Source: Prochilodus magdalenae
Lineage: Eukaryota; Chordata; Actinopteri; Characiformes; Prochilodontidae
Length of the DNA stretch: 64,000 bases
Reading direction: 5' to 3'
Assembly (NCBI GenBank): GCA_024036415.1
Contig: JAMWET010000150.1
Span: forward strand, 384,501 to 448,500
Below, in pieces: positions 1-64,000 of the stretch. Made by a program: the position numbers and the translations under genes. The notes under the pieces are model-generated. The model worked only from the letters and a program-made list of their open reading frames with translations, had not been told where the DNA came from and did not search any database. How positions within the stretch are numbered: position 1 is the first letter of the stretch; each line of letters starts with the position of its first letter.

Positions 1-638
1 ACCTGCTTTTATTCTGTCATTTAACATAAAAAGAGTCATTGACACCCACACCAATAATGAAAGAAAGGTTGCAGACATTCACAGTGACTCAGAGACATCT
101 ACTGACTGACTTGAGTGGGTGTATTAGGACGGTTGTGCTGACTTATTTTAGACTGCAGTCCCTCAGTAAAAAGAATAAATTGAGTAAAAAGGATTGCGTT
201 ATGATCTATTTGAGCTCAAAGCATTCATTCAGATGGCACTGACCTAAAGGCATACAAAATCATTTACAGGGTGCTTTCTAATAGGCGAGGTCTGTCCCAA
301 ACTGTAACCCCTAAATTCATTCCCACCCCAGTTACTTATATCTGAAAAATCTGTGTCTGACCTCAAAGGCCTGGCAACATGGTTTCTAGTGTGATAGACC
401 AACAATGACAGATGCTCATGAAAGCCAGCACAGACAGTAGCAACCAAATGATGCAGAGTGAGATCCAGACAGCTAGAGTTGGGCAGGCCTCAGGTCTTCA
501 GTCTTAATGATGCTCAGAGAACAAGACATCGAGCTCTCAGAGTGTGGTAGAGTTATTTCTCCAACCCTACAAATGCAGTAAGAATGGTCATACTGTAATG
601 TTCAAACTACAGCCTTCAGTGAATTCCAGAAAGACTGT
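1..638. other. Downstream flank of the Ig receptor gene, no gene seen
   Basis: No exon, RNA gene or recognisable repeat was found here. The right part is the presumed 3' UTR of the minus-strand receptor, whose stop codon is at 639-641. Short ORFs on both strands show no family features. Confidence 0.5.
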
Positions 639-3600
639 CTATGTTTTGGACACCACACTGCTGTCCCCATATATTGGATTTCTGAATTGATAATCGGCTG
701 CAGCTGCTGGAGAAAAAAGAGAACAGAAAAACACAGTTATGTTCAGCATAACAACATGTGAATGATTTATGGACTGTGAACATGATCATAACTGAGTGTT
801 TTTTTTTTTTCATTTGAATTATAGATAAGGATTACTGAAGTATTCAGCTGTCACACAGCCGATCTAGCTGATCAGGTGCGTGGTGCTTGATCACATTTTT
901 AGGCTCTTAGTAAACTGGATCAGGCGTGTGGGGGGTGAGAAGTTAAGAATCTTAACTATGTCCATGTCCACATGTCAGGTGAGTGTTGTTTATTAACTGG
1001 ACTTATTGTATTAAGGTGCAGCTGTTGAAATATTAATACTTCATAATATTTGTTGTTTGCCTGTAAATACAGTACAGAGACCATCCTTCGTCTACTTCTT
1101 AGGATAGGACAAACTATAATTTGATGTATTACATCATCTGCAGTTTTGGGACTCTGAATATATGATTGTATTATACCACTTGTATGCTACTTATATGGTG
1201 CAGTGTCTGTGGACACTTAAACATACTTACGTTGTTTTTTTCTCTTGCGGTGTTTTTTCTTCTTGCCAGCAGTGGCAGCATTATTGATTTCTGACTGGTT
1301 GGCTGGAAGATTACAGAGCAGAAAGTCTAATTAAAAACATTGTTACCAGCCACTGTTATCAGTGCTGAAGCAAAATCATTGACGTACCGTAGTATGGCAA
1401 AGTTGATCGTGGCTGATCCTGTGTGTCTTGGAAAGGTGAGGACAATGGCATTTCAGTTACATTGTATTTTATAAAAAAAATTGTAGAACTTGTATGTTTA
1501 GAGTGAGAAGATGATGCCCATAAAAGATAAATTACCATTGCTTTGAGATTGTGGGCCCCTCCAAGCACAGTGGGGATCATGCTCATTGTTTTCTTTAAAA
1601 GAGAACAGGATCATAGTTTAAGTAAAATGTATACTAGTGAGTTGCAGCAGTAATGGTTTGGCATCAAGCAGCAAATAAAATGCAAAAACTCTTCTTTTCA
1701 TCACAGATATCCAAAACCCTCATCAAATAATAAAATCTCCCATAGTTAACCTTTTCACTGTCCTTTAAGCAGTTTTAGTTCTGCTTGTATACCTGATTAC
1801 ACCTCGTTAATCAAATGAATGAAGCAAAGCATACCATAGACCACTGCCCTGGTACGGTGACCTGCAGGAGGGGGAAAGAGACAAGATTGAGCAATCTGAA
1901 CTGACCTCAGCCATATTAACTTTCAATTACTAGTTATTATATGTTCAGATTTCAGTTATTGTGAATCCATATGAGACAATAAATATCAGCCCTCCATTGA
2001 AAACCTCTATTGAATGTTTCTTTTTAGAAATGCTGTTTTCTGTTTTGGTAATGCAGGATGCATTCATTTTACAGCTTATCTAATCTTTCTCCTCTTTTGT
2101 TCTCAGTTTGAGAAAGGAATAAAAAATTGCCTTCTTGGGGAAAAAACTGGTATTTTTTTTATTTGTTTTACAAATATGCTATGGCACATTGTTTCCACAC
2201 AGGGTTTTCAGAGGTATAACGGGCAGATAAACAATGACAGTGTAACATTATAACAAGCTTATTTGCAGGGATCCCTCAAAATTTAGATTTTGTGACTGAA
2301 AGGTTTCAGGGGTTAATTTGCACCATGATCTGGAGAGATGGATCATGCTTTACTTCTCTGACAGTCTGTTGGGCAAAGGCTTTAGTGGGTGCTAGGAGAG
2401 TGCTACCTACCAGAATGCACAATGCCAACAATAAAGTTTGGTAGAGGAGGGATAATGGGTCTAGGGTTTTTCAGAGTTTGGGCTTGGCCTTCTTAGTTCT
2501 GCTAAAAGCTAATGTTAATGTTACAGAATACAAAGACACTGTAGACAATTATATTCTTACAACGTTATAGCAACAGTTTGAGCATGGTCCTTTCCTGTTC
2601 CAGGACGACTGTGCCCTGTGCACAACACAAATACCACAAAGACATAGCTTAATGAGTTTGGTCCTGTCCCAAACCCCACATAACACCTTTGGAATGTATA
2701 GGAATATTGATTGTGAGCCAGACTTTCTTGTCTAACATCAGTGCCTGACCTTACAAATGCTCTGTTGACAGAATGGGCAAAAAACCAGAGCAACCAGACT
2801 CTGGAGTCTGTGGAAAGTCTTCCCAGAAGAGTTATATCCGCAAAGAGGGATCAGCTCTCACATTCATTTGAAACAAGAGGTCCAAAAACTTAAAAAGCCA
2901 TGATGACCAGGTGTCCACATTATTTTGGCCATATAGTATGTATAGTATTTGTTTGTTCTTGCATGTGTAGTTTTGAATAAAAAATAAATATGTAACGCAT
3001 TATTATATAGTTATTATTATATATTACATTATTGAACAAGGGTGCTATGTTTACCCACAGAAAACACTGGGACAAAAGTAGTAGATGTTGCATCCCACAT
3101 CATGCAAAATGGCAACATCTACTTAAACAATATGGGAATATTTCCAACAAAAATATAACCAGAAAATATGACAAAGTAGCTCAGCACTGTGGGAGTCCTA
3201 TATATCAGCAGCTTCTATATGCCTAAATCACTGAGATGAATCAGTCAAGCTGTTAGCTATCCTCTTACACTAGTAGACAAATATGGCTACGTTTTTATCT
3301 TTTTATTGTTATTCATAAAAATGTCAAACGTTTCTTGTTGGAATGATTTTAACACTATTCATAAATAATAGAGTTATTCAAATGAAAACCGTTAAAATGC
3401 TGTGACAGAATATTGTGACATGCAAACACCTTCTATTGTGTGGCATACCTGTGTGTCCATGTTGGCCACCAGGCTCAATATACTGGCCTTCATGTGGTTC
3501 CCTCTCAGCATTTACATAATCGCCCTCAGACTCGTCTCTTTCTGTATCTCCGTGTCGGCCATCATGTTCATCTCTGTGCATGTTTTCGTAATCATCCGGC

Positions 3601-5821
3601 TGCATCTCTCCCTCCATGTCTTCATAGTGACCGTCACTGTCTTCCCTTACAGCGTTCCCATGCCCTGTTCTTTCTTTGTTCTTGTCTGTTATATCGTTTA
3701 AAACAATGTCAAATTAACAAATAACCATTGGTGTGTAAAGACAAGTGGATGTCAAATGGTACTTACTCTGGTTTTTTGGCGAGTTGACATAATAAGAATC
3801 TATTAATCTTTTTCCTGCAATAATAAAGAAAGTAGTCTTTCTTCTTTACCGTAGGTAAAAATACAAATCAGAAGTAATAAAGAAGAACCACACCCACCTC
3901 TGTATTCAAAAGCAAGGCTACAGGCGATCAAGAGCAGAACAAAGCCTCCAATTCCAGCAACAATATAGTACCATGGGAATTGCTCACCTGCACAATAGAA
4001 CACACAAACAGCTAATGCTAATGCAGAATATCGTTATAGTGATGCTTCGGAAAACCAAGCACATTTCACACCAAGGAAACTAACAGACATAGTAGCTGAC
4101 ATGTTTATAATCTTATGTATGAGTTAAAAACTGTTTTGTTTGTCTTTGACATTCTTCAGGCTTGCTTTAGTCCGTGTCCAATCACCAGAGTTCCATCTCA
4201 AATAAAAATAGGAATAACATTAAACCTCGACTGTGATAAAATATATATGGATCATTTTACTGAATTGGTTTAAAATAGTTCAGAACAATTCAGAATGACT
4301 CAGACTTTTGTTTTAAAAAGGCTAATTTTTAATTCTTAATTAAAAAATTAATAATAAATGTAGATCTTCCAGCTTCATTCAATAAAGAAAAATAAACCAA
4401 CAATATTTACAAAACACTACAATATTAATATTGCTGAAATGTAGTCCCATAACAATTAATTTCAGTTTGTTAAAATAATTGATAATATTTTTGTAGATAT
4501 TTTTTTTTCTTTTGATGTTGTAGTATTTAGATTTATCATGATTTTAATTTTTAACTTTAATTCAAAATGCTGTTGCATGTTTTCATGTCACTACTGAAAC
4601 ATGAAGCTCATAGTCAGAGGCTTATTTTAGTTACACGTCGCTTTTCAGAGTAGAAAGTGAGACTGCATCCTCATGGCCCTCATGGCCACATGGTCAGTGG
4701 TTAAGGTTATTGTTTAAAGTAAACGTGTCTGAAAATCAGTGTGGAACATTAGGAACACATTTTTTCTGTATCCAGTACATTTTATTGTGTTGATATACTT
4801 TGCTTTTATGTGAATCTTTTAAAGCTGTGTTTGCTCCTCATGTACAGACTAGCTAGTGTTCTTGAGTAATGCTAAAATTGAGCTAAAACTGTCACAACCA
4901 AAACAGTCGCTACAAAAACATAATAGTTTCAACAGTGTTAGGATTATGTTGTTAGTAACAAAATGTTATATTTAACATTATTTTAATAAAATAAACATTA
5001 GGTCATTCAGAGCAATAGCATTTTACTCTAAAGGCCAGTTCTGAAATTTTGATTAAGGATGGATTACTAACCAGGCCATCTGACTGTCAGAGACCTCCCA
5101 GATGGTATGGCTTGGCTTGTAGTCACCCTTGTTAAGTAGTTCTAATCATTTATAGTGTTGGCTAATGCTCTTACAGAAAGAACACATTCGTACAGAAAAG
5201 ACAGAAAAAGTCTGCATTTAGTTTGTGCCCACCTTTGGCTTCTCCTTTTCCATTCTCACCTCTACTTCGTAAAAGTTGTACTTCCACCCTGTGGCATGCC
5301 TGGCTCAACTGGCAGCAGTATGTGCCCACATCGGATGGCTGGATCTCATGAATGAGAATGGAGAAGTTTCCTCTGGTAAACAGGTATGGGAACACTGTCA
5401 CTCTGCCACCTCTGGGATCCTCAAAGCTGACATGTCCGTTAGGCCTGATGCTCACGAGGCTGGAATTCTGGCTCCATGTCGCTTCAGTCACTTGTTTATT
5501 CGGAAGGATGCATGGGAGCAACACATTTGAGCCCAGAGGAAAGCTGACAGTGTCGCTGCTGCAGGTTTCTCCACATTTTAGTCCTTAATAAAGATAAGAA
5601 TCACCGGGATGGTACAGCTTGGGTTTTTACAGAGAACATCATCAGTCATCACAGAGCATCCCTTTTCACCCACACATGATGAAATATGTGTCAAACCATA
5701 TTACAGTAAGCTCACTGAGCTGTAAACGTCATTTGCTAAAGAATAATGTTCAGAACTTACCATTTGATGAAGTGAGTGCGCCAAAAAATGTCAAAAGCTG
5801 AACTAAGCATTTCACATGCAT
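639..5821 (-). CDS. Single IgV-domain transmembrane receptor with multi-tyrosine tail
   Basis: Eight exons in minus order: 5821-5761, 5583-5260, 3987-3898, 3814-3767, 3685-3449, 1426-1388, 1302-1231, 706-639. All internal junctions are phase 1 and total 312 codons plus stop. Residues 1-20 form a signal peptide (MHVKCLVQLLTFFGAL). Residues 21-128 form one V-type Ig domain, with B-strand Cys45, Trp57 and the F-strand motif DVGTYCC (105-111). Extra cysteines 24, 28 and 117 could form further disulphides. Residues about 135-156 are the membrane helix. The long tail holds YVN (167), YEDM (195), YENM (207), YVN (231), YIEP (243), a KKKKHRKRKK patch (280-289) and a final NPIYGDSS. By family knowledge YxxM recruits PI3K p85 and YxN recruits Grb2; no ITIM or ITAM is visible. 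I do not recognise an orthologue; G6F-like or another small leukocyte Ig receptor is possible. The domain model is strong, the name open. Confidence 0.8.
2575..2945 (+). mobile_element. Tc1/mariner transposon remnant in receptor intron
   Basis: The plus strand reads as the decayed 3' part of a teleost Tc1-like transposase. It retains a hint of the 'P..IEHLW' region near 2680, then 'caacatcagtgcctgacc', and ends in a terminal-repeat-like 'ttggccatatagtatg'. Several stops and frameshifts interrupt it. It lies in the intron between receptor exons 3449 and 1426. Family assignment is from memory of common teleost copies. Confidence 0.65.
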
Positions 5822-6400
5822 GTCATACCAGTAACTAACACCACATTACAACCAAGACTTAAAGGCAACACAGTAACAGATACCTGTAGGTGGATGTCCT
5901 TTGTCATTTCCTGCGAAATGACACCTACTGCTACAACATTGCATGGACATCTATTGCTTTACCATAATACTCACATTCACCAAAGCAGTAATGCAAATTT
6001 GAATTCTGTTCACTACATGCTGCTGACAGACTGCTTATGACTAGTCAGAAACATTTGCACATTGTTGAAAGTAAACACACATTTAGTAAGTCTTCTACTG
6101 ATGGGAGGTTGTGAGCAGCTGAGTTTAGCTCACACTGAGGTAGTGCTTGTGTTCGAGGGTTCTCCAAACTCTTTTACCACATCCTGTCAGAGGCTGAACA
6201 TGCAAAAGGCACCATCACATACAAAAACAGAATAACCAGAGCACCTTAGAGGCATTTCATTTATTTACTTTAAGCCAAAATAATAAATTAATTTATTTTT
6301 CATAGACAGGGTTGGGATTTAACAGAATATATTAATTGTAAATATGCATTCAGAAAACAACCCAACAAATAAAAATATAACAAATACAATCTTCTACAAA
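5822..6400. other. 5' flank of the Ig receptor gene, nothing further recognised
   Basis: This stretch lies upstream of the receptor ATG and should contain its minus-strand promoter and 5' UTR. No TATA box, CpG cluster or repeat stands out. The right end borders the minisatellite. Confidence 0.4.
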
Positions 6401-7521
6401 CAGTTATTAATCTCAGTGTTACTGAGCTCTGCTAAAGTCTGAGTAGACTGGTAAAGCAGTGTGATGGTCAGTTATTAATCTCAGTGTTACTGAGCTCCGC
6501 TAAAGTCTGAGTAGACTGGTAAAGCAGTGTGATGGTCAGTTATTAATCTCAGTGTTACTGAGCTCCGCTAAAGTCTGAGTAGACTGGTAAAGCAGTGTGA
6601 TGGTCAGTTATTAATCTCAGTGTTACTGAGCTCCGCTAAAGTCTAAGTAGACTGGTAAATCAGTGTGATGGTCAGTTATTAATCTCAGTGTTCCTGAGCT
6701 CCGCTAAAGTCTGAGTAGACTGGTAAAGCAGTGTGATGGTCAGTTATTAATCTCAGTGTTCCTGAGCTTTGCTAAAGTCTGAGTAGACTGGTAAATCAGT
6801 GTGATGGTCAGTTATTAATCTCAGTGTTCCTGAGCTCTGCTAAAGTCTGAGTAGACTGGTAAATCAGTGTGATGGTCAGTTATTAATCTCAGTGTTCCTG
6901 AGCTCTGCTAAAGTCTGAGTAGACTGGTAAATCAGTGTGATGGTCAGTTATTAATCTCAGTGTTCCTGAGCTCTGCTAAAGTCTGAGTAGACTGGTAAAT
7001 CAGTGTGATGGTCAGTTATTAATCCCAGTGTTCCTGAGCTCTGCTAATGTCTGAGTAGACTGGTAAATCAGTGTGATGGTCAGTTATTAATCCCAGTGTT
7101 CCTGAGCTCTGCTAAAGTCTGAGTAGACTGGTAAATCAGTGTGATGGTCAGTTATTAATCCCAGTGTTACTGAGCTCTGCTAAAGTCTGAGTAGACTGGT
7201 AAAGCAGTGTGATGGTCAGTTATTAATCTCAGTGTTACTGAGCTCTGCTAAAGTCTGAGTAGACTGGTAAATCAGTGTGATGGTCAGTTATTAATCTCAG
7301 TGTTACTGAGCTCTGCTAAAGTCTGAGTAGACTGGTAAAGCAGTGTGATGGTCAGTTATTAATCTCAGTGTTACTGAGCTCTGCTAAAGTCTGAGTAGAC
7401 TGGTAAAGCAGTGTGATGGTCAGTTATTAATCTCAGTGTTCCTGAGCTCTGCTAAAGTCTGAGTAGACTGGTAAAGCAGTGTGATGGTCAGTTATTAATC
7501 TCAGTGTTACTGAGCTCTGCT
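6401..7521. repeat. 68-bp minisatellite, 16 full copies plus a partial 17th
   Basis: Units begin with cagttattaatc at 6401, 6469, 6537 and so on, every 68 bases without slippage to 7489; the 17th is cut at about 7521. Copies differ at a few diagnostic sites: ttactg versus ttcctg, ctccg versus ctctg, aaagcag versus aaatcag, tctcag versus tcccag. Variants are clustered: 'ttcctg' in copies 5-11, 'tcccag' in copies 10-12, 'ctccg' in copies 2-5. That pattern is expected of local unit duplication. Confidence 0.97.
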
Positions 7522-7780
7522 ACCACAATGACAGAAAAAGACAGTGGGTGGTCTGTCTGCAGTAGAGAATAGGTATGTCTCAGTGATACAGCGAGTTATT
7601 AATGTCAAAGCAGCTTTACAAAAGTGTTCCAAGACCCCAGTGAGCAAGCCAAAGACGACAGTGTCAAGGCTCTGGAAACCTCTAAAGTCTGAGTAGACCA
7701 CTGGTAAAGCAGTGTGATGGTCAGTTATTAATCTTTAGTGTTACTGAGGCTCTGCTAAAGTCTGAGTAGACTGGTTGAGC
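7522..7780 (+). repeat. Interspersed repeat from which the minisatellite unit seems to derive
   Basis: The phrase 'caaagcagctttaca' followed by 'cccagtgagcaagcc' resembles a very common teleost dispersed repeat. After it, at 7681-7774, comes a single diverged copy of the 68-bp unit. The array therefore appears to be a tandem expansion inside a copy of that repeat. Superfamily unknown. Confidence 0.5.
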
Positions 7781-7856
7781 GTCCAGGATGGGCAGTAGCT
7801 CCACAGCAGATGGGCTGTAACTCAGCTCTGGCAAAGAAAACACATAGACAGGTAGC

Positions 7857-8720
7857 TTTACATTTACATTTACATTTAAGGCATTTAGCAGACACTCTTA
7901 TCCAGAGCGACTTACAACAGTGCTTAGTGTTCCGATGGATAATATTCCAGCTAGAGGTGGCTCTGACAGAAGGACTGAGAGCACTATATAGTGTTAGCAG
8001 TTAGCAGCAGGCTCGACTGAACAGGTAGGTTTTAAGCCTAAACGTGAAGATTGGGGCTGTGTCTGAGCCCCAAACACTAACTGGAAGCTTATTCCAAAGC
8101 TGGGGCGCTTTGTACAAAAAGGCTCTGCCCCCTGATGTAACTTTATTAATTCTAGGTACTGATGGTGAGCCTGCACCTTGCGATCTGAGTTTACATGTTG
8201 GTTCATTAGTTACAAGTAAGGTACTGAGGAGCAAGGCCTTTCAGAGCTTTATATGTAATCAGAGGAATTTTATATTCTATGCAGAATTTAACTGACAGTC
8301 AATGCAATGTTAATAAGACTGGGCTGATATGATAAAATTTTAGGACTTGGCTGCAGAGTGCTAGTTGAAGTTTATTAAGGTTTGTTTCTAGAAAGCAGGG
8401 CAATTGAAGTAATAAAGGTGTGAACTAGCTTTTCTGCTAGTTTCTTAATTTAGCAATTTAGCAATACCAAAGATGTAAGAAAGCTAATTAGTAATATGTT
8501 CGTCGGAGGCCAGATCAGAATCGATTGTGACACCAAGGCTTTTTTTTTTTTTTTTTACAGATGAAGCCACTCAAATTAATAGATAATGCAAACTTTCTAG
8601 CAGTTTTTGGACCAAGAAGAGAAACTTCAGTTTAATCTGAGTTCAGTAGGAATAAGGTACTAGCCATACGGCCTTTATATCGTCTACACAATCCTCAACC
8701 TTACTAAGTTGCAATGAGTT
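7857..8720 (-). mobile_element. Truncated LINE (L2-like) with reverse-transcriptase C-terminal remnant
   Basis: Read on the minus strand, 8234-8001 encodes a C-terminal segment with RSQGAG, GGRAF, APQLWNKLP and LKTYLF, the usual end of teleost L2/CR1-type ORF2 proteins. It is followed by 'gtaagtcgctctggataaga' and ends in repeats of 'tgtaaa' at 7857-7876, as L2-clade 3' tails do. The part above 8235 also matches a widespread teleost repeat and is less certain in class. A T run at 8539-8555 interrupts it. Confidence 0.65.
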
Positions 8721-9957
8721 CTCTGGTTCAGCTGAGATGTACAGTTGCATGTGGAAATGTATGCTATGTAGTGCTATGTATGCTATGTAGTGCAGGCCGA
8801 AGTTCGATAATGTTACTATTTAAAACTTAACGATGTGGTGACTGTTGCTGCTTTCCAAAGCCTAGGCTGCAGCCGAGGTAGGACTAGTCCTTGGTAGGCC
8901 TGTCCTATGAAGAGTCCTCCTTAGTAACCAAGGTCACACCAATGGAACAGCCTAAGGAGACTACATTGTGAATCCCTGGAAGAGCAGGGCCTCCTGCAAT
9001 TGCAGCACGAAATGCAAGAAGATGAAGCCTGTGGTGATGTGCATCAGGTAGCCCGGTTAGCATGTGCTGTGGTCGCTGGTACGACAACAAGCTTATGTAG
9101 TATAAAATAAATTTGAGTAAAATACGATATATATACAAATATATTAATGAACCATTTTACACTTAAAAGGTAAAAAGATGAAGTATAATATGTGAGCATT
9201 TTAAAAGAATGAAGTTTGATTTCATAAAACTGCAGTTTTTTCTCCTTCAGGCAGAGAATTGTGGGCAACTGAGGGCGAGAAGGATACAGTTGCGTTCTCA
9301 AAATCATCCCAAATGCAGGCTGCATTTCTAGGCTGTACACAGAGTCCCTCACTTTGGAACTGCCCTTTATGGCATAAGGGCTAGGAAATGCAGCCTACCT
9401 CAGATTAGGCTTTGGAACGCAGAGTGTGTAATAGGTCTACAGACCTCTGAGGTCATTTTGTAATCCTTGTTATGCCAATATTTATCCCTCTGGGTCTAAC
9501 CTAGATTTCTCTATGCCCAAGATGAATGTTTTTTCAAAAAATCATGCTTATCGCTCTCTGTGCTAAAAAATGTTCAGAACCTGATACGCTTTGTTCTGTG
9601 TCGGTTTTTGTGTTCTGAGCATCTAAATTACAAGTCGAAATACAAATAAAGCTAAATGGAAGCTAATGCTACTGCACATCAAATTGACATTACTGAGCAA
9701 GATTAAAGTAAGACTGAGCGGTGTTCTGCCGTGTGCTATGTGATGGAAATGTCTTTTGACAATGAACATTTATAGATTGCTCTGTTAGCCTACATAAAAC
9801 CTCAAGGTCAGTTACATTCATAGCCTAAATTTTGCGCTACGTGGCTCAAATGATCAAGCGTTCTTTTTTTTCTTGTTCCACGAAATCTAGCAAACGGGAC
9901 GATTAGTTAATTAGTTTGTGTTTTTTGTGATCATATTCCAGCAATGTTCAGCCTCAG
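8721..9957. other. Gene-free, repeat-derived stretch
   Basis: There is a short tandem 'gtatgctatgtagtgc' at about 8758-8792. The rest looks like old non-coding DNA. No exon with both splice sites and a convincing protein was seen on either strand. Confidence 0.4.
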
Positions 9958-10652
9958 CCTAAAAGCAACCCTGTAACATCCACACTGTTGGCTCCAGAGC
10001 CACAATCACTGAGGGAGAAGAAAGAGAGCAACACCTCATCCTTCACTGAGAAAGCTGAAGACATCAGACATCAGCAAGGGAGTACTCCAAAGTAGGTAGA
10101 TGGTAGGTGTTCCAACATCCAAACAACATTTGTTAAGCAGCTACAGTAAAAAATGACATTGAGTTTGTTGTACTATTGAGTTTCCTTCTAATTACAATGA
10201 CTGTTCTGAATAGAGATTAAGTTTCAGTATAAGTCTAAGTTTGTGTGAATAGCAAGAGAAATACAGTTAGAGTTTAGAGTGAGGAGTTTTGAAATATTAA
10301 ATATTAAAACCTTCACCCAGACCTTATATCTTGTCTTTCAAGATGTTAAATTCAGTAAACCAATGAGAATTGTGTATTAAAATGTGTGTTACCAAGTTTG
10401 TTCTTTGTAGCAGCTCTTTTAACTAATTGTCACTTATTTAATTATACTTAAAATTAACAAAATGCCATTTGATCAGGAATGTTAGAATCCATGCACATAA
10501 ACTGTATTGTTTATATTTCAGGAAAACAATACTCATCCTCACAACTGTCGTCAACTGACCCAGTCAAAGAAGGAAATGTTCACACAAGAGCCAAAGGCAG
10601 GCTTGGTAAACCATACAGGCGTCCTATTTTCAGTTCAGCTTTGCAACACTGA
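9958..10652 (+). other. Possible orphan exon pair, weak
   Basis: The segment 9958-10092 after 'cctcag' reads openly as a polar peptide (PKSNPV...EKKESNTSS) before a gtaggt donor. The segment 10522-10652 after a good 'tatatttcag' acceptor reads as a basic tail ending GKPYRRPIFSSALQH then TGA. The phases do not match: the first leaves in phase 2, the second needs phase 1. No start exon was found. They could be the end of an unknown gene, a dead gene, or chance. Confidence 0.2.
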
Positions 10653-11030
10653 GCTGCATGAGGCCCACACAGATCATGTGATCATTTCTTAACATTGCAA
10701 ACCACAGGGTTTCCTCTTAGTGCTATCTGTTGTCTGCTTACAACCTCTATAGTAACTATGGATATAAATGCAGTTTCATTTCTCATGTGACAAGTATCGT
10801 TGCTCTTTGAAACAGATTTCCTGTCCATGTATAAAATACACTGATCTTCCACTCATAGCTCCGCCTACTTTTAAGCTTCATTTTTTCAAGGTTTCTGATT
10901 AATTTAGCTGCTCTAAGTTTTGATGTGAAAAAGCTGAACAGCTTTTCCTTATAGTGGTGGTGAAACACAGATCTCCACTATCACTAATACAGCCATTTTA
11001 TTTACTGTCCAAAACCAGCTGTGAACCTAC
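10653..11030. other. Nothing recognised
   Basis: AT-rich sequence without exon, RNA or repeat signature. Confidence 0.4.
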
Positions 11031-11460
11031 ATGGACCTGCTGGCTCACTTTTCACCCCCGATCTCCCAGACTCCATTTCCCATAACCCACCACCCAATGA
11101 CATCACTTTCACATGTCCGCTTTCTAGATCGGAGTCTCCTGAGTATTGATCACACCTGTTGTTATTTAGTATGTTTGTATATATATATATATATTCTCCT
11201 CTCTCCGACTGACCATTTACAGCATTTAGCTGACACTCTTATCCAGAGCGACTTACAAGGTTAATCATTTTAGAGGCAGGCCAATGTAGTGTTAGGAGTC
11301 TTGCCCAAGGACTCTTATTGACTCTGACTCTGTCTTGCCCTTCTGTTATGTCTGCCTTGCTCTTGTAGCTGCTGTGGTTGATTACAAATCTGTTAAACAA
11401 ACCTCGCATTGATTTTAGCTCAGCGCCCGTCACAATCTGTTTGTCCATCAGCACACATGT
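11031..11460. repeat. Interspersed retroelement-derived repeat with L2-like tail fragment
   Basis: Positions 11219-11258 repeat the 'cagcatttag...gacactcttatccagagcgacttac' signature also seen at 7881-7915, followed by 'cttgcccaaggactcttatt', a frequent companion in teleost genomes. The flanks ('cccataacccacca', 'gttaaacaaacctcgc') look like another dispersed, possibly LTR-type, repeat into which or beside which it landed. Confidence 0.5.
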
Positions 11461-12236
11461 GTCTCCTGAATTTTGTGTGCAATGTTAATCATTTTTAACA
11501 GTGATAAAACTGAAAGTGTGACCTGTAATGCCTTGCATGTGCCTCTCCATCATTCAAGCATCTGAAAGTATATTCATAACCACTTCTGGTTCACACACCT
11601 GGTTCCTATTTGCCACCGCTATGAACAATCTTACAGTAAGTTTCTCAAGAACGGAGCATTTTTTGATGTCAAATAACACTGAATGACATTGTTTACATTT
11701 TACTTATGGACATGTTTAGAAAAATTGGTGAAAATTACCCCTTAAAGACCAATATGTAAGTGAACTTGTCAGACATGTCTTTAAAGTGCCTTCCCCAAGC
11801 TGATGCTACAAAGTCAGAAGGATACAATTGTCTAAAATGCTTTTTGTTTGTGTTCATATTAACATAAGCACTGTACTGCACAGGATTTAAGAAGACCAAG
11901 CCAAAAGCCTGTACATCAGCCCCTGAACATTTTCCCTTCTTTGCTGTTGACTCTATGTATTCCAGTAGGTAACGTTTTCCTGAGATCCAACCCAGAGTCG
12001 CCCCGGGGTTTACACGTCTCCACCCAACACTTAGCTTTGCACATAGTGATCTTAGGCTTGTGTGCAGCCTGTATTTTGATGTTATATAATCCCTATATAG
12101 GCAGGGATTAGCCCCACTAGCCCATTTATAGCAGCTGGCCCTACATCACCTCCATTTTTCTACTATTGTTGTAATACATTTATTAGCACACAAGGTAATT
12201 TCCGAATCAAAAGCGTAGTCCTTGAAAACTGTAATG
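11461..12236. other. Nothing recognised
   Basis: No gene or clear repeat found. Short ORFs only. Confidence 0.4.
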
Positions 12237-13460
12237 TGGACAAGACAGACAAGGAGGCAGGATGCAAGTGCAAGTCCATTTAATTGAGAACCAATATAAA
12301 AAAAGAGTACTCAACAAAAGTAATGAAATCCTGAAAGAACACAAACCCTAAGAAACAAGGAAACCTAAACTGACCAACAACAAAGCCAACATGGAGACAC
12401 CAAATAAACACAACACGGAGTCTAAATACACAAGGACTTACAAGAAACACCTGGAAAGGGGCAGAGCCACAAACTAGGGACAGGTGAGGGGCATGACAAG
12501 ACCAAAACGAAAAAGAGTTAGGAGGAGCTATAAACCAAAGCAAACAGAACCACATAGCACAGGACAACAAAAGGCTCACATGAGACAAGACAAGACAAGA
12601 CAAGACAAGATAAGACAACACAAGACAAGACAAGACAGAGAAAACCAGAGATGAACAGAGGCAAGATAAAACCGGATGTGACATAACCCCCACTCTGATG
12701 TGAAGCTCAAGAGGCACAAAATAGATAGCACCAAGAGATCTGGCTCTTGTTAACAGGAACAGGAGCAGACAAACCTAAGGATACAGGAATACTAACAGTG
12801 ACAGGTAAAGAGACATACATGATGACAGGGACAAACACAAACCCGGCAACATGAAAGGGATTAGATGCAGGACAAAAAATAGAACAACAGTTGTGAGGCA
12901 GGGCAAAGAACTGGAACAGAGGCTGGGCATAGAGCTGGAATGGCTGGGTAGTCGACCAGGCAGGGAGATGGGGCCTGGTGCCGGAACAAGATGCTGGGAG
13001 GCCAGCAGGTCAGGGCACAAGGAGGACGACCGATCTAATGGAGAACTGGTAAATGCTGAGGGCTGGACACAGGCTGGACCGTAGACTTAGGAACCACTGG
13101 CAGGACAGGAGACTCTGGAACCATGGCCAGGACAGGAGTCTTAGAACAGAGGGTCTGTTATTCTTGAGACTCAAAAATAACTGGCAAGACAGGAGATCCA
13201 GGTACCAAGGGCAGGACAGAAGACTCGGAGGCTGGCAGGTTTACCAGTATGTCAAAAGACAGGGGAGCCAACGCTGGAGCAGCTCAGAGAACTGAACTGA
13301 CGTCCTAGGCTGCAGGAGGGGCTGCTGTGACATCTTGGGGTGCAGGTGGACCTGTTGAGAAGTCCTCTGAGGCCTTAGGAGGGCAGAGGCTTTAGGTTAA
13401 GCTACTGGCCAGGCATAGGCCTCAGGAGAAGCAGAAGGCTGAGCAAAGTCCTAGCTTCTT
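12237..13460. repeat. Low-complexity dispersed repeat block
   Basis: The block is purine-rich, with phrases such as 'caggacaggagactctgg' recurring imperfectly at 13098-13220. A 120-bp start segment (12272-12396) recurs at 13753-13860. The long minus-strand ORF over 12280-12717 is a product of this skewed composition. Likely transposon or LTR debris; class not determined. Confidence 0.45.
12583..12637. repeat. (ACAAG)n microsatellite
   Basis: Imperfect tandem acaag units with two interruptions (ataag, caaca). Confidence 0.9.
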
Positions 13461-14027
13461 TTCCTACTATGCCGCATTTCCCCTGAGCTAGGTCTTAATA
13501 AACAGTACTTTTCACTTCAGATGGTGTGGGGCAGGTTAAATACTTAAAGTATAGTTCTCACTACATCTTGAATTCTTCACAGTCCTCATTTCTCCATCAT
13601 AAACACATGGTATGGCCATGAGTGCAGGAAGCAAGTGAGCTTTACCAGCCCGAAGAACTGAGAGCAGGGTTTTCAAATAGGCAATGTCCTTGTCACAAAA
13701 GTGAATCTGACTCACTGCATCCATTGTAGACTTTGTGTTATGTAACATGGACGTTTAAGTCCATTTAATTAAAAACCAGTATCAAAGTACTCAACAAAAG
13801 TAACAAAAGAAAAAGAGAAACAAGGAAACTTAAACTGAGATATAAAAAACCAACATGGAGGAAATTAGTTTGTAAGGGAATGAGAAGTGGTCATAGTCAT
13901 AAACAGAGCATTCCTAACATATTATTTTAAATTACCTACAAGTGAGTTTATTCCATGCCACAGATTGGGGGTTCTGTTCATCTGTTCATCTTTTACATGA
14001 ATGAAGTTACCTAAGACTGAAAAAATA
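13461..14027. other. Repeat remnant, no gene
   Basis: Contains the second copy (13753-13860) of the 12272-12396 segment. Nothing else recognised. Confidence 0.4.
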
Positions 14028-14645
14028 AGTCCCGCTGCCTGAGGAAAATCCAGAGGATCCGGCTGGACTGTAGCCACCCAGCACATGGCCTGTTCACCTT
14101 ACTGCCATCAGGCAGGAGATACCGCAGTATCCAGGCCAGAACAAACCAGCTAATGAACAGTTTTTACCCACAAGCCACCAGGTTCCTGAACAAACTGTGA
14201 GCCTTTCACCAATAGCACCAATACCACCAACACCAGCAACACCAGCAACACCACTCTGACTTATTATTATTATTAATATTCTTAACATATCACCGCTATG
14301 GACAACATCACTGAGTCACTTTAAACAACAGACATATATATAAATATACATATTCATATTACATCTCCGCTCTCTCTCAGACTATCCTTGCCTATAAATG
14401 TACATATCAGAATTTCTACACACCCCTCCTGTCTCTGTATGTTCTGTATTTGTGTATATTCTGTGTATCTTGTATTTATTTAATATATCTCTTTTAATAT
14501 CTCTTTATTTTAATGTTTAGTTAATATGTATACTGTATAATGTTGTCCTGCTGTGGTGTATCAACATGAGCCTCACCACAAGCATTTCAATGCATGAATG
14601 TCCTGACATGCTGTGCAAATGACAAATAAACCTGAAACTTAAAAC
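14028..14645 (+). mobile_element. LINE 3' end: reverse-transcriptase C-terminus plus 3' UTR
   Basis: Plus-strand 14030-14190 reads LRKIQRIRLD, then LLPSGRRYRSIQARTNQ and MNSFYPQATRFLN. This is the typical C-terminal block of a fish non-LTR retrotransposon ORF2. It is followed by about 450 bases of 3' UTR ending 'caaataaacctgaaactt', consistent with a 5'-truncated insertion. An (att)n and an (ac/ag)-like run occur in the UTR. Confidence 0.7.
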
Positions 14646-15179
14646 TTGAAAAAGATTTAAAACAGCCTGTTTTTCCTTTCCTATTAATGACCTGCGACAG
14701 CAACAATCAGTGAGCTCCTATAAAATATAAAGGGGTGGAATTACACTAATTAGCTGTAATTAGCCAACACATCATAATTCTGAAATACAAGCAGCGTTGT
14801 ACATATGATGGTAGATCTAATTACTATAATACCAGCTATCCTACTGCCTTCTCAATATGCATTCTGAATATGTGGGGTGTACTGGATAAGAAGATCGTGT
14901 TCAGTATTCAGCCAGAACCTCTTTTTAAATGATTCCACCTCATCGCTTTGTGGTAAGTCTGTACAGCATCTGCTTGATGTGTCAGAGAAAAGCTACACAA
15001 CTTCCCTAAGCCTAAGTTTTGACGGTTCCCAAAGTTACATTGGCGAAGCAGTGCAGATCCGGAAGCAAACTCTGAGTTTGAAAAATGTGTGACAAGCGCC
15101 TGTAGCACATGTGTCATTCGTTGCTCAAGACCACAATGAGAACTTGGTTTCTCAGTCTGGTGCATCTGTAACTGAAGTC
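14646..15179 (+). promoter_or_regulatory. Upstream region of itgae, promoter not resolved
   Basis: This is the 5' flank and probable 5' UTR of the integrin gene. No TATA box at a fixed distance or other clear core element was identified. Confidence 0.35.
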
Positions 15180-18100
15180 ATGACACTTCCGATGGGTTAT
15201 TGCATCAAGATGTTTCCAGCAGTGCTGCTGATGGCAGGTATGTCTAAAAGAGTTTGACCTACTTGCATATAAGGAGTAAAAAAGGCAGACATGTGAGAAA
15301 ACTAAAAAAAAAAACATTTTTAAGTATTTATTTGTGTTTGTTGTTCAGTACTGTGTGCTTAAATTGTTCTCTGTCTTCTGAAATGTAGGGATATACACCA
15401 CGGCAGGTTTCAACATATGGACGACGCCAGTGTATAACTTTACAGACAATGACAAACTGTTTGGACAAACCATCATTAAGTCAGGAGACGGGTTAGTGGT
15501 TTCTGGATCACTTTTATAAATAGATTCCAAACAACAAGCAGTAAAATGGTTCAAATGTGCCATTTAAATTTCTTCATATAAATATTGCTCACTGTTAAAA
15601 AATCTAAACATGTACCTCATTTGTTTCTACATTTTCCAAAGACTACCTGTACTTTATATTGCGTAAAAAATTCCACAAATGAACCCAAATGCTTTAAAAT
15701 CACTTAAACAACCTTATTGCATTAACCTGCTTTAGTCTAGAACATTTTTGCCTACTGCCATAAAGTTTTAGACTTACCTGTTTTTCTTTGGACAGTTACA
15801 GGTTCAGTTGAGCTAATAAAAATATAACTTAGTGAGCCATGGATTATTTTATTAGTTTTGAAATAAAAAAAAACAAGAATAAAATATACACAGCATTTAT
15901 TAAGTCGTGTTTTTTAATGAATGTATTTTTCCCCTCAGAATTTTTGTCCCTTCTCCTACCAGTGGAAATGTTTTCGAATGCACACTGAACAATGGTTGTA
16001 ACAAGCTGAATATCAGTGTTGGTAGGTTTGATTCCAGATAGGCATGTACAACTTAATGTAAAATCTTAATATTGAACCACTGACATGTTTCCCCATTGTT
16101 ATAAAAACTGTCTTGATAAATAACTTACAGAGATGCAGAAGAATGTGTCCCCGAGACCAATAACCTCTGTATCATCCAGCTTGAGTGAAGAGGAGGAGCA
16201 ACTTCTGGTACCATTTTATGTCTTTGATAAGTTACACATTTGTTAGCAAAAATCATGGGGTATTTTGTGTTTAAGGCTTTTGACTGATTGATTGACTATG
16301 GGCATGATTGATTGGTGGACTATTCCATCATCAGTACAGTTTTTGACCAGGAAATTAGCAAATAAGGAGTCAACTGTGCTTATGCTGTAAATCAGATATA
16401 TCAATTACTTACTGCGCAGACAGTTCACCGTCTGATTCTCATGACAGTTAGTGTTCTGAGGAAAACCACAGTTTCCCCTGCTAAAGGCGTCAGACTGACT
16501 GACTTCTCTTTTAGATACAGTCTCATTTGACAAAAATGGGAGAGTGAAGTGAAAAGGCAGCACACAGGTTTTTTTATATTATTCTCTCATGTCTAGTAGC
16601 CAGCATGTTCATTAGCAGTTAAGGAAAATAAACCGATGAGCCAATTTAATGTATATGGAGACAGTTACTAAACTCCAGAGCCTCAGTAAAGTGATTTTGA
16701 TCGTTGGAAACTTCCTCAGTGACCCGTTTTTATCATTTTAACCACCTCTTTTGTTAAACTTAGCACAAAGAAATCAGCACCTCATCTCCATAGCATCTCC
16801 ATAGCATTACTAAAACAATCAAACCTTCTATTCATGCTACACCAATGCTAAGACAACTTTCCTGAAAAAGTGACCAAGATACTTTTACTGTTGTCTCAAC
16901 TCTCAAGGTCTGTAATCAAGCTCGGATAAAGAAGAAGTTTTCTCCTGAGAAATTAAATGGACTTTGCACACTGGTAAATGACAAGCAGCAGAAAAAAATC
17001 AATCCTGCTGAGTTAGGTATTGATATTCTGCACTAAATCATTATTAAAAAGTTAAAAAGTTAAAAAATTGCCCTTGATTTTTTTATTCATTGTCGTTTTA
17101 TCTCTTTAGTGTCTGAGCAACTCAAGCGAAATGAGACAAATACGACCAGCAAAGGTAAACACTTTTGAGGAAGTAAAAGAAACAACCATAATCATAAACT
17201 TCCTATTTTTACTCATCAAACTTTTTTCTTACTCAGAAGCATATGACTTTCTTTGAATTAGGGCACTCAAGAAACAGAAGACAGGCTGAGCAAGATGCCG
17301 GTGATGGGGACAAGGGTGAAAATGCTGAAGGTGTTCCTCATTTTTGTCAGTCGTTCTACAAAAATGTTTTTATGTGTAATACGTGTGATTAATTTCACTT
17401 CCTTAGAAGTAGATCTTTACCTGAAGGGCCCATATCCTACCTTTACTGTAATTGCATATCTTGTGGTCAAACTATAGTATTTTAGTAATTTTTAACAAAA
17501 ACAGGCATAATTTATTCTTTCAGGACCATTTATTAACCTCTCTTTACCCTTTTGATTGACACAAACACAGGCTTGTTACTGTGCCACTAAGCCTGGCCTA
17601 AGATAAATAAGCTATATCCTGACTGGCTGTTCTGCATTGCACCTCGTTCAAAAAGCACTCTAAAACAAGCTGACATGGTTATAGGCGGGGCTTGAACGGC
17701 TGTGGCTGCATAGGTGAATATATGCAAATGAACTAGACACAGGAACCATGAACTCAAGTGGGCTGTGTTTGCAGCATAGTTCCCATATATGGACTATATG
17801 AACCCTGTATATTTTGAACCATGTAAACATGTTATTGAAAACATAGTTTTTCCAAACGTGAAAGGAATTTGTTTTTATATGATGGTTTTAAGATACGATA
17901 ATTTATTTTAGAGCAGAAATAAAATTTGTTTTGTGTCTGCCTGAAGATCCTGGGACTGAGATTGCTTTCGTGCTGGATGGTTCTGGCAGCATAGAGCCTG
18001 AGGATTTTGAACTGGCCAAAGACTTTATATCTACTGTGATGAGAAATGTCTGGTCATCATGTTCAACAGTAAGTCCATTTTTAACTCTTAGTCTGAACAT

Positions 18101-21100
18101 TTCTTAAACCTTAGTTGAAAGGGTTAGGGTTTAAAGTGGAATTGAGGTTTAAAGCGTTGGGGAATGTGTACACATCCTGTACATGAGATACATGAAAGTA
18201 GGAATACCCTGTTTTCTACAAGCCAATAACATAGCTCAAATAAAATGACATTACAGTAAAAGTAGAAATGATCTTGGTATGTTTCAAATTCTACTGGAGT
18301 ATGTCAGAGTATGAACCCTAATGTAGGTAACTGTCAGAAATGCTGTGGGTTATTATCTATGCACTTGGATACAATGTTTTTATCAAGTTGCATTAATTCA
18401 CGCATATTGATTCAAATGCATTGACTAAATGCATATCACATTTTGTGGCAGTTAATTGTTTCTTGGTTTCATTTAACACATAGGAACGCAAAGCAAAATA
18501 AATAAAATTGTGGCCTGTGTAGACCTTAAGCAAATAAATACAAACTGTGAACTAAAAACTGCAGGAAATGCCACATTTAGGTTTGAGTTAATTTCAGTTT
18601 TAAGATTTTTGTGACTACAGACACAGACATTTTAAAAGCTGGAAAAATCAGGAATGGGATACATTTTCAATATTTCAATAAAACTTTTCTCTATACATGT
18701 CACATACAGCACAATGGTGGAAAAAGTACAAAATAGCAACGGTACACCATAACATAGCATCGCACCACACAAGCAACAACACAGTATATGACTTCTGATA
18801 TTTTTCCGACATTTAAAGCTGGTTATAGCAAGCTTCTAATATAAGAGTGCAACAGGTCAGGCTGTATCCATGGATTCCTTCATCAAATCCCTTTAGATAT
18901 TTAGACAATGAAGTTTTTTCCCCACTTTAGAGTATCGAGTGTTGACATAAGCTACATTTCCATCACTGGGTTTTCTGTATGTGTGTGTTCTTTCCTCAGT
19001 GTAAATTTGCAGTAGTGCAGTTTGGAAATGAAATCAGAACTGAACTCTCACTGCAAGAAAATGACGATGCTGCCAAAGCTTTGAATAAAGTGAAGAGCAT
19101 AACACAGCTGGGCAAGCTTACCAAGACTGCCGATGCCCTCTACCACGTTCTGTAAGTGCCCTCAGCCAAACCATGAAATCAAGACTTCGTCTCAGACTCA
19201 GTTTTTGTTACTGTACACCATCTTACCACATAGTCTTTATTAGTTACTCTGATGGTACTTCACAGAACAGAAGTTTTTGTTCCTGAGAAAGGATCAACAA
19301 AGAACGCCAGGAAAATGATTATCTTGTTATCCGATGGAGAAATGACAGGAATACAGAGAAACCTAAACGAAGTCTTGAACATGCCACAGATGAATGGAGT
19401 TCTTCGCTTTGCTATAGGGGTAAGCACTGAATTTAATTTTACTGAACTTAATTACACAAACAGGGGACTGTTTATACTACACAATAATATACAATATGTG
19501 GATGATTTGTGATGTCATGGTGCTGTTAAAATGTGATCAGTGAAAAAAAACATTATAATGTTTTTTTGTTTATTTGTTTTCTTTTTTTGTCTTTTTGTAA
19601 ATATACAGTCATTCTTAATTTGATGCCTGCAACTCATTCCAAAAATGTTAGGACAGGTGAAGGACAACCAAAGTGGTCTGCATTATATCAGCTTTGCATT
19701 TTGCTAGTATTCATTTATATAAGTCTTTAGGTGTACCACCATGTGGGTCCACCTTTTTGCATTTTGTGTTTTTCACTGGTAGATAGGTGTGGACTGTGGG
19801 CAGGCCCAGCATCCAGACCAAGGTTTTTTAACTTCACGCTGGTAACAGTCTGGATGGCCCTTTTCTTCTTTGGCCTGAAAAAAAAAAAACAATCTCCATT
19901 ATCAATCAGAAATGCCTCTACTGTCAGTCCACCAGTCCATTTCAGAAAAGCTCAAGTGCAGATTTTAGGAATGTGTTGCAGGCCTCAGCTTTAATACTGC
20001 AGGCCTCAGTTTCAAGACTTTCACTTAAACAGGAATTCCAGCAATCATTTCATAATGTTCACATAATTCAGTCCTTAGGATGGTAACAAGGTCACAAGTG
20101 GTGTGATGTGAAATGGTTCATTGTAGAGAAACTTAGTGGCATTCATTTCTTCACAGTTGTGGTGTTCAAATTAATTACTGCACTGGTATCCAAGCTTTCA
20201 ACATGACTTTTTACTTTTAGTAGGACAGAACAGGTTTAAGTACAGACAGACTGGCCTCATGCAGTCCCATAAAGTGAACAAGTTCAAGGTTTAATTGAGC
20301 AAGTAAACGTGCATGGAAAAAATGCTGCTTCTCCTTTAAGTTCTACATCCACAGTTTTAATTCAAAGAACTGTTATTACACCGTGTGGCTTAAAACCTCA
20401 GCTGGAAATCAATATGCATGTGAAGAATCATCACAAGTGACCTACTATCGTTCAGGGATGACAAAAACGCACTTCCAAAATGTACAACACCTCGACTGTG
20501 TGTTCCAGTGTTAAGTGCTTTTCTTGAGTAGCAGTGATGTGGAAATGAAAAGCTGACTAAATCAGTGCTGCTCTGTCTACAGGTTGGACCTGAGGTTCAG
20601 AAAAGTAAGAAAGCAGTAAGTGAAATGACAGAGATAGCCGGTAGCCCACAGAGATTCTTCAAAGTGTCTGATTATGCTGCTTTGGAAACCATTCTTTCAC
20701 AAATAGAAAAAAACATCAAAGGTAAGACACTTTTATACATGTTGGGCTTTTGGGGTTGCAGTAAAACCTAACTTTGCTACTCAAGCTATTCAGATGATTG
20801 CACCATTGCCAGAAAGTGGGTACCTTTATCCAGCATAGTTTTGTTTTATTTAAAATGGAGTCATCTTGGCATGTGTCACTTGAAACATTTTATGTCTAAT
20901 GTGCATGATGCATATCATGTCCTTTAAACCAGACTTTTGCCTTACAGGGCCCCTATCCTACAATTGTATTATGTCTCTTGAATTGCCCTCACAACATATG
21001 AACAGGTTTATGTAACAAAAACAGTTAACATTTATTTTTCCATGATCATTTTCAATTTCAATTTAAAAAGAAACAGGCTGTTTTTGTTCAAGACTCTTGA

Positions 21101-24100
21101 GATAAGATGAATGAGCTCTGTCATAATAGGCCACCCTCTATTCTGCCTCAATAAACTTAGATACTAATTATTAAAACACTAATTATAACTTCTAATGAAA
21201 TGGGCAGGGTATATGTGAATGAGCTGATTGTTGTGGCATCACAGGCTGTTTTGCAGCTTAGTTTGCATATATGGACTGTGTTTCCTATCGTTAACAATGT
21301 TCATATTTTACATCAGCAGAGAAGCATGTTTTTCTATGATGTTTTTTTATATTTAGATAAGATTTCAGAAAAAAAAATTGGGGAAAAAATGCCTGACTGT
21401 TGTGTCTGTCTAAAGATCCTGGGACCGAGATTGCTTTTGTGCTGGATGGCTCCGGCAGCATTGAGCCTACAGATTTTGAATTGGCCAAAGACTTTATATC
21501 CACTGTGATGAAAGATACTTGGTCATTATGTTCAACAGTAAGTAGAATTTTACTCTGAACTACATATACAGTGTTTTCAAATATTCTTAGGTCCTGTACC
21601 TGTAAAAGTAGAAACAGACTTTATTATGCAAGCCAATAATATAACTCAAATAAAATAACATTAGAGTAAAAGCAGAAATCCTATTTTTACTTAACTGTCA
21701 AAAACATTGTGGGATGTTTTGTATACAGTTGGGTGCAAAAGTAAAATTTTGTGTTATGTGTCAGCACCTGCTGCAGAAGGTAGCATAGTAAAAGAATAAA
21801 TTGTCCTTTAAACTGCAGTGGAGGGAAACTAACAATAAAGTACATATACATTAAATACACTTAAAAGTACAAATACCTGAAAAACATTTATTCATTGTGG
21901 TAAAACTGCTTCTACAGTTCCATGACTGGGTTTTCTGTATGTGTTCTGTGTGTGTTCTTTCCTCAGTGTAAATTTGCAGTAGTGCAGTTTGGAAATGAAA
22001 TCAGAACTGAACTCTCACTGCAAGAAAATGACGATGCTGCCAAAGCTTTGAATAAAGTGAAGAGCATAACACAGCTGGGCATGCTTACCAAGACTGCCGA
22101 TGCCCTCTACCACGTTCTGTAAGTGCCCTCAACCAAACCATGAAATCAAGACTTCGTCTTAGACTCAGTTTTCATGAGTGTTACTGTACACCATCTTACC
22201 ACATAGTCTTTATTAGTTACTCTGATGGTACTTCACAGAACAGAAGTTTTTGTTCCTGAGAAAGGATCAACAAAGAACGCCAGGAAAATGATTATCTTGT
22301 TATCCGATGGAGAAATGACAGGAAAACAGAGAAACCTAAACGAAGTCTTGAACATGCCACAGATGAATGGAGTTCTTCGCTTTGCTATAGGGGTAAGCAC
22401 TGAATTTAATTTTACTGAACTTAATTACACAAACAGGGGACTGTTTCTACTACACAATAATATACAATATGTGGATGATTTATGATGTCATGGTGCTGTT
22501 AAAATGTGATCAGTGAAAAAAAACAACATTATATGTTTTTTTGTTTTTTTGTTTTCTTTTTTTGTCTTTTTGTAAATATACAGTCATTCTTAATTTGATG
22601 CCTGCAACTCATTCCAAAAATGTTAGGACAGGTGAAGGTTTTGCATTTTGCTAATATTCCTTTATATAAGTCTTTAGGTGTACCACCATGTGGGTTTTTT
22701 GCATTTTGTGTTTTTCAGTGCTAGATAGGTGTGGACTGTGGGCAAGCCCAACATCCAGACCAAGGTTTTTGAACTTCACGCTGGTAACAGTCTGGATGGC
22801 CTTTTCCCCTTTGGCCTGAAAAAAAAAAATCTCCATTATCAATCTGAAATGCTGCTACTATTGATTTGTATATTCTGTTTTATTAAACTGGAAACATTTA
22901 GCAGTATATTTAGCAAAAATACAATTTATCTAATGCCTGCAACTAATTTAAAAAAAGTTAGAACAATGGACAATGTGTTCCATGTTATATCACCTTATAC
23001 AAGTCTTCATATGTACCTATGTGGGTTCTTCCTGTTTGGGTTTTGCATTTTCATTGATAGATAGGTCTGGACTACGGGGTAGCCAGTCCAAAAGGCATGG
23101 CCAATTTCAGGTTTCTCCAAAATGTGTATGTATATTTTGTCATTAATGGTGAAAGTTGCCATGCACACTAATACTCCAATACCACAAAAGACGGTTTACC
23201 CTAGCAACAGTCTGGATGGTTCTTTTTTTCTTTGGCCTAGAAAACACAATGTCCATTATTTTCTAAAACAATCTGAAAGGCCATTGGTCAGTTGAGCTAG
23301 ATCCCAGATAAATGGTAGCATTTCTGGACATTGTTGACATAATGGATTCCGCTGCACATATTATAGTTCTAATAAATAATTTACATTGGCAGGCCAAGCT
23401 CTATGTTGTGATATCCATCACAGAACCATCACAGTGGTGGCATCTAAAATGGTGGTATCAAGGGTCAGAGACATTCAGTTTTGGCTTTCAGCGTTGACCT
23501 TTACATGGAAATTTCTTCAGATTCCCCAAATCTTTTGACAGTAATATATACAGCAGTGGATGAAACATGGTTTGCAGTTGCTTACTGAGGAACATTGTAC
23601 TTAAACCATCCTTGTTCATACAGCCCTAGACTTTTCCTGGGTGCTCCTTCTAAACCCAAGCACAACTACATCACCTGTTTAAGATGCTTTTGTCTTAAAC
23701 TATCCCGGTCCCAACTTTTTGGAATGTGTTGCAGGCACAGATTTGAGTATGAGCAGTGTTGAAGGTGGTAAGGTAGAATATTAGGTATCTTGTCTTTGTT
23801 CTGAACTTAGCTTGATCAGAGTGGCAACAGTGTAGATTTTGTACTGTTACAAACTGCTCCCACTGGCTGTGGAGCTGTCCATTGCCTCAAGCAAATGCTC
23901 CCTGCCCGCTAGTCTGTTTGTTCGCTAGATTGGAATTCTAATATACTTTGCTCAACATGATTGACATGGGTAAATTTCTTACTGCATTGGTATACAGACT
24001 TTCAACATGACTTAGTAGGAAATAACTGAGTCAAAGTACAAACAGAATGGTCTTATACACTCCAAGTGATCATGGAACAAGAAAACAAGCATTCAAGTAT

Positions 24101-27100
24101 TTTTGTTTCTCCCTTAATTTCTACATCCACTGCTTTAATTGAAACAATGTTCATCACACAAGCATGCTCAAATTAGTCTGAAGATCAACATGCAGTGAAG
24201 AGCCATCAATTACAAGGAGTGACAAAAAAGCACTTTTAAAATGTAAAACTTGTGAACTGCTGTTCTCAGTGTTAAGTTTCCCTGAGCAGCAAGAATGTGA
24301 CAGTTAAAGAGCTGAACTTTAACTTATATGCAACACACACAGATTACTAAACAGTGCTGTTCTATTCACAGGTTGGAGCTGAAATAAATAAAAGTACGAA
24401 AGCACAACGTGAGATGACAGAGATAGCTGGTAGCCCAGAGAGATTCTTCTATGTGTCTAATTATGCTGCTTTGGAGAAAAACATTCTTTCTTATGAAGGA
24501 AAAAGCATATTTCATGTTGAAGGTAAGCCACTACTGCAAACCATTTGGGTTGCAGAAAGTCACACCTAACTAACACCTAACTGGGTATTTTTATGTAATA
24601 TGCTCTTACTTTACAAAAAAAAATGGTAGCACCGGCATGTGTCACTCGTACTTGATGCCATGCTAAATATCCTCTATTTGAGCGCTATCCTCTTTGCTCA
24701 GGCGTTAAGAAGGGCGTATCATTTGAACTTGCCCTTGCAGAGGCTGGATCCAGCTCTCACTAAACTCACATTGTAAGCTCTGTATGTTGCTAATCAGTAA
24801 CACGTGAACGTTTTTAAAAATAGACACATATATGTCATAGTTTTTTGTTGGGCTTTTAGAGATCTTAAGTAACACCACACGGATTTCTTACTGTTGGTGT
24901 TATATAAAGGTCTGTAATCAGGCTCAGACTAAAAAATTTTCCTCTCAAGAACCTTAGTGCATGTTTAATAAATGTGTTAAATCAGGAGGAGAAAGATAAA
25001 CCTACTCCTGATGAGTTTGGTATTGCTATTCAGACTAAATCTTGATTAAGACGTTGTGTATGAACGGAACTGCCCTTGATTTCCATTCATTTAACTCTTC
25101 TGTTTCAGAGCCAGTCAAGCGAAATGACACAGATGATACCAGCAAAGGTAAACACAATTGAAGAAGTGAAAGAAACAACCAAAAATGAGAGTCACTGTAC
25201 TTCTTATTGTTAATTTTGTCTGACTTATTATTTAGTGCACTCGAGAAGGAGAAGACAGGCTGAGCAAAAGGGCAATGACATGGAAGAGGATGAAGACGAT
25301 GAAGGTTTTTAATTTTAGCCGGCTGTTCTTTAAAAAACATTTCTTGTCTAATCTGCATGATGTCACTTTTTTAAGGCCAGGGTCATCCCTGTAGGATTCC
25401 CTTATATATTTAAGTATATGTATACAACAGTAATTTCTCTTTACATGATCATCGTTATCCCTTAGACTGTGTGAATTTAAGATAATTGATATTAGATAAA
25501 TAAGCTCTGTTCTGATTGGCAGTTCTGTGTTGCACCTCATTCAGAGCTAAAACACTCTTTATAACTCCAGGGGGAATATGTGGGGTTAAACAGCTGTATA
25601 AGACTACACACGATTTCAGAGTAGAAAACAGTTTTGGAAAAAAAGCTGACTGTTGTGTCTGCCTGAAGATCCTGGGACTGAGATTGCTTTCGTGCTGGAT
25701 GGCTCCGGCAGCATTGAACCTCCTGATTTTGAACTGGCCAAGGATTTTATATCTACTGTGATGAGAAATGTCTGGTCATTATGTTTTACAGTAAGTAGGT
25801 TTTCACTCTTAGGCTAACATGTAAATGTACTTAACTGTCCAGAAAATTGGGTTTATTATGTATGCAGTCATATGCAAAAATCAAAGGCACACCTGGTCAA
25901 ATTATACATTATGTTTTTAATGAAAAATGACTGTGTATTATATATATATATATCACAAATACACAGTAATTTTTCATATATAAAACCACATGATGTAGAA
26001 AGTGGTGTAGAAAACTTACTGATACTGATACATTTTCATTGCTGGGTTTTCTTGTATGTATGTGTTCTTTCCACAGTGTAACTTTGCGATAGTGCAGTTT
26101 GGAAATAAAACCACAGTCGAACTCTCACTGAAAGAAAATGAAGATGGTACCAAAGCTTTAAACAAAGTGAAGAGCATAACACAGCTGGGCGAGCTAACCA
26201 AGACTGCCGATGCCCTCTATCGTGTTCTGTAAGAGCCCTCAACCAAACCATGAAATCGAGACTTTAATTCAAGAAATCAAGTACCAAACAGTCCAGCCTC
26301 TTAACAGTTTATATCAGTGTTTACTACCCATCACCCTACCACATAGTCTTTATTAGTTCCTCTGATGCTCCTTTACAGAACAGAAGTTTATGTTCCCGAA
26401 AATGGATCAAAAAAGAATGCCAGAAAAATTATTATCGTGTTATCCGATGGAGAAATGACAGGAATACAGAGAAACCTAACCGAGGTCTTGAACATGCCAC
26501 AAATGAATGAAGTTCTTCGCTATTCTATAGGGGTAAGCACCGCTTAATTAACTGAATTTCATTACACATTTCTCAAACGTATTTTTGTAATACACCATAA
26601 TATACAATATTGTTTGGAAGATTTGTGATTTTCATTTTCTATTTGATTCTGTTTGATATTGGTTATTTTTATGTACGTAGTTATACATTTTTTGGTACAT
26701 ATATGTATTTAAAATTTGATGCATGTAACCCATTTTAAAAAGTTAGAATAGAAGCATGTTTACCTCTATGTTCTGTATTATACCATCGTTTTATCATTAT
26801 TTCATTATAACCCAAAATAAGCCTTCAGCTGTACCACCACATGGGTTTTTGCAATTTGCACTTTTTATTGATGGATAGGTCTGGACTGCAGGCAAGCCAG
26901 TCCAGGATACGCACTTTCTGGTTGCATAGTCAGGTTGTTGCAACCTATGAAGAATGTGGTTTAGCGTTGTGGTGCTTAAACCAGCATGGATGTGCCTGAT
27001 AAAAGGTGTAGTCATCACATGCTTCTCCAACATGTGTGTTTACAGTATATTTTACCACTATGCCTAGTAGTACATATGTACTACTTATTACGCTCTCATG

Positions 27101-28917
27101 CCATAAAAGACCCTGTTTTTTACCTTTACAGTCATAACAATTTAAATGGTCTTTTTCTTCTTTGGCCTGGAAAACACAATGTCCATTTTCTCCATCAACA
27201 ATCTTAAAGGTGTAAGACGTAAAGGTGTGGTGATCTTCATTACAAAAGCAGGCTGTTAGTTTAATGCAGTGCCATCCAAAGGTTAACAACATTAAGTTGT
27301 GACTTTCAGCTTGCCCCCTTTACACACAGTTTATCAGATGTTTTGCCATTGTACCATTTGCCAACTGCGCTTGCATGAAGATAAATTTGTGTACCTAATT
27401 TAACCCACCACCTACTGAACACACACTAAGAGGAAATGCACAGCCCAATACAAGGCAGGGAGCAGGTTGGGGGTTAGGTGCTTTGCTCAAATGCATTCTT
27501 CTAAATGCTAAGTTAATAGCGCTGGTTTTAAACTGTACTGTGCTAATTTGCACATTTTTAACAATGTAGCTAGCCTTAACTCCTTGTTCATCAAGGACTA
27601 GACCATTCCAAGATGCTCTTTTTACCCAGGTGTAATTACATTACCTCTCAAAGACGTTTTCTAAACATTTCTTGTCGTTAACTGTCCCAGCATGGGCTCT
27701 TTTTCTGTCTTTGACATAAGACTCCTCCTCACATTTCACATGACTGATTATAAATGTCATGCTTTTTTATGTATGAGCCTTTTATGTATGATCTTACATG
27801 ATCTGGTTGTAACCTGGACAGTATATTTAGTGGCAATAGATTAAACAACATCACTGTCATTTCTTTCTCGGGTGTCAACTAGAGAGAGAACAAACTGTAT
27901 TGAGAATGTAGCTTATTTATTGTTTTCCAGGGCAAGTCTGACCTGGTTGTAAGGTACACAGCCCTAAGTATCAGAAGCAGGAGACGATCAGAACAAACTG
28001 AGCTGTCATACAGCATGAAATGTGATAGTCGTAAACATCCTGAAAGACATGTCAAAAAGCTGACCCTTTGTTTGTAACTGACCAATAGAGTTAGTTTATT
28101 AGATGTGGCTTGGTGTATGTGCCCTCCAAACTAGTACTTTTAAGAGAAGTGGTATATGTTCAGCTTGTGTCTACTGTGCAAATGCTCATTGAAGCTTCGC
28201 AGGTGTGTTCATCATTTACTGATGGTTTTTATGAATTCCATGGACCTCAGCTATTTGTTTAACTGTCACAGCACCTCACTTGCATTTCCTTAGGTATGGA
28301 CCATTAAAAAAAACATCTTTAATAAAAAGTTCATTTTTGTTCAGAATTTAATTCACAAAGGAAAGATGTCATATAGGTTGTATTCATTACACATAAAGGG
28401 ACAGATTTTAAGCTGTTTTGTTTTAATGTTCAGTACAGTTTACAGCTTATTAATCATAATCTGAAATACAGTCTTAAATCATTAGAATATATTTAGAATA
28501 ATTTACTATTTAAACTATGCACATGCAACCACAATCATAGGGAAGACTCCACTCCTGACGCAGAAGTCACTCCTGACGCAGAGACAATGTCAGAAGCATC
28601 GTATCTGGGTTAAGGAAAAAAAGACCTGAACTGTTGCTCAGTGGTCTAAAGAACTTAGTTTAGTGTGCCATGTCATCCAGTGGTGTTGGCCCACGGTTTT
28701 ATCACATCCAAAGTCAGTGGTGCCGTTAACCAGGATATTTTAGAGCTACATATAAATGCTTTCATTTGCTGACAACCTTTGTGGAGTTGCTCCTGCCCAC
28801 AGTGCTACCAAATGGTTTGTTGACCATGATACAGTTGTGTTGATTGCCCAGTCATCTTTCTAGACCTGAACCCCATAGAGAATCTAAAAGGTGTGGTCAA
28901 GAGGAAGATAAACACCA

Positions 28918-28951
<34 letters not shown>

Positions 28952-31900
28952 TCAGTGGGACTAGTCTGCCTCCTCTGCAGGATGATAGAAACAGGATCAT
29001 TTTATTTTGCCAAGTGTGTCACACATTTAATTCTGAAAAAACATCTTTTCTTTAGTTACTATTTGGCTTTAAAACATCTTGCATGCAACTGTGCAGTGTA
29101 AATATGCTTTCAAAAGGCCAAAACTTATATAAAAAAACGTATATAAGACTGTAACTATGTCCTCTAATAACTTTCTGTAATGGAGCGTAAACTTTAGGGC
29201 CATCAAAGTTATTGAGTCCCTGGTTTCTGTCACCACTGGTGTGAAGTTTCCCTACAACAGAGCTTTGTATTAAAAACACTCTGAATGACTTTGCTGTCAT
29301 CTTGATAAATTGATTATACAGAAGTTTTTTTTAACACATTAGTGGAATTCCTCTTTAACATTCTTCTACTGGCCTAAGGTTCTAAGGTTCCTCAAGCTAT
29401 ATGCTTATATAGTGCATGACTGGAAGGAGTCAAATTAATTATTGGTATAGAGGTTTTCATCATGACTTTTAATGTTAGCAGGGTGGAAATCCCCATTGGC
29501 CCCACAATAGAATACTAATCATGCATGAAGCCATGCAAACACTGCTGTGGTGACAGCATTACCAGTAAAAATGCATGAATATTAGAGAAGGGTAGATTTA
29601 TAGTCAGTGTTCACTTATCTGCCCTCTAGTGGAAGCCTCCAGTAACACGTGTGGCACATAGACAAGTATGTGGACAATTCCGTTCACAATGCAGCCAGTT
29701 GTGAAGGCATGGTCAAATAGAAAGTATATCTCTAGCCTAAAACGTGAACCTTGTGGTGAACACAGCAGCTATTCTCTTCATAGGTACTCGCTATTAAGGC
29801 TAGCTCTGCTGCAGCAGGTGTGGAGACAGTAAATACTGGTGATATTTCAGATGGTTCTGTCTCCCAGCAATTAGTTAATTAACCAGTTAAAGATTTTAAC
29901 ACTTTTTTTGCTTACACATAACATACACAGCTTACTAAACCAGTGCTGTTCTATCCACAGGTTGGAGCTGAAGTAAATAAAAGTGAGAAAGCACAACGTG
30001 AGATGACAGAGATAGCTGGTAGCCCAGACAGATTCTTCTTTGTGTCTAATTATGCTGCTTTGGAGAAAATTCTTTCTGAAATAGAAACAAACATAGTTGA
30101 CATCGAAGGTAAGCTACTTTTGTTAATTATGGTCTTTTGGGGTTGCTTAAAATTTATGTTATTCAGAAGATGCTACCTTTGCTGGAAAGTGGATATTAGT
30201 TTTATCTGGCACAGTTGTATCTTAATTAAAATGGTAGCACCTTGGCACATGTCATTAATACATGATACCCATGCTTAGTATTTTCCATCTCTTCTTTATC
30301 AGGCATTAAGAAGGGTGTAGGATTTCAATTTGAACTTGCAGAGGCTGGATTTAGCTCTCATCTAACCCATGAGGTAAGCTCTGGATGTTGATAACTCAGA
30401 TAACTTTCACAGTAACTTGTGAAAGTTGTTAAAATGCACATAGTCATCGTGTTTACTTTCCTTTCGAAGATAATAACACCACATGGATTTCTTTCTCAAC
30501 TTGTAGGGATCTATGCTTTTTGGGGCAGTGGGGGCATATGACTGGAGTGGGGGGATCATTCTGAAAAGGGAGGAAGAAGACAAAGTAAAATTTCTGAATG
30601 TTACCAAAGAAGAGCCAAGATTTTCGTATCTGGGTAAGATCTTTAGACGGTGTGACCGTTGAAAGCATGAATGCAGTAGTATTTTTGAATGCTTTATAAA
30701 TGGTTTTGGCCATGACAGGTTACAGTGTGACATCTGCTCGCATGGCCACAAAAACACTATACATATCTGGAGCTCCGAGGTACAACTTGACGGGAGCAGT
30801 CTTTATTTTTGATGAAACCAGCCAGGATTCGATTGAAGGAGATCAGGTTTGAAAAAAACAAAAACAAATGCAACACATTAATTTTTGTTCATGATAAACT
30901 ATTCACATTTTAAACTGGAGTGAGATGATGGTAGGGTTCCCACTTTTCCAAAGTGTGCATGTATTCATGTATATTCATGTATGTCATGTAACTTGGATTT
31001 CAGTTTCCATTCCTGTTCAATTCCAGTTTTCATATCCAAGTAGTTCCTTCAGGTTTTGACTGCTTCTTTATTCCAGTCAAACCATTTGTGTACAAACTGA
31101 GTTGGATTGGTTCAATAAGAGTCATTTCTCTTAGAAAACTGCACTGTTGGTAAAACATTTAGGCAATTGGCTGCACAGCAAAATGATACCTGAAAAGATT
31201 TGGTTCTGTCTTGGGTTGCACATGAGTTAAGCTACCAATCCACTGAATAAAGTAAGCTAGAGGGTGAGGGGGAAAACTGTGTTAATTTGATCCACTTTTA
31301 AATGACTGGAGATCTTAACACAGCCAGCATTTTAACTTACCTTCTGTACAGAATTGGACTCACAGGTCCAGATATAATCAGTCAGTGACTGTGTGTTATG
31401 CCTGATGCAACACTATAACTGAGAAGATAAAGTTCTGTGGCTTAACTGATATGGATCTTTAGACTGCATGGTGAGCACAGCCACCTATCTGCCTTTGTTT
31501 TTATTTGCAGGGCTAAGATGGGATCTCTAGCATGTATCTCACCCAGTTTAAAGAAATGGTCATGGCAAATCTTCATTTATTAGTTACTGATGCAGTACTT
31601 GGTTTTACAGGTTGGATCTTACTTTGGCTCTGTTCTCTGTGCCTTGGATATTGATAACAATAAAGAGACAGATTACCTGTTAGTTGGAGCACCACATTTT
31701 CACGTAAAAGGGGAAGAAGGCAAAGTGCTTGTGTACAAACTACGTGAAGTATGTCCACTAATTCTCTTATGTTTCCTAAATATTTGTATTTTGTTAGTAT
31801 TACTAAACCTAATAACTGTTCTTTGCGATGCCACACCAGGGGAAGTTTGAGAAAGAAAATTATGAATTACATGGAATGGAAATACACAATTATGCAAGGT

Positions 31901-34900
31901 TTGGCTCTGCCATAGCTGATATTGGAGACATTGATGGCAACAAATACAACGACATAGCAATAGGAGCGCCTCTTGAAGCAGCTCACTCAGGAAGCATTTA
32001 CATATATAACGTCTTTAAAGATGGAGTAAAGCCAGAGTTTTCACAGGTGAGCTAAGTCTCTGTATTATACCGTATTACCCTTGGTACCTTTGATTATCTA
32101 TAGTAGATTTACCCCACTGCAAAAGATTATCACTGTGCAAGGAAACCTATATTATTATTAATTATTAAATGTCTTATTTTTTAGATTATTTTAACCTTGT
32201 TACAGGATTACTTATCTTATTTATCAGATAGCAGATCATTTGTCTTGTTTCAAGCCTATGTCTTTAAATCAGCAAAATTATCTTCCACTTTATACAATAA
32301 GGAAAAACTAGAAATAAGTGAACCTATATACTATAACTATAGAGCATATTATAATATTATTTCACTTATTTCTAGTATAAGAATCAACCAGATATATCAA
32401 CCAGGTCATTTTACTTGTCAAGATATCATTTTTGCAGTGCTCTTTTTTTAAAGAGTGGCCTACATTATCCAAAGCACAATGTGTTGCTATAGAGCAGTAA
32501 GTATGTAGTTAGTTCCGACCTCAACACTAATGCATTAGATCCAACCAATCATCCACTTCTAAAACAGTTAATCAGTTGAAGCAGGTTTGACAGATTACGT
32601 TTGGAATTAGACTCTGCAGGAGTCTCCAGGCATCATGCTTTTGCGGGCACATATCTAGAACTTTGGGGCCCTAGGCAGTTTTTTGGGACCTACAATCTTG
32701 CTATCTGATGTCCTGTAACAAAACAAAAACAAAAATCTCTAAAAGCATTGACTACCACAAGTTACCTACAATATATGCTTGTCTAATTTCATATTGTTCA
32801 CTGCAGAAGTATCTAAACTTGGATTAATCACAGTCTGTGTACATAAACCAGAATTATTAGAGTATAAACACTGGATTATTCACAGCCTGAGTATATACTC
32901 CTAATTATTTTTTATAGTCTGAGAATCTAGATCTGGATTATTCACAACCAAGAATATATCCTGAATTATTCATATAATATATCCTTGGGACTAATCATCC
33001 AGATGATCTGTTTTTAAGGGCATCACAATAACGTTTTTTCTTTGCAGAGAATAGCACCATCAGATTTCGGGATGAAACTCATGCATTTTGGGCAAGCAGT
33101 GAGTGCCATGTTCAACTCAGAAAAAAACAAGGAGATCTTCATCAGTGTTGGGAGTGAAGGGGCTGTAAATGTCTTTAAGTGAGTAAAATATCTAATTATA
33201 TGGAAATTATGTGAAATAAACATGGAAGTTATTAGAATAGTTTGTTATTAGTTATTATATTTGCCTCATATTTATTATGATATAAGGAGATGTTTGTGGT
33301 TTTCAAACTGTATTAGCAGATGCTTCCCTGATGAATGGCCTTGTTTTTTGTGTACTTCTAGGACTGTTCCTGTTATTGTTATTGAACCAAATATTGAAGT
33401 CAATCCTGAAAAGATTGCCCTTGATAAAATAGACCACAAGTTTCCGGTAACCGTCAGTATCTGCTTTAATGACCTCAGGAGGAAAATTGAATGTAAGTCA
33501 AACCCAATATTGAATGTATCACATTATAAACGTGTTTCTTCTTTTATAAAAGTACTTTCCCACACTGTCTTTTTAGCTGGTGAAACACTAAGCATCGAGT
33601 ACCAAATTGAAGTGGACCCTGATAAAAAAGAGCAGCGAGTACTTGATAGCCATGGCAAGAAAAACACCTTCATCCTGACAAAAGATCAAAACTGCATTAA
33701 TCGAATAGCTCTAGAGTATATGGTAATTTACTGCTAGACTCTATTTATAATGAATTTCTGCTAGAAAGGCCTAAAACTGTTTTTTTAATGATTATGATAT
33801 TGGTCATAATGCTACATTTCTGTTTACAGGGCTGCTTTGACTGTTTTACACCTATCAAAATCAAAGTCATTTTTACTGTGCCCCCGACCGAGGATGGAAT
33901 TCCTGTGCGAGTACTTGATGCTTTTAGTCAAACTGAGTCCATAAAAGAGGTACATGACTTCTACAAGCTTATACAATACTCAGCAAAAGTGCACCTTAGC
34001 ACATAGCCTAAAACCACATGTCGGTCTTCTGAAGCAGCAACAGAGTCAGTGTTACTAAGCTTCAGCTACAGAAAACCTAACAAGTGAATGATGGAAAGGT
34101 TTAGATACAACGACTGTGATTTTTAAGTTACAAAAACAGAGACATTAATCCTCATGTTGTGCATATATCAAAAATGTTAAGTGAATTTTAAGAACTGCCA
34201 GGTGAGAAAAGGGTATTTATACATTAAATAAAGACATAAACAAAAGTATGAAATAAGATGATGCAGGTAGTTATATTTAAGCAGATTATTTTGACAAAAT
34301 GCCAAAATTAGAGCATATATTTTCGCTGCATAAATACATACATATAAATTTACTTTCATTATGTGCAACCACAAACTAAACATTTTCTAAATATGGAGTC
34401 ACAAAGCCAAAACAGACGAAAACGGGATTTTGGCTGTAAGTCACAAAAAAGTACCACTTATATGAAAGAGCATCTTAAATCTAAACACCAAAGGTGTTAA
34501 CTGAGAAAATGTTCCCATTTACCAGAAGGGTGACTGTGCCGCTATCTGGACATACACGGAAATTCAGTGCTGTGTATACAGACTATAAACATGATATTGT
34601 ACAAGCGTCTTAGGCACCTGAGCTGCCAAAAACCATATATGTATAATCACTAACATTGAAAAAATAAACAAACAAACACACCCTTCTTTAAAAAGCCCAG
34701 CATTACTGTTAGGTCAGGTTTTGTACTGAGGTATGTCTTGAATGGAATGTTTTTAGTCTGCTCACTTTTAACACCTTTTTTTTTTTATGGTTCAGATTCC
34801 ATTCCAAAAGAAATGCACAGATCTAAGTACCTGCCAACCAAAGATTTCATTAGATAATTCAGAAGCCAGGTGAGTTTGTCATTCAGATTTTAAGCTGCTC

Positions 34901-37900
34901 TATGAGAGTGCTTGTCAGAGCAGGCTGCAAGCCATTATCCTGCACTGGTCTTCATAGTGTTTATTTTTTTAGTCCAAAGTCACAACCTCGAATACTCTGT
35001 AGCGAGTCTGTCTGGCTTTCTGGAAACACAAAAACGTTGTAGGACTAAAACAGAGCACCACACGCAAAATTTGGGGAGCATGTGGGTAGCTTAATCCCAG
35101 AATCTTATATACAGCAATTCAAATATAAAAATGCAACCAAAGCCTGATATCTCATGTTTTATATGTCTGCATTTGAAAAGAAAATGTTTAATAGAATTAA
35201 AACAAGTAGATATTATGATTACTTAAAAATGCATTTATTATGAAAAAGAATAGTAATATGATCCATATGCAGTGTAGAGAATCAGATTTGTTGCCTATTA
35301 CATAGTTTTGTAACTGTTGTGTATTTCATTTCATTCCGATGTGGCTTCATATGCTGAAACCTTAATGCAACTAGTTCAAGCAATCCAAACATAAACTGCA
35401 CAAAATACTCTCATATCAGCTCGTATCTTTATACACCAGATCAGCCTCAGTATAAAGTTGATGTTTATATACAAATTTGAGTATCATCATTGTGTATTTA
35501 GAGGTTTACTATATATGTGTTTATTTTAAGCCACAGTGTGACATGATCTTCAGTGTGATCATGTGTTGCATTATTAGTTTAACCAGCTGTTGAATGAAAC
35601 ATGTTCTATAAAGTTCCAACTGAAGTTGCTTGAAGGTTTCACTGTATAAAGCCAGCCTTAAAATCCGCATGCTGTTATAGTGGTGAATATGGTAGTGGTA
35701 GTGGATTTAGATTTTTTATAAGGATAAAGGAAGGAATAACTGTAATGGCATGAGTCATCAAATGAACATAGTACATTAAAGCAGTATTAAAAAGCGTTAC
35801 AGGGCAGGTCAGGGCTTCTTTCATTCTGTCAGTACTGACTATTAAAAAATCTAATTTTGATTTAATCAGAGTTGTATCCGAAGTTTTAAGCTAGCCAGAC
35901 AGCTTATTTGCAATTCCACTATGTAAATTTCTTTACAATCTTGTGTAATTTCAAAAAATGATCTGAATGTGAAACCCCCTCTTAAATATACACTAGTGAG
36001 AACACAGAATAATGGCATCAGTCTTCAAATAGTGCACTCAACTTAGTATTTGGAACTGTATTTGAGAAAAGAAGGCTACAGTGCTTTTGTGACTACTGAC
36101 TTTATATATATATATATTTCATTTCAGCACTAACATGATCATAATTGGCTTCACTGAATCCCTGAGTATACATTTTGATCTTCTAAACACTGGGTATGAG
36201 TCATATCTGACCACTCTGACTTTGAATTATCCTAAAATACTTCAGTCAAAGGTAAATCATGATTGCACGCATACTTCTATTTATGGACTTCCAAACAGCG
36301 TTGTTGGTAGCTGACTTTTTTTGTGTGTGGACAAAAGGGCGGACAGTGCGAGGCGAAAGATGATCTGATGAGGTGTTCACTTATGTATCCTGTGTTCAAA
36401 GCAAATGCCAAGGTATAAATTGAGCTTGTGTGACAACTAACTTTGAAACTTTCTGACTTTAATCAGCTTTAATATGGCTTCTGCATTTCTTAATCCTTTA
36501 TCTATTTTGTACAATAACAGACAGCAGTCTCTGTTGCCTGGCAGACTGTAAATATGAAGACAAACCTGAGCAGTGCTACAATCCATGCAGTTTTAACAGG
36601 GTTTGTCCTACTGAATTACTCTCTCTCTGTAACCTTACTGAATGGGAGAAACTGTGTGCTGTATGTTCTATTCAAATATATTTCTTCACTTATTTTATTT
36701 ACCTCCAGTGGACATGATGGCACTGTGGAACTTGCCTCCAAGACATACGAATTTGAAGTTAAACATGCCCTTGACTTGCAGTTTACTGGGTAAACATTTA
36801 GAAACATGTATTCGTTTGTCAATTAGACAATCTCGGGTTCACCCATGTTGCTTTTCCTAATTTTTTTCTACTTTTCAACAGCACAGCTACTCCAAACCTA
36901 TTCACTATTGAAGAAGGAGAAAAAAGCCACGACCCAAAAGATCTGAAGTTCAGCTTTAAGGTACAGTCTGGGAAGACAACAAACGTTCGTTCGCAGTTAA
37001 TAAATGTTTTTTTAATATAAACTGTGAAAAACATGGAACTGATCGTGGTCTGTGATCTGTTTCAGCTGCTGGGTGAAAACAAGTACAAGGCCGAACTAAC
37101 CGTGATCATAACCATACCAAAGCAGATAGACAATACAAAACTGCAAATCAAGAGTGTTGATCAAAAGGTATGCACATGATAGACTGTGGATAAGTTACAA
37201 TTGTTTAGACACAGTTTTCCTATTGACTTGTGTCTTTCCTTTTTCTTAGATTTGCACACAGAATGATGCAATGTCTGAGGTAGGAGACGTCCGGCCAAAT
37301 GAATGTTTTTTCTTTCTTTAGGAATGTAGGATTTAATCATGCTCTGTATATCTTACTTTTCATTGTGTTTTCTGTGTCTAATTAAAGGACTATCACATTG
37401 AATGTAATCTGATAGACCTGCAAGACATAAACATTGAAGCGATTGCTATTATCGGTGACATTAAGGTACAGTACAAAAACTGGCTATTAGTGTTGATGTT
37501 ATCAGAAAAAGCCTAGTGTTGATAAATGTCAGGTCCTTTAGCCCAAAAGGTCAAAAATCTGATGTAATTTTATTGTGAATTCCTAGTGGTGGACAGTAGC
37601 CAGGTAAATGTAATTTATTATTGTGCTTAAGTAGTTTTTCCTGTATGTTTATTTTACTAAAGGACTTTTACTGTTACTCAAGTACATTTGAAGGTAAATA
37701 CTTTAGTACTTTTACTCAAGTAAAAAGGAGGAGGACTAAAAGGAGGAACTTTTACTGGATGATTATTTTACTTTAAGGAATCTCTACTTTAACTTAAATA
37801 CATGGTTTGTGTACTTTGTCCACCACTATGAATTATTGAGAGCCTGAGAGGCTGCAAGCATCACAATTCATTAAAAAAAATACTTGCAAGAATAAAACAC

Positions 37901-38446
37901 TGAAGTAAATGAACAGTCACTCAAAGAATATAGAAGTTGTCTGCCTCATAAGTAATATTTTTATGTTTGGTTATCTTGTTATCTTAAACAGGATTCAAAA
38001 CAGAAGATTATTGCTAAAGCAAAATTGCAGTTTGATGAAAAAACGTTTCATAGGAAAGAACAAAAGAACACAGAGACAGTGGGTGAAAGTTATCTTACAT
38101 ACATCCATACATTAACTTTTTATTATCTGATACTGCCTGACTCACTCTCTTATATGTTTTTGTCTGAATGGAGGTTGAGGTGATAATTAACAAGCTGGTG
38201 GTGGTGAAATCAACTGCACCTATTATAGGTGGTTCCATTGGAGGTATTCTCCTTCTAATCATCCTGATCATAATTCTTATAAAGGTAAAGTAAAGAATTC
38301 TCCTTCTATCAAACCTTTTAATCATGAAATCATGAGAATCATGAAACTTGAAATATGAAGTGTTAATTCCATGTGCGTCCTCTAACCCGCAGTGTGGCTT
38401 TTTCCGGCGACGACGTCACATGGAACGTACACAGAGTGTGCACTGA
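15180..38446 (+). CDS. itgae: Integrin alpha-E with three tandem I-domain cassettes
   Basis: Alpha subunit of an adhesion receptor of the plasma membrane; in mammals alpha-E pairs with beta-7 and binds E-cadherin. Shared exons: 15180-15237 (signal peptide), 15389-15491 (GFNIWTTP...DKLFGQT, blade 1), 15939-16021, 16131-16207; after the cassettes 30303-30373, 30507-30633, 30719-30846, 31611-31748 (DIDNNKETD cation loop), 31840-32046 (DIDGNKYND), 33048-33178, then leg exons 33362-33492, 33577-33722, 33830-33949, 34796-34869, 36128-36251, 36338-36412, 36521-36600, 36709-36789, 36882-36960, 37066-37167, 37250-37279, 37388-37465, 37992-38078, membrane exon 38174-38284 and tail 38393-38446 with KCGFFRRRRH. 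All phases close. A one-I-domain form using set A would have 1094 residues, near the mammalian length; using all intact cassettes gives 1515. The exon after the N-terminal set (VCNQARIKKK...LNGLCTL), the RNRR site and GTEIAFVLDGSGS identify alpha-E rather than alpha-L/M/X. Confidence 0.93.
16908..17330 (+). other. itgae: itgae exons 5-7: blade 2 end and X domain, first copy
   Basis: Exons 16908-17016 (phase 0 to 1), 17110-17154 and 17262-17330 (both 1 to 1). The first closes propeller blade 2 and opens the X domain that is unique to alpha-E. The last carries HSRNRRQAEQ, a furin-type basic site at the place where the mammalian X domain is cleaved into two chains. An acidic stretch (DAGDGDKGENAE) follows, milder than the Glu-rich run in mammals. 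Confidence 0.88.
17947..20721 (+). other. itgae: itgae I-domain cassette A (four exons)
   Basis: Exons 17947-18068, 19000-19151, 19266-19419, 20583-20721; phases 1-0, 0-2, 2-0, 0-1. Encodes a complete vWA fold with MIDAS residues DGSGS, the Thr of LTKTADAL, and the Asp of LLSDGE. The last exon is 9 bases shorter than in cassette C and ends IEKNIK, so the acidic residue that closes the C-terminal helix in C (VDIEG) is missing. Exon 4 has diverged from B and C (VGPEVQKSKKAVSE). Confidence 0.9.
19599..19990. mobile_element. Shortened DNA-transposon fossil in cassette A intron 3
   Basis: Begins 'gatgcctgcaactcattcca' and contains 'taggtgtggactgtgggcag' and 'taacagtctggatggccc', known phrases of a common non-coding teleost DNA transposon copy. 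It ends with a degenerate 'ggaatgtgttgcaggc'. Internally deleted. The same element lies at the equivalent place in cassettes B and C. Confidence 0.6.
21416..24522 (+). other. itgae: itgae I-domain cassette B (four exons)
   Basis: Exons 21416-21537, 21967-22118, 22239-22392, 24372-24522, with the same phases as A. The frame is open, splice sites canonical, and all MIDAS residues present. Exons 2 and 3 and their intron are almost identical to A; exon 1 differs (EPTDF, MKDTW) and exon 4 resembles C (VGAEINKSTKAQRE). The C-terminal helix has a changed reading (NILSYEGKSIFHVEG) yet ends with an acidic residue before Gly. No X-domain exons precede it. Confidence 0.88.
22577..23830. mobile_element. 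Two nested or adjacent DNA-transposon fossils in cassette B intron 3
   Basis: A short copy (22577-22860) equivalent to that in cassette A is followed by a longer one (about 22930-23830). The longer one runs from 'atgcctgcaactaattta' to 'aactttttggaatgtgttgc' and 'ttaggtatcttgtctttgtt', the usual far end of this teleost element. No intact transposase frame. Confidence 0.6.
24702..24772 (+). pseudogene. itgae: Dead copy of the first post-I-domain exon
   Basis: Homologous to live exon 30303-30373 (GIKKGV...ELAEAGSSSH), but a deletion brings TAA in frame at 24761-24763. The acceptor (tttgctcag) is intact; the donor is shifted to 'ttgtaagc'. Inclusion in a message would truncate the protein right after cassette B. 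Confidence 0.85.
24910..25019 (+). pseudogene. itgae: Dead copy of the blade 2/X-domain exon
   Basis: Homologous to 16908-17016 (VCNQAQTKKFSSQEP), but with TAG at 24955-24957 and further indels downstream. A donor-like 'tttggtattg' remains. It sits only about 137 bases after the previous dead exon because of the duplication junction between them. Confidence 0.85.
25109..25304 (+). other. itgae: Second, intact copy of X-domain exons 6-7
   Basis: Exons 25109-25147 and 25236-25304 are open and phase 1 to 1, like their first copies. The second carries HSRRRRQAEQ, an even stronger basic cleavage site, and then MEEDEDDE, more acidic than copy one and closer to the mammalian X-domain end. Cassette B (phase 1 exit) could splice directly to 25109, skipping both dead exons. 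Confidence 0.8.
26700..27720. mobile_element. DNA-transposon fossil in cassette C intron 3
   Basis: 'gatgcatgtaacccatttta', 'ataggtctggactgcaggca' and 'tctttggcctggaaaacaca' mark the same teleost element as in cassettes A and B, here strongly decayed and extended by unrelated DNA. Its presence at the matching intron position supports insertion before duplication. Confidence 0.55.
28545..28917 (+). mobile_element. Tc1/mariner transposase remnant
   Basis: Phrases 'ctcagtggtctaaag', 'catgtcatccagtggtgttgg' and 'gacctgaaccccatagagaa' (DLNPIENL, the third catalytic-Asp neighbourhood) are those of a teleost Tc1-like transposase with large deletions. It lies in cassette C intron 3 and is not shared with A or B, so it arrived later. 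A (taa)n run follows. Confidence 0.7.
28918..28951. repeat. (AAT)n microsatellite
   Basis: Pure run of aat units. Confidence 0.95.
37584..37828. mobile_element. hAT-type MITE with terminal inverted repeats
   Basis: Ends are 'tagtggtggacagta' and 'gtccaccacta', forming an imperfect inverted repeat. The flanking 8 bases are tgaattcc and tgaattat (6 of 8 match), as expected of an aged hAT target duplication. The inside is rich in 'acttttactcaagta', typical of a widespread teleost non-autonomous hAT family. It sits in the intron before exon 37992. Confidence 0.75.
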
Positions 38447-38552
38447 AGATTTGCCGAGCATCAACCTGACTATCCTTCCCTTGTCATATACACATACATA
38501 CACAGATGTTTGATTGTTATTAAAACGGACACTCTGGTATTATGCATATATC

Positions 38553-38555
<3 letters not shown>

Positions 38556-38593
<38 letters not shown>
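38556..38593. repeat. (AT)n microsatellite in itgae 3' UTR
   Basis: Pure alternating at run. Confidence 0.95.
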
Positions 38594-38595
<2 letters not shown>

Positions 38596-38742
38596 TTAAA
38601 TTAAGGAATTTTATTAGTGATTGTTATATCATAGAAACTTCATATGTGATTTTGTGATATATTGATTTTGATATGTGATTTTTTTTTTTATATATTTCAT
38701 GTTTATAGACTGTAATGTAAAAAAAGGTTGAAATACTGTTTT

Positions 38743-38748
38743 AATAAA
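38743..38748 (+). terminator. itgae: itgae polyadenylation signal
   Basis: AATAAA about 300 bases after the stop codon; no earlier canonical signal in the 3' UTR. Confidence 0.75.
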
Positions 38749-38769
38749 ATGTTTTGTAAACACATGCTT

Positions 38770-39545
38770 TGGTAACTCTACCTTCAAAGTTTCAATTTAA
38801 GACCTAAAACCTAAAACTAAGGCACAGCCATACAGCTGTTTTGGCATTTTTAGGTTTTAGCCTACTCTGAACAACTGGGACCATCTTTGGACACCCAGTC
38901 ACTACAAATCAATCCGCCCATATTTTGGTAACGTGTAACGTGGCCTGGTCCAGTAACATGACCAGGAAAAGTCTAAACCTTGTAATTTAGCTGGCCTTCA
39001 GTACATCCCAAACAGACATCCTGTGGTGTTAGAAATGAGATTTGAACCACAAGGTGTGCCAGCTTTCCTTAACAATCATTTTTGTTCAAGGTACAGAGAG
39101 GTGGGGATGAGAATCTACTGATGGATAAACTGGCTCAGCTCTTGCCATCAGTGTGCTTTTTGGTAATGGCCAGGCTCCTTAATTTTGTGGCTTTCTGGAA
39201 ATGGGATAATTGTGCTATAAGAATATAACTCCAGAGATATGCAGCTGGTTCCACCGGCCCTCTGTAGAAGCTGAAGCAGTCAATGCGTCCTACCTGCCAC
39301 ATGACAAAGCCACCTGCACTGTTCCAAGTCATTTGATCTGAGGATAGATGTTAATACTAGTTGGTGTTAGTTGGCTATTCCACTGAGAAAAGGTCATTCA
39401 TCACAAGCCCTTCTCACAACTTAAAGAACACCCTTGCATCCAGGCTCATGTCTGACCTCTACTGGTCACCCCAGGTAAAAAACTAATAGTATGAAGTGCA
39501 GAATGCCACTTTTACTTTGGCATTTATTAATTTTTATATAAAAGA

Positions 39546-39599
<54 letters not shown>

Positions 39600-40370
39600 C
39601 ATTTCTACATTGAATTAAACAGTTAGAAACACAAGTGACATAAAGTTTCTCCAGAGAGTATTTTTGGCATTTCCATTCATTAATGTGCTTTTATTCATGT
39701 TATATATTATTCGTGCTTTTATATATGTTAATACATTATATGTTAATTTCGTCCTGTATACTCTGATATATCTGTGTGTTGTCACAACCTTGAATATGCT
39801 AACATGTGACCACCCATGCAGCCCAGTGCAGTTTAGCCCACCTGTTTACACTGAGGTGATAAGGAGTGTCGTAATGCAGACAGACAGTAACCGAGTTGAC
39901 GGTGAGGGACAGGTGTTGTGCTGTTCCTGAGCAGTCAGAAGATGTATTACACAACCTTTCACAAGATCTAAATCACCGAAGGAATGGCTGAAGTTTAATT
40001 TTTTTGTAAGTTTACAAATTTACTAGGATTTAGCAGTTAGTTCCAGACTTATTTTAAACACTGTATGTGTCATTTCAGCCAACAGAATTACATTATGTCA
40101 CAGTCTTCAGCACTCTGAATCCAATTTATGGAGGCCATTATAATTTGCTGATGAGTGTTATTTCCCTCCAGATGGACATATATTCTGTAATGGTTAATTC
40201 AATACTGTGATTAGTAACACCTTAGAAAAATAATTACGTGTTTTCGATTGTCTAGAAACTGTTACAAATAAATACACAGCATTTTGGAAAAAAGAGACAA
40301 AAATGATATGCAAAATGTATCATATCAAATCATACAAAATCCAGAAAATCCAGGGCAAATATTCACTTGC
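38770..40370. other. Intergenic between itgae and a transposon fossil, no gene
   Basis: Holds an (AT)n microsatellite at about 39549-39592. Other parts show no exon or known element. Confidence 0.4.
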
Positions 40371-40860
40371 ATAAAAATGATCAGAAAATAAAGAGAGAGT
40401 GGGACTCATAACAACCATGCAAGACCTGGTAGACCACCAAGGCTGTCCCCCTTAGGTGAACAGTACTTTCAGCTTTCATCTTTCAAAGTGAAAAGGAATC
40501 AAGCCCCACTACTGGTTCAGATCTGAAAACAACCCACAGGTGTTTCTGTCCATCCTTCAACTGTGAGAAGACAACTCAACACTCTGGGCCTGAAAAGGTG
40601 TACAGCAGCCAAGAGGGCTTTACTGAGAAGACAAAGAGGAAAAAAAACAGGTGTTTTTTTTTTTTTTTTTTTTTTTAAAGACTTGCAAGCCTAGATCACC
40701 CACACCATTCACTGTGTTTGAGATTACTTGGATAGCGGTGAACTTTTGTGGTGTAGAAAAGATTGCAGATTTCCATAAAAACTGAAAGCAAGCCTCACAA
40801 AAAAAAGAATAGGTGTTCTAATACATGAATGATGAACACGCTGTATGATATGTATTATAT
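40371..40860 (+). mobile_element. Tc1-like transposon fossil
   Basis: 'caagacctggtagaccacca', 'ctgtccatccttcaactgtg' and 'ggcctgaaaaggtgtacagc' recall the helix-turn-helix part of teleost Tc1-like transposases. A 23-base T run (40654-40676) interrupts it. No open frame remains. Confidence 0.5.
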
Positions 40861-40893
40861 TATTATTATTTTCATTTAATTTATTTGTATTTT

Positions 40894-40925
40894 AAAATAA
40901 ATAAATAAATAAATAAATAAATAAA
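40894..40925. repeat. (AAAT)n microsatellite
   Basis: Tandem aaat units. Confidence 0.9.
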
Positions 40926-41181
40926 AAAGGAACAAAAGAAAGAAGCACATCTGTCTTTCCTGCTTGTCCATAGCCCCAGTTTCTAGGAAACCTGAACTGA
41001 CATTTCCCAAGCTACTGTTATTATAGATGCCACGGACCATGTCATGTATTTGATATGCCTCAGCTTGGGACAGTCCAGCATTTCCACTCCTTACAGTGTC
41101 ACAGCGAAACGGTGGGCTGAGCTGAACTACACTGGCCTACCTAATCCCCCCGTCCAGACTCCATTCTTATGCCAAGCCAAG

Positions 41182-41191
41182 ACTCGCGAGA
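41182..41191 (+). promoter_or_regulatory. cul5: TCTCGCGAGA-like core-promoter element of cul5
   Basis: ACTCGCGAGA differs by one base from the palindromic element common in TATA-less vertebrate housekeeping promoters. It lies 30-40 bases before the cul5 start codon, so it is either in the core promoter or just inside a short 5' UTR. Confidence 0.55.
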
Positions 41192-41220
41192 TCAAACGGG
41201 GGAGAGTAAGTTAAGGAAAC

Positions 41221-44200
41221 ATGGCGATGTCTAATTTGTTAAAGGTAAGAGAGACTACAGCTCATTGCATTCAAATTACGCTTACCTAATTGACGCTCTG
41301 TGCAGAAATATCGCCCTGAACGCAGGAAACGGCTGTCTCTCAGGCGGTATACATGACAGTTTGCTCGGGCACCTTCTTGCAAAGCCACTTTATGAGACTT
41401 CCTAGCAGCCTGTTTTTGCTAGTCAGGCTAAAGCTCCTAATGCTATGCTAGCTAGCTTAGCTGTGCTAAGGTAGCATAGTAGGTGAGCAGTTAGCTTAGT
41501 AACAAACACAGGAAGATTGGGATTTATATCTGGGCATTTTCGTCCGTTCTTCAGTTTTCCGCGGTTCTGTAGTTGCAGTGTCTCGAAATGGAGTGAATAT
41601 GAGACGGACAGTTAGCGAACTGGCTAGGCTGGTCAGTAAGCAGATACCTGCTGATAGTGACCGGCTAGCAGCCATGTACCTGATATTTCACGTTAGATTA
41701 TATTTTCCTGGCTTGGATGGAAGGCCGTGCATCACTGACTGTAGCTACCGTTTAAAGTCCAGTTATTTGTGTTTCAGTTAGGAATTTTGAGGTAGCTTGT
41801 TCGCTAACGCAGCCAGCTAGCTATAGAGTTGACGGCAGCTGGCAGCTACAAATGTCGTTGCTTGTTTCTATATTTACAGAGCCATAGAAAGTTAAACCGT
41901 AAAGGTGACTGACTGTGGTTTTGTCATTAGCTCCTTTGCTTCCTTTGTTAGCTAACCAGCTCAGTAAAGACCCTGTTGGGTGAATGATTAAAATGACTAG
42001 GTTAAGGTACAGTTACCTGTGGGCAGCTGTCACTGAACCCCTCTGTACACGTTTGTCCATGGGTAACGTAAACCCCCATTACTCACCAGTTCATTACCCA
42101 GCGAGTGTCCGGTTTACATGGGGCTTGTGATTATGTAGCTCATGTATTTGCAGTTCTCCAGATTTGTATACCTGGAAATGGCTTTAATATTTACATTACA
42201 TAATGTTGAGCATAATTTGATGGTAGTGCAGATAGTTTAACTGCTAACCAAAACAATGAGAGATCTTATAAGGAGAAGCATTTCCACAGTCTGCTTTACT
42301 TCAACCCCCACCTCCTTCGTTTTCTTCTGAAGTGTGGAATATAGGCTAAGCATCTTATCAAGGCTTCTTTGAACTTTCTCAATCCCTCCTTCAGAACAAA
42401 GGGTCCCTCCAGTTTGAGGACAAGTGGGATCTGATGCGCCCAATTGTCCTTAAGTTGCTTCGCCAGGAGTCAGTAACTAAGCAGCAGTGGTTCGATCTCT
42501 TCTCGTAAGCTGATGATTTCTAATTATTTTTGGGGGGGTTCTTTTTTTTTTTTATCATTTTGCCTTAGCATAGGATGTCATTGCCTTGACACACTCTCCT
42601 CTTTTACAGCGATGTTCATGCAGTCTGTCTGTGGGATGACAAAGGTCCTGCAAAGATCCACCAGGCTCTTAAGGAGGACATCCTAGACTTTATTAAGCAA
42701 GCCCAAGCGGTAAGGAATGCTTGAAATCTGACCTCAGGGTTCCTCACAGTGTTGCTGTGTTATGGCTGAATTGTTCACCCTTAGCTTGTAATTCAAATAG
42801 TTTTTGATTTAAGCGATCCTTGCTGACCCTGATGCCATCCTGCACCTGCTCTTCTGTTTGTTCCAACTTAGAGGGTGCTCAGTCACCAAGATGACACTGC
42901 CCTCCTCAAGGCTTATATCGTAGAGTGGAGGAAGTTCTTCACACAATGTGACATTCTGCCTAAGCCATTTTGCCAGCTTGAGATCACCTTGATGGGCAAG
43001 CAAGGTAGCAACAAGAAGTCCAATGTGGAGGACAGCATAGTGCGGAAGGTGAGCAGTGGCTGACATTGTTGGTATTTTGTTTAGCAGAATTTGTGACGTG
43101 AGCATACACTACATTCAGTTTGAGCTTAACCTTTTGTATTCTCTCTCTCTCCTCTCTGCTTTTGTCTCTTCATAGCTGATGTTGGACACTTGGAACGAAT
43201 CCATCTTTTCCAACATCAAGAACAGGTTGCAGGACAGTGCAATGAAGTTGGTCCATGCTGAAAGGCTGGGAGAGGCTTTTGACTCTCAGCTGGTCATTGG
43301 GGTGCGCGAGTCTTACGGTGAGAGAAAATATTAGACAGTTGTCCCATTGTATGTGCTATTTAATGTGTTTAATGGATGCGTTATAGGCATGTAGGGTCAG
43401 ATACGTATATAATATAATCTTTCTTTTTGGGAGATGCTGCTGCCTGGTGTTAATATGCTTTTGTTTCCTGTAGAGACATAATATAGAGTGTGAACTCATA
43501 TGTATAATCTAATAGAACATTGTTGATGTAATTTTTGTATGCAGTGAACCTGTGTTCCAACCCTGATGATAAGCTGCAGATCTACAGGGATAACTTTGAG
43601 AAAGCCTATCTGGACTCCACTGAGAGGTTCTACAGAACACAGGCACCCTCCTACCTGCAGCAAAATGGAGTACAAAACTACATGAAATATGTATGTGTTT
43701 TACATTTTGGTCAATTCATAAAATCATGCTTCTTTGATGTTTTATGCTTAGGGGAATTTTGCTGTTAATGACTCTGATCTTTGACCTGTTTCATTCATCA
43801 CAGCTGTTGGTTTATGAAAATAAAACTTGTGGTGCTAAAGGGACATCATTTTCTTCAACTTCAATCTCATATGTTGTAATTTGCATCTTAATTTTATCTC
43901 CTTTTTGTGTTTGTGGAATACAGGCAGACGCTAAATTAAGGGAGGAGGAGAAACGCGCACTACGATATTTAGAGACACGACGTGAATGTAATTCTGTTCA
44001 AGCAGTGAGTATTCGGTTTGTGTCCTGTGCCACTTTTCACATCTTTTGACCACAAGGGTGGTCATGGAAAATTTATTTCTCTGTTTGTATACTCAGCTTA
44101 AACCTATTTACTTTTCTTTATCTGCATCGTATACAATTTAAACATTGCCCTATGTTTCCAGTTGGAATTCTTGAATGACAGTTGACTTTATGTTCTAGCT

Positions 44201-47200
44201 TATGGAATGTTGTGTAAATGCACTGGTGACATCATTCAAAGAAACCATCTTGGCTGAGTGTCCCGGCATGATCAAACGCAATGAGACTGACAGTAAGCAC
44301 TGGGTCAAATGAGCTAATGACAGCTTATGTATATTTTCTATATTGGGTTATAATTTGTTTATAAGTAAAATGTTACACCCCTGTGCAGAGCTGCACCTGA
44401 TGTTCTCCCTGATGGATAAAGTTCCCAGTGGAATTGAGCCTATGCTAAAGGACCTGGAGGAACATATCATCAGTGCTGGGCTGGCTGACATGGTTGCTGC
44501 TGCCGAGACCATCACAACTGTGAGTGGAAAGTAAAACTATAAAAGACAGTTGGTGTTTAAAGGTGCAGTTAGCAGTTTTGGGGAATAACTATTAATGTTT
44601 GAACTCGACAGCAAAATAAATACCCTTAAGTGCTTATTTAGAAACCTCCCAAATTCATGGATGAGCAATTATTAATATTTTTTTTGGGTAAATGTATTTG
44701 GCTGTAAACTCCTTTGCAAAACCCGCCATACATTGTATGAACAAATTATGCTAAGTTATAACATTAAAGCAAACAGTAACACAGCAAGTACTGTACTGAT
44801 GCAGTGATCAAAAACATTAGCAGACGGGACAAAATAACTGCTGACCTATTAGTTCTGTGGAACATCAAAATTAAGTTCTTGTAACCCTGCTGCCAAGCAC
44901 AAACAGAGCAACTTTTTCATCACCATTTATACATTTTTAGATTCAGATGCTTAGCTGCCGAATAGGAAGCCAGTTTGGCCTGGTCAACTCTACAGGGTCT
45001 CTCCACCGTTGAAACACTTCACTGATAGATATTCTTGACAATGGATATCCCATGTTACTGATTGACTGGAGGAGTAATGTGTGGCTTGACCTTAGTCAAA
45101 TAGCTTATTTTCCAATTTACAGAGCCAAAGCTGTGTACCACCACCAACACTGCCCACGCTGTATAGACACCCAGTTAAGTTAGATATAAGAGATTAGCTG
45201 AGGTTGACCAAAACTTTGGACTGGAATGTTTTCAAAGTGAACATCCCCGATTTTCTCTCCTATTTGGTATTTGGCACAAGTTATCTGGGTACATGTGCCC
45301 CAGAGTAGGTATGTTGAATCTGTATTGTGGGATAGAATGCGTTGTCACAGATGAACACAGTAAAAACTAGCAACTGATATTTCTCTGTTCAGGACTCAGA
45401 GAAGTATGTGGAGCAGCTTCTTACTCTGTTCAACCGCTTTAGTAAACTTGTGAAGGAGGCGTTTCAGGACGATCCTCGATTCCTTACGGCCAGAGATAAA
45501 GTGAGTATACGGGAGCTGCTGGTTTTTGTTGACGCAGAGGATCTCTTAAGTGCTCACTATGGTTTATTGTGTATTATGTCCATGACTGCAGTCTTTTACA
45601 GTAACCATTATAATGATAATGTATTAAAAACTATACACTCTTAACGATACACTATTTCCTAGGCATACAAAGCAGTTGTAAATGATGCTACAATATTTAA
45701 GCTGGAGCTGCCGATGAAGCAGAAGGGGTAGGTAAATGCATCCATGTTGTTCAAGTTCTCATATAACATTTTACTCAGGAACTTCATGCATTGTTAGGTT
45801 CCTTATTTACTCCATTTTTAGAGTCTGTACACCATATCCGCTTCTCTTTTTGTCATATTAGCCATTCCCTGTTTGTGCACTGTGCACCCAATGCTGATTA
45901 TATTCCCATTTCTAAAATGCATAATTTAGGTCAGCATCTACCTTGATTATCAAAAAAATACAACCTTTATTTTTTTTTACACCAGCAGTGATAGACAGAT
46001 GATAAAAAAAAAATGACGAATTTGTGGGCAGAATAATAGAAACATGTTTATTGTATGCACATTGCATTTATAATGAACAAGAATTTTGTTAAGCCTGTCT
46101 TTTGTTGCTTCAACAGTAATTGTAAACTTTAATAAGAACATTGCTGTTCTCTCTGCCAAGCTGTCCTCCGCTTTGGGTTGTCATTAGGTACTTTTGCCAG
46201 TGGAACAGCATCTATGATGGACTAGATAGACTGATACAGCAGCTCACCACTACAGTCGCCACAGCGCCACTTTGGCTGAAATGATGGTCACATTCACAAA
46301 CATAAAATCAATAAAAAAAAAATTTTTAAAAAGTGTTTGGAAAAAGAATGCAAAATTTAAAAGTCTCCGCTCTTAAGGGCACTGCACTGTGTCTACCTTG
46401 GTTACAGCTGCACTACATTACGAGACTACATTAGTCCAGAGTGGCCCACTCTTCCGTTGTATAGTGTATGCATCATCAAATGTAAACATTTGTCTAATGC
46501 CATATTTAATTTATGCTGTGTATTTTTAAGTGTAAATCTGCCAATACCTATGTGATGTTGATTAAACTGTGTATCTCTGTTTGCTAATTTAACTTTGTGC
46601 TTATGCTTATATGTAGAGTTGGCCTCAAAACTCAACCTGAGTCAAAGTGTCCAGAACTGTTAGCCAACTACTGTGACATGCTGCTAAGAAAGACCCCACT
46701 TAGCAAGAAGCTTACGTCTGAGGAGATCGAGCTGAAACTAAAAGAAGTGGTAGGTTGTTCTGAAATTGCTCCACACAACAATCGCATCCCTTTTAATTAT
46801 TTAGAATGTCTGATTTTATTGATTTATGTTGTGTTGTAGTTACTGGTGCTAAAATACGTCCAGAACAAGGATGTGTTCATGAGATACCATAAAGCTCACT
46901 TGACAAGGAGGCTGATCTTGGATATCTCGGCAGATAGTGAGATAGAGGAGAACATGGTTGAGTGGCTGAGGGTAAGTACAGTACTAGGATGATGAGGTTA
47001 ACTTGATTCAGGTGGAAGAAAATAGTTGAATTGAGCAGTTCTATCTTGTTGTCAGTTTTTATTATTTCATTTTCGTTTTTTTTTTTTCCTTTTGCACCCT
47101 GCAGGAAGTTGGTATGCCTGCCGACTATGTCAACAAGTTGGCTAGAATGTTCCAGGACATTAAAGTCTCTGAGGATCTAAACCAGGTCTTTAAGGAGATG

Positions 47201-48936
47201 CACAAACACAACAAGCTTGCTTTACCAGGTGATCTCACAGCACAGCTCTCTCTATGTCTGAACGCATATCAGGCATACTGGTTCTGATGTCTTCTTTTGA
47301 TTTCTGGTGCAGCGGACTCAGTCAACATAAAGATCTTGAATGCTGGAGCATGGTCTCGCAGTTCAGAGAAGGTCTTTGTGTCGCTGCCCACTGAACTGGA
47401 GGACCTTATTCCTGAAGTAGAAGACTTCTACAAAAAGAATCACAGTGGCAGAAAGCTCCACTGGCATCACCTCATGTCCAATGGCATTGTGAGTTGGGAT
47501 TGTTATGTATTGTTTTTCCTGCTTACCTAATGATAAGTTCTGCTGGTGATTGAGCTTAAGCAAGTAGATCACTGCAGCATCTTCCTGTCATTCCCACAGA
47601 TCACTTTCAAAAACGAAGTGGGGCAGTATGACTTGGAGGTCACTACTTTCCAGCTGGCCGTACTCTTTGCCTGGAACCAAAGACCCAGGGAAAAGATTAG
47701 TTTTGAGAACCTGAAGCTTGCAACAGAGCTCCCTGATGCTGAGCTAAGACGCACACTCTGGGTAAGGGCTTAAGTGAACAGTTCTGTGTAGGTTGAGAAG
47801 GGGGGGTTATTAATTTTTTTTTGTCTCTAAAATATCCTGGAATTTTATAGTTTGGATTTTATATTGCAAGCACTCAGAAAGCAATTGCTTGTGTATTAGT
47901 TCTACTACTGGATGATTGCCTTGGCACCATTCAGCATGCATTCTTCATTACGTAGTCGATTATTGTCTTGGTTCTAAAACATTATATTGCTGGTCAAGCG
48001 TGTTGATGAATACTTGAATTATGAATTATACTGTAATACTATAATAATTGATCTGTGTAGTGCAAGTGTAAGTATATCCTGGCTAAACTATGTAGATGCC
48101 CACCAGTTTTACTGAGAGCACATTTAGTTTTGGTGAAGGAAGTGGCTTGGTTTACCTGGTCGGGTTCCTGGGTGTCAAAGTTTTCTTTCACATTTGGAAG
48201 GTTGAAATACTGCAAAACCTGATCGCATATGACATTCTGACCTGCTGCCTTTCTGTTTCTCTCTCCCTTTAGTCGCTTGTTGCCTTTCCAAAACTCAAAC
48301 GACAAGTCTTGTCGTATGAACCTCAAGTGAGCTCTCCCAAAGATTTCACAGACAGTACATTGTTCTTTGTTAACCAGGAGTTCTCCTTGATGTACGTATC
48401 TGTTCCTGGGTCAATTAAGTTCATTTACAGCTTGCTCTGTATTTTTTGGTCTCACTTTTCTTTATTTACATAAAAATGGGGTAGGTAGACTCTTTTATAG
48501 ATAAACCCACTGTTTGTCTTTTTTTTTCTCTCCAGAAAAAACTCAAAGGTGCAGAAGAGGGGAAAGATTAACTTGATTGGCCGGCTCCAGTTGACTACAG
48601 AACGAATGAGGGAAGAGGAAAATGAAGGCATTGTTCAACTTAGGATATTAAGAACACAGGTATGTGATCATTGTGGGGGAAAATTGCTAATTCCTTTCCC
48701 CAAGATGAGAGACACAAGCATTCTTCTTTTCACCCTTGTAGGAGGCTATCATTCAGATCATGAAGATGCGGAAGAAGATCACTAACGCACAGCTGCAGAC
48801 AGAGTTGGTGGAGATCCTGAAGAACATGTTCCTTCCCCAGAAGAAGATGATCAAGGAGCAGATTGAGTGGCTTATTGAGCACAAGTACATCAAGCGTGAT
48901 GAGTCGGACATTAACACCTTCATTTACATGGCGTAG
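41221..48936 (+). CDS. cul5: Cullin-5, scaffold of CRL5 ubiquitin ligases
   Basis: Scaffold linking Elongin B/C-SOCS-box substrate receptors at its N terminus to Rbx2 at its C terminus, in cytosol and nucleus. Nineteen coding exons: 41221-41244, 42395-42504, 42610-42709, 42872-43048, 43176-43317, 43545-43690, 43924-44004, 44199-44292, 44389-44519, 45393-45500, 45663-45727, 46617-46749, 46840-46971, 47105-47228, 47313-47488, 47600-47761, 48273-48391, 48536-48659, 48742-48936. The phases close, giving 780 codons, exactly the length of mammalian CUL5. Start context is 'aaac ATG GCG ATG'. N-terminal cullin repeats run from DKWDLMRPIVLKLLRQESVT. The C-terminal winged helix holds IIQIMKMRKKI, where the family NEDD8-acceptor Lys lies, and the protein ends INTFIYMA. 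Teleosts may have cul5a and cul5b; I cannot tell which this is. Confidence 0.97.
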
Positions 48937-51900
48937 CGCAGAGGTTTTACCCCGGAGATGCTTATTGTTCTGATCAAGGTGAAGATGGTGAAACCTGCAG
49001 GAGGTTAGCAGTGGGAGAGGGGGAGCTGAAGCCATGGAGAAACCACACTGGCTGCAGATCTTCTTGTGGAGCAACGGGCTTGTTTTTAATGACCGACAGA
49101 CACACACCAGAATAGCTCATTTAAAGAAAATCCCTGCCTTACCTTACAGTAAAGAAACATGAGTTGAGGACGGGAGTTTTCAGAGGAAAAAAGACAAAAC
49201 GGACTCTATTTTTGCCAACTGGTAGTCAGTATGCATGGTGGGTGGTTTGCCTTTTTTTTTTTTTTTTCGTGAGTGTCTACATCTCCAACAGCATGCCGTC
49301 AGTGGGAATGTCTTAGTCATCCAAGAACCTGTTTGTGTGTGCCGTGTTTGTGTGCCCCCCCCGCCCTCCCTTCCCCAGCCATCCGCCTGGACCAGACTGT
49401 GTCCACTCTACTCCTCTCTTGGCCCACAGCTCACACTGCGCCTGCTGCTCTCACCACCCTCCAGTGGACCTTGGCCATTCTAACAGGTTCCTACAGCTCC
49501 CCCTGCAGCCACACAGGAGCCCTCATCAGGATGGAGGACTTGAGCGTTAGCACTTTACACACTCTGCCACACTATGTCAGCATGGCTTTCTTTCTTTCAT
49601 CTATTGTACGTTTGTGTGTGGGTGTATTTTTCTTTCTTCTTGCGAGATCACTTTTATGCTGATTGAGGCAGTGTGTTTATGCTGCAGGATGTCCATCCAA
49701 ATGTCTCAAACTTTCACGTTTCTGTCCTCATATCCATCATTTCCTTCCCCTGGCCTTCACTGCATCAAGCATCATCTGCCTCTACTCCTCCTTTAGGAGG
49801 AGCATGATATGGATGTTTAGTAGGTGTTAACAGGTGGTTGCTGTTGATGTTCTTGTTGTTGTTATTGAGGTATTACAAGCCAGTAAGGTCACTGAACTTT
49901 TTTTATTTGTGTGTTTATGTTCATTCTTGAGTGGAGGCAGATGATAAACCTCACGTAAAATAGTACCTCTCCATTTAGACTCGTCCAGGAGAAGCTGTTC
50001 ACTCCAACTTTGATCTTCAAGCATCTGAAGCACATAGTGGTTGTTTGAGTTTTAAGAAAACGTTAGGTCCATGTCTATCGAATCTTTGCTCAGTAAACCT
50101 CAGGCAGAGTGGGGCAGCCAAGTTATTTCAAGAAGTACACGGTTGTTGGTACGTTTTTCGTGCTTATAGTGGCTCACAAAACTGATTTGCTTGATCCCTT
50201 GTTAATTGCACATCGCCTAAGTAAAACAGGGAGGAAATGATGAAGAGTATTTTGAAGCGTGTGTTCTTTTTCCCGCCTTGTTCTGGATTGGTTTCCTCTG
50301 AAAGGTTTAGTCACTACGTGTCTGAAAGATCTTTTGCCACATATTGGAATTTACAGTAAAACAGCCATATCATGCATTAACAAACAAATGTGACCGGTTT
50401 GCTTTAGTTGGACCTATTTAACTTTGCGGTTGTATCAGGTTATTTAGTACTTGCTTTTGATGCTGCACCCTTGAACAGAAAAGCCTATAAGCAGGTTATA
50501 GGATTTGTGTGGTGCACTCTTTAAGCTCCATTATGTAAGATTTGATACTTTTTGCCCCCTTTGTAATCACTAGCCAGACCTGTGTACTTGGTGATATTAC
50601 TATACATGATGCAGTTACCTAATATGTCTCCAGCCTGTATGAAGTGTTTCACACCAGTCATTTGCTGAGCGAGGCATTTGTCTGCTTATTCAGAAGTAGC
50701 AAGTGGACGGAACTTCTTTCTAAGCTCGTCTCATGACTGGCAACTATTGGCATGTGATTATAATGTAAAAGAAATTGAATATTACATAAATAAATAACTT
50801 GTTAGCTAAAAGCAAAATGACAGAAAATCACTTTCGGGATGTGATTTGATTCCCAAAATTGTCCACCTCTGATAACAGTTTTACACAATAGTCTTTCTAA
50901 AAGACAACCATATCTTTTTCTAAAGCAGTAGCAGTGTTGTTGTTTTTTTTTCACGTTATGCAGTAATATTCCTTCTCTGTGTAGCATGTCAGAAACCTGA
51001 GTGAAATTCAGATTTTCATGTTGATGTTACCAAAATAACCTGATCTTTTTGTGCCACATAAAATCCTATTAAGTTTATTTAATGATATTTAATGAATTCA
51101 TTTAGAATCTGATAAGACCCTTATAGATCTGTTTCAGACAGGAATGGTGAATTTCATCAGTTAACAAGGGTTAGGGGTGGAGGGGGGTTGTGACAATGTG
51201 ACGAATGGTGCAAGTGCACAGACCAGACAGAAAAGGCTGATGTGAGCAAAGACTGAAGCAAAAAGCCCCACTGCCTGTGTAATGTTACATCAAATTCCTC
51301 CAAAGCAGCAGAAAGCCAGTACAAATGCTCACAATTTCAGTATGTGTGGGAATGGATGTGTATATTTGCATTAGCTAAATGATAGCCATTGATCAACGAG
51401 CCACAGTGGAATTCTGTTTTTGCACGATTCATTGCTTAGATTCCAATGTTCAGAGAAGGTTTATGTGATCCTTCCCTTTCCAGCCTCTAATGCTTCTCAA
51501 GTTAAATGCTTTCCTAGGGATGGTTTTGGTTCATGCAGTATGGAATTTTGCTGTTGGTATGTGGGACAGGTACGATTCCTCTAAAGAGAGAGTGATGAGA
51601 TTTAAATGTGTATTATCTTCCAAATGAAGGAGTTGTGTATTAACCTTTTTTTCCTAGCATATTAACAAATGCACATCCTAAAGGAAATGCATTCACAATA
51701 ATGGAGAATCAGCAATAATGAGGCGAGCATTAAACAGGGGAAGAAAGCTGGCAGAATGTGTTCTAAATACATTGAAGCTCTGATTATAAATGCCTGTAAC
51801 TCGCTGTAACGTCTGTGATAAGCCAGCAGGTTTCTATTAGTTTAGATCGAGTCCCCCCATTTGCAGTGCTTCTAGTATCACTGTATGTGAAGGCGGTAGC

Positions 51901-52769
51901 ACGTGGGGAGTGCTGCATTTATATATAGATATGAGAATGTCATGTTGTGTTTGTAACATCGCGGCTCGTACAGTGGAAACAGAGTGTTGCCTGAGAAGTT
52001 GCACTCCAAAATTTCCAGCATTGGCTGCCCCACTTTCATCTCACACAAAGCTACAAAAACATGCATCTCTTTCTTTCATCTGCTTCCGTTGTCCTTCCAG
52101 TTTGACATGTTCATTTACAAAATGGGTCGTTATCCACACATGACACTGGTTTTCAAAATGTGTAAAGAGGTGTGGGAGACTGTATGCGTGTTTATTCTTC
52201 TGCCCACTTTTCACATACTTTCTACTGTTACTTTATCCAGACATAGCCTATATGCTGCAGTGAGGCATATAATCAGTATTTGTCATCTTAATTGTTTTTG
52301 TACAAGCGTGGCAAAAGGTTGAATAGAGCTGTTGGAATGATTTTCAGTGTTAATTTCTAAGTGACTACGTTTCTGCACTCAGCATTTTTTGTTTTTTTTT
52401 TTTTCCTCTAGGAAAATGAAAGCAAGATATTGAGTATGCTTAGTGTGGGACGCCACCTCTGTGACAATAAAAAATATATATATTAATTTAATTATTAAAC
52501 GTGCATTTATTCTGCCTAGGATTGTCTAAATATACTTTCTAGTATGTGCAGATCTGTAAACTTGAAGAGTTGGGTTTTCGAATCCCGTACTGAATATATC
52601 AAGCGAATGTGTGCCGCTAGCTGCAGTGAGGGTTTGGAGCCGAGGAGTGCCCGAGTGGACGTTTATCTTGCAGTCTGGGTGACCTGTTTTGGTGTACTCC
52701 ATTCATTTCTTTTTCTTTGAATGAGTTTCTTTTTTTTAAGTTGTATAATTTATTTCCTTGCAAAATAAA
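48937..52769 (+). other. cul5: cul5 3' UTR and downstream sequence
   Basis: Polyadenylation signals AATAAA are at 52466-52471 and 52764-52769. No other gene is visible in between, so a UTR of up to about 3.8 kb is likely but unproven. ORFs here (for example 49273-49662) lie in T/C-rich sequence and show no family features. Confidence 0.5.
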
Positions 52770-53879
52770 GATGTCTTTTAAAGAGGCTGATATGACTTTA
52801 ACTAACGCTGTCACACTTTCAATACACTGTATCGTATGTCATTCATCTGAGTAAAGAAAAAACGATTTTATATATTAAAGACAGCATACATACATGCAAA
52901 ACATCTGAGGACCGATCCCATTAAAATGCAGTTTAGACTGTCGGGACGAGACGGTAAACGGTGAGATTTAACAGGTATAAACTTCAACATTATCAGAGCA
53001 ATGATAATGCTCAGGAAGCTATTCTAATTCAGGTGTAAAAGATGTGAGGAAAGTCACACACTGTTTAAAGGGCTGCATAGTAAAAGAGCAGACTTCTAAA
53101 CTGAGCTTCCAAATCAGAATATATTTTCAGCTGTTTTGTGTCGTACAACCCCAGGTATTTTTTTGCGGCACAGTAGTACACTGCAAAACCTCACACAACA
53201 GTAGCAACCAAAGCTAAAACCCACATTTTGTCCGCAGTTTTGTCCATGTTTATAGGTAACAGTATGTAATACAATGTGGAAAAACCACATAAGCCACTGA
53301 GACTTTCTAGCATCACAGTGCTGTTTGAAGTGACTGGCTATATGCTGCCATGGCTCATTGGGTACCTTAATTCCATCGCTGCAGTGAAAATGTATGGAAG
53401 CGAACTTTATACAGTAAACATGCCTTGATTGATCAACTAAAGGCAAGGAAGGGGTAGCAGGGAGGCACTGGGTAGATCCCATTTCCCACCAAAGTAGTCC
53501 TTTATTTATATATATATTCTTAGTGAGGAACAGATAGTTCGGTTCTAGCTTTACTGGCAGATACAGTGAGCATCTTGTTCATAAGAACAAGGTCAAGCAG
53601 CAAACACACAGGACAACACAGCTGCAGACTGGCAGAGGGATACAACCACTCGACTGTGATCCCCACCTCGTTCCAGTGTCACTTAACCCCCGTAAGATGA
53701 CGTCAAGTGACCTGCAGAAGTACTGGTGAGCAGGGTGAACTGAAGAGCATGGCTCAAAACAGAATTCTGGAGGCGTCATTAGTCATTTTCTAAATTGAAA
53801 ATAAAATATTTTATCTGGAATTGGGAGACAGTGTCTCCCTGCTACCCCTTCCTCGCATGTACATAACCGGTAAGATGTG
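52770..53879. other. Intergenic, nothing recognised
   Basis: Read on both strands; no exon with protein homology, no RNA gene, no clear transposon. Confidence 0.4.
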
Positions 53880-54325
53880 CACAGTGTGTAAGAATGTGAA
53901 TACTAGAACTGAGGTGCAAATAGCATGTGCAGGAGGCAAAAACAGCTTAGTGTAAGTGTACATGTAGGAGAGTACTGTGTGTTGAGGTAGCAAAGCGGGA
54001 AGTTAAGTATGTGGTTGTAAACAGTATAAGATATACAAGTGTACAAGTGTGGGTAGGAGAATAGCAGCTCAATGTTCAGGTGAACAGCTTACAGTAGAGA
54101 TGTGCAGTATGTAGATAAATAATATCTATATTTAAAGTAAATACACAGCTCAGATGTTCAAGTACACAGGTTAAAGTGCAGTGCATACAGTCCTGTGTGC
54201 TAGTGGAGCCCAGTGTGTGGGCTGGGGGTGATCAGGGCTAGATCAGTTACAGTCTATAGTGTAGTAGATATGTTCTGGTAGGTGCTGCTGGTGTGACGAG
54301 TTTGACAGCTCCTGGGTAAAAGCTG
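53880..54325. repeat. Unclassified dispersed repeat
   Basis: Phrases such as 'gtggagcccagtgtgtgg', 'gttctggtaggtgctgctgg' and 'acagctcctgggtaaaagct' match my memory of a common teleost interspersed repeat. No ORF, no visible termini. Confidence 0.4.
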
Positions 54326-54442
54326 TGGTGGCTCAACAAAAACATTCCCATTTGGTTTATGGGTCATATCTTTATAGGTTTGGGCATGCTGGCTGTTTTA
54401 AAGTCTGGGTTTTCTTTAAGCCTCCAGCTGACAGAGGTTTGT

Positions 54443-54456
54443 CCAGCAGATGGCGG
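54443..54456 (+). promoter_or_regulatory. Candidate CTCF site
   Basis: CCAGCAGATGGCGG fits the CTCF core consensus CCASYAGRKGGCRS at every position. It lies between cul5 and the tRNA-Sec/mrpl28 pair. Confidence 0.5.
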
Positions 54457-57300
54457 TACATCGCTAAGCAGGAGGCTTGAGGATTGAGAAGGCCAGAGCA
54501 GATTGCAGCGTCCTGGGCTGCGTTGTGTACCACGTACTGATACTATACAGTATATGCTGTGTACTAATCTTAACAGTGTGAGTTCTGCAGGCTGATACAT
54601 AATCTCATAATATTATAATATAATATAAGTATACTGTATCGTTCCTTACAAACAGGAAGCTTATGTCATACCAAGCTGAAGGCTGCTGCAGCGTCTTTTT
54701 TGTTTTTATATTACATTTCTGGTTGCATCGCAGTAACATGAGAAGCTCCTTCCTTTTCATTTCCCATTGCAGTGTGGGAGATTAGTGTCCACCATTACCG
54801 TACTCAAAAATTGGCTGGTCCAAATTGCATTGTGGATTTTTGAGTCTACTTAACTGTGACATTCATAACACACAAGTGTGCCAGTCAGTGAGTGTACTGT
54901 GACGTGGGGAGGTTTCAGACAGATCAAAGGACCATCTGATCAGTTTTAATGTAAAATAACGATCCTTAGTGCTCAGTTAAACTTTTAGCTTGTTTAATCA
55001 TGGCTTGTCTCAGTCCGTTTACTAGTAGACCCTGAGGATTCCTACAGCATGCTCACATCCCAGTGCTTCAAAATAAAAGTCCATAACTGGCTGAGTTTAT
55101 GAACTAAATATTCCCAATATAAACAGAAACACATTCCTTATTTCTAAACCAAACAGAGCAGGGGTGTGCTCAGATGCCAGACCTGCTTATTACTTATTTT
55201 ACAATAAACTTAAGAGTGAGAAATATGTAGCATATAGTATGGGAGGCAGATTTTAGCCCCACGGTGATTGTCAAAGGATGCTTGCCACATCATTTAAAAC
55301 AGGGGTGTGCTTCAGTGAACTCAAGTCTGACATTCAATAAAGATTTTTGCTTTTTATTTGTTTCTATTTTGTTTGCTGTCTATGGTGACATCTGTGGTAA
55401 TCATATATATATATTTTTTTTATTATTATAAAAGGATTATAGCACTGTGATGGCTGAAGGATTTAGGGGAAAGAAATGTGAATGGGATTTAAACTGTGAA
55501 TATGTTTGGCATTTTCTGCTGGGTAAGAATATACACCTTTTCTAGCTTGAGGCTTGTCCCTTCAATGTAGGGTGCCAAACTCCCAGCAAAGTCACAGGTT
55601 GTGATGTCATATAAAATTGTACAGTAGATTACCAGCTTCAATTTTCCCAAAAGAATTTTTTTTATTCTGTATATCTGTGCTCACCCATTGTCTGAAAAGC
55701 TGTGTTAGAGCTACTGTGTTTAAGCTCCTACTCCTGATGTGCTTTGATTGGTCAGCGTGCCCACTCTATTCTGATTGGCCAACTGCCAGAGCAGCATCCT
55801 GGCACAAGTTCCACTACCCACACTGCTGTGCCTGTTCCTACACTATGGTATAAGAAGTCCTGGAACTCAAGTAGAAAAGGTTGGTACACTCGATCCACCT
55901 TGGCAAGCTCGACTGAGGCAGGACATTTCAGAGTGGTATGTTTTAATGTTTTAGCCCTCTGTCTGTTGTGTAAGGGCTCATCAAGCTTACCATTAGGCAG
56001 GCAATAAGGATTGTGTTACAAGATAATGTCACCATGTAACAGAAAGGTTATTTGAAAGAGGGTTTCTCCCTCTGGCATGCAACTTTGAGCTTTGCAGACT
56101 GTTTACATGCAATAAGCTACATAACACACTGAAACTAAAAAAAGAAAAAAACAACAACATCAGCAAAAACAAACAAAACAAAACAAAACAAAAAAATGTT
56201 ATCTTTCCCCTTTAAACATGTTTCTGCAAACCAGAACTTGTTACTATTGTAATACAAGCTTTTTGCAAATTTCCCTATATAAAATTTAGTAGCTAAATAT
56301 TAATAAAACACTGATGGTTAAAACCTCACAGCACAGAAAACAGTAACTTGCTCTTTTAGCAAACAATGCAAGGCTAGGCACCAAATGATATACATAATAA
56401 AACATCCAACAAGGGAAGGAAGCCTGCTGGGCATTAAAACATGCTGATAATATGTAAAATAAGAAGCAAAACACATGGAATATGCAAACAGATAGAGCCA
56501 GGTGCCAACGGGAAAGAAAGAAGTTTTACCCAACAGGAACATGTTAACCAAACAAGTATGTCACTGTTGTATTTAAACATGGAAGTCCTATAAGGATGAC
56601 TCCAGATTGGCCAAGCCTAATCTAAAAATGTCAGAAAACTCTCATTTTCTGTAATGAAATATACATTTCTCACATAACATCCCACATAATACACAGCAGT
56701 ATAACTATAAACATAAACATACAGACCCTATGTACAGATTAAAGTGACTGTGTATCATGTATATACAGCATAGGGTAACCTAATTAGGTTCCTGGTTACG
56801 AAGACATTTAATACCCCCCACAGTCGCCCAGTTTAACTAGAGTTATATGTGCGGTGGTCGAGACTGTGCTCACACCTTCAGTACAGCTATAGGAACAAGG
56901 CAGTCTTTTCCAGGCCACAATGCAGAAACTGAGTCAGAAGGAAACCATGTAGTCTTTTGGGGTCTAGACATGCTGTTTCTGAATTCTAGTTCAAAGCACA
57001 TGCAACACCCACTCCCGTTAATTCCTGGATTTACAGTAAAACGAGCATTTATTGTATATGCCGTGCAGTCTGCGCTAAATACCCGACTAATAAACAAATA
57101 CATATATGCTATATAGGAGATGTAATAATCCTAATATCATTATGTGTGCTGTCTGGATTTAAATAATCCGAATTCATTTGATTTGATACCTCGTTCCGCG
57201 TTATGTAGGTTAACATTAGTTTCATGAGCGGTTGTTACTGATCTGTTAGAGAGCATTCCTCGACGTTCTACGTACGCTCCACCTACGCTGTCCTGCGTAG
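54457..57300. other. Intergenic, no gene seen
   Basis: Contains an (AAAAC)-like run near 56170-56200 and scattered AT-rich DNA. ORFs at 55744-56007, 56318-56551 and 56847-57116 have no recognisable domains or splice structure. Confidence 0.4.
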
Positions 57301-57305
57301 AGCTC

Positions 57306-57336
57306 ATTTGCATTCCATGACCAATAATGCCTTGCG
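57306..57336 (+). promoter_or_regulatory. Distal enhancer of tRNA-Sec: octamer and SPH/ZNF143 site
   Basis: ATTTGCAT (57306-57313) is an inverted Oct-1 octamer. CCAATAATGCCTTGCG (57321-57336) is close to the SPH element bound by Staf/ZNF143. Both lie 200-230 bases before the tRNA, the usual distance for the distal element of a type 3 pol III promoter. Confidence 0.75.
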
Positions 57337-57466
57337 ACCCTGCTTTCTTAGTCTTTTTGGCCACCGCACATATTATATTGTTTCTTAAAACAATTAAATA
57401 CATTATATATGAACTGTGTATTGTATAATTTCATGCATGTTGGTAAAAAAAAGGATGTTTACTTGT

Positions 57467-57486
57467 CTAACCATGAATGTGACAAC
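57467..57486 (+). promoter_or_regulatory. Proximal sequence element (PSE) of tRNA-Sec
   Basis: CTAACCATGAATGTGACAAC, at about -68 to -49, resembles the vertebrate SNAPc-binding PSE (core ACC.T.A....GA.A). Confidence 0.65.
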
Positions 57487-57502
57487 CATTGTTTTGCCGA
57501 AG

Positions 57503-57510
57503 TATATATA
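57503..57510 (+). promoter_or_regulatory. TATA box of tRNA-Sec
   Basis: TATATATA at -32 to -25, about 16 bases after the PSE, as expected for pol III type 3 promoters. Confidence 0.8.
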
Positions 57511-57534
57511 GCTGTTTCCGCATCTTCTCCAAAT

Positions 57535-57621
57535 GCCCGGATGAACCTCGGTGGTCCGGGGTGCAGGCTTCAAACCTGTAGCTGCCTAGCGGCAGAGTGG
57601 TTCAATTCCACCTTTCGGGCG
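57535..57621 (+). tRNA. tRNA-Sec: Selenocysteine tRNA (anticodon TCA)
   Basis: An 87-base gene with the features that set tRNA-Sec apart from all other tRNAs: a long acceptor stem starting GCCCGG and ending CGGGCG, an extended D stem, a long variable arm (CTGCC-TAGC-GGCAG) and a TTCAATTCC T loop. The anticodon TCA at 57570-57572 sits in loop CTTCAAA and reads UGA codons for selenocysteine. As I recall the human gene, differences fall in paired positions and compensate each other (D stem A-T to G-C; variable arm T-A to C-G). Transcription is driven by upstream elements rather than internal boxes. Such loci are usually single copy in vertebrates. Confidence 0.98.
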
Positions 57622-57648
57622 ACAGATCTCCTTCGTGGAGTTCAAACG

Positions 57649-57652
57649 TTTT
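57649..57652 (+). terminator. Pol III terminator of tRNA-Sec
   Basis: The first TTTT run after the gene, 28 bases beyond its end. Confidence 0.7.
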
Positions 57653-57965
57653 ACCTGTAAATAGACTGTATATACCTGTAAAGTGAAATGTCATATGTAT
57701 TTACTTTTAAAAAGACAGCTTACAGAAAAGAAACCTGCGTTTACATGCTAACGTAAATCCTTAAAGGACGATTAACTGAAATATCGCCATATGACACAAT
57801 TTTGACGCTAAAGGTTTTCTTTCATTTTAAGCTAGTGTTCTGCGCCTCTTCGAGTAAATGACCTAGTGTGACATGTATAAGGTATAATGCTTCCAAATTA
57901 CTTTTCTAAAAACACCTTCAGTCTCTTTAGACTTCAACCCTTTGCATGAGAAGCAGGGAAGCTAA

Positions 57966-57978
57966 CCAATAAGCCAAT
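57966..57978. promoter_or_regulatory. mrpl28: Twin CCAAT boxes before mrpl28
   Basis: CCAAT at 57966-57970 and again at 57974-57978, with a CRE-like CGTCATCA at 58001-58008. They lie about 100-150 bases before a probable non-coding first exon (up to 58141, donor CAG/gtacgt). Confidence 0.5.
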
Positions 57979-58955
57979 CATAATCGCCCTTCTACCTCAA
58001 CGTCATCATTAGTGGCCGAATGTGCCCTTGACTGGCATGTGAGCGCACGGAGGTGCAAGTTTGGCTGTTTGAAACGAATAATGTAGCTGGCTAGCTAACA
58101 AGGCCAGACACGCTAAAATTAAACTTCCATCACGTTTCCCAGGTACGTCTTTATAAATGCTTTTAATTTAAGCGATTTTCTTGGAGAACAGTCCCTTCAA
58201 TCGGCTATGCTGTAGAACTAGACCAGAGATCAGCAGCGTGCTAGCAACTCCAACAGCAGTTGTTTACAGGCAGTACCAGGCTTGTTTAGCCAGAAATATG
58301 TATGTAGTACTGAATGAAGACTAAGTAACTGTTTGGGGTTTGGTATAATGGTGATCCAGACCAGATGAAGGTTGTAGCTACACCAGTTGTAGCTGCCTAG
58401 ACGCTGTTCGGGCTGGCTATTTTCATTCACCAAATTTCCTACACTCAGTATCCGACAATATTGCTAGTGATAGTGAGGATCCTTTGGGGAAGACAGATGA
58501 GGGCAGGTTGATGATATCCCCACCACACACACAAGACACACAATATCAGTAGCAATGCCACATTCCCAACTTTTACCTTCAGATGCATGCTTCCAGAAAG
58601 AAAGACGGTCAGTTAGGACTATTTGAGAAACGCTCTCTGTTAAATTCTAGTCATTTCAGGCTAATAACAAAAAGACACCGGAGTGGATCACAGACTGATC
58701 ATTAGTGTATAGGTTAGACATAAACGCCAGTCCATCTCAGTATAGAGAATAGTGTGATGAAGCTGAGGCTGTGACGGTTGGAGTCGATTCATTAAACGTC
58801 TTTTTAAATTATGTACTCTCTATATATTTTTCTTTTTCTTTAATCATTATGAGGAAGTACCCTTTCTACACCAGGTGGCATTATGCATCTTTAAACTTTC
58901 TGACCAGTCTAAACTGCTTTCTCTATCAGTGCTTGTGACAACGACCTGAAAGAAG

Positions 58956-61900
58956 ATGCCATTACATAAGTACCCTCCACGTCTGTGGGAAGCCCTGAAA
59001 TTACAGAAGGGCATCTACACTCGTCTGCCACAACACTACCTCAGAGCTCTGCAGGATACAACCCCTCCTACTCCAGTGCACTGGAAACCACTAGGGGTGA
59101 AACACAGGGCCAACCCCAAAACAGGCCAGCAGGAGCGGGTGCAGGACATTCCCATTCCGATTTACTACCCGCCAGAGTCCCAGGACGGCCTCTGGGGTGG
59201 AGAGGGCTGGATCAAAGGATACAGATACGCCAATAGTGACAAGGTAGTTTTTGGTTGGGTAATATTACAGAAACAGCAGCATCCAGTCCTAGAGATTCAC
59301 AGTGATGCACTGTTCTAACACTTTATTTGATTCATGAAAAACACAGTTTTTAATTGTTTTAATAAAAAAATCTAGGGTTAAATCTAGGGGAACTATGTTT
59401 GAATATTATGGGATTCTTTGCTAGTTATTGTATAGTATTGGAATTCTCCATGACTGGAATATTACATCCATGTTGTAATATATGGCAGAGTTAAAATACC
59501 TATATTAGTAATTTGCCAGCTTTTTCTACAGGCATGTCCAAGAATTAATCTAAATACTATTAATTGCAGCTCTCTGCTAGGGTGAAGAAGATCTGGAAGC
59601 CCCAGCTCTTCAAAAAAGAGCTGTACAGTGAAATTCTCGACCAAAAATTCACCATCACAGTCACTTCTCGTACATTGGATCTTATTGATGCTGCTTATGG
59701 CTTTGACTTCTACATTCTTAGGGTAATGTGAACCTCTAATACATGTAGTATGCTAGCATTAGTATTCAGAAGAATACACAATAATAGTCTTTTAAAATTG
59801 AATATTGTAATTACTTGCGGAAGAAAGTGATTTTCTGTAATTTCGTGTTTGCTCAGACACCAAAACAGGATTTAAACTCCAAGTTTGGGATGGACCTAAA
59901 ACGCGCAATGCTCCTCCGGCTAGCACGGAAAGACGCAGAGCTCTACCCAGATGATCCCGCTCAAAGGGAGAAGATCTACAATAAGTATAAGGTACACCAA
60001 ATTTACAAAAGCTCAGTTGTGTGTGTGTGTGTGTGTGTAATGTAATTGGATATTAAAGGCTTTGCTTTGTATTTTTTTGTGGCAAAGCAGCAGTTTGAAA
60101 TTCCAGCCGAGGAGGCAGAGTGGGTAGGGCTGAGTCTGGAGGAGGCTGTGGAGAAGCAGAGACTTCTGGAGCATAAGGTGATCTCATACACAGTTCTTAA
60201 GCATGGGGCTTCAATGCTTATGATCAGGCTTTATACTCTGGGAACCTACCAGGGCCCACATCTGTAAACAACTGATCCCTGAAGAGTTTATAATGCCTCA
60301 GAGTGTACTCTAAATATAGAACACATATATGTATTTATACCAACCATTATTTTCACTTGCTTGGAAAATCACTTTAAAGTCAACCTGAAACAAAATACTT
60401 TTTCCAGCTCTTTTTTCTTCATTAATTCATATAATGTTCAATCATTTAGGAATGGTTAATTATACTATACTGTCTAACTCTAAAAGTTTAGGGACATATT
60501 TTGTGTTTTCATTACATCACTGTGCAACAATACAGCCCAGAAAAACAAAACAGTAACTAATAAGGTTTATGGAAGGTTACATGTTTTATTGTCTCCATTC
60601 CACTATTCCTCATGCCTTTGGGGGAAAAAACCCTCATCCCTCTCTGATGCCCTGAACGTGCCTCAAAGTTAAGGATGCCAACAACAAATGCTGCAATTTT
60701 CTGCCATTGCACCACTGAACGCAGTTCTGTTCTATAGGATCCTTAAATTGATCCAAGACGTGCCATTTTATTCATACAGATTCAAGGATCTGGTTGGTAG
60801 ACTTTGTAATAAATTTCAATTTGAATTTAATTTGTTTAAAGATAACGTTTTATGTCTTGTAATATTTTATTTATGTTACTAAAGCAGAGCCTTCGCATAC
60901 CAGTGCTAGTAGGGTCTCTCTTACATTGTCTGTAGCCACGTCACTCAGACAAGCCTTATGTGTCATTAAGAAATAGATTATGGTCGGAAGGGAAATGTGT
61001 TAATATCTGATTGACGTTAACAAGTTTGTAGTCCATTTGTTGCTTTGTGGATGTCCAGTTTGTTACTGTTTACTTCAGAGGTTAAATTCTGCTAAGGTAC
61101 AGTTTTAGATGAGAAATGAAGAAAAAAAAAAGAATAGTGTAAATGCTGAGGCACTGGATATTAAACACTGCAAACAAACATTAAATCTGTCATCAGACAT
61201 TAAAGTGAAATAAACAATTAGTACTGCAAACAGTTTGTGGAAGGAATAAAATATTGTTAAAGGGAGCATGCAGAGGGAAATTACAGGTTTATTATGAAAT
61301 CATGTGGAAGACTAGCTCCTAGTACCGAAAGCTGGACATCATTGTTATGAACTGTGCCGTGCCAGTATCGACAGCCTTGCTGTATGTATTATAACAGGGA
61401 CACCTCTGTTTACGAGTTTATGGTTGTGGCCATATACAGCACGATTCATCATAGCCTGCCATTTGAGGTCTTATTTTCCTGTTGTCTTTGAAGTTTGACT
61501 ACATCCATGAAAACCAATAAAATAATGTTCCACCTCCCTCTCCCAACACACCCTCACTTTTATAATCAGTCACAACAGTCAGTTAACCATTGCAAAGATC
61601 CTCCAAGATACAAGGCTACACTAAGTGTGCCGCGGTTCGTAAGGAAAATGTTTTGATTTCTGACGTTGACCTCAAACGTGTTAGAGCTGAGTGTGAGTGG
61701 AGACCAAGTGACGCACTGGGTCAGTTTTTACCATCTTCTGGAGGTCTGCCTTATATATATCAGCTGTGACCTTATGTGCTGGAACAATGGAGCTATGTTG
61801 ACATGAGGGAAACGAGCGTAAGCGTTTGTTCCTCCACCTTTTATTCAAATTAGTAATGGACATTCCGATGAGTAAGATCAGTTAGCTAAGCTTACCAATA

Positions 61901-62682
61901 AGAGCAGACTCCATTCTGTAGCATCATTTAAAGAACTCTGGGTACATATTTGCGTGACAGAAATGCTTTTCGTTGTAATCTTGTCAACTTAACAAATAGA
62001 AGTCAGGACAGTGAAACCTCCTCTACTGGCAGATGAGTAGGCTGCATATAAACAGGTGAACAAAGGCAGCTGTTGTCTTGTTAACAAATCAGCTGACTGG
62101 ATACACTATCGGCTTGTTCACCATTACTGGCTGGCTGGTTTATGCAACATCAACACAGTTTTTGACATGCTAATATTACGTAGTTTGTTTAAGATTATTT
62201 ATAGGTAATAAAATGTATTTTTAAAGAAGTTTTTAGAAACAGGAAACTGCTCATGACATGATTTGTATAAAAAAAAAATTTTATCATTTATCGTAAATGC
62301 CTTGTGAAAAGTTGTTTTCTAAATGTTGCAACCTGTATAGAAAGCACTCTGTTTCCTTTTTGAGTTTTTCCACTTCTCTTGTATGTGCATGAAGTGGAAA
62401 AAACAGATGTGCCAAAAAACCAAAATAGACCTCTCAGGGTCACACTTTGATAGATATGAGTTGCAACCAAGTCCAGGACTTTATAAACTGATTTCAAAAA
62501 TACAGACGAAGTATGTTAAAAACTGACGTAACAGTCTGCGTAGATTTCCAATAACGCATGCTTGTCCTTGCATTCTGTCTCAGGATCCCGAGCCGCTCTA
62601 CAAGACGTGTGTGGACAAACTTGTGGAGGATCTTGCCATACAAAAACTGTCAGAGCCCCAGATTGTAGGAAAGAATGACTGA
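58956..62682 (+). CDS. mrpl28: Mitochondrial ribosomal protein L28 (mL28/bL28m)
   Basis: Nuclear-encoded component of the large subunit of the mitochondrial ribosome. Coding exons 58956-59243, 59570-59722, 59857-59991, 60091-60177 and 62584-62682 give 253 codons plus stop, against about 256 in mammals. Recognisable stretches: [11 protein letters not shown] at the start, [55 protein letters not shown]. The N terminus is basic and amphipathic as in mitochondrial imports. The acceptor of exon 4 is ambiguous by three bases (60088 or 60091), adding or dropping one Gln. A 5' UTR exon ending at 58141 (cag/gtacgt) probably splices to acceptor 58929. The fourth coding intron (2.4 kb) is by far the largest. 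Confidence 0.96.
60018..60038. repeat. (GT)n microsatellite in mrpl28 intron 3
   Basis: Pure tg run. Confidence 0.9.
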
Positions 62683-62702
62683 AGATGTCATTTCTACATA
62701 TA

Positions 62703-62708
62703 AATAAA
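62703..62708 (+). terminator. mrpl28: mrpl28 polyadenylation signal
   Basis: AATAAA only 21 bases after the stop codon; a second candidate lies at about 62800. Confidence 0.7.
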
Positions 62709-62809
62709 CTGGTATTTATTTGTGTTTGCCTTTTACTTTTGTACTGATGGAAGTTACAGGATGACCCTTTCTGTAAATATCCTGCACGACTGCTCAAACA
62801 ATAAAATCA

Positions 62810-64000
62810 TCCTCAGATTTCTCAGATGAAATATTTTGTTTGCTTGCTTGCATTCATATGAACACAACTTGGTAAGCACACGAGTGCTGCTTAGTTGCTG
62901 GGATGTTTTACTGTCTATTCTCCTTCCCTCCAGGAGATGGCAGGGACTTCTGTGTAGTTGAATTGCATCTGAGTTAATCTGCTTTGTCATCCTGGGCCTG
63001 TTATTGGTCCATACACCACAACGGACACGTCTATCACTCGTCTTGTTATTGTGGAAGTGGTGGAACAATACAGTACATGAGTAATCGTACTGGGTTACTG
63101 AGCTGAAGTATTGTTTTCAGAAGAGCTGTTTTACATAATTATTACTGAAGCTGAATACCTGAACTATTGCTTTGTACTTACACGTTTATGTACATTCCTT
63201 CCATCATTAAGACATTAGTATACACTGAACACATTCTAAATACCAGGGTTTCCTTGTTTCTTCTCTTGCCAGTCTTGTTCTCATGCATTATGTTTATTCA
63301 GATTCATACAAGGGTAAAATGAAACTATGCCAATGACTCTTTGTACAAGCACCAGTCATTGCATTAGTACGTTAGTCACCACACCCACAGTTAGAAAAAA
63401 AATAACAAGGCTGTGTAGTTAATGAAAGAAATGTCTTGATTTTTCTTACCCACTGAAATTTTGAAATATTACCTCTATATATGTGAATGTTTCACTGTAG
63501 GTGTGTTTCATTTTCAGTATGAAAATGTGTGGATTTGTCATACTTCTGACACAGTAAACATACGGTCACATACAAGGGATTCCACTGAAACGTGCATGAT
63601 TGTGACATGGTTAATTTAAAGAGAAACTTACCAACTCTAATTTCTTTACAGTGGTGGTGATGATTGGAACCATGAGTTCCGCTGTCTAAAACACAAACAT
63701 GTCCACTTCATTTAAAACCACGAGTGAACCTACATGTTTTCTGAGGTTTATTTTCCCCCCACATGCTAAAGTTAGTGATGGTGAGATTTCTTTTAGGGAC
63801 TATTTTGTCATAGAACACCTTTCATGTATCTCTCCACCAAGGATAGATTACAATAAATTCATAACAAAAAAAAAAACTTTAGGCCAAAACTTTTCACACC
63901 ACAAAACTACTATAAAACAGTGCTGACTATTCATAATCATTTCATCTCATAACTTCCTGTGAGATTTTACAGGCATTTATCTTTCAGACATCTAGTTCCG
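62810..64000. other. Intergenic, no gene seen
   Basis: One near-consensus CTCF core (CCAGGAGATGGCAG, 62930-62943, one mismatch). No exon, RNA gene or clear transposon recognised up to the window end. Confidence 0.4.

Follow-up and report, generated by a model that had tools for sequence, protein, structure and literature searches.

The itgae gene of Prochilodus magdalenae encodes an integrin alpha-E chain with a tandemly amplified I-domain insert. Judged from the sequence, its main product is slightly favoured (roughly 55%) to be one chain that would carry several I domains in series, in the order A, B, second X-linker (X2) and C, with C as the relay, accompanied by skipped and hybrid forms. 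Alpha-E is the receptor that holds leukocytes in epithelia, and I-domain integrins are taught as having one I domain per chain, with its C-terminal Glu as the trigger for the beta subunit. This one-per-chain rule may fail for alpha-E. The first-pass annotation had restated it for all known chains; it is true of the solved human alpha-E, in which one stretch matched, but not of public alpha-E models, which in many vertebrates, this gene included, have two to five I domains.

Gene organization

The window, the whole 64,000-nucleotide stretch of DNA analysed, holds one N-terminal and one C-terminal exon set of itgae:

15180-38446, forward strand: itgae, complete gene (open frames, AG/GT boundaries, translation)
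15180-17330, forward strand: N-terminal exon set, seven exons at 15180-15237, 15389-15491, 15939-16021, 16131-16207, 16908-17016, 17110-17154 and 17262-17330 (open frame, AG/GT boundaries, translation)
30303-38446, forward strand: C-terminal exon set, 21 exons (translation, Pfam)

The C-terminal set encodes the rest of the beta-propeller, an Ig-like leg, a transmembrane helix, a KCGFFRRRR tail and the stop. Alpha-E traits found in the gene are the FG-GAP propeller, the Ig-like leg, the transmembrane region and the GFFxR-type tail, and Pfam marks three VWA stretches, FG-GAP and Integrin_A_Ig_2 on the A-B-X2-C chain; where a canonical chain has one I domain, itgae here has three. The best solved-structure match of the I domain and the region following it is human alpha-E (E 5e-55), and named database matches are alpha-E, except for hypothetical, collagen alpha(VI)-like and Cullin-5 fusion names. 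The identification as itgae with single flanking exon sets, made in the first-pass annotation, is thus borne out. A tblastn search with the chain found no further itgae copy in the window outside 15000-38500, and five of six other open reading frames in the window have no Pfam match. Alpha-E pairs with beta7 and binds E-cadherin. For the zebrafish alpha-E, itgae.2, an effect on E-cadherin in neutrophils is reported in the available text of PMC12889812.

A public Prochilodus magdalenae protein, P0001, equals the window's chain save for an 18-residue insertion in P0001, and its order is exactly A-B-X2-C, second X-linker included. P0001 derives from the same assembly as the window and represents the same gene; its annotation drew on homology, including Scleropages (itself multi-I), and on RNA-seq, according to the available part of PMC9893009.

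I-domain cassettes

Three complete four-exon cassettes lie in tandem between the flanking sets, all twelve exons being where they had originally been placed:

17947-20721, forward strand: cassette A, exons 17947-18068, 19000-19151, 19266-19419 and 20583-20721; MIDAS intact, C-terminal internal-ligand Glu missing
21416-24522, forward strand: cassette B, exons 21416-21537, 21967-22118, 22239-22392 and 24372-24522; MIDAS and Glu present, alpha7 region altered
25669-30108, forward strand: cassette C, exons 25669-25790, 26077-26228, 26379-26532 and 29961-30108; MIDAS and Glu present

The canonical splice sites, agreeing lengths and open frames described earlier hold up: all 12 acceptors are AG and all 12 donors read GTAAG with T, A or C as the next base (splice-site scores were based on consensus frequencies), and exon lengths are 122/152/154 in each cassette, then 139 (A), 151 (B) or 148 (C). 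MIDAS persists too, with D-S-S-T-D in all three. Sequence, frames, phases, homology, and Glu and MIDAS states were read directly. Boundary phases are identical across the cassettes (1-0, 0-2, 2-0, 0-1), in keeping with the phase 1-to-1 organization proposed for each; whole cassettes and exon-level hybrids therefore remain in frame. Eight translated combinations are all open (A; B; C; A-B; A-B-C; A-X2-C; A-B-X2-C; no cassette), and A-B-X2-C, with the second X-linker between B and C, yields the 1515-residue three-I chain that had been predicted.

Placed singly between the N- and C-terminal exon sets, each cassette also preserves the frame, as phase-compatible alternatives would. Splicing might thus pick one cassette per transcript, giving one receptor several ligand specificities, but this appears unlikely. 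Of the positions at which A, B and C differ, three lie near MIDAS residues, which would fit distinct ligand faces: E/T/P at the sixth residue past the second Ser, K/M/E at the second residue ahead of the Thr, and I/K/I at the sixth past the second Asp. These positions, however, vary among single-I otophysan genes too, and a joint choice of four exons would be required. Ligand-face diversification by selection was set aside as an explanation, the positions being suggestive only and variable among single-copy genes. The first-pass annotation had offered alternative and serial architectures; both hold as candidates, but with unequal likelihood given the missing Glu of A, the second X-linker and the Carassius isoforms described below.

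Cassette B carries one extra residue ahead of its Glu, which lies one residue later, and a Gly in the alpha7 helix. Some residues that are otherwise invariant across 43 single-I otophysan domains, F40 among them, are missing from A and B, and C, which adjoins the C-terminal exon set, also departs from such residues (T55V, H90R).

Second X-linker and dead exons

In human alpha-E, an X-linker with a basic site and an acidic stretch lies directly before the I domain. In the window gene, the first X-linker consists of the last two N-terminal exons and carries RNRR, a furin-type motif at most 45 amino acids before the first I domain. Three further features lie between B and C:

24702-24772, forward strand: dead copy of the post-I-domain exon; interrupted by an in-frame TAA, with its AG acceptor and GT donor retained
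24910-25019, forward strand: dead duplicate of exon 5 (original at 16908-17016); all three frames interrupted by stops, save a short shifted one; acceptor weak
25109-25304, forward strand: second X-linker, exons 25109-25147 and 25236-25304; phase 1-1, RRRR, acidic tail, present in P0001

A basic site with an acidic tail is therefore found twice, as RNRR ahead of A and RRRR ahead of C. The twelve cassette exons and two second-linker exons are intact in frame, whereas the two other duplicated exons, which would break the frame, are dead; the dead post-I exon, if spliced in, terminates the chain after B. The chief plausible place for the second X-linker is between B and C; it would be of no use if splicing selected a single cassette. 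The first-pass annotation named only its junction, 24522-25109, and did not describe it as an intact exon pair; the dead exons, the near-identical A/B tract and the loss of Glu in cassette A were likewise absent from it.

Divergence and constraint

One tract in A is nearly identical to its counterpart in B:

18952-19922, forward strand: A tract matching B tract 21912-22859 (92% with gaps)

We interpret this pair as the result of gene conversion or of a recent partial duplication. Its substitutions fall at 2 of 306 exon sites and 23 of 627 intron sites (Fisher p 0.008); both exon changes are of the ligand-face kind, as one-cassette splicing would also have it. The copies are mosaic, exons 2-3 of A and B being 99% identical and exon 4 of B being closest to C at 88.5%, while exons 1 and 4 of A and B diverge by 13-19% from C or each other. 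Stacking of haplotypes or repeats during assembly is very improbable. The assembly is a hybrid draft that its authors call fragmented in the available text of PMC9893009, but the same text gives 17.6x PacBio reads with a mean of 9.2 kb. Outside this one 0.95-kb tract the copies are too different for haplotypes, their mosaic nature also speaks against stacking, and independently assembled genomes of other species contain multi-I models as well.

Compared in pairs over their full length, the cassettes have dN/dS values of 0.41-0.49. In exon 4, B and C are separated by 15 replacement and 2 silent changes (dN/dS about 2), which, with the altered alpha7 of B, may indicate that B is decaying. Under simulated neutral decay (5000 runs each, with parameters set by the analysis itself), a cassette stays open and spliceable with a probability of 0.012-0.014 at 7% divergence and 0.002-0.003 at 10%. 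Chance or unconstrained open reading frames are ruled out by the frames, splice sites, dN/dS and this simulation.

A broader form of the decay argument, in which only C is in use and A and B are young decaying duplicates that are skipped or confined to minor transcripts, seems rather improbable. It would account for the missing Glu of A, the disturbed alpha7 and high exon 4 replacement rate of B, the two neighbouring exons already dead and the single I domain in the other Characiformes models listed. Yet A and B keep frames, splice sites and MIDAS despite the divergence of exons 1 and 4, which the simulation makes improbable; their protein end branches (0.09 and 0.11) do not exceed the one leading to C (0.15) in length; the tract exons are more conserved than the introns; and birds and turtles have kept an upstream domain over a deep split in the tree.

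Multi-I alpha-E models in other vertebrates

Alpha-E models with several I domains are already present in databases, and no discussion of them was found in the literature searched. Two to five I domains occur in 60 of 210 scored models, a biased sample and no population estimate, since all three protein-search queries (best 120 of 794, 769 and 1108 matches, respectively) were picked as multi-I; it includes the window gene twice (window model and P0001), several isoforms from a single gene and the probable gene-level misjoin P0028, and leaves out P0196, P0021, P0088 and, as in the Glu counts, domain matches covering <165 of 192 profile positions. The multi-I relatives, mostly automatic gene models, have three I domains in Carassius gibelio X5, Megalops, Scleropages, Rhinatrema and Protopterus and two in birds and turtles. 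One I domain is found in the 36 mammalian models counted, in each other Characiformes model listed with a counted I domain (P0016-P0020, P0022-P0024) and in a second Carassius gibelio model on another contig (P0056).

Four Carassius gibelio isoforms, compared from 18 member sequences in the cluster, carry two or three I domains, the last one Glu-bearing; these four models contradict one alternative per transcript in a relative. In X17 and X18, hybrid I domains begin with exons 1-2 or 1-3 of I2 and finish with exons 3-4 or 4 of I3. A Silurus model with two directly joined I domains is predicted with confidence to form two I folds, the 4-residue joint between them having low confidence (pLDDT 82.2 overall, pTM 0.51, alignment of 42); P0114, predicted without an alignment, reached pLDDT 30.

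A single origin of the upstream copies is rejected by the tree and by AU tests. The idea of one ancient duplication shared by all species was accordingly discarded: in AU tests on a hand-picked 75 of 285 domains, a single non-terminal clade is rejected with 14 teleost rows (p 5.8e-6) and with 26 rows (p 1.8e-46). Gene conversion could still hide older copies.

All 148 single I domains retain the internal-ligand Glu, against 54 of 58 terminal domains and 14 of 72 upstream domains, counts that drop seven records (P0196, P0021, P0088, P0028, P0193, P0141, P0001). Such a pattern is expected if only the last domain must drive the beta subunit. Cassette A, without this Glu, could hardly serve as a sole classical I domain, which again argues against one-cassette splicing. 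For birds, an initial alignment column suggested E in 31 of the 33 upstream domains; it was misaligned, as ungapped tails show S, T or P there, and the avian upstream domain has also lost MIDAS residues.

Proposed serial chain

In the preferred serial reading, the chain would run from the N-terminal propeller blades through X-linker 1, I-A, I-B, X-linker 2 and I-C to the rest of the propeller, the leg and the membrane anchor. I-C would occupy the position that the sole I domain takes in other alpha-E chains, with its C-terminal Glu as the putative internal ligand for the beta subunit, by analogy with E372 of human alpha-E, which coordinates the beta7 MIDAS according to the available text of PMC10659397. 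I-A and I-B might protrude as loops held by flexible joints and serve as additional metal-dependent ligand heads, and I-A, its Glu lost, would not be directly wired to the beta subunit. Because every cassette and internal boundary shares its phase, cassette skipping, or a splice from an early exon straight into a later exon of the following cassette, could give shorter or hybrid forms, comparable to the Carassius annotation. That the gene is transcribed, how it is spliced, its pairing with beta7, and its ligand and mechanics are what we infer here.

Counted for the serial chain are the intact cassette and linker exons against the dead frame-breaking ones, the order of P0001, serial I domains in relatives, the Carassius isoforms, the Glu pattern, the fewer changes in A/B tract exons and the Silurus model. 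Counted against it are the retained AG/GT of the dead exon, the alpha7 and exon 4 of B, the constant-residue losses of A and B, the mostly automatic nature of the relatives' models, the shared assembly and partly homology-based annotation of P0001, the 14 of 72 upstream domains with Glu, the single-I Characiformes and P0056.

More tentatively, alpha-E in many non-mammalian vertebrates might be a modular receptor: the I domain would be repeatedly amplified, upstream I domains freed from the beta relay by loss of Glu (in birds also of MIDAS residues), and cassettes combined or hybridised by phase-matched splicing into chains differing in the number and kind of ligand heads. Here, the A-B pair might be cut free at the two cleavable X-linkers as a soluble double I domain. 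If true, a serial chain would separate ligand binding from triggering, and upstream domains without Glu would be natural, ready-made tests of the internal-ligand model. Repeated amplification would point to selection on epithelial adhesion, not seen in the mammalian models counted.

Comparison with known systems

Human integrin alpha-E (CD103; PDB 9p97/8zjf) has in common with this gene MIDAS, the internal-ligand Glu (C and B here) and an acidic linker with a basic cleavage-type site, but it has one I domain and one X-linker where the Prochilodus gene has three and two. Integrins alpha-6 and alpha-7 have alternative X1/X2 exons, a splice-selected change of the ligand-binding region. Those are single small exons, in contrast to the four-exon domains here, which are candidates for splice choice.

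Tandem vWA arrays are also found in Plasmodium CTRP. The N-terminal vWA arrays of collagen VI are likewise tandem beads on a string, as described in the available text of PMC3919171. Unlike the I domains here, the collagen VI and CTRP arrays lie outside any integrin propeller and are uncoupled from a beta subunit. A further close likeness is with the multi-I alpha-E models of Carassius gibelio (X5), Megalops, Scleropages, Rhinatrema, Protopterus, birds and turtles, which have serial I domains at the same insertion place and, like Prochilodus, keep Glu in the terminal domain and often lose it upstream. They differ in having arisen by separate duplications and, in birds and turtles, in having two I domains, the avian upstream one without MIDAS residues.

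Organization and identity of the gene

The window contains a complete integrin alpha gene, itgae. Its exons fall into an N-terminal set of seven, three I-domain cassettes of four exons each (A, B and C), an additional pair encoding a linker, and 21 that follow downstream:

15180–38446, plus strand, complete integrin alpha gene (itgae)
17947–20721, plus strand, cassette A
21416–24522, plus strand, cassette B
25669–30108, plus strand, cassette C

The first-pass annotation had described three tandem I-domain cassettes within one gene, and these were recovered with identical internal exon phases and a reading frame that stays open throughout all eight cassette combinations translated. In Pfam, the 1515-residue chain matches VWA in three stretches, besides FG-GAP and an Ig-like domain of integrins. 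The assignment to itgae also holds: among solved structures, alpha-E (9p97/8zjf, E 5e-55) comes closest to cassette C plus the exon after it, ahead of alpha-M (E 2.5e-33). A public Prochilodus magdalenae protein, NFI96_013908 (P0001, 1533 aa), is identical to the window chain except for 18 additional residues ahead of cassette A. The draft genome of that species combines Illumina and 17.6x PacBio reads, with annotation based on homology and pooled RNA-seq (PMC9893009).

Several other features lie around itgae:

3378–3713, minus strand, open exon with many acidic and tyrosine-containing motifs, downstream of the V-set exon and perhaps the cytoplasmic part of that receptor
5171–5584, minus strand, Ig V-set receptor exon (Pfam V-set, 9e-12)
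6401–7522, minisatellite (68-bp unit, 16.5 copies, 98% matches)
14000–14650, candidate 3' end of a LINE-type retroelement, by eye, just upstream of itgae
42394–46970 and beyond, plus strand, following gene, cullin-5-like by eye

In Triplophysa, alpha-E I domains and cullin domains are fused in one model named Cullin-5 (P0021), consistent with the same order of itgae and cullin-5 in that fish.

Origin of the array and constraint on its cassettes

Unit-versus-unit Blast places the B/C boundary at about 24892–24907, where a duplicate of the post-I-domain region abuts a duplicate of the stretch that starts at exon 5. Because the boundary joins these two regions, the duplicated segment ran from exon 5 through the post-I exon. 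Between the dead exon copies and cassette C, both exons of a second X-linker (the exon pair preceding an I domain) are intact:

24702–24772, plus strand, post-I exon copy carrying TAA
24910–25019, plus strand, exon-5 copy carrying stops
25109–25147 and 25236–25304, second X-linker

A and B share a near-identical tract of 0.95 kb spanning exons 2–3 (99% identity in exons), while exon 4 of B is 88.5% identical to C versus 81% to A, so the cassettes form a mosaic, which looks like the result of gene conversion or of a partial copy made later. Substitutions in the A/B tract fall at 2 of 306 exon sites versus 23 of 627 intron sites (p 0.008), and both exon differences alter the protein. Pairwise dN/dS over whole cassettes is 0.41–0.49, a moderate value that alone would leave room for selection on one of the copies to have relaxed. 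Between B and C, exon 4 differs by 15 replacement and 2 silent changes. A and B evolve no faster than C, since their protein end branches (0.09 and 0.11) are not longer than that of C (0.15); cassette C deviates at residues constant across 43 single-I otophysan domains.

I-domain number and ancestry in relatives

Three protein searches listed 212 proteins; of these plus the window model, a sample biased toward multi-I queries, 210 were scored with an I-domain profile built from the window cassettes and their relatives. Among these matches, 150 of 210 have one I domain and 60 have two or more (see table).

I-domain number among the matches listed
Four or five: "collagen alpha-6(VI)-like" models of Brachyhypopomus, Clarias, Hemibagrus
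Three: Carassius gibelio X5, Megalops atlanticus, Scleropages, Rhinatrema, Protopterus
Two: birds (33/38 records; the remaining five start within an I domain), turtles (6 records), Cetorhinus, Acipenser, Megalops cyprinoides, Sinocyclocheilus, Silurus
One: 36 mammals, 5 crocodilians, 43 otophysans, 20/21 amphibians, 6/7 squamates (the remaining one is probably a misjoin)

P0056, a Carassius model distinct from X5, also has one. The N-terminal part of the collagen-named models is 46–94% identical to that of the alpha-E model whose contig is equally long, and the rest of alpha-E is absent. Collagen alpha-6(VI)- or alpha-5(VI)-like genes of electric fish and catfish (P0004, P0006, P0009, P0207) have an alpha-E-like start and two to five alpha-E I domains without the integrin C-terminal part. 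Since each species also has an alpha-E model on a contig of equal length, such genes may be tandem neighbours of alpha-E or truncated forms.

A quick tree of 122 I domains groups the window copies together (SH-aLRT 95) beside single-I Hoplias; some of its forks have weak support, and the lungfish rows in it are long. Copies of electric fish, cyprinids, Megalops, Scleropages, sturgeon, caecilian and shark each fall within their own lineage, catfish copies sit among catfish domains, and bird and turtle upstream (non-last) domains form a single old group (99). A single clade of non-terminal I domains was rejected by AU tests.

Serial chain or alternative cassettes

We scored the C-terminal internal-ligand Glu aligned with human alpha-E E372, by a count that takes the signal peptide as 18 residues. 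According to PMC10659397, this residue of human alpha-E completes the MIDAS of beta7 when the receptor is active. Counting isoforms of one gene as separate rows, Glu is present in 148/148 single-I domains (fifteen residues past the anchor in 140, off by one or two in the other eight) and in 54/58 terminal (last) domains, the exceptions being the truncated or broken P0004, P0005 and P0207, and P0049 with Asp. Upstream domains retain it in 14/72, including cassette B, where it lies one residue later; cassette A lacks it. By junction, it occurs in 6/24 directly joined upstream domains and 8/48 joined by a linker; all 39 bird and turtle rows, which belong to the linker-joined set, lack it. Because Glu is near-constant in single and terminal domains and rare upstream, the terminal domain would act as the relay, leaving upstream domains free to lose Glu. 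This pattern is the expectation for serial chains rather than alternative cassettes.

Bird upstream domains (P0079–P0109, P0114, P0149 and other bird records) have Ser for the last Asp of the MIDAS (D-S-S-T-D) in 33/33 records; the MIDAS is intact in 5/6 turtle upstream domains. The first of the two bird I domains persists as a domain despite losing MIDAS residues and Glu.

An AlphaFold2 model of the two-I Silurus chain P0008 (42 sequences; pLDDT 82.2, pTM 0.51) contains two complete I folds, with low confidence at the direct I-I joint (244–247) and behind the last I domain (438–450); E438 is invariant across the alignment. The model indicates that two directly joined I domains can fold, and is silent on domain arrangement.

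Among relatives, splice forms are annotated in Carassius gibelio, as automatic models from short reads of which four of 18 cluster members were compared. X16, X17 and X18 have the N- and C-terminal parts of X5: X16 combines I1 and I3, X17 has I1 followed by a hybrid of I2 exons 1–2 and I3 exons 3–4, and X18 has a hybrid of I2 exons 1–3 and I3 exon 4. In a comparison of P0012, P0013 and P0014 with P0002, the hybrid domains of X17 and X18 switch cassettes at exon borders. Amazona isoforms differ in the inter-I linker.

The triple I-domain array in fish itgae is real and selected-looking, and is one among several separate amplifications. The likeliest reading is a chain with its I domains in series, plus splice variants (probability roughly 0.55).

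Relation to known alpha-E integrins

Among 5.39 million open papers, no description of an integrin alpha chain with more than one I domain was found; subscription papers were mostly outside this scope, so this is no proof. The words "tandem" and "duplicat" are absent from an alpha-E evolution paper (PMC10659397). Zebrafish itgae.2 is reported to support neutrophil traction on E-cadherin (PMC12889812); by analogy with this reported action, the ligand of the window alpha-E is likely to be E-cadherin.
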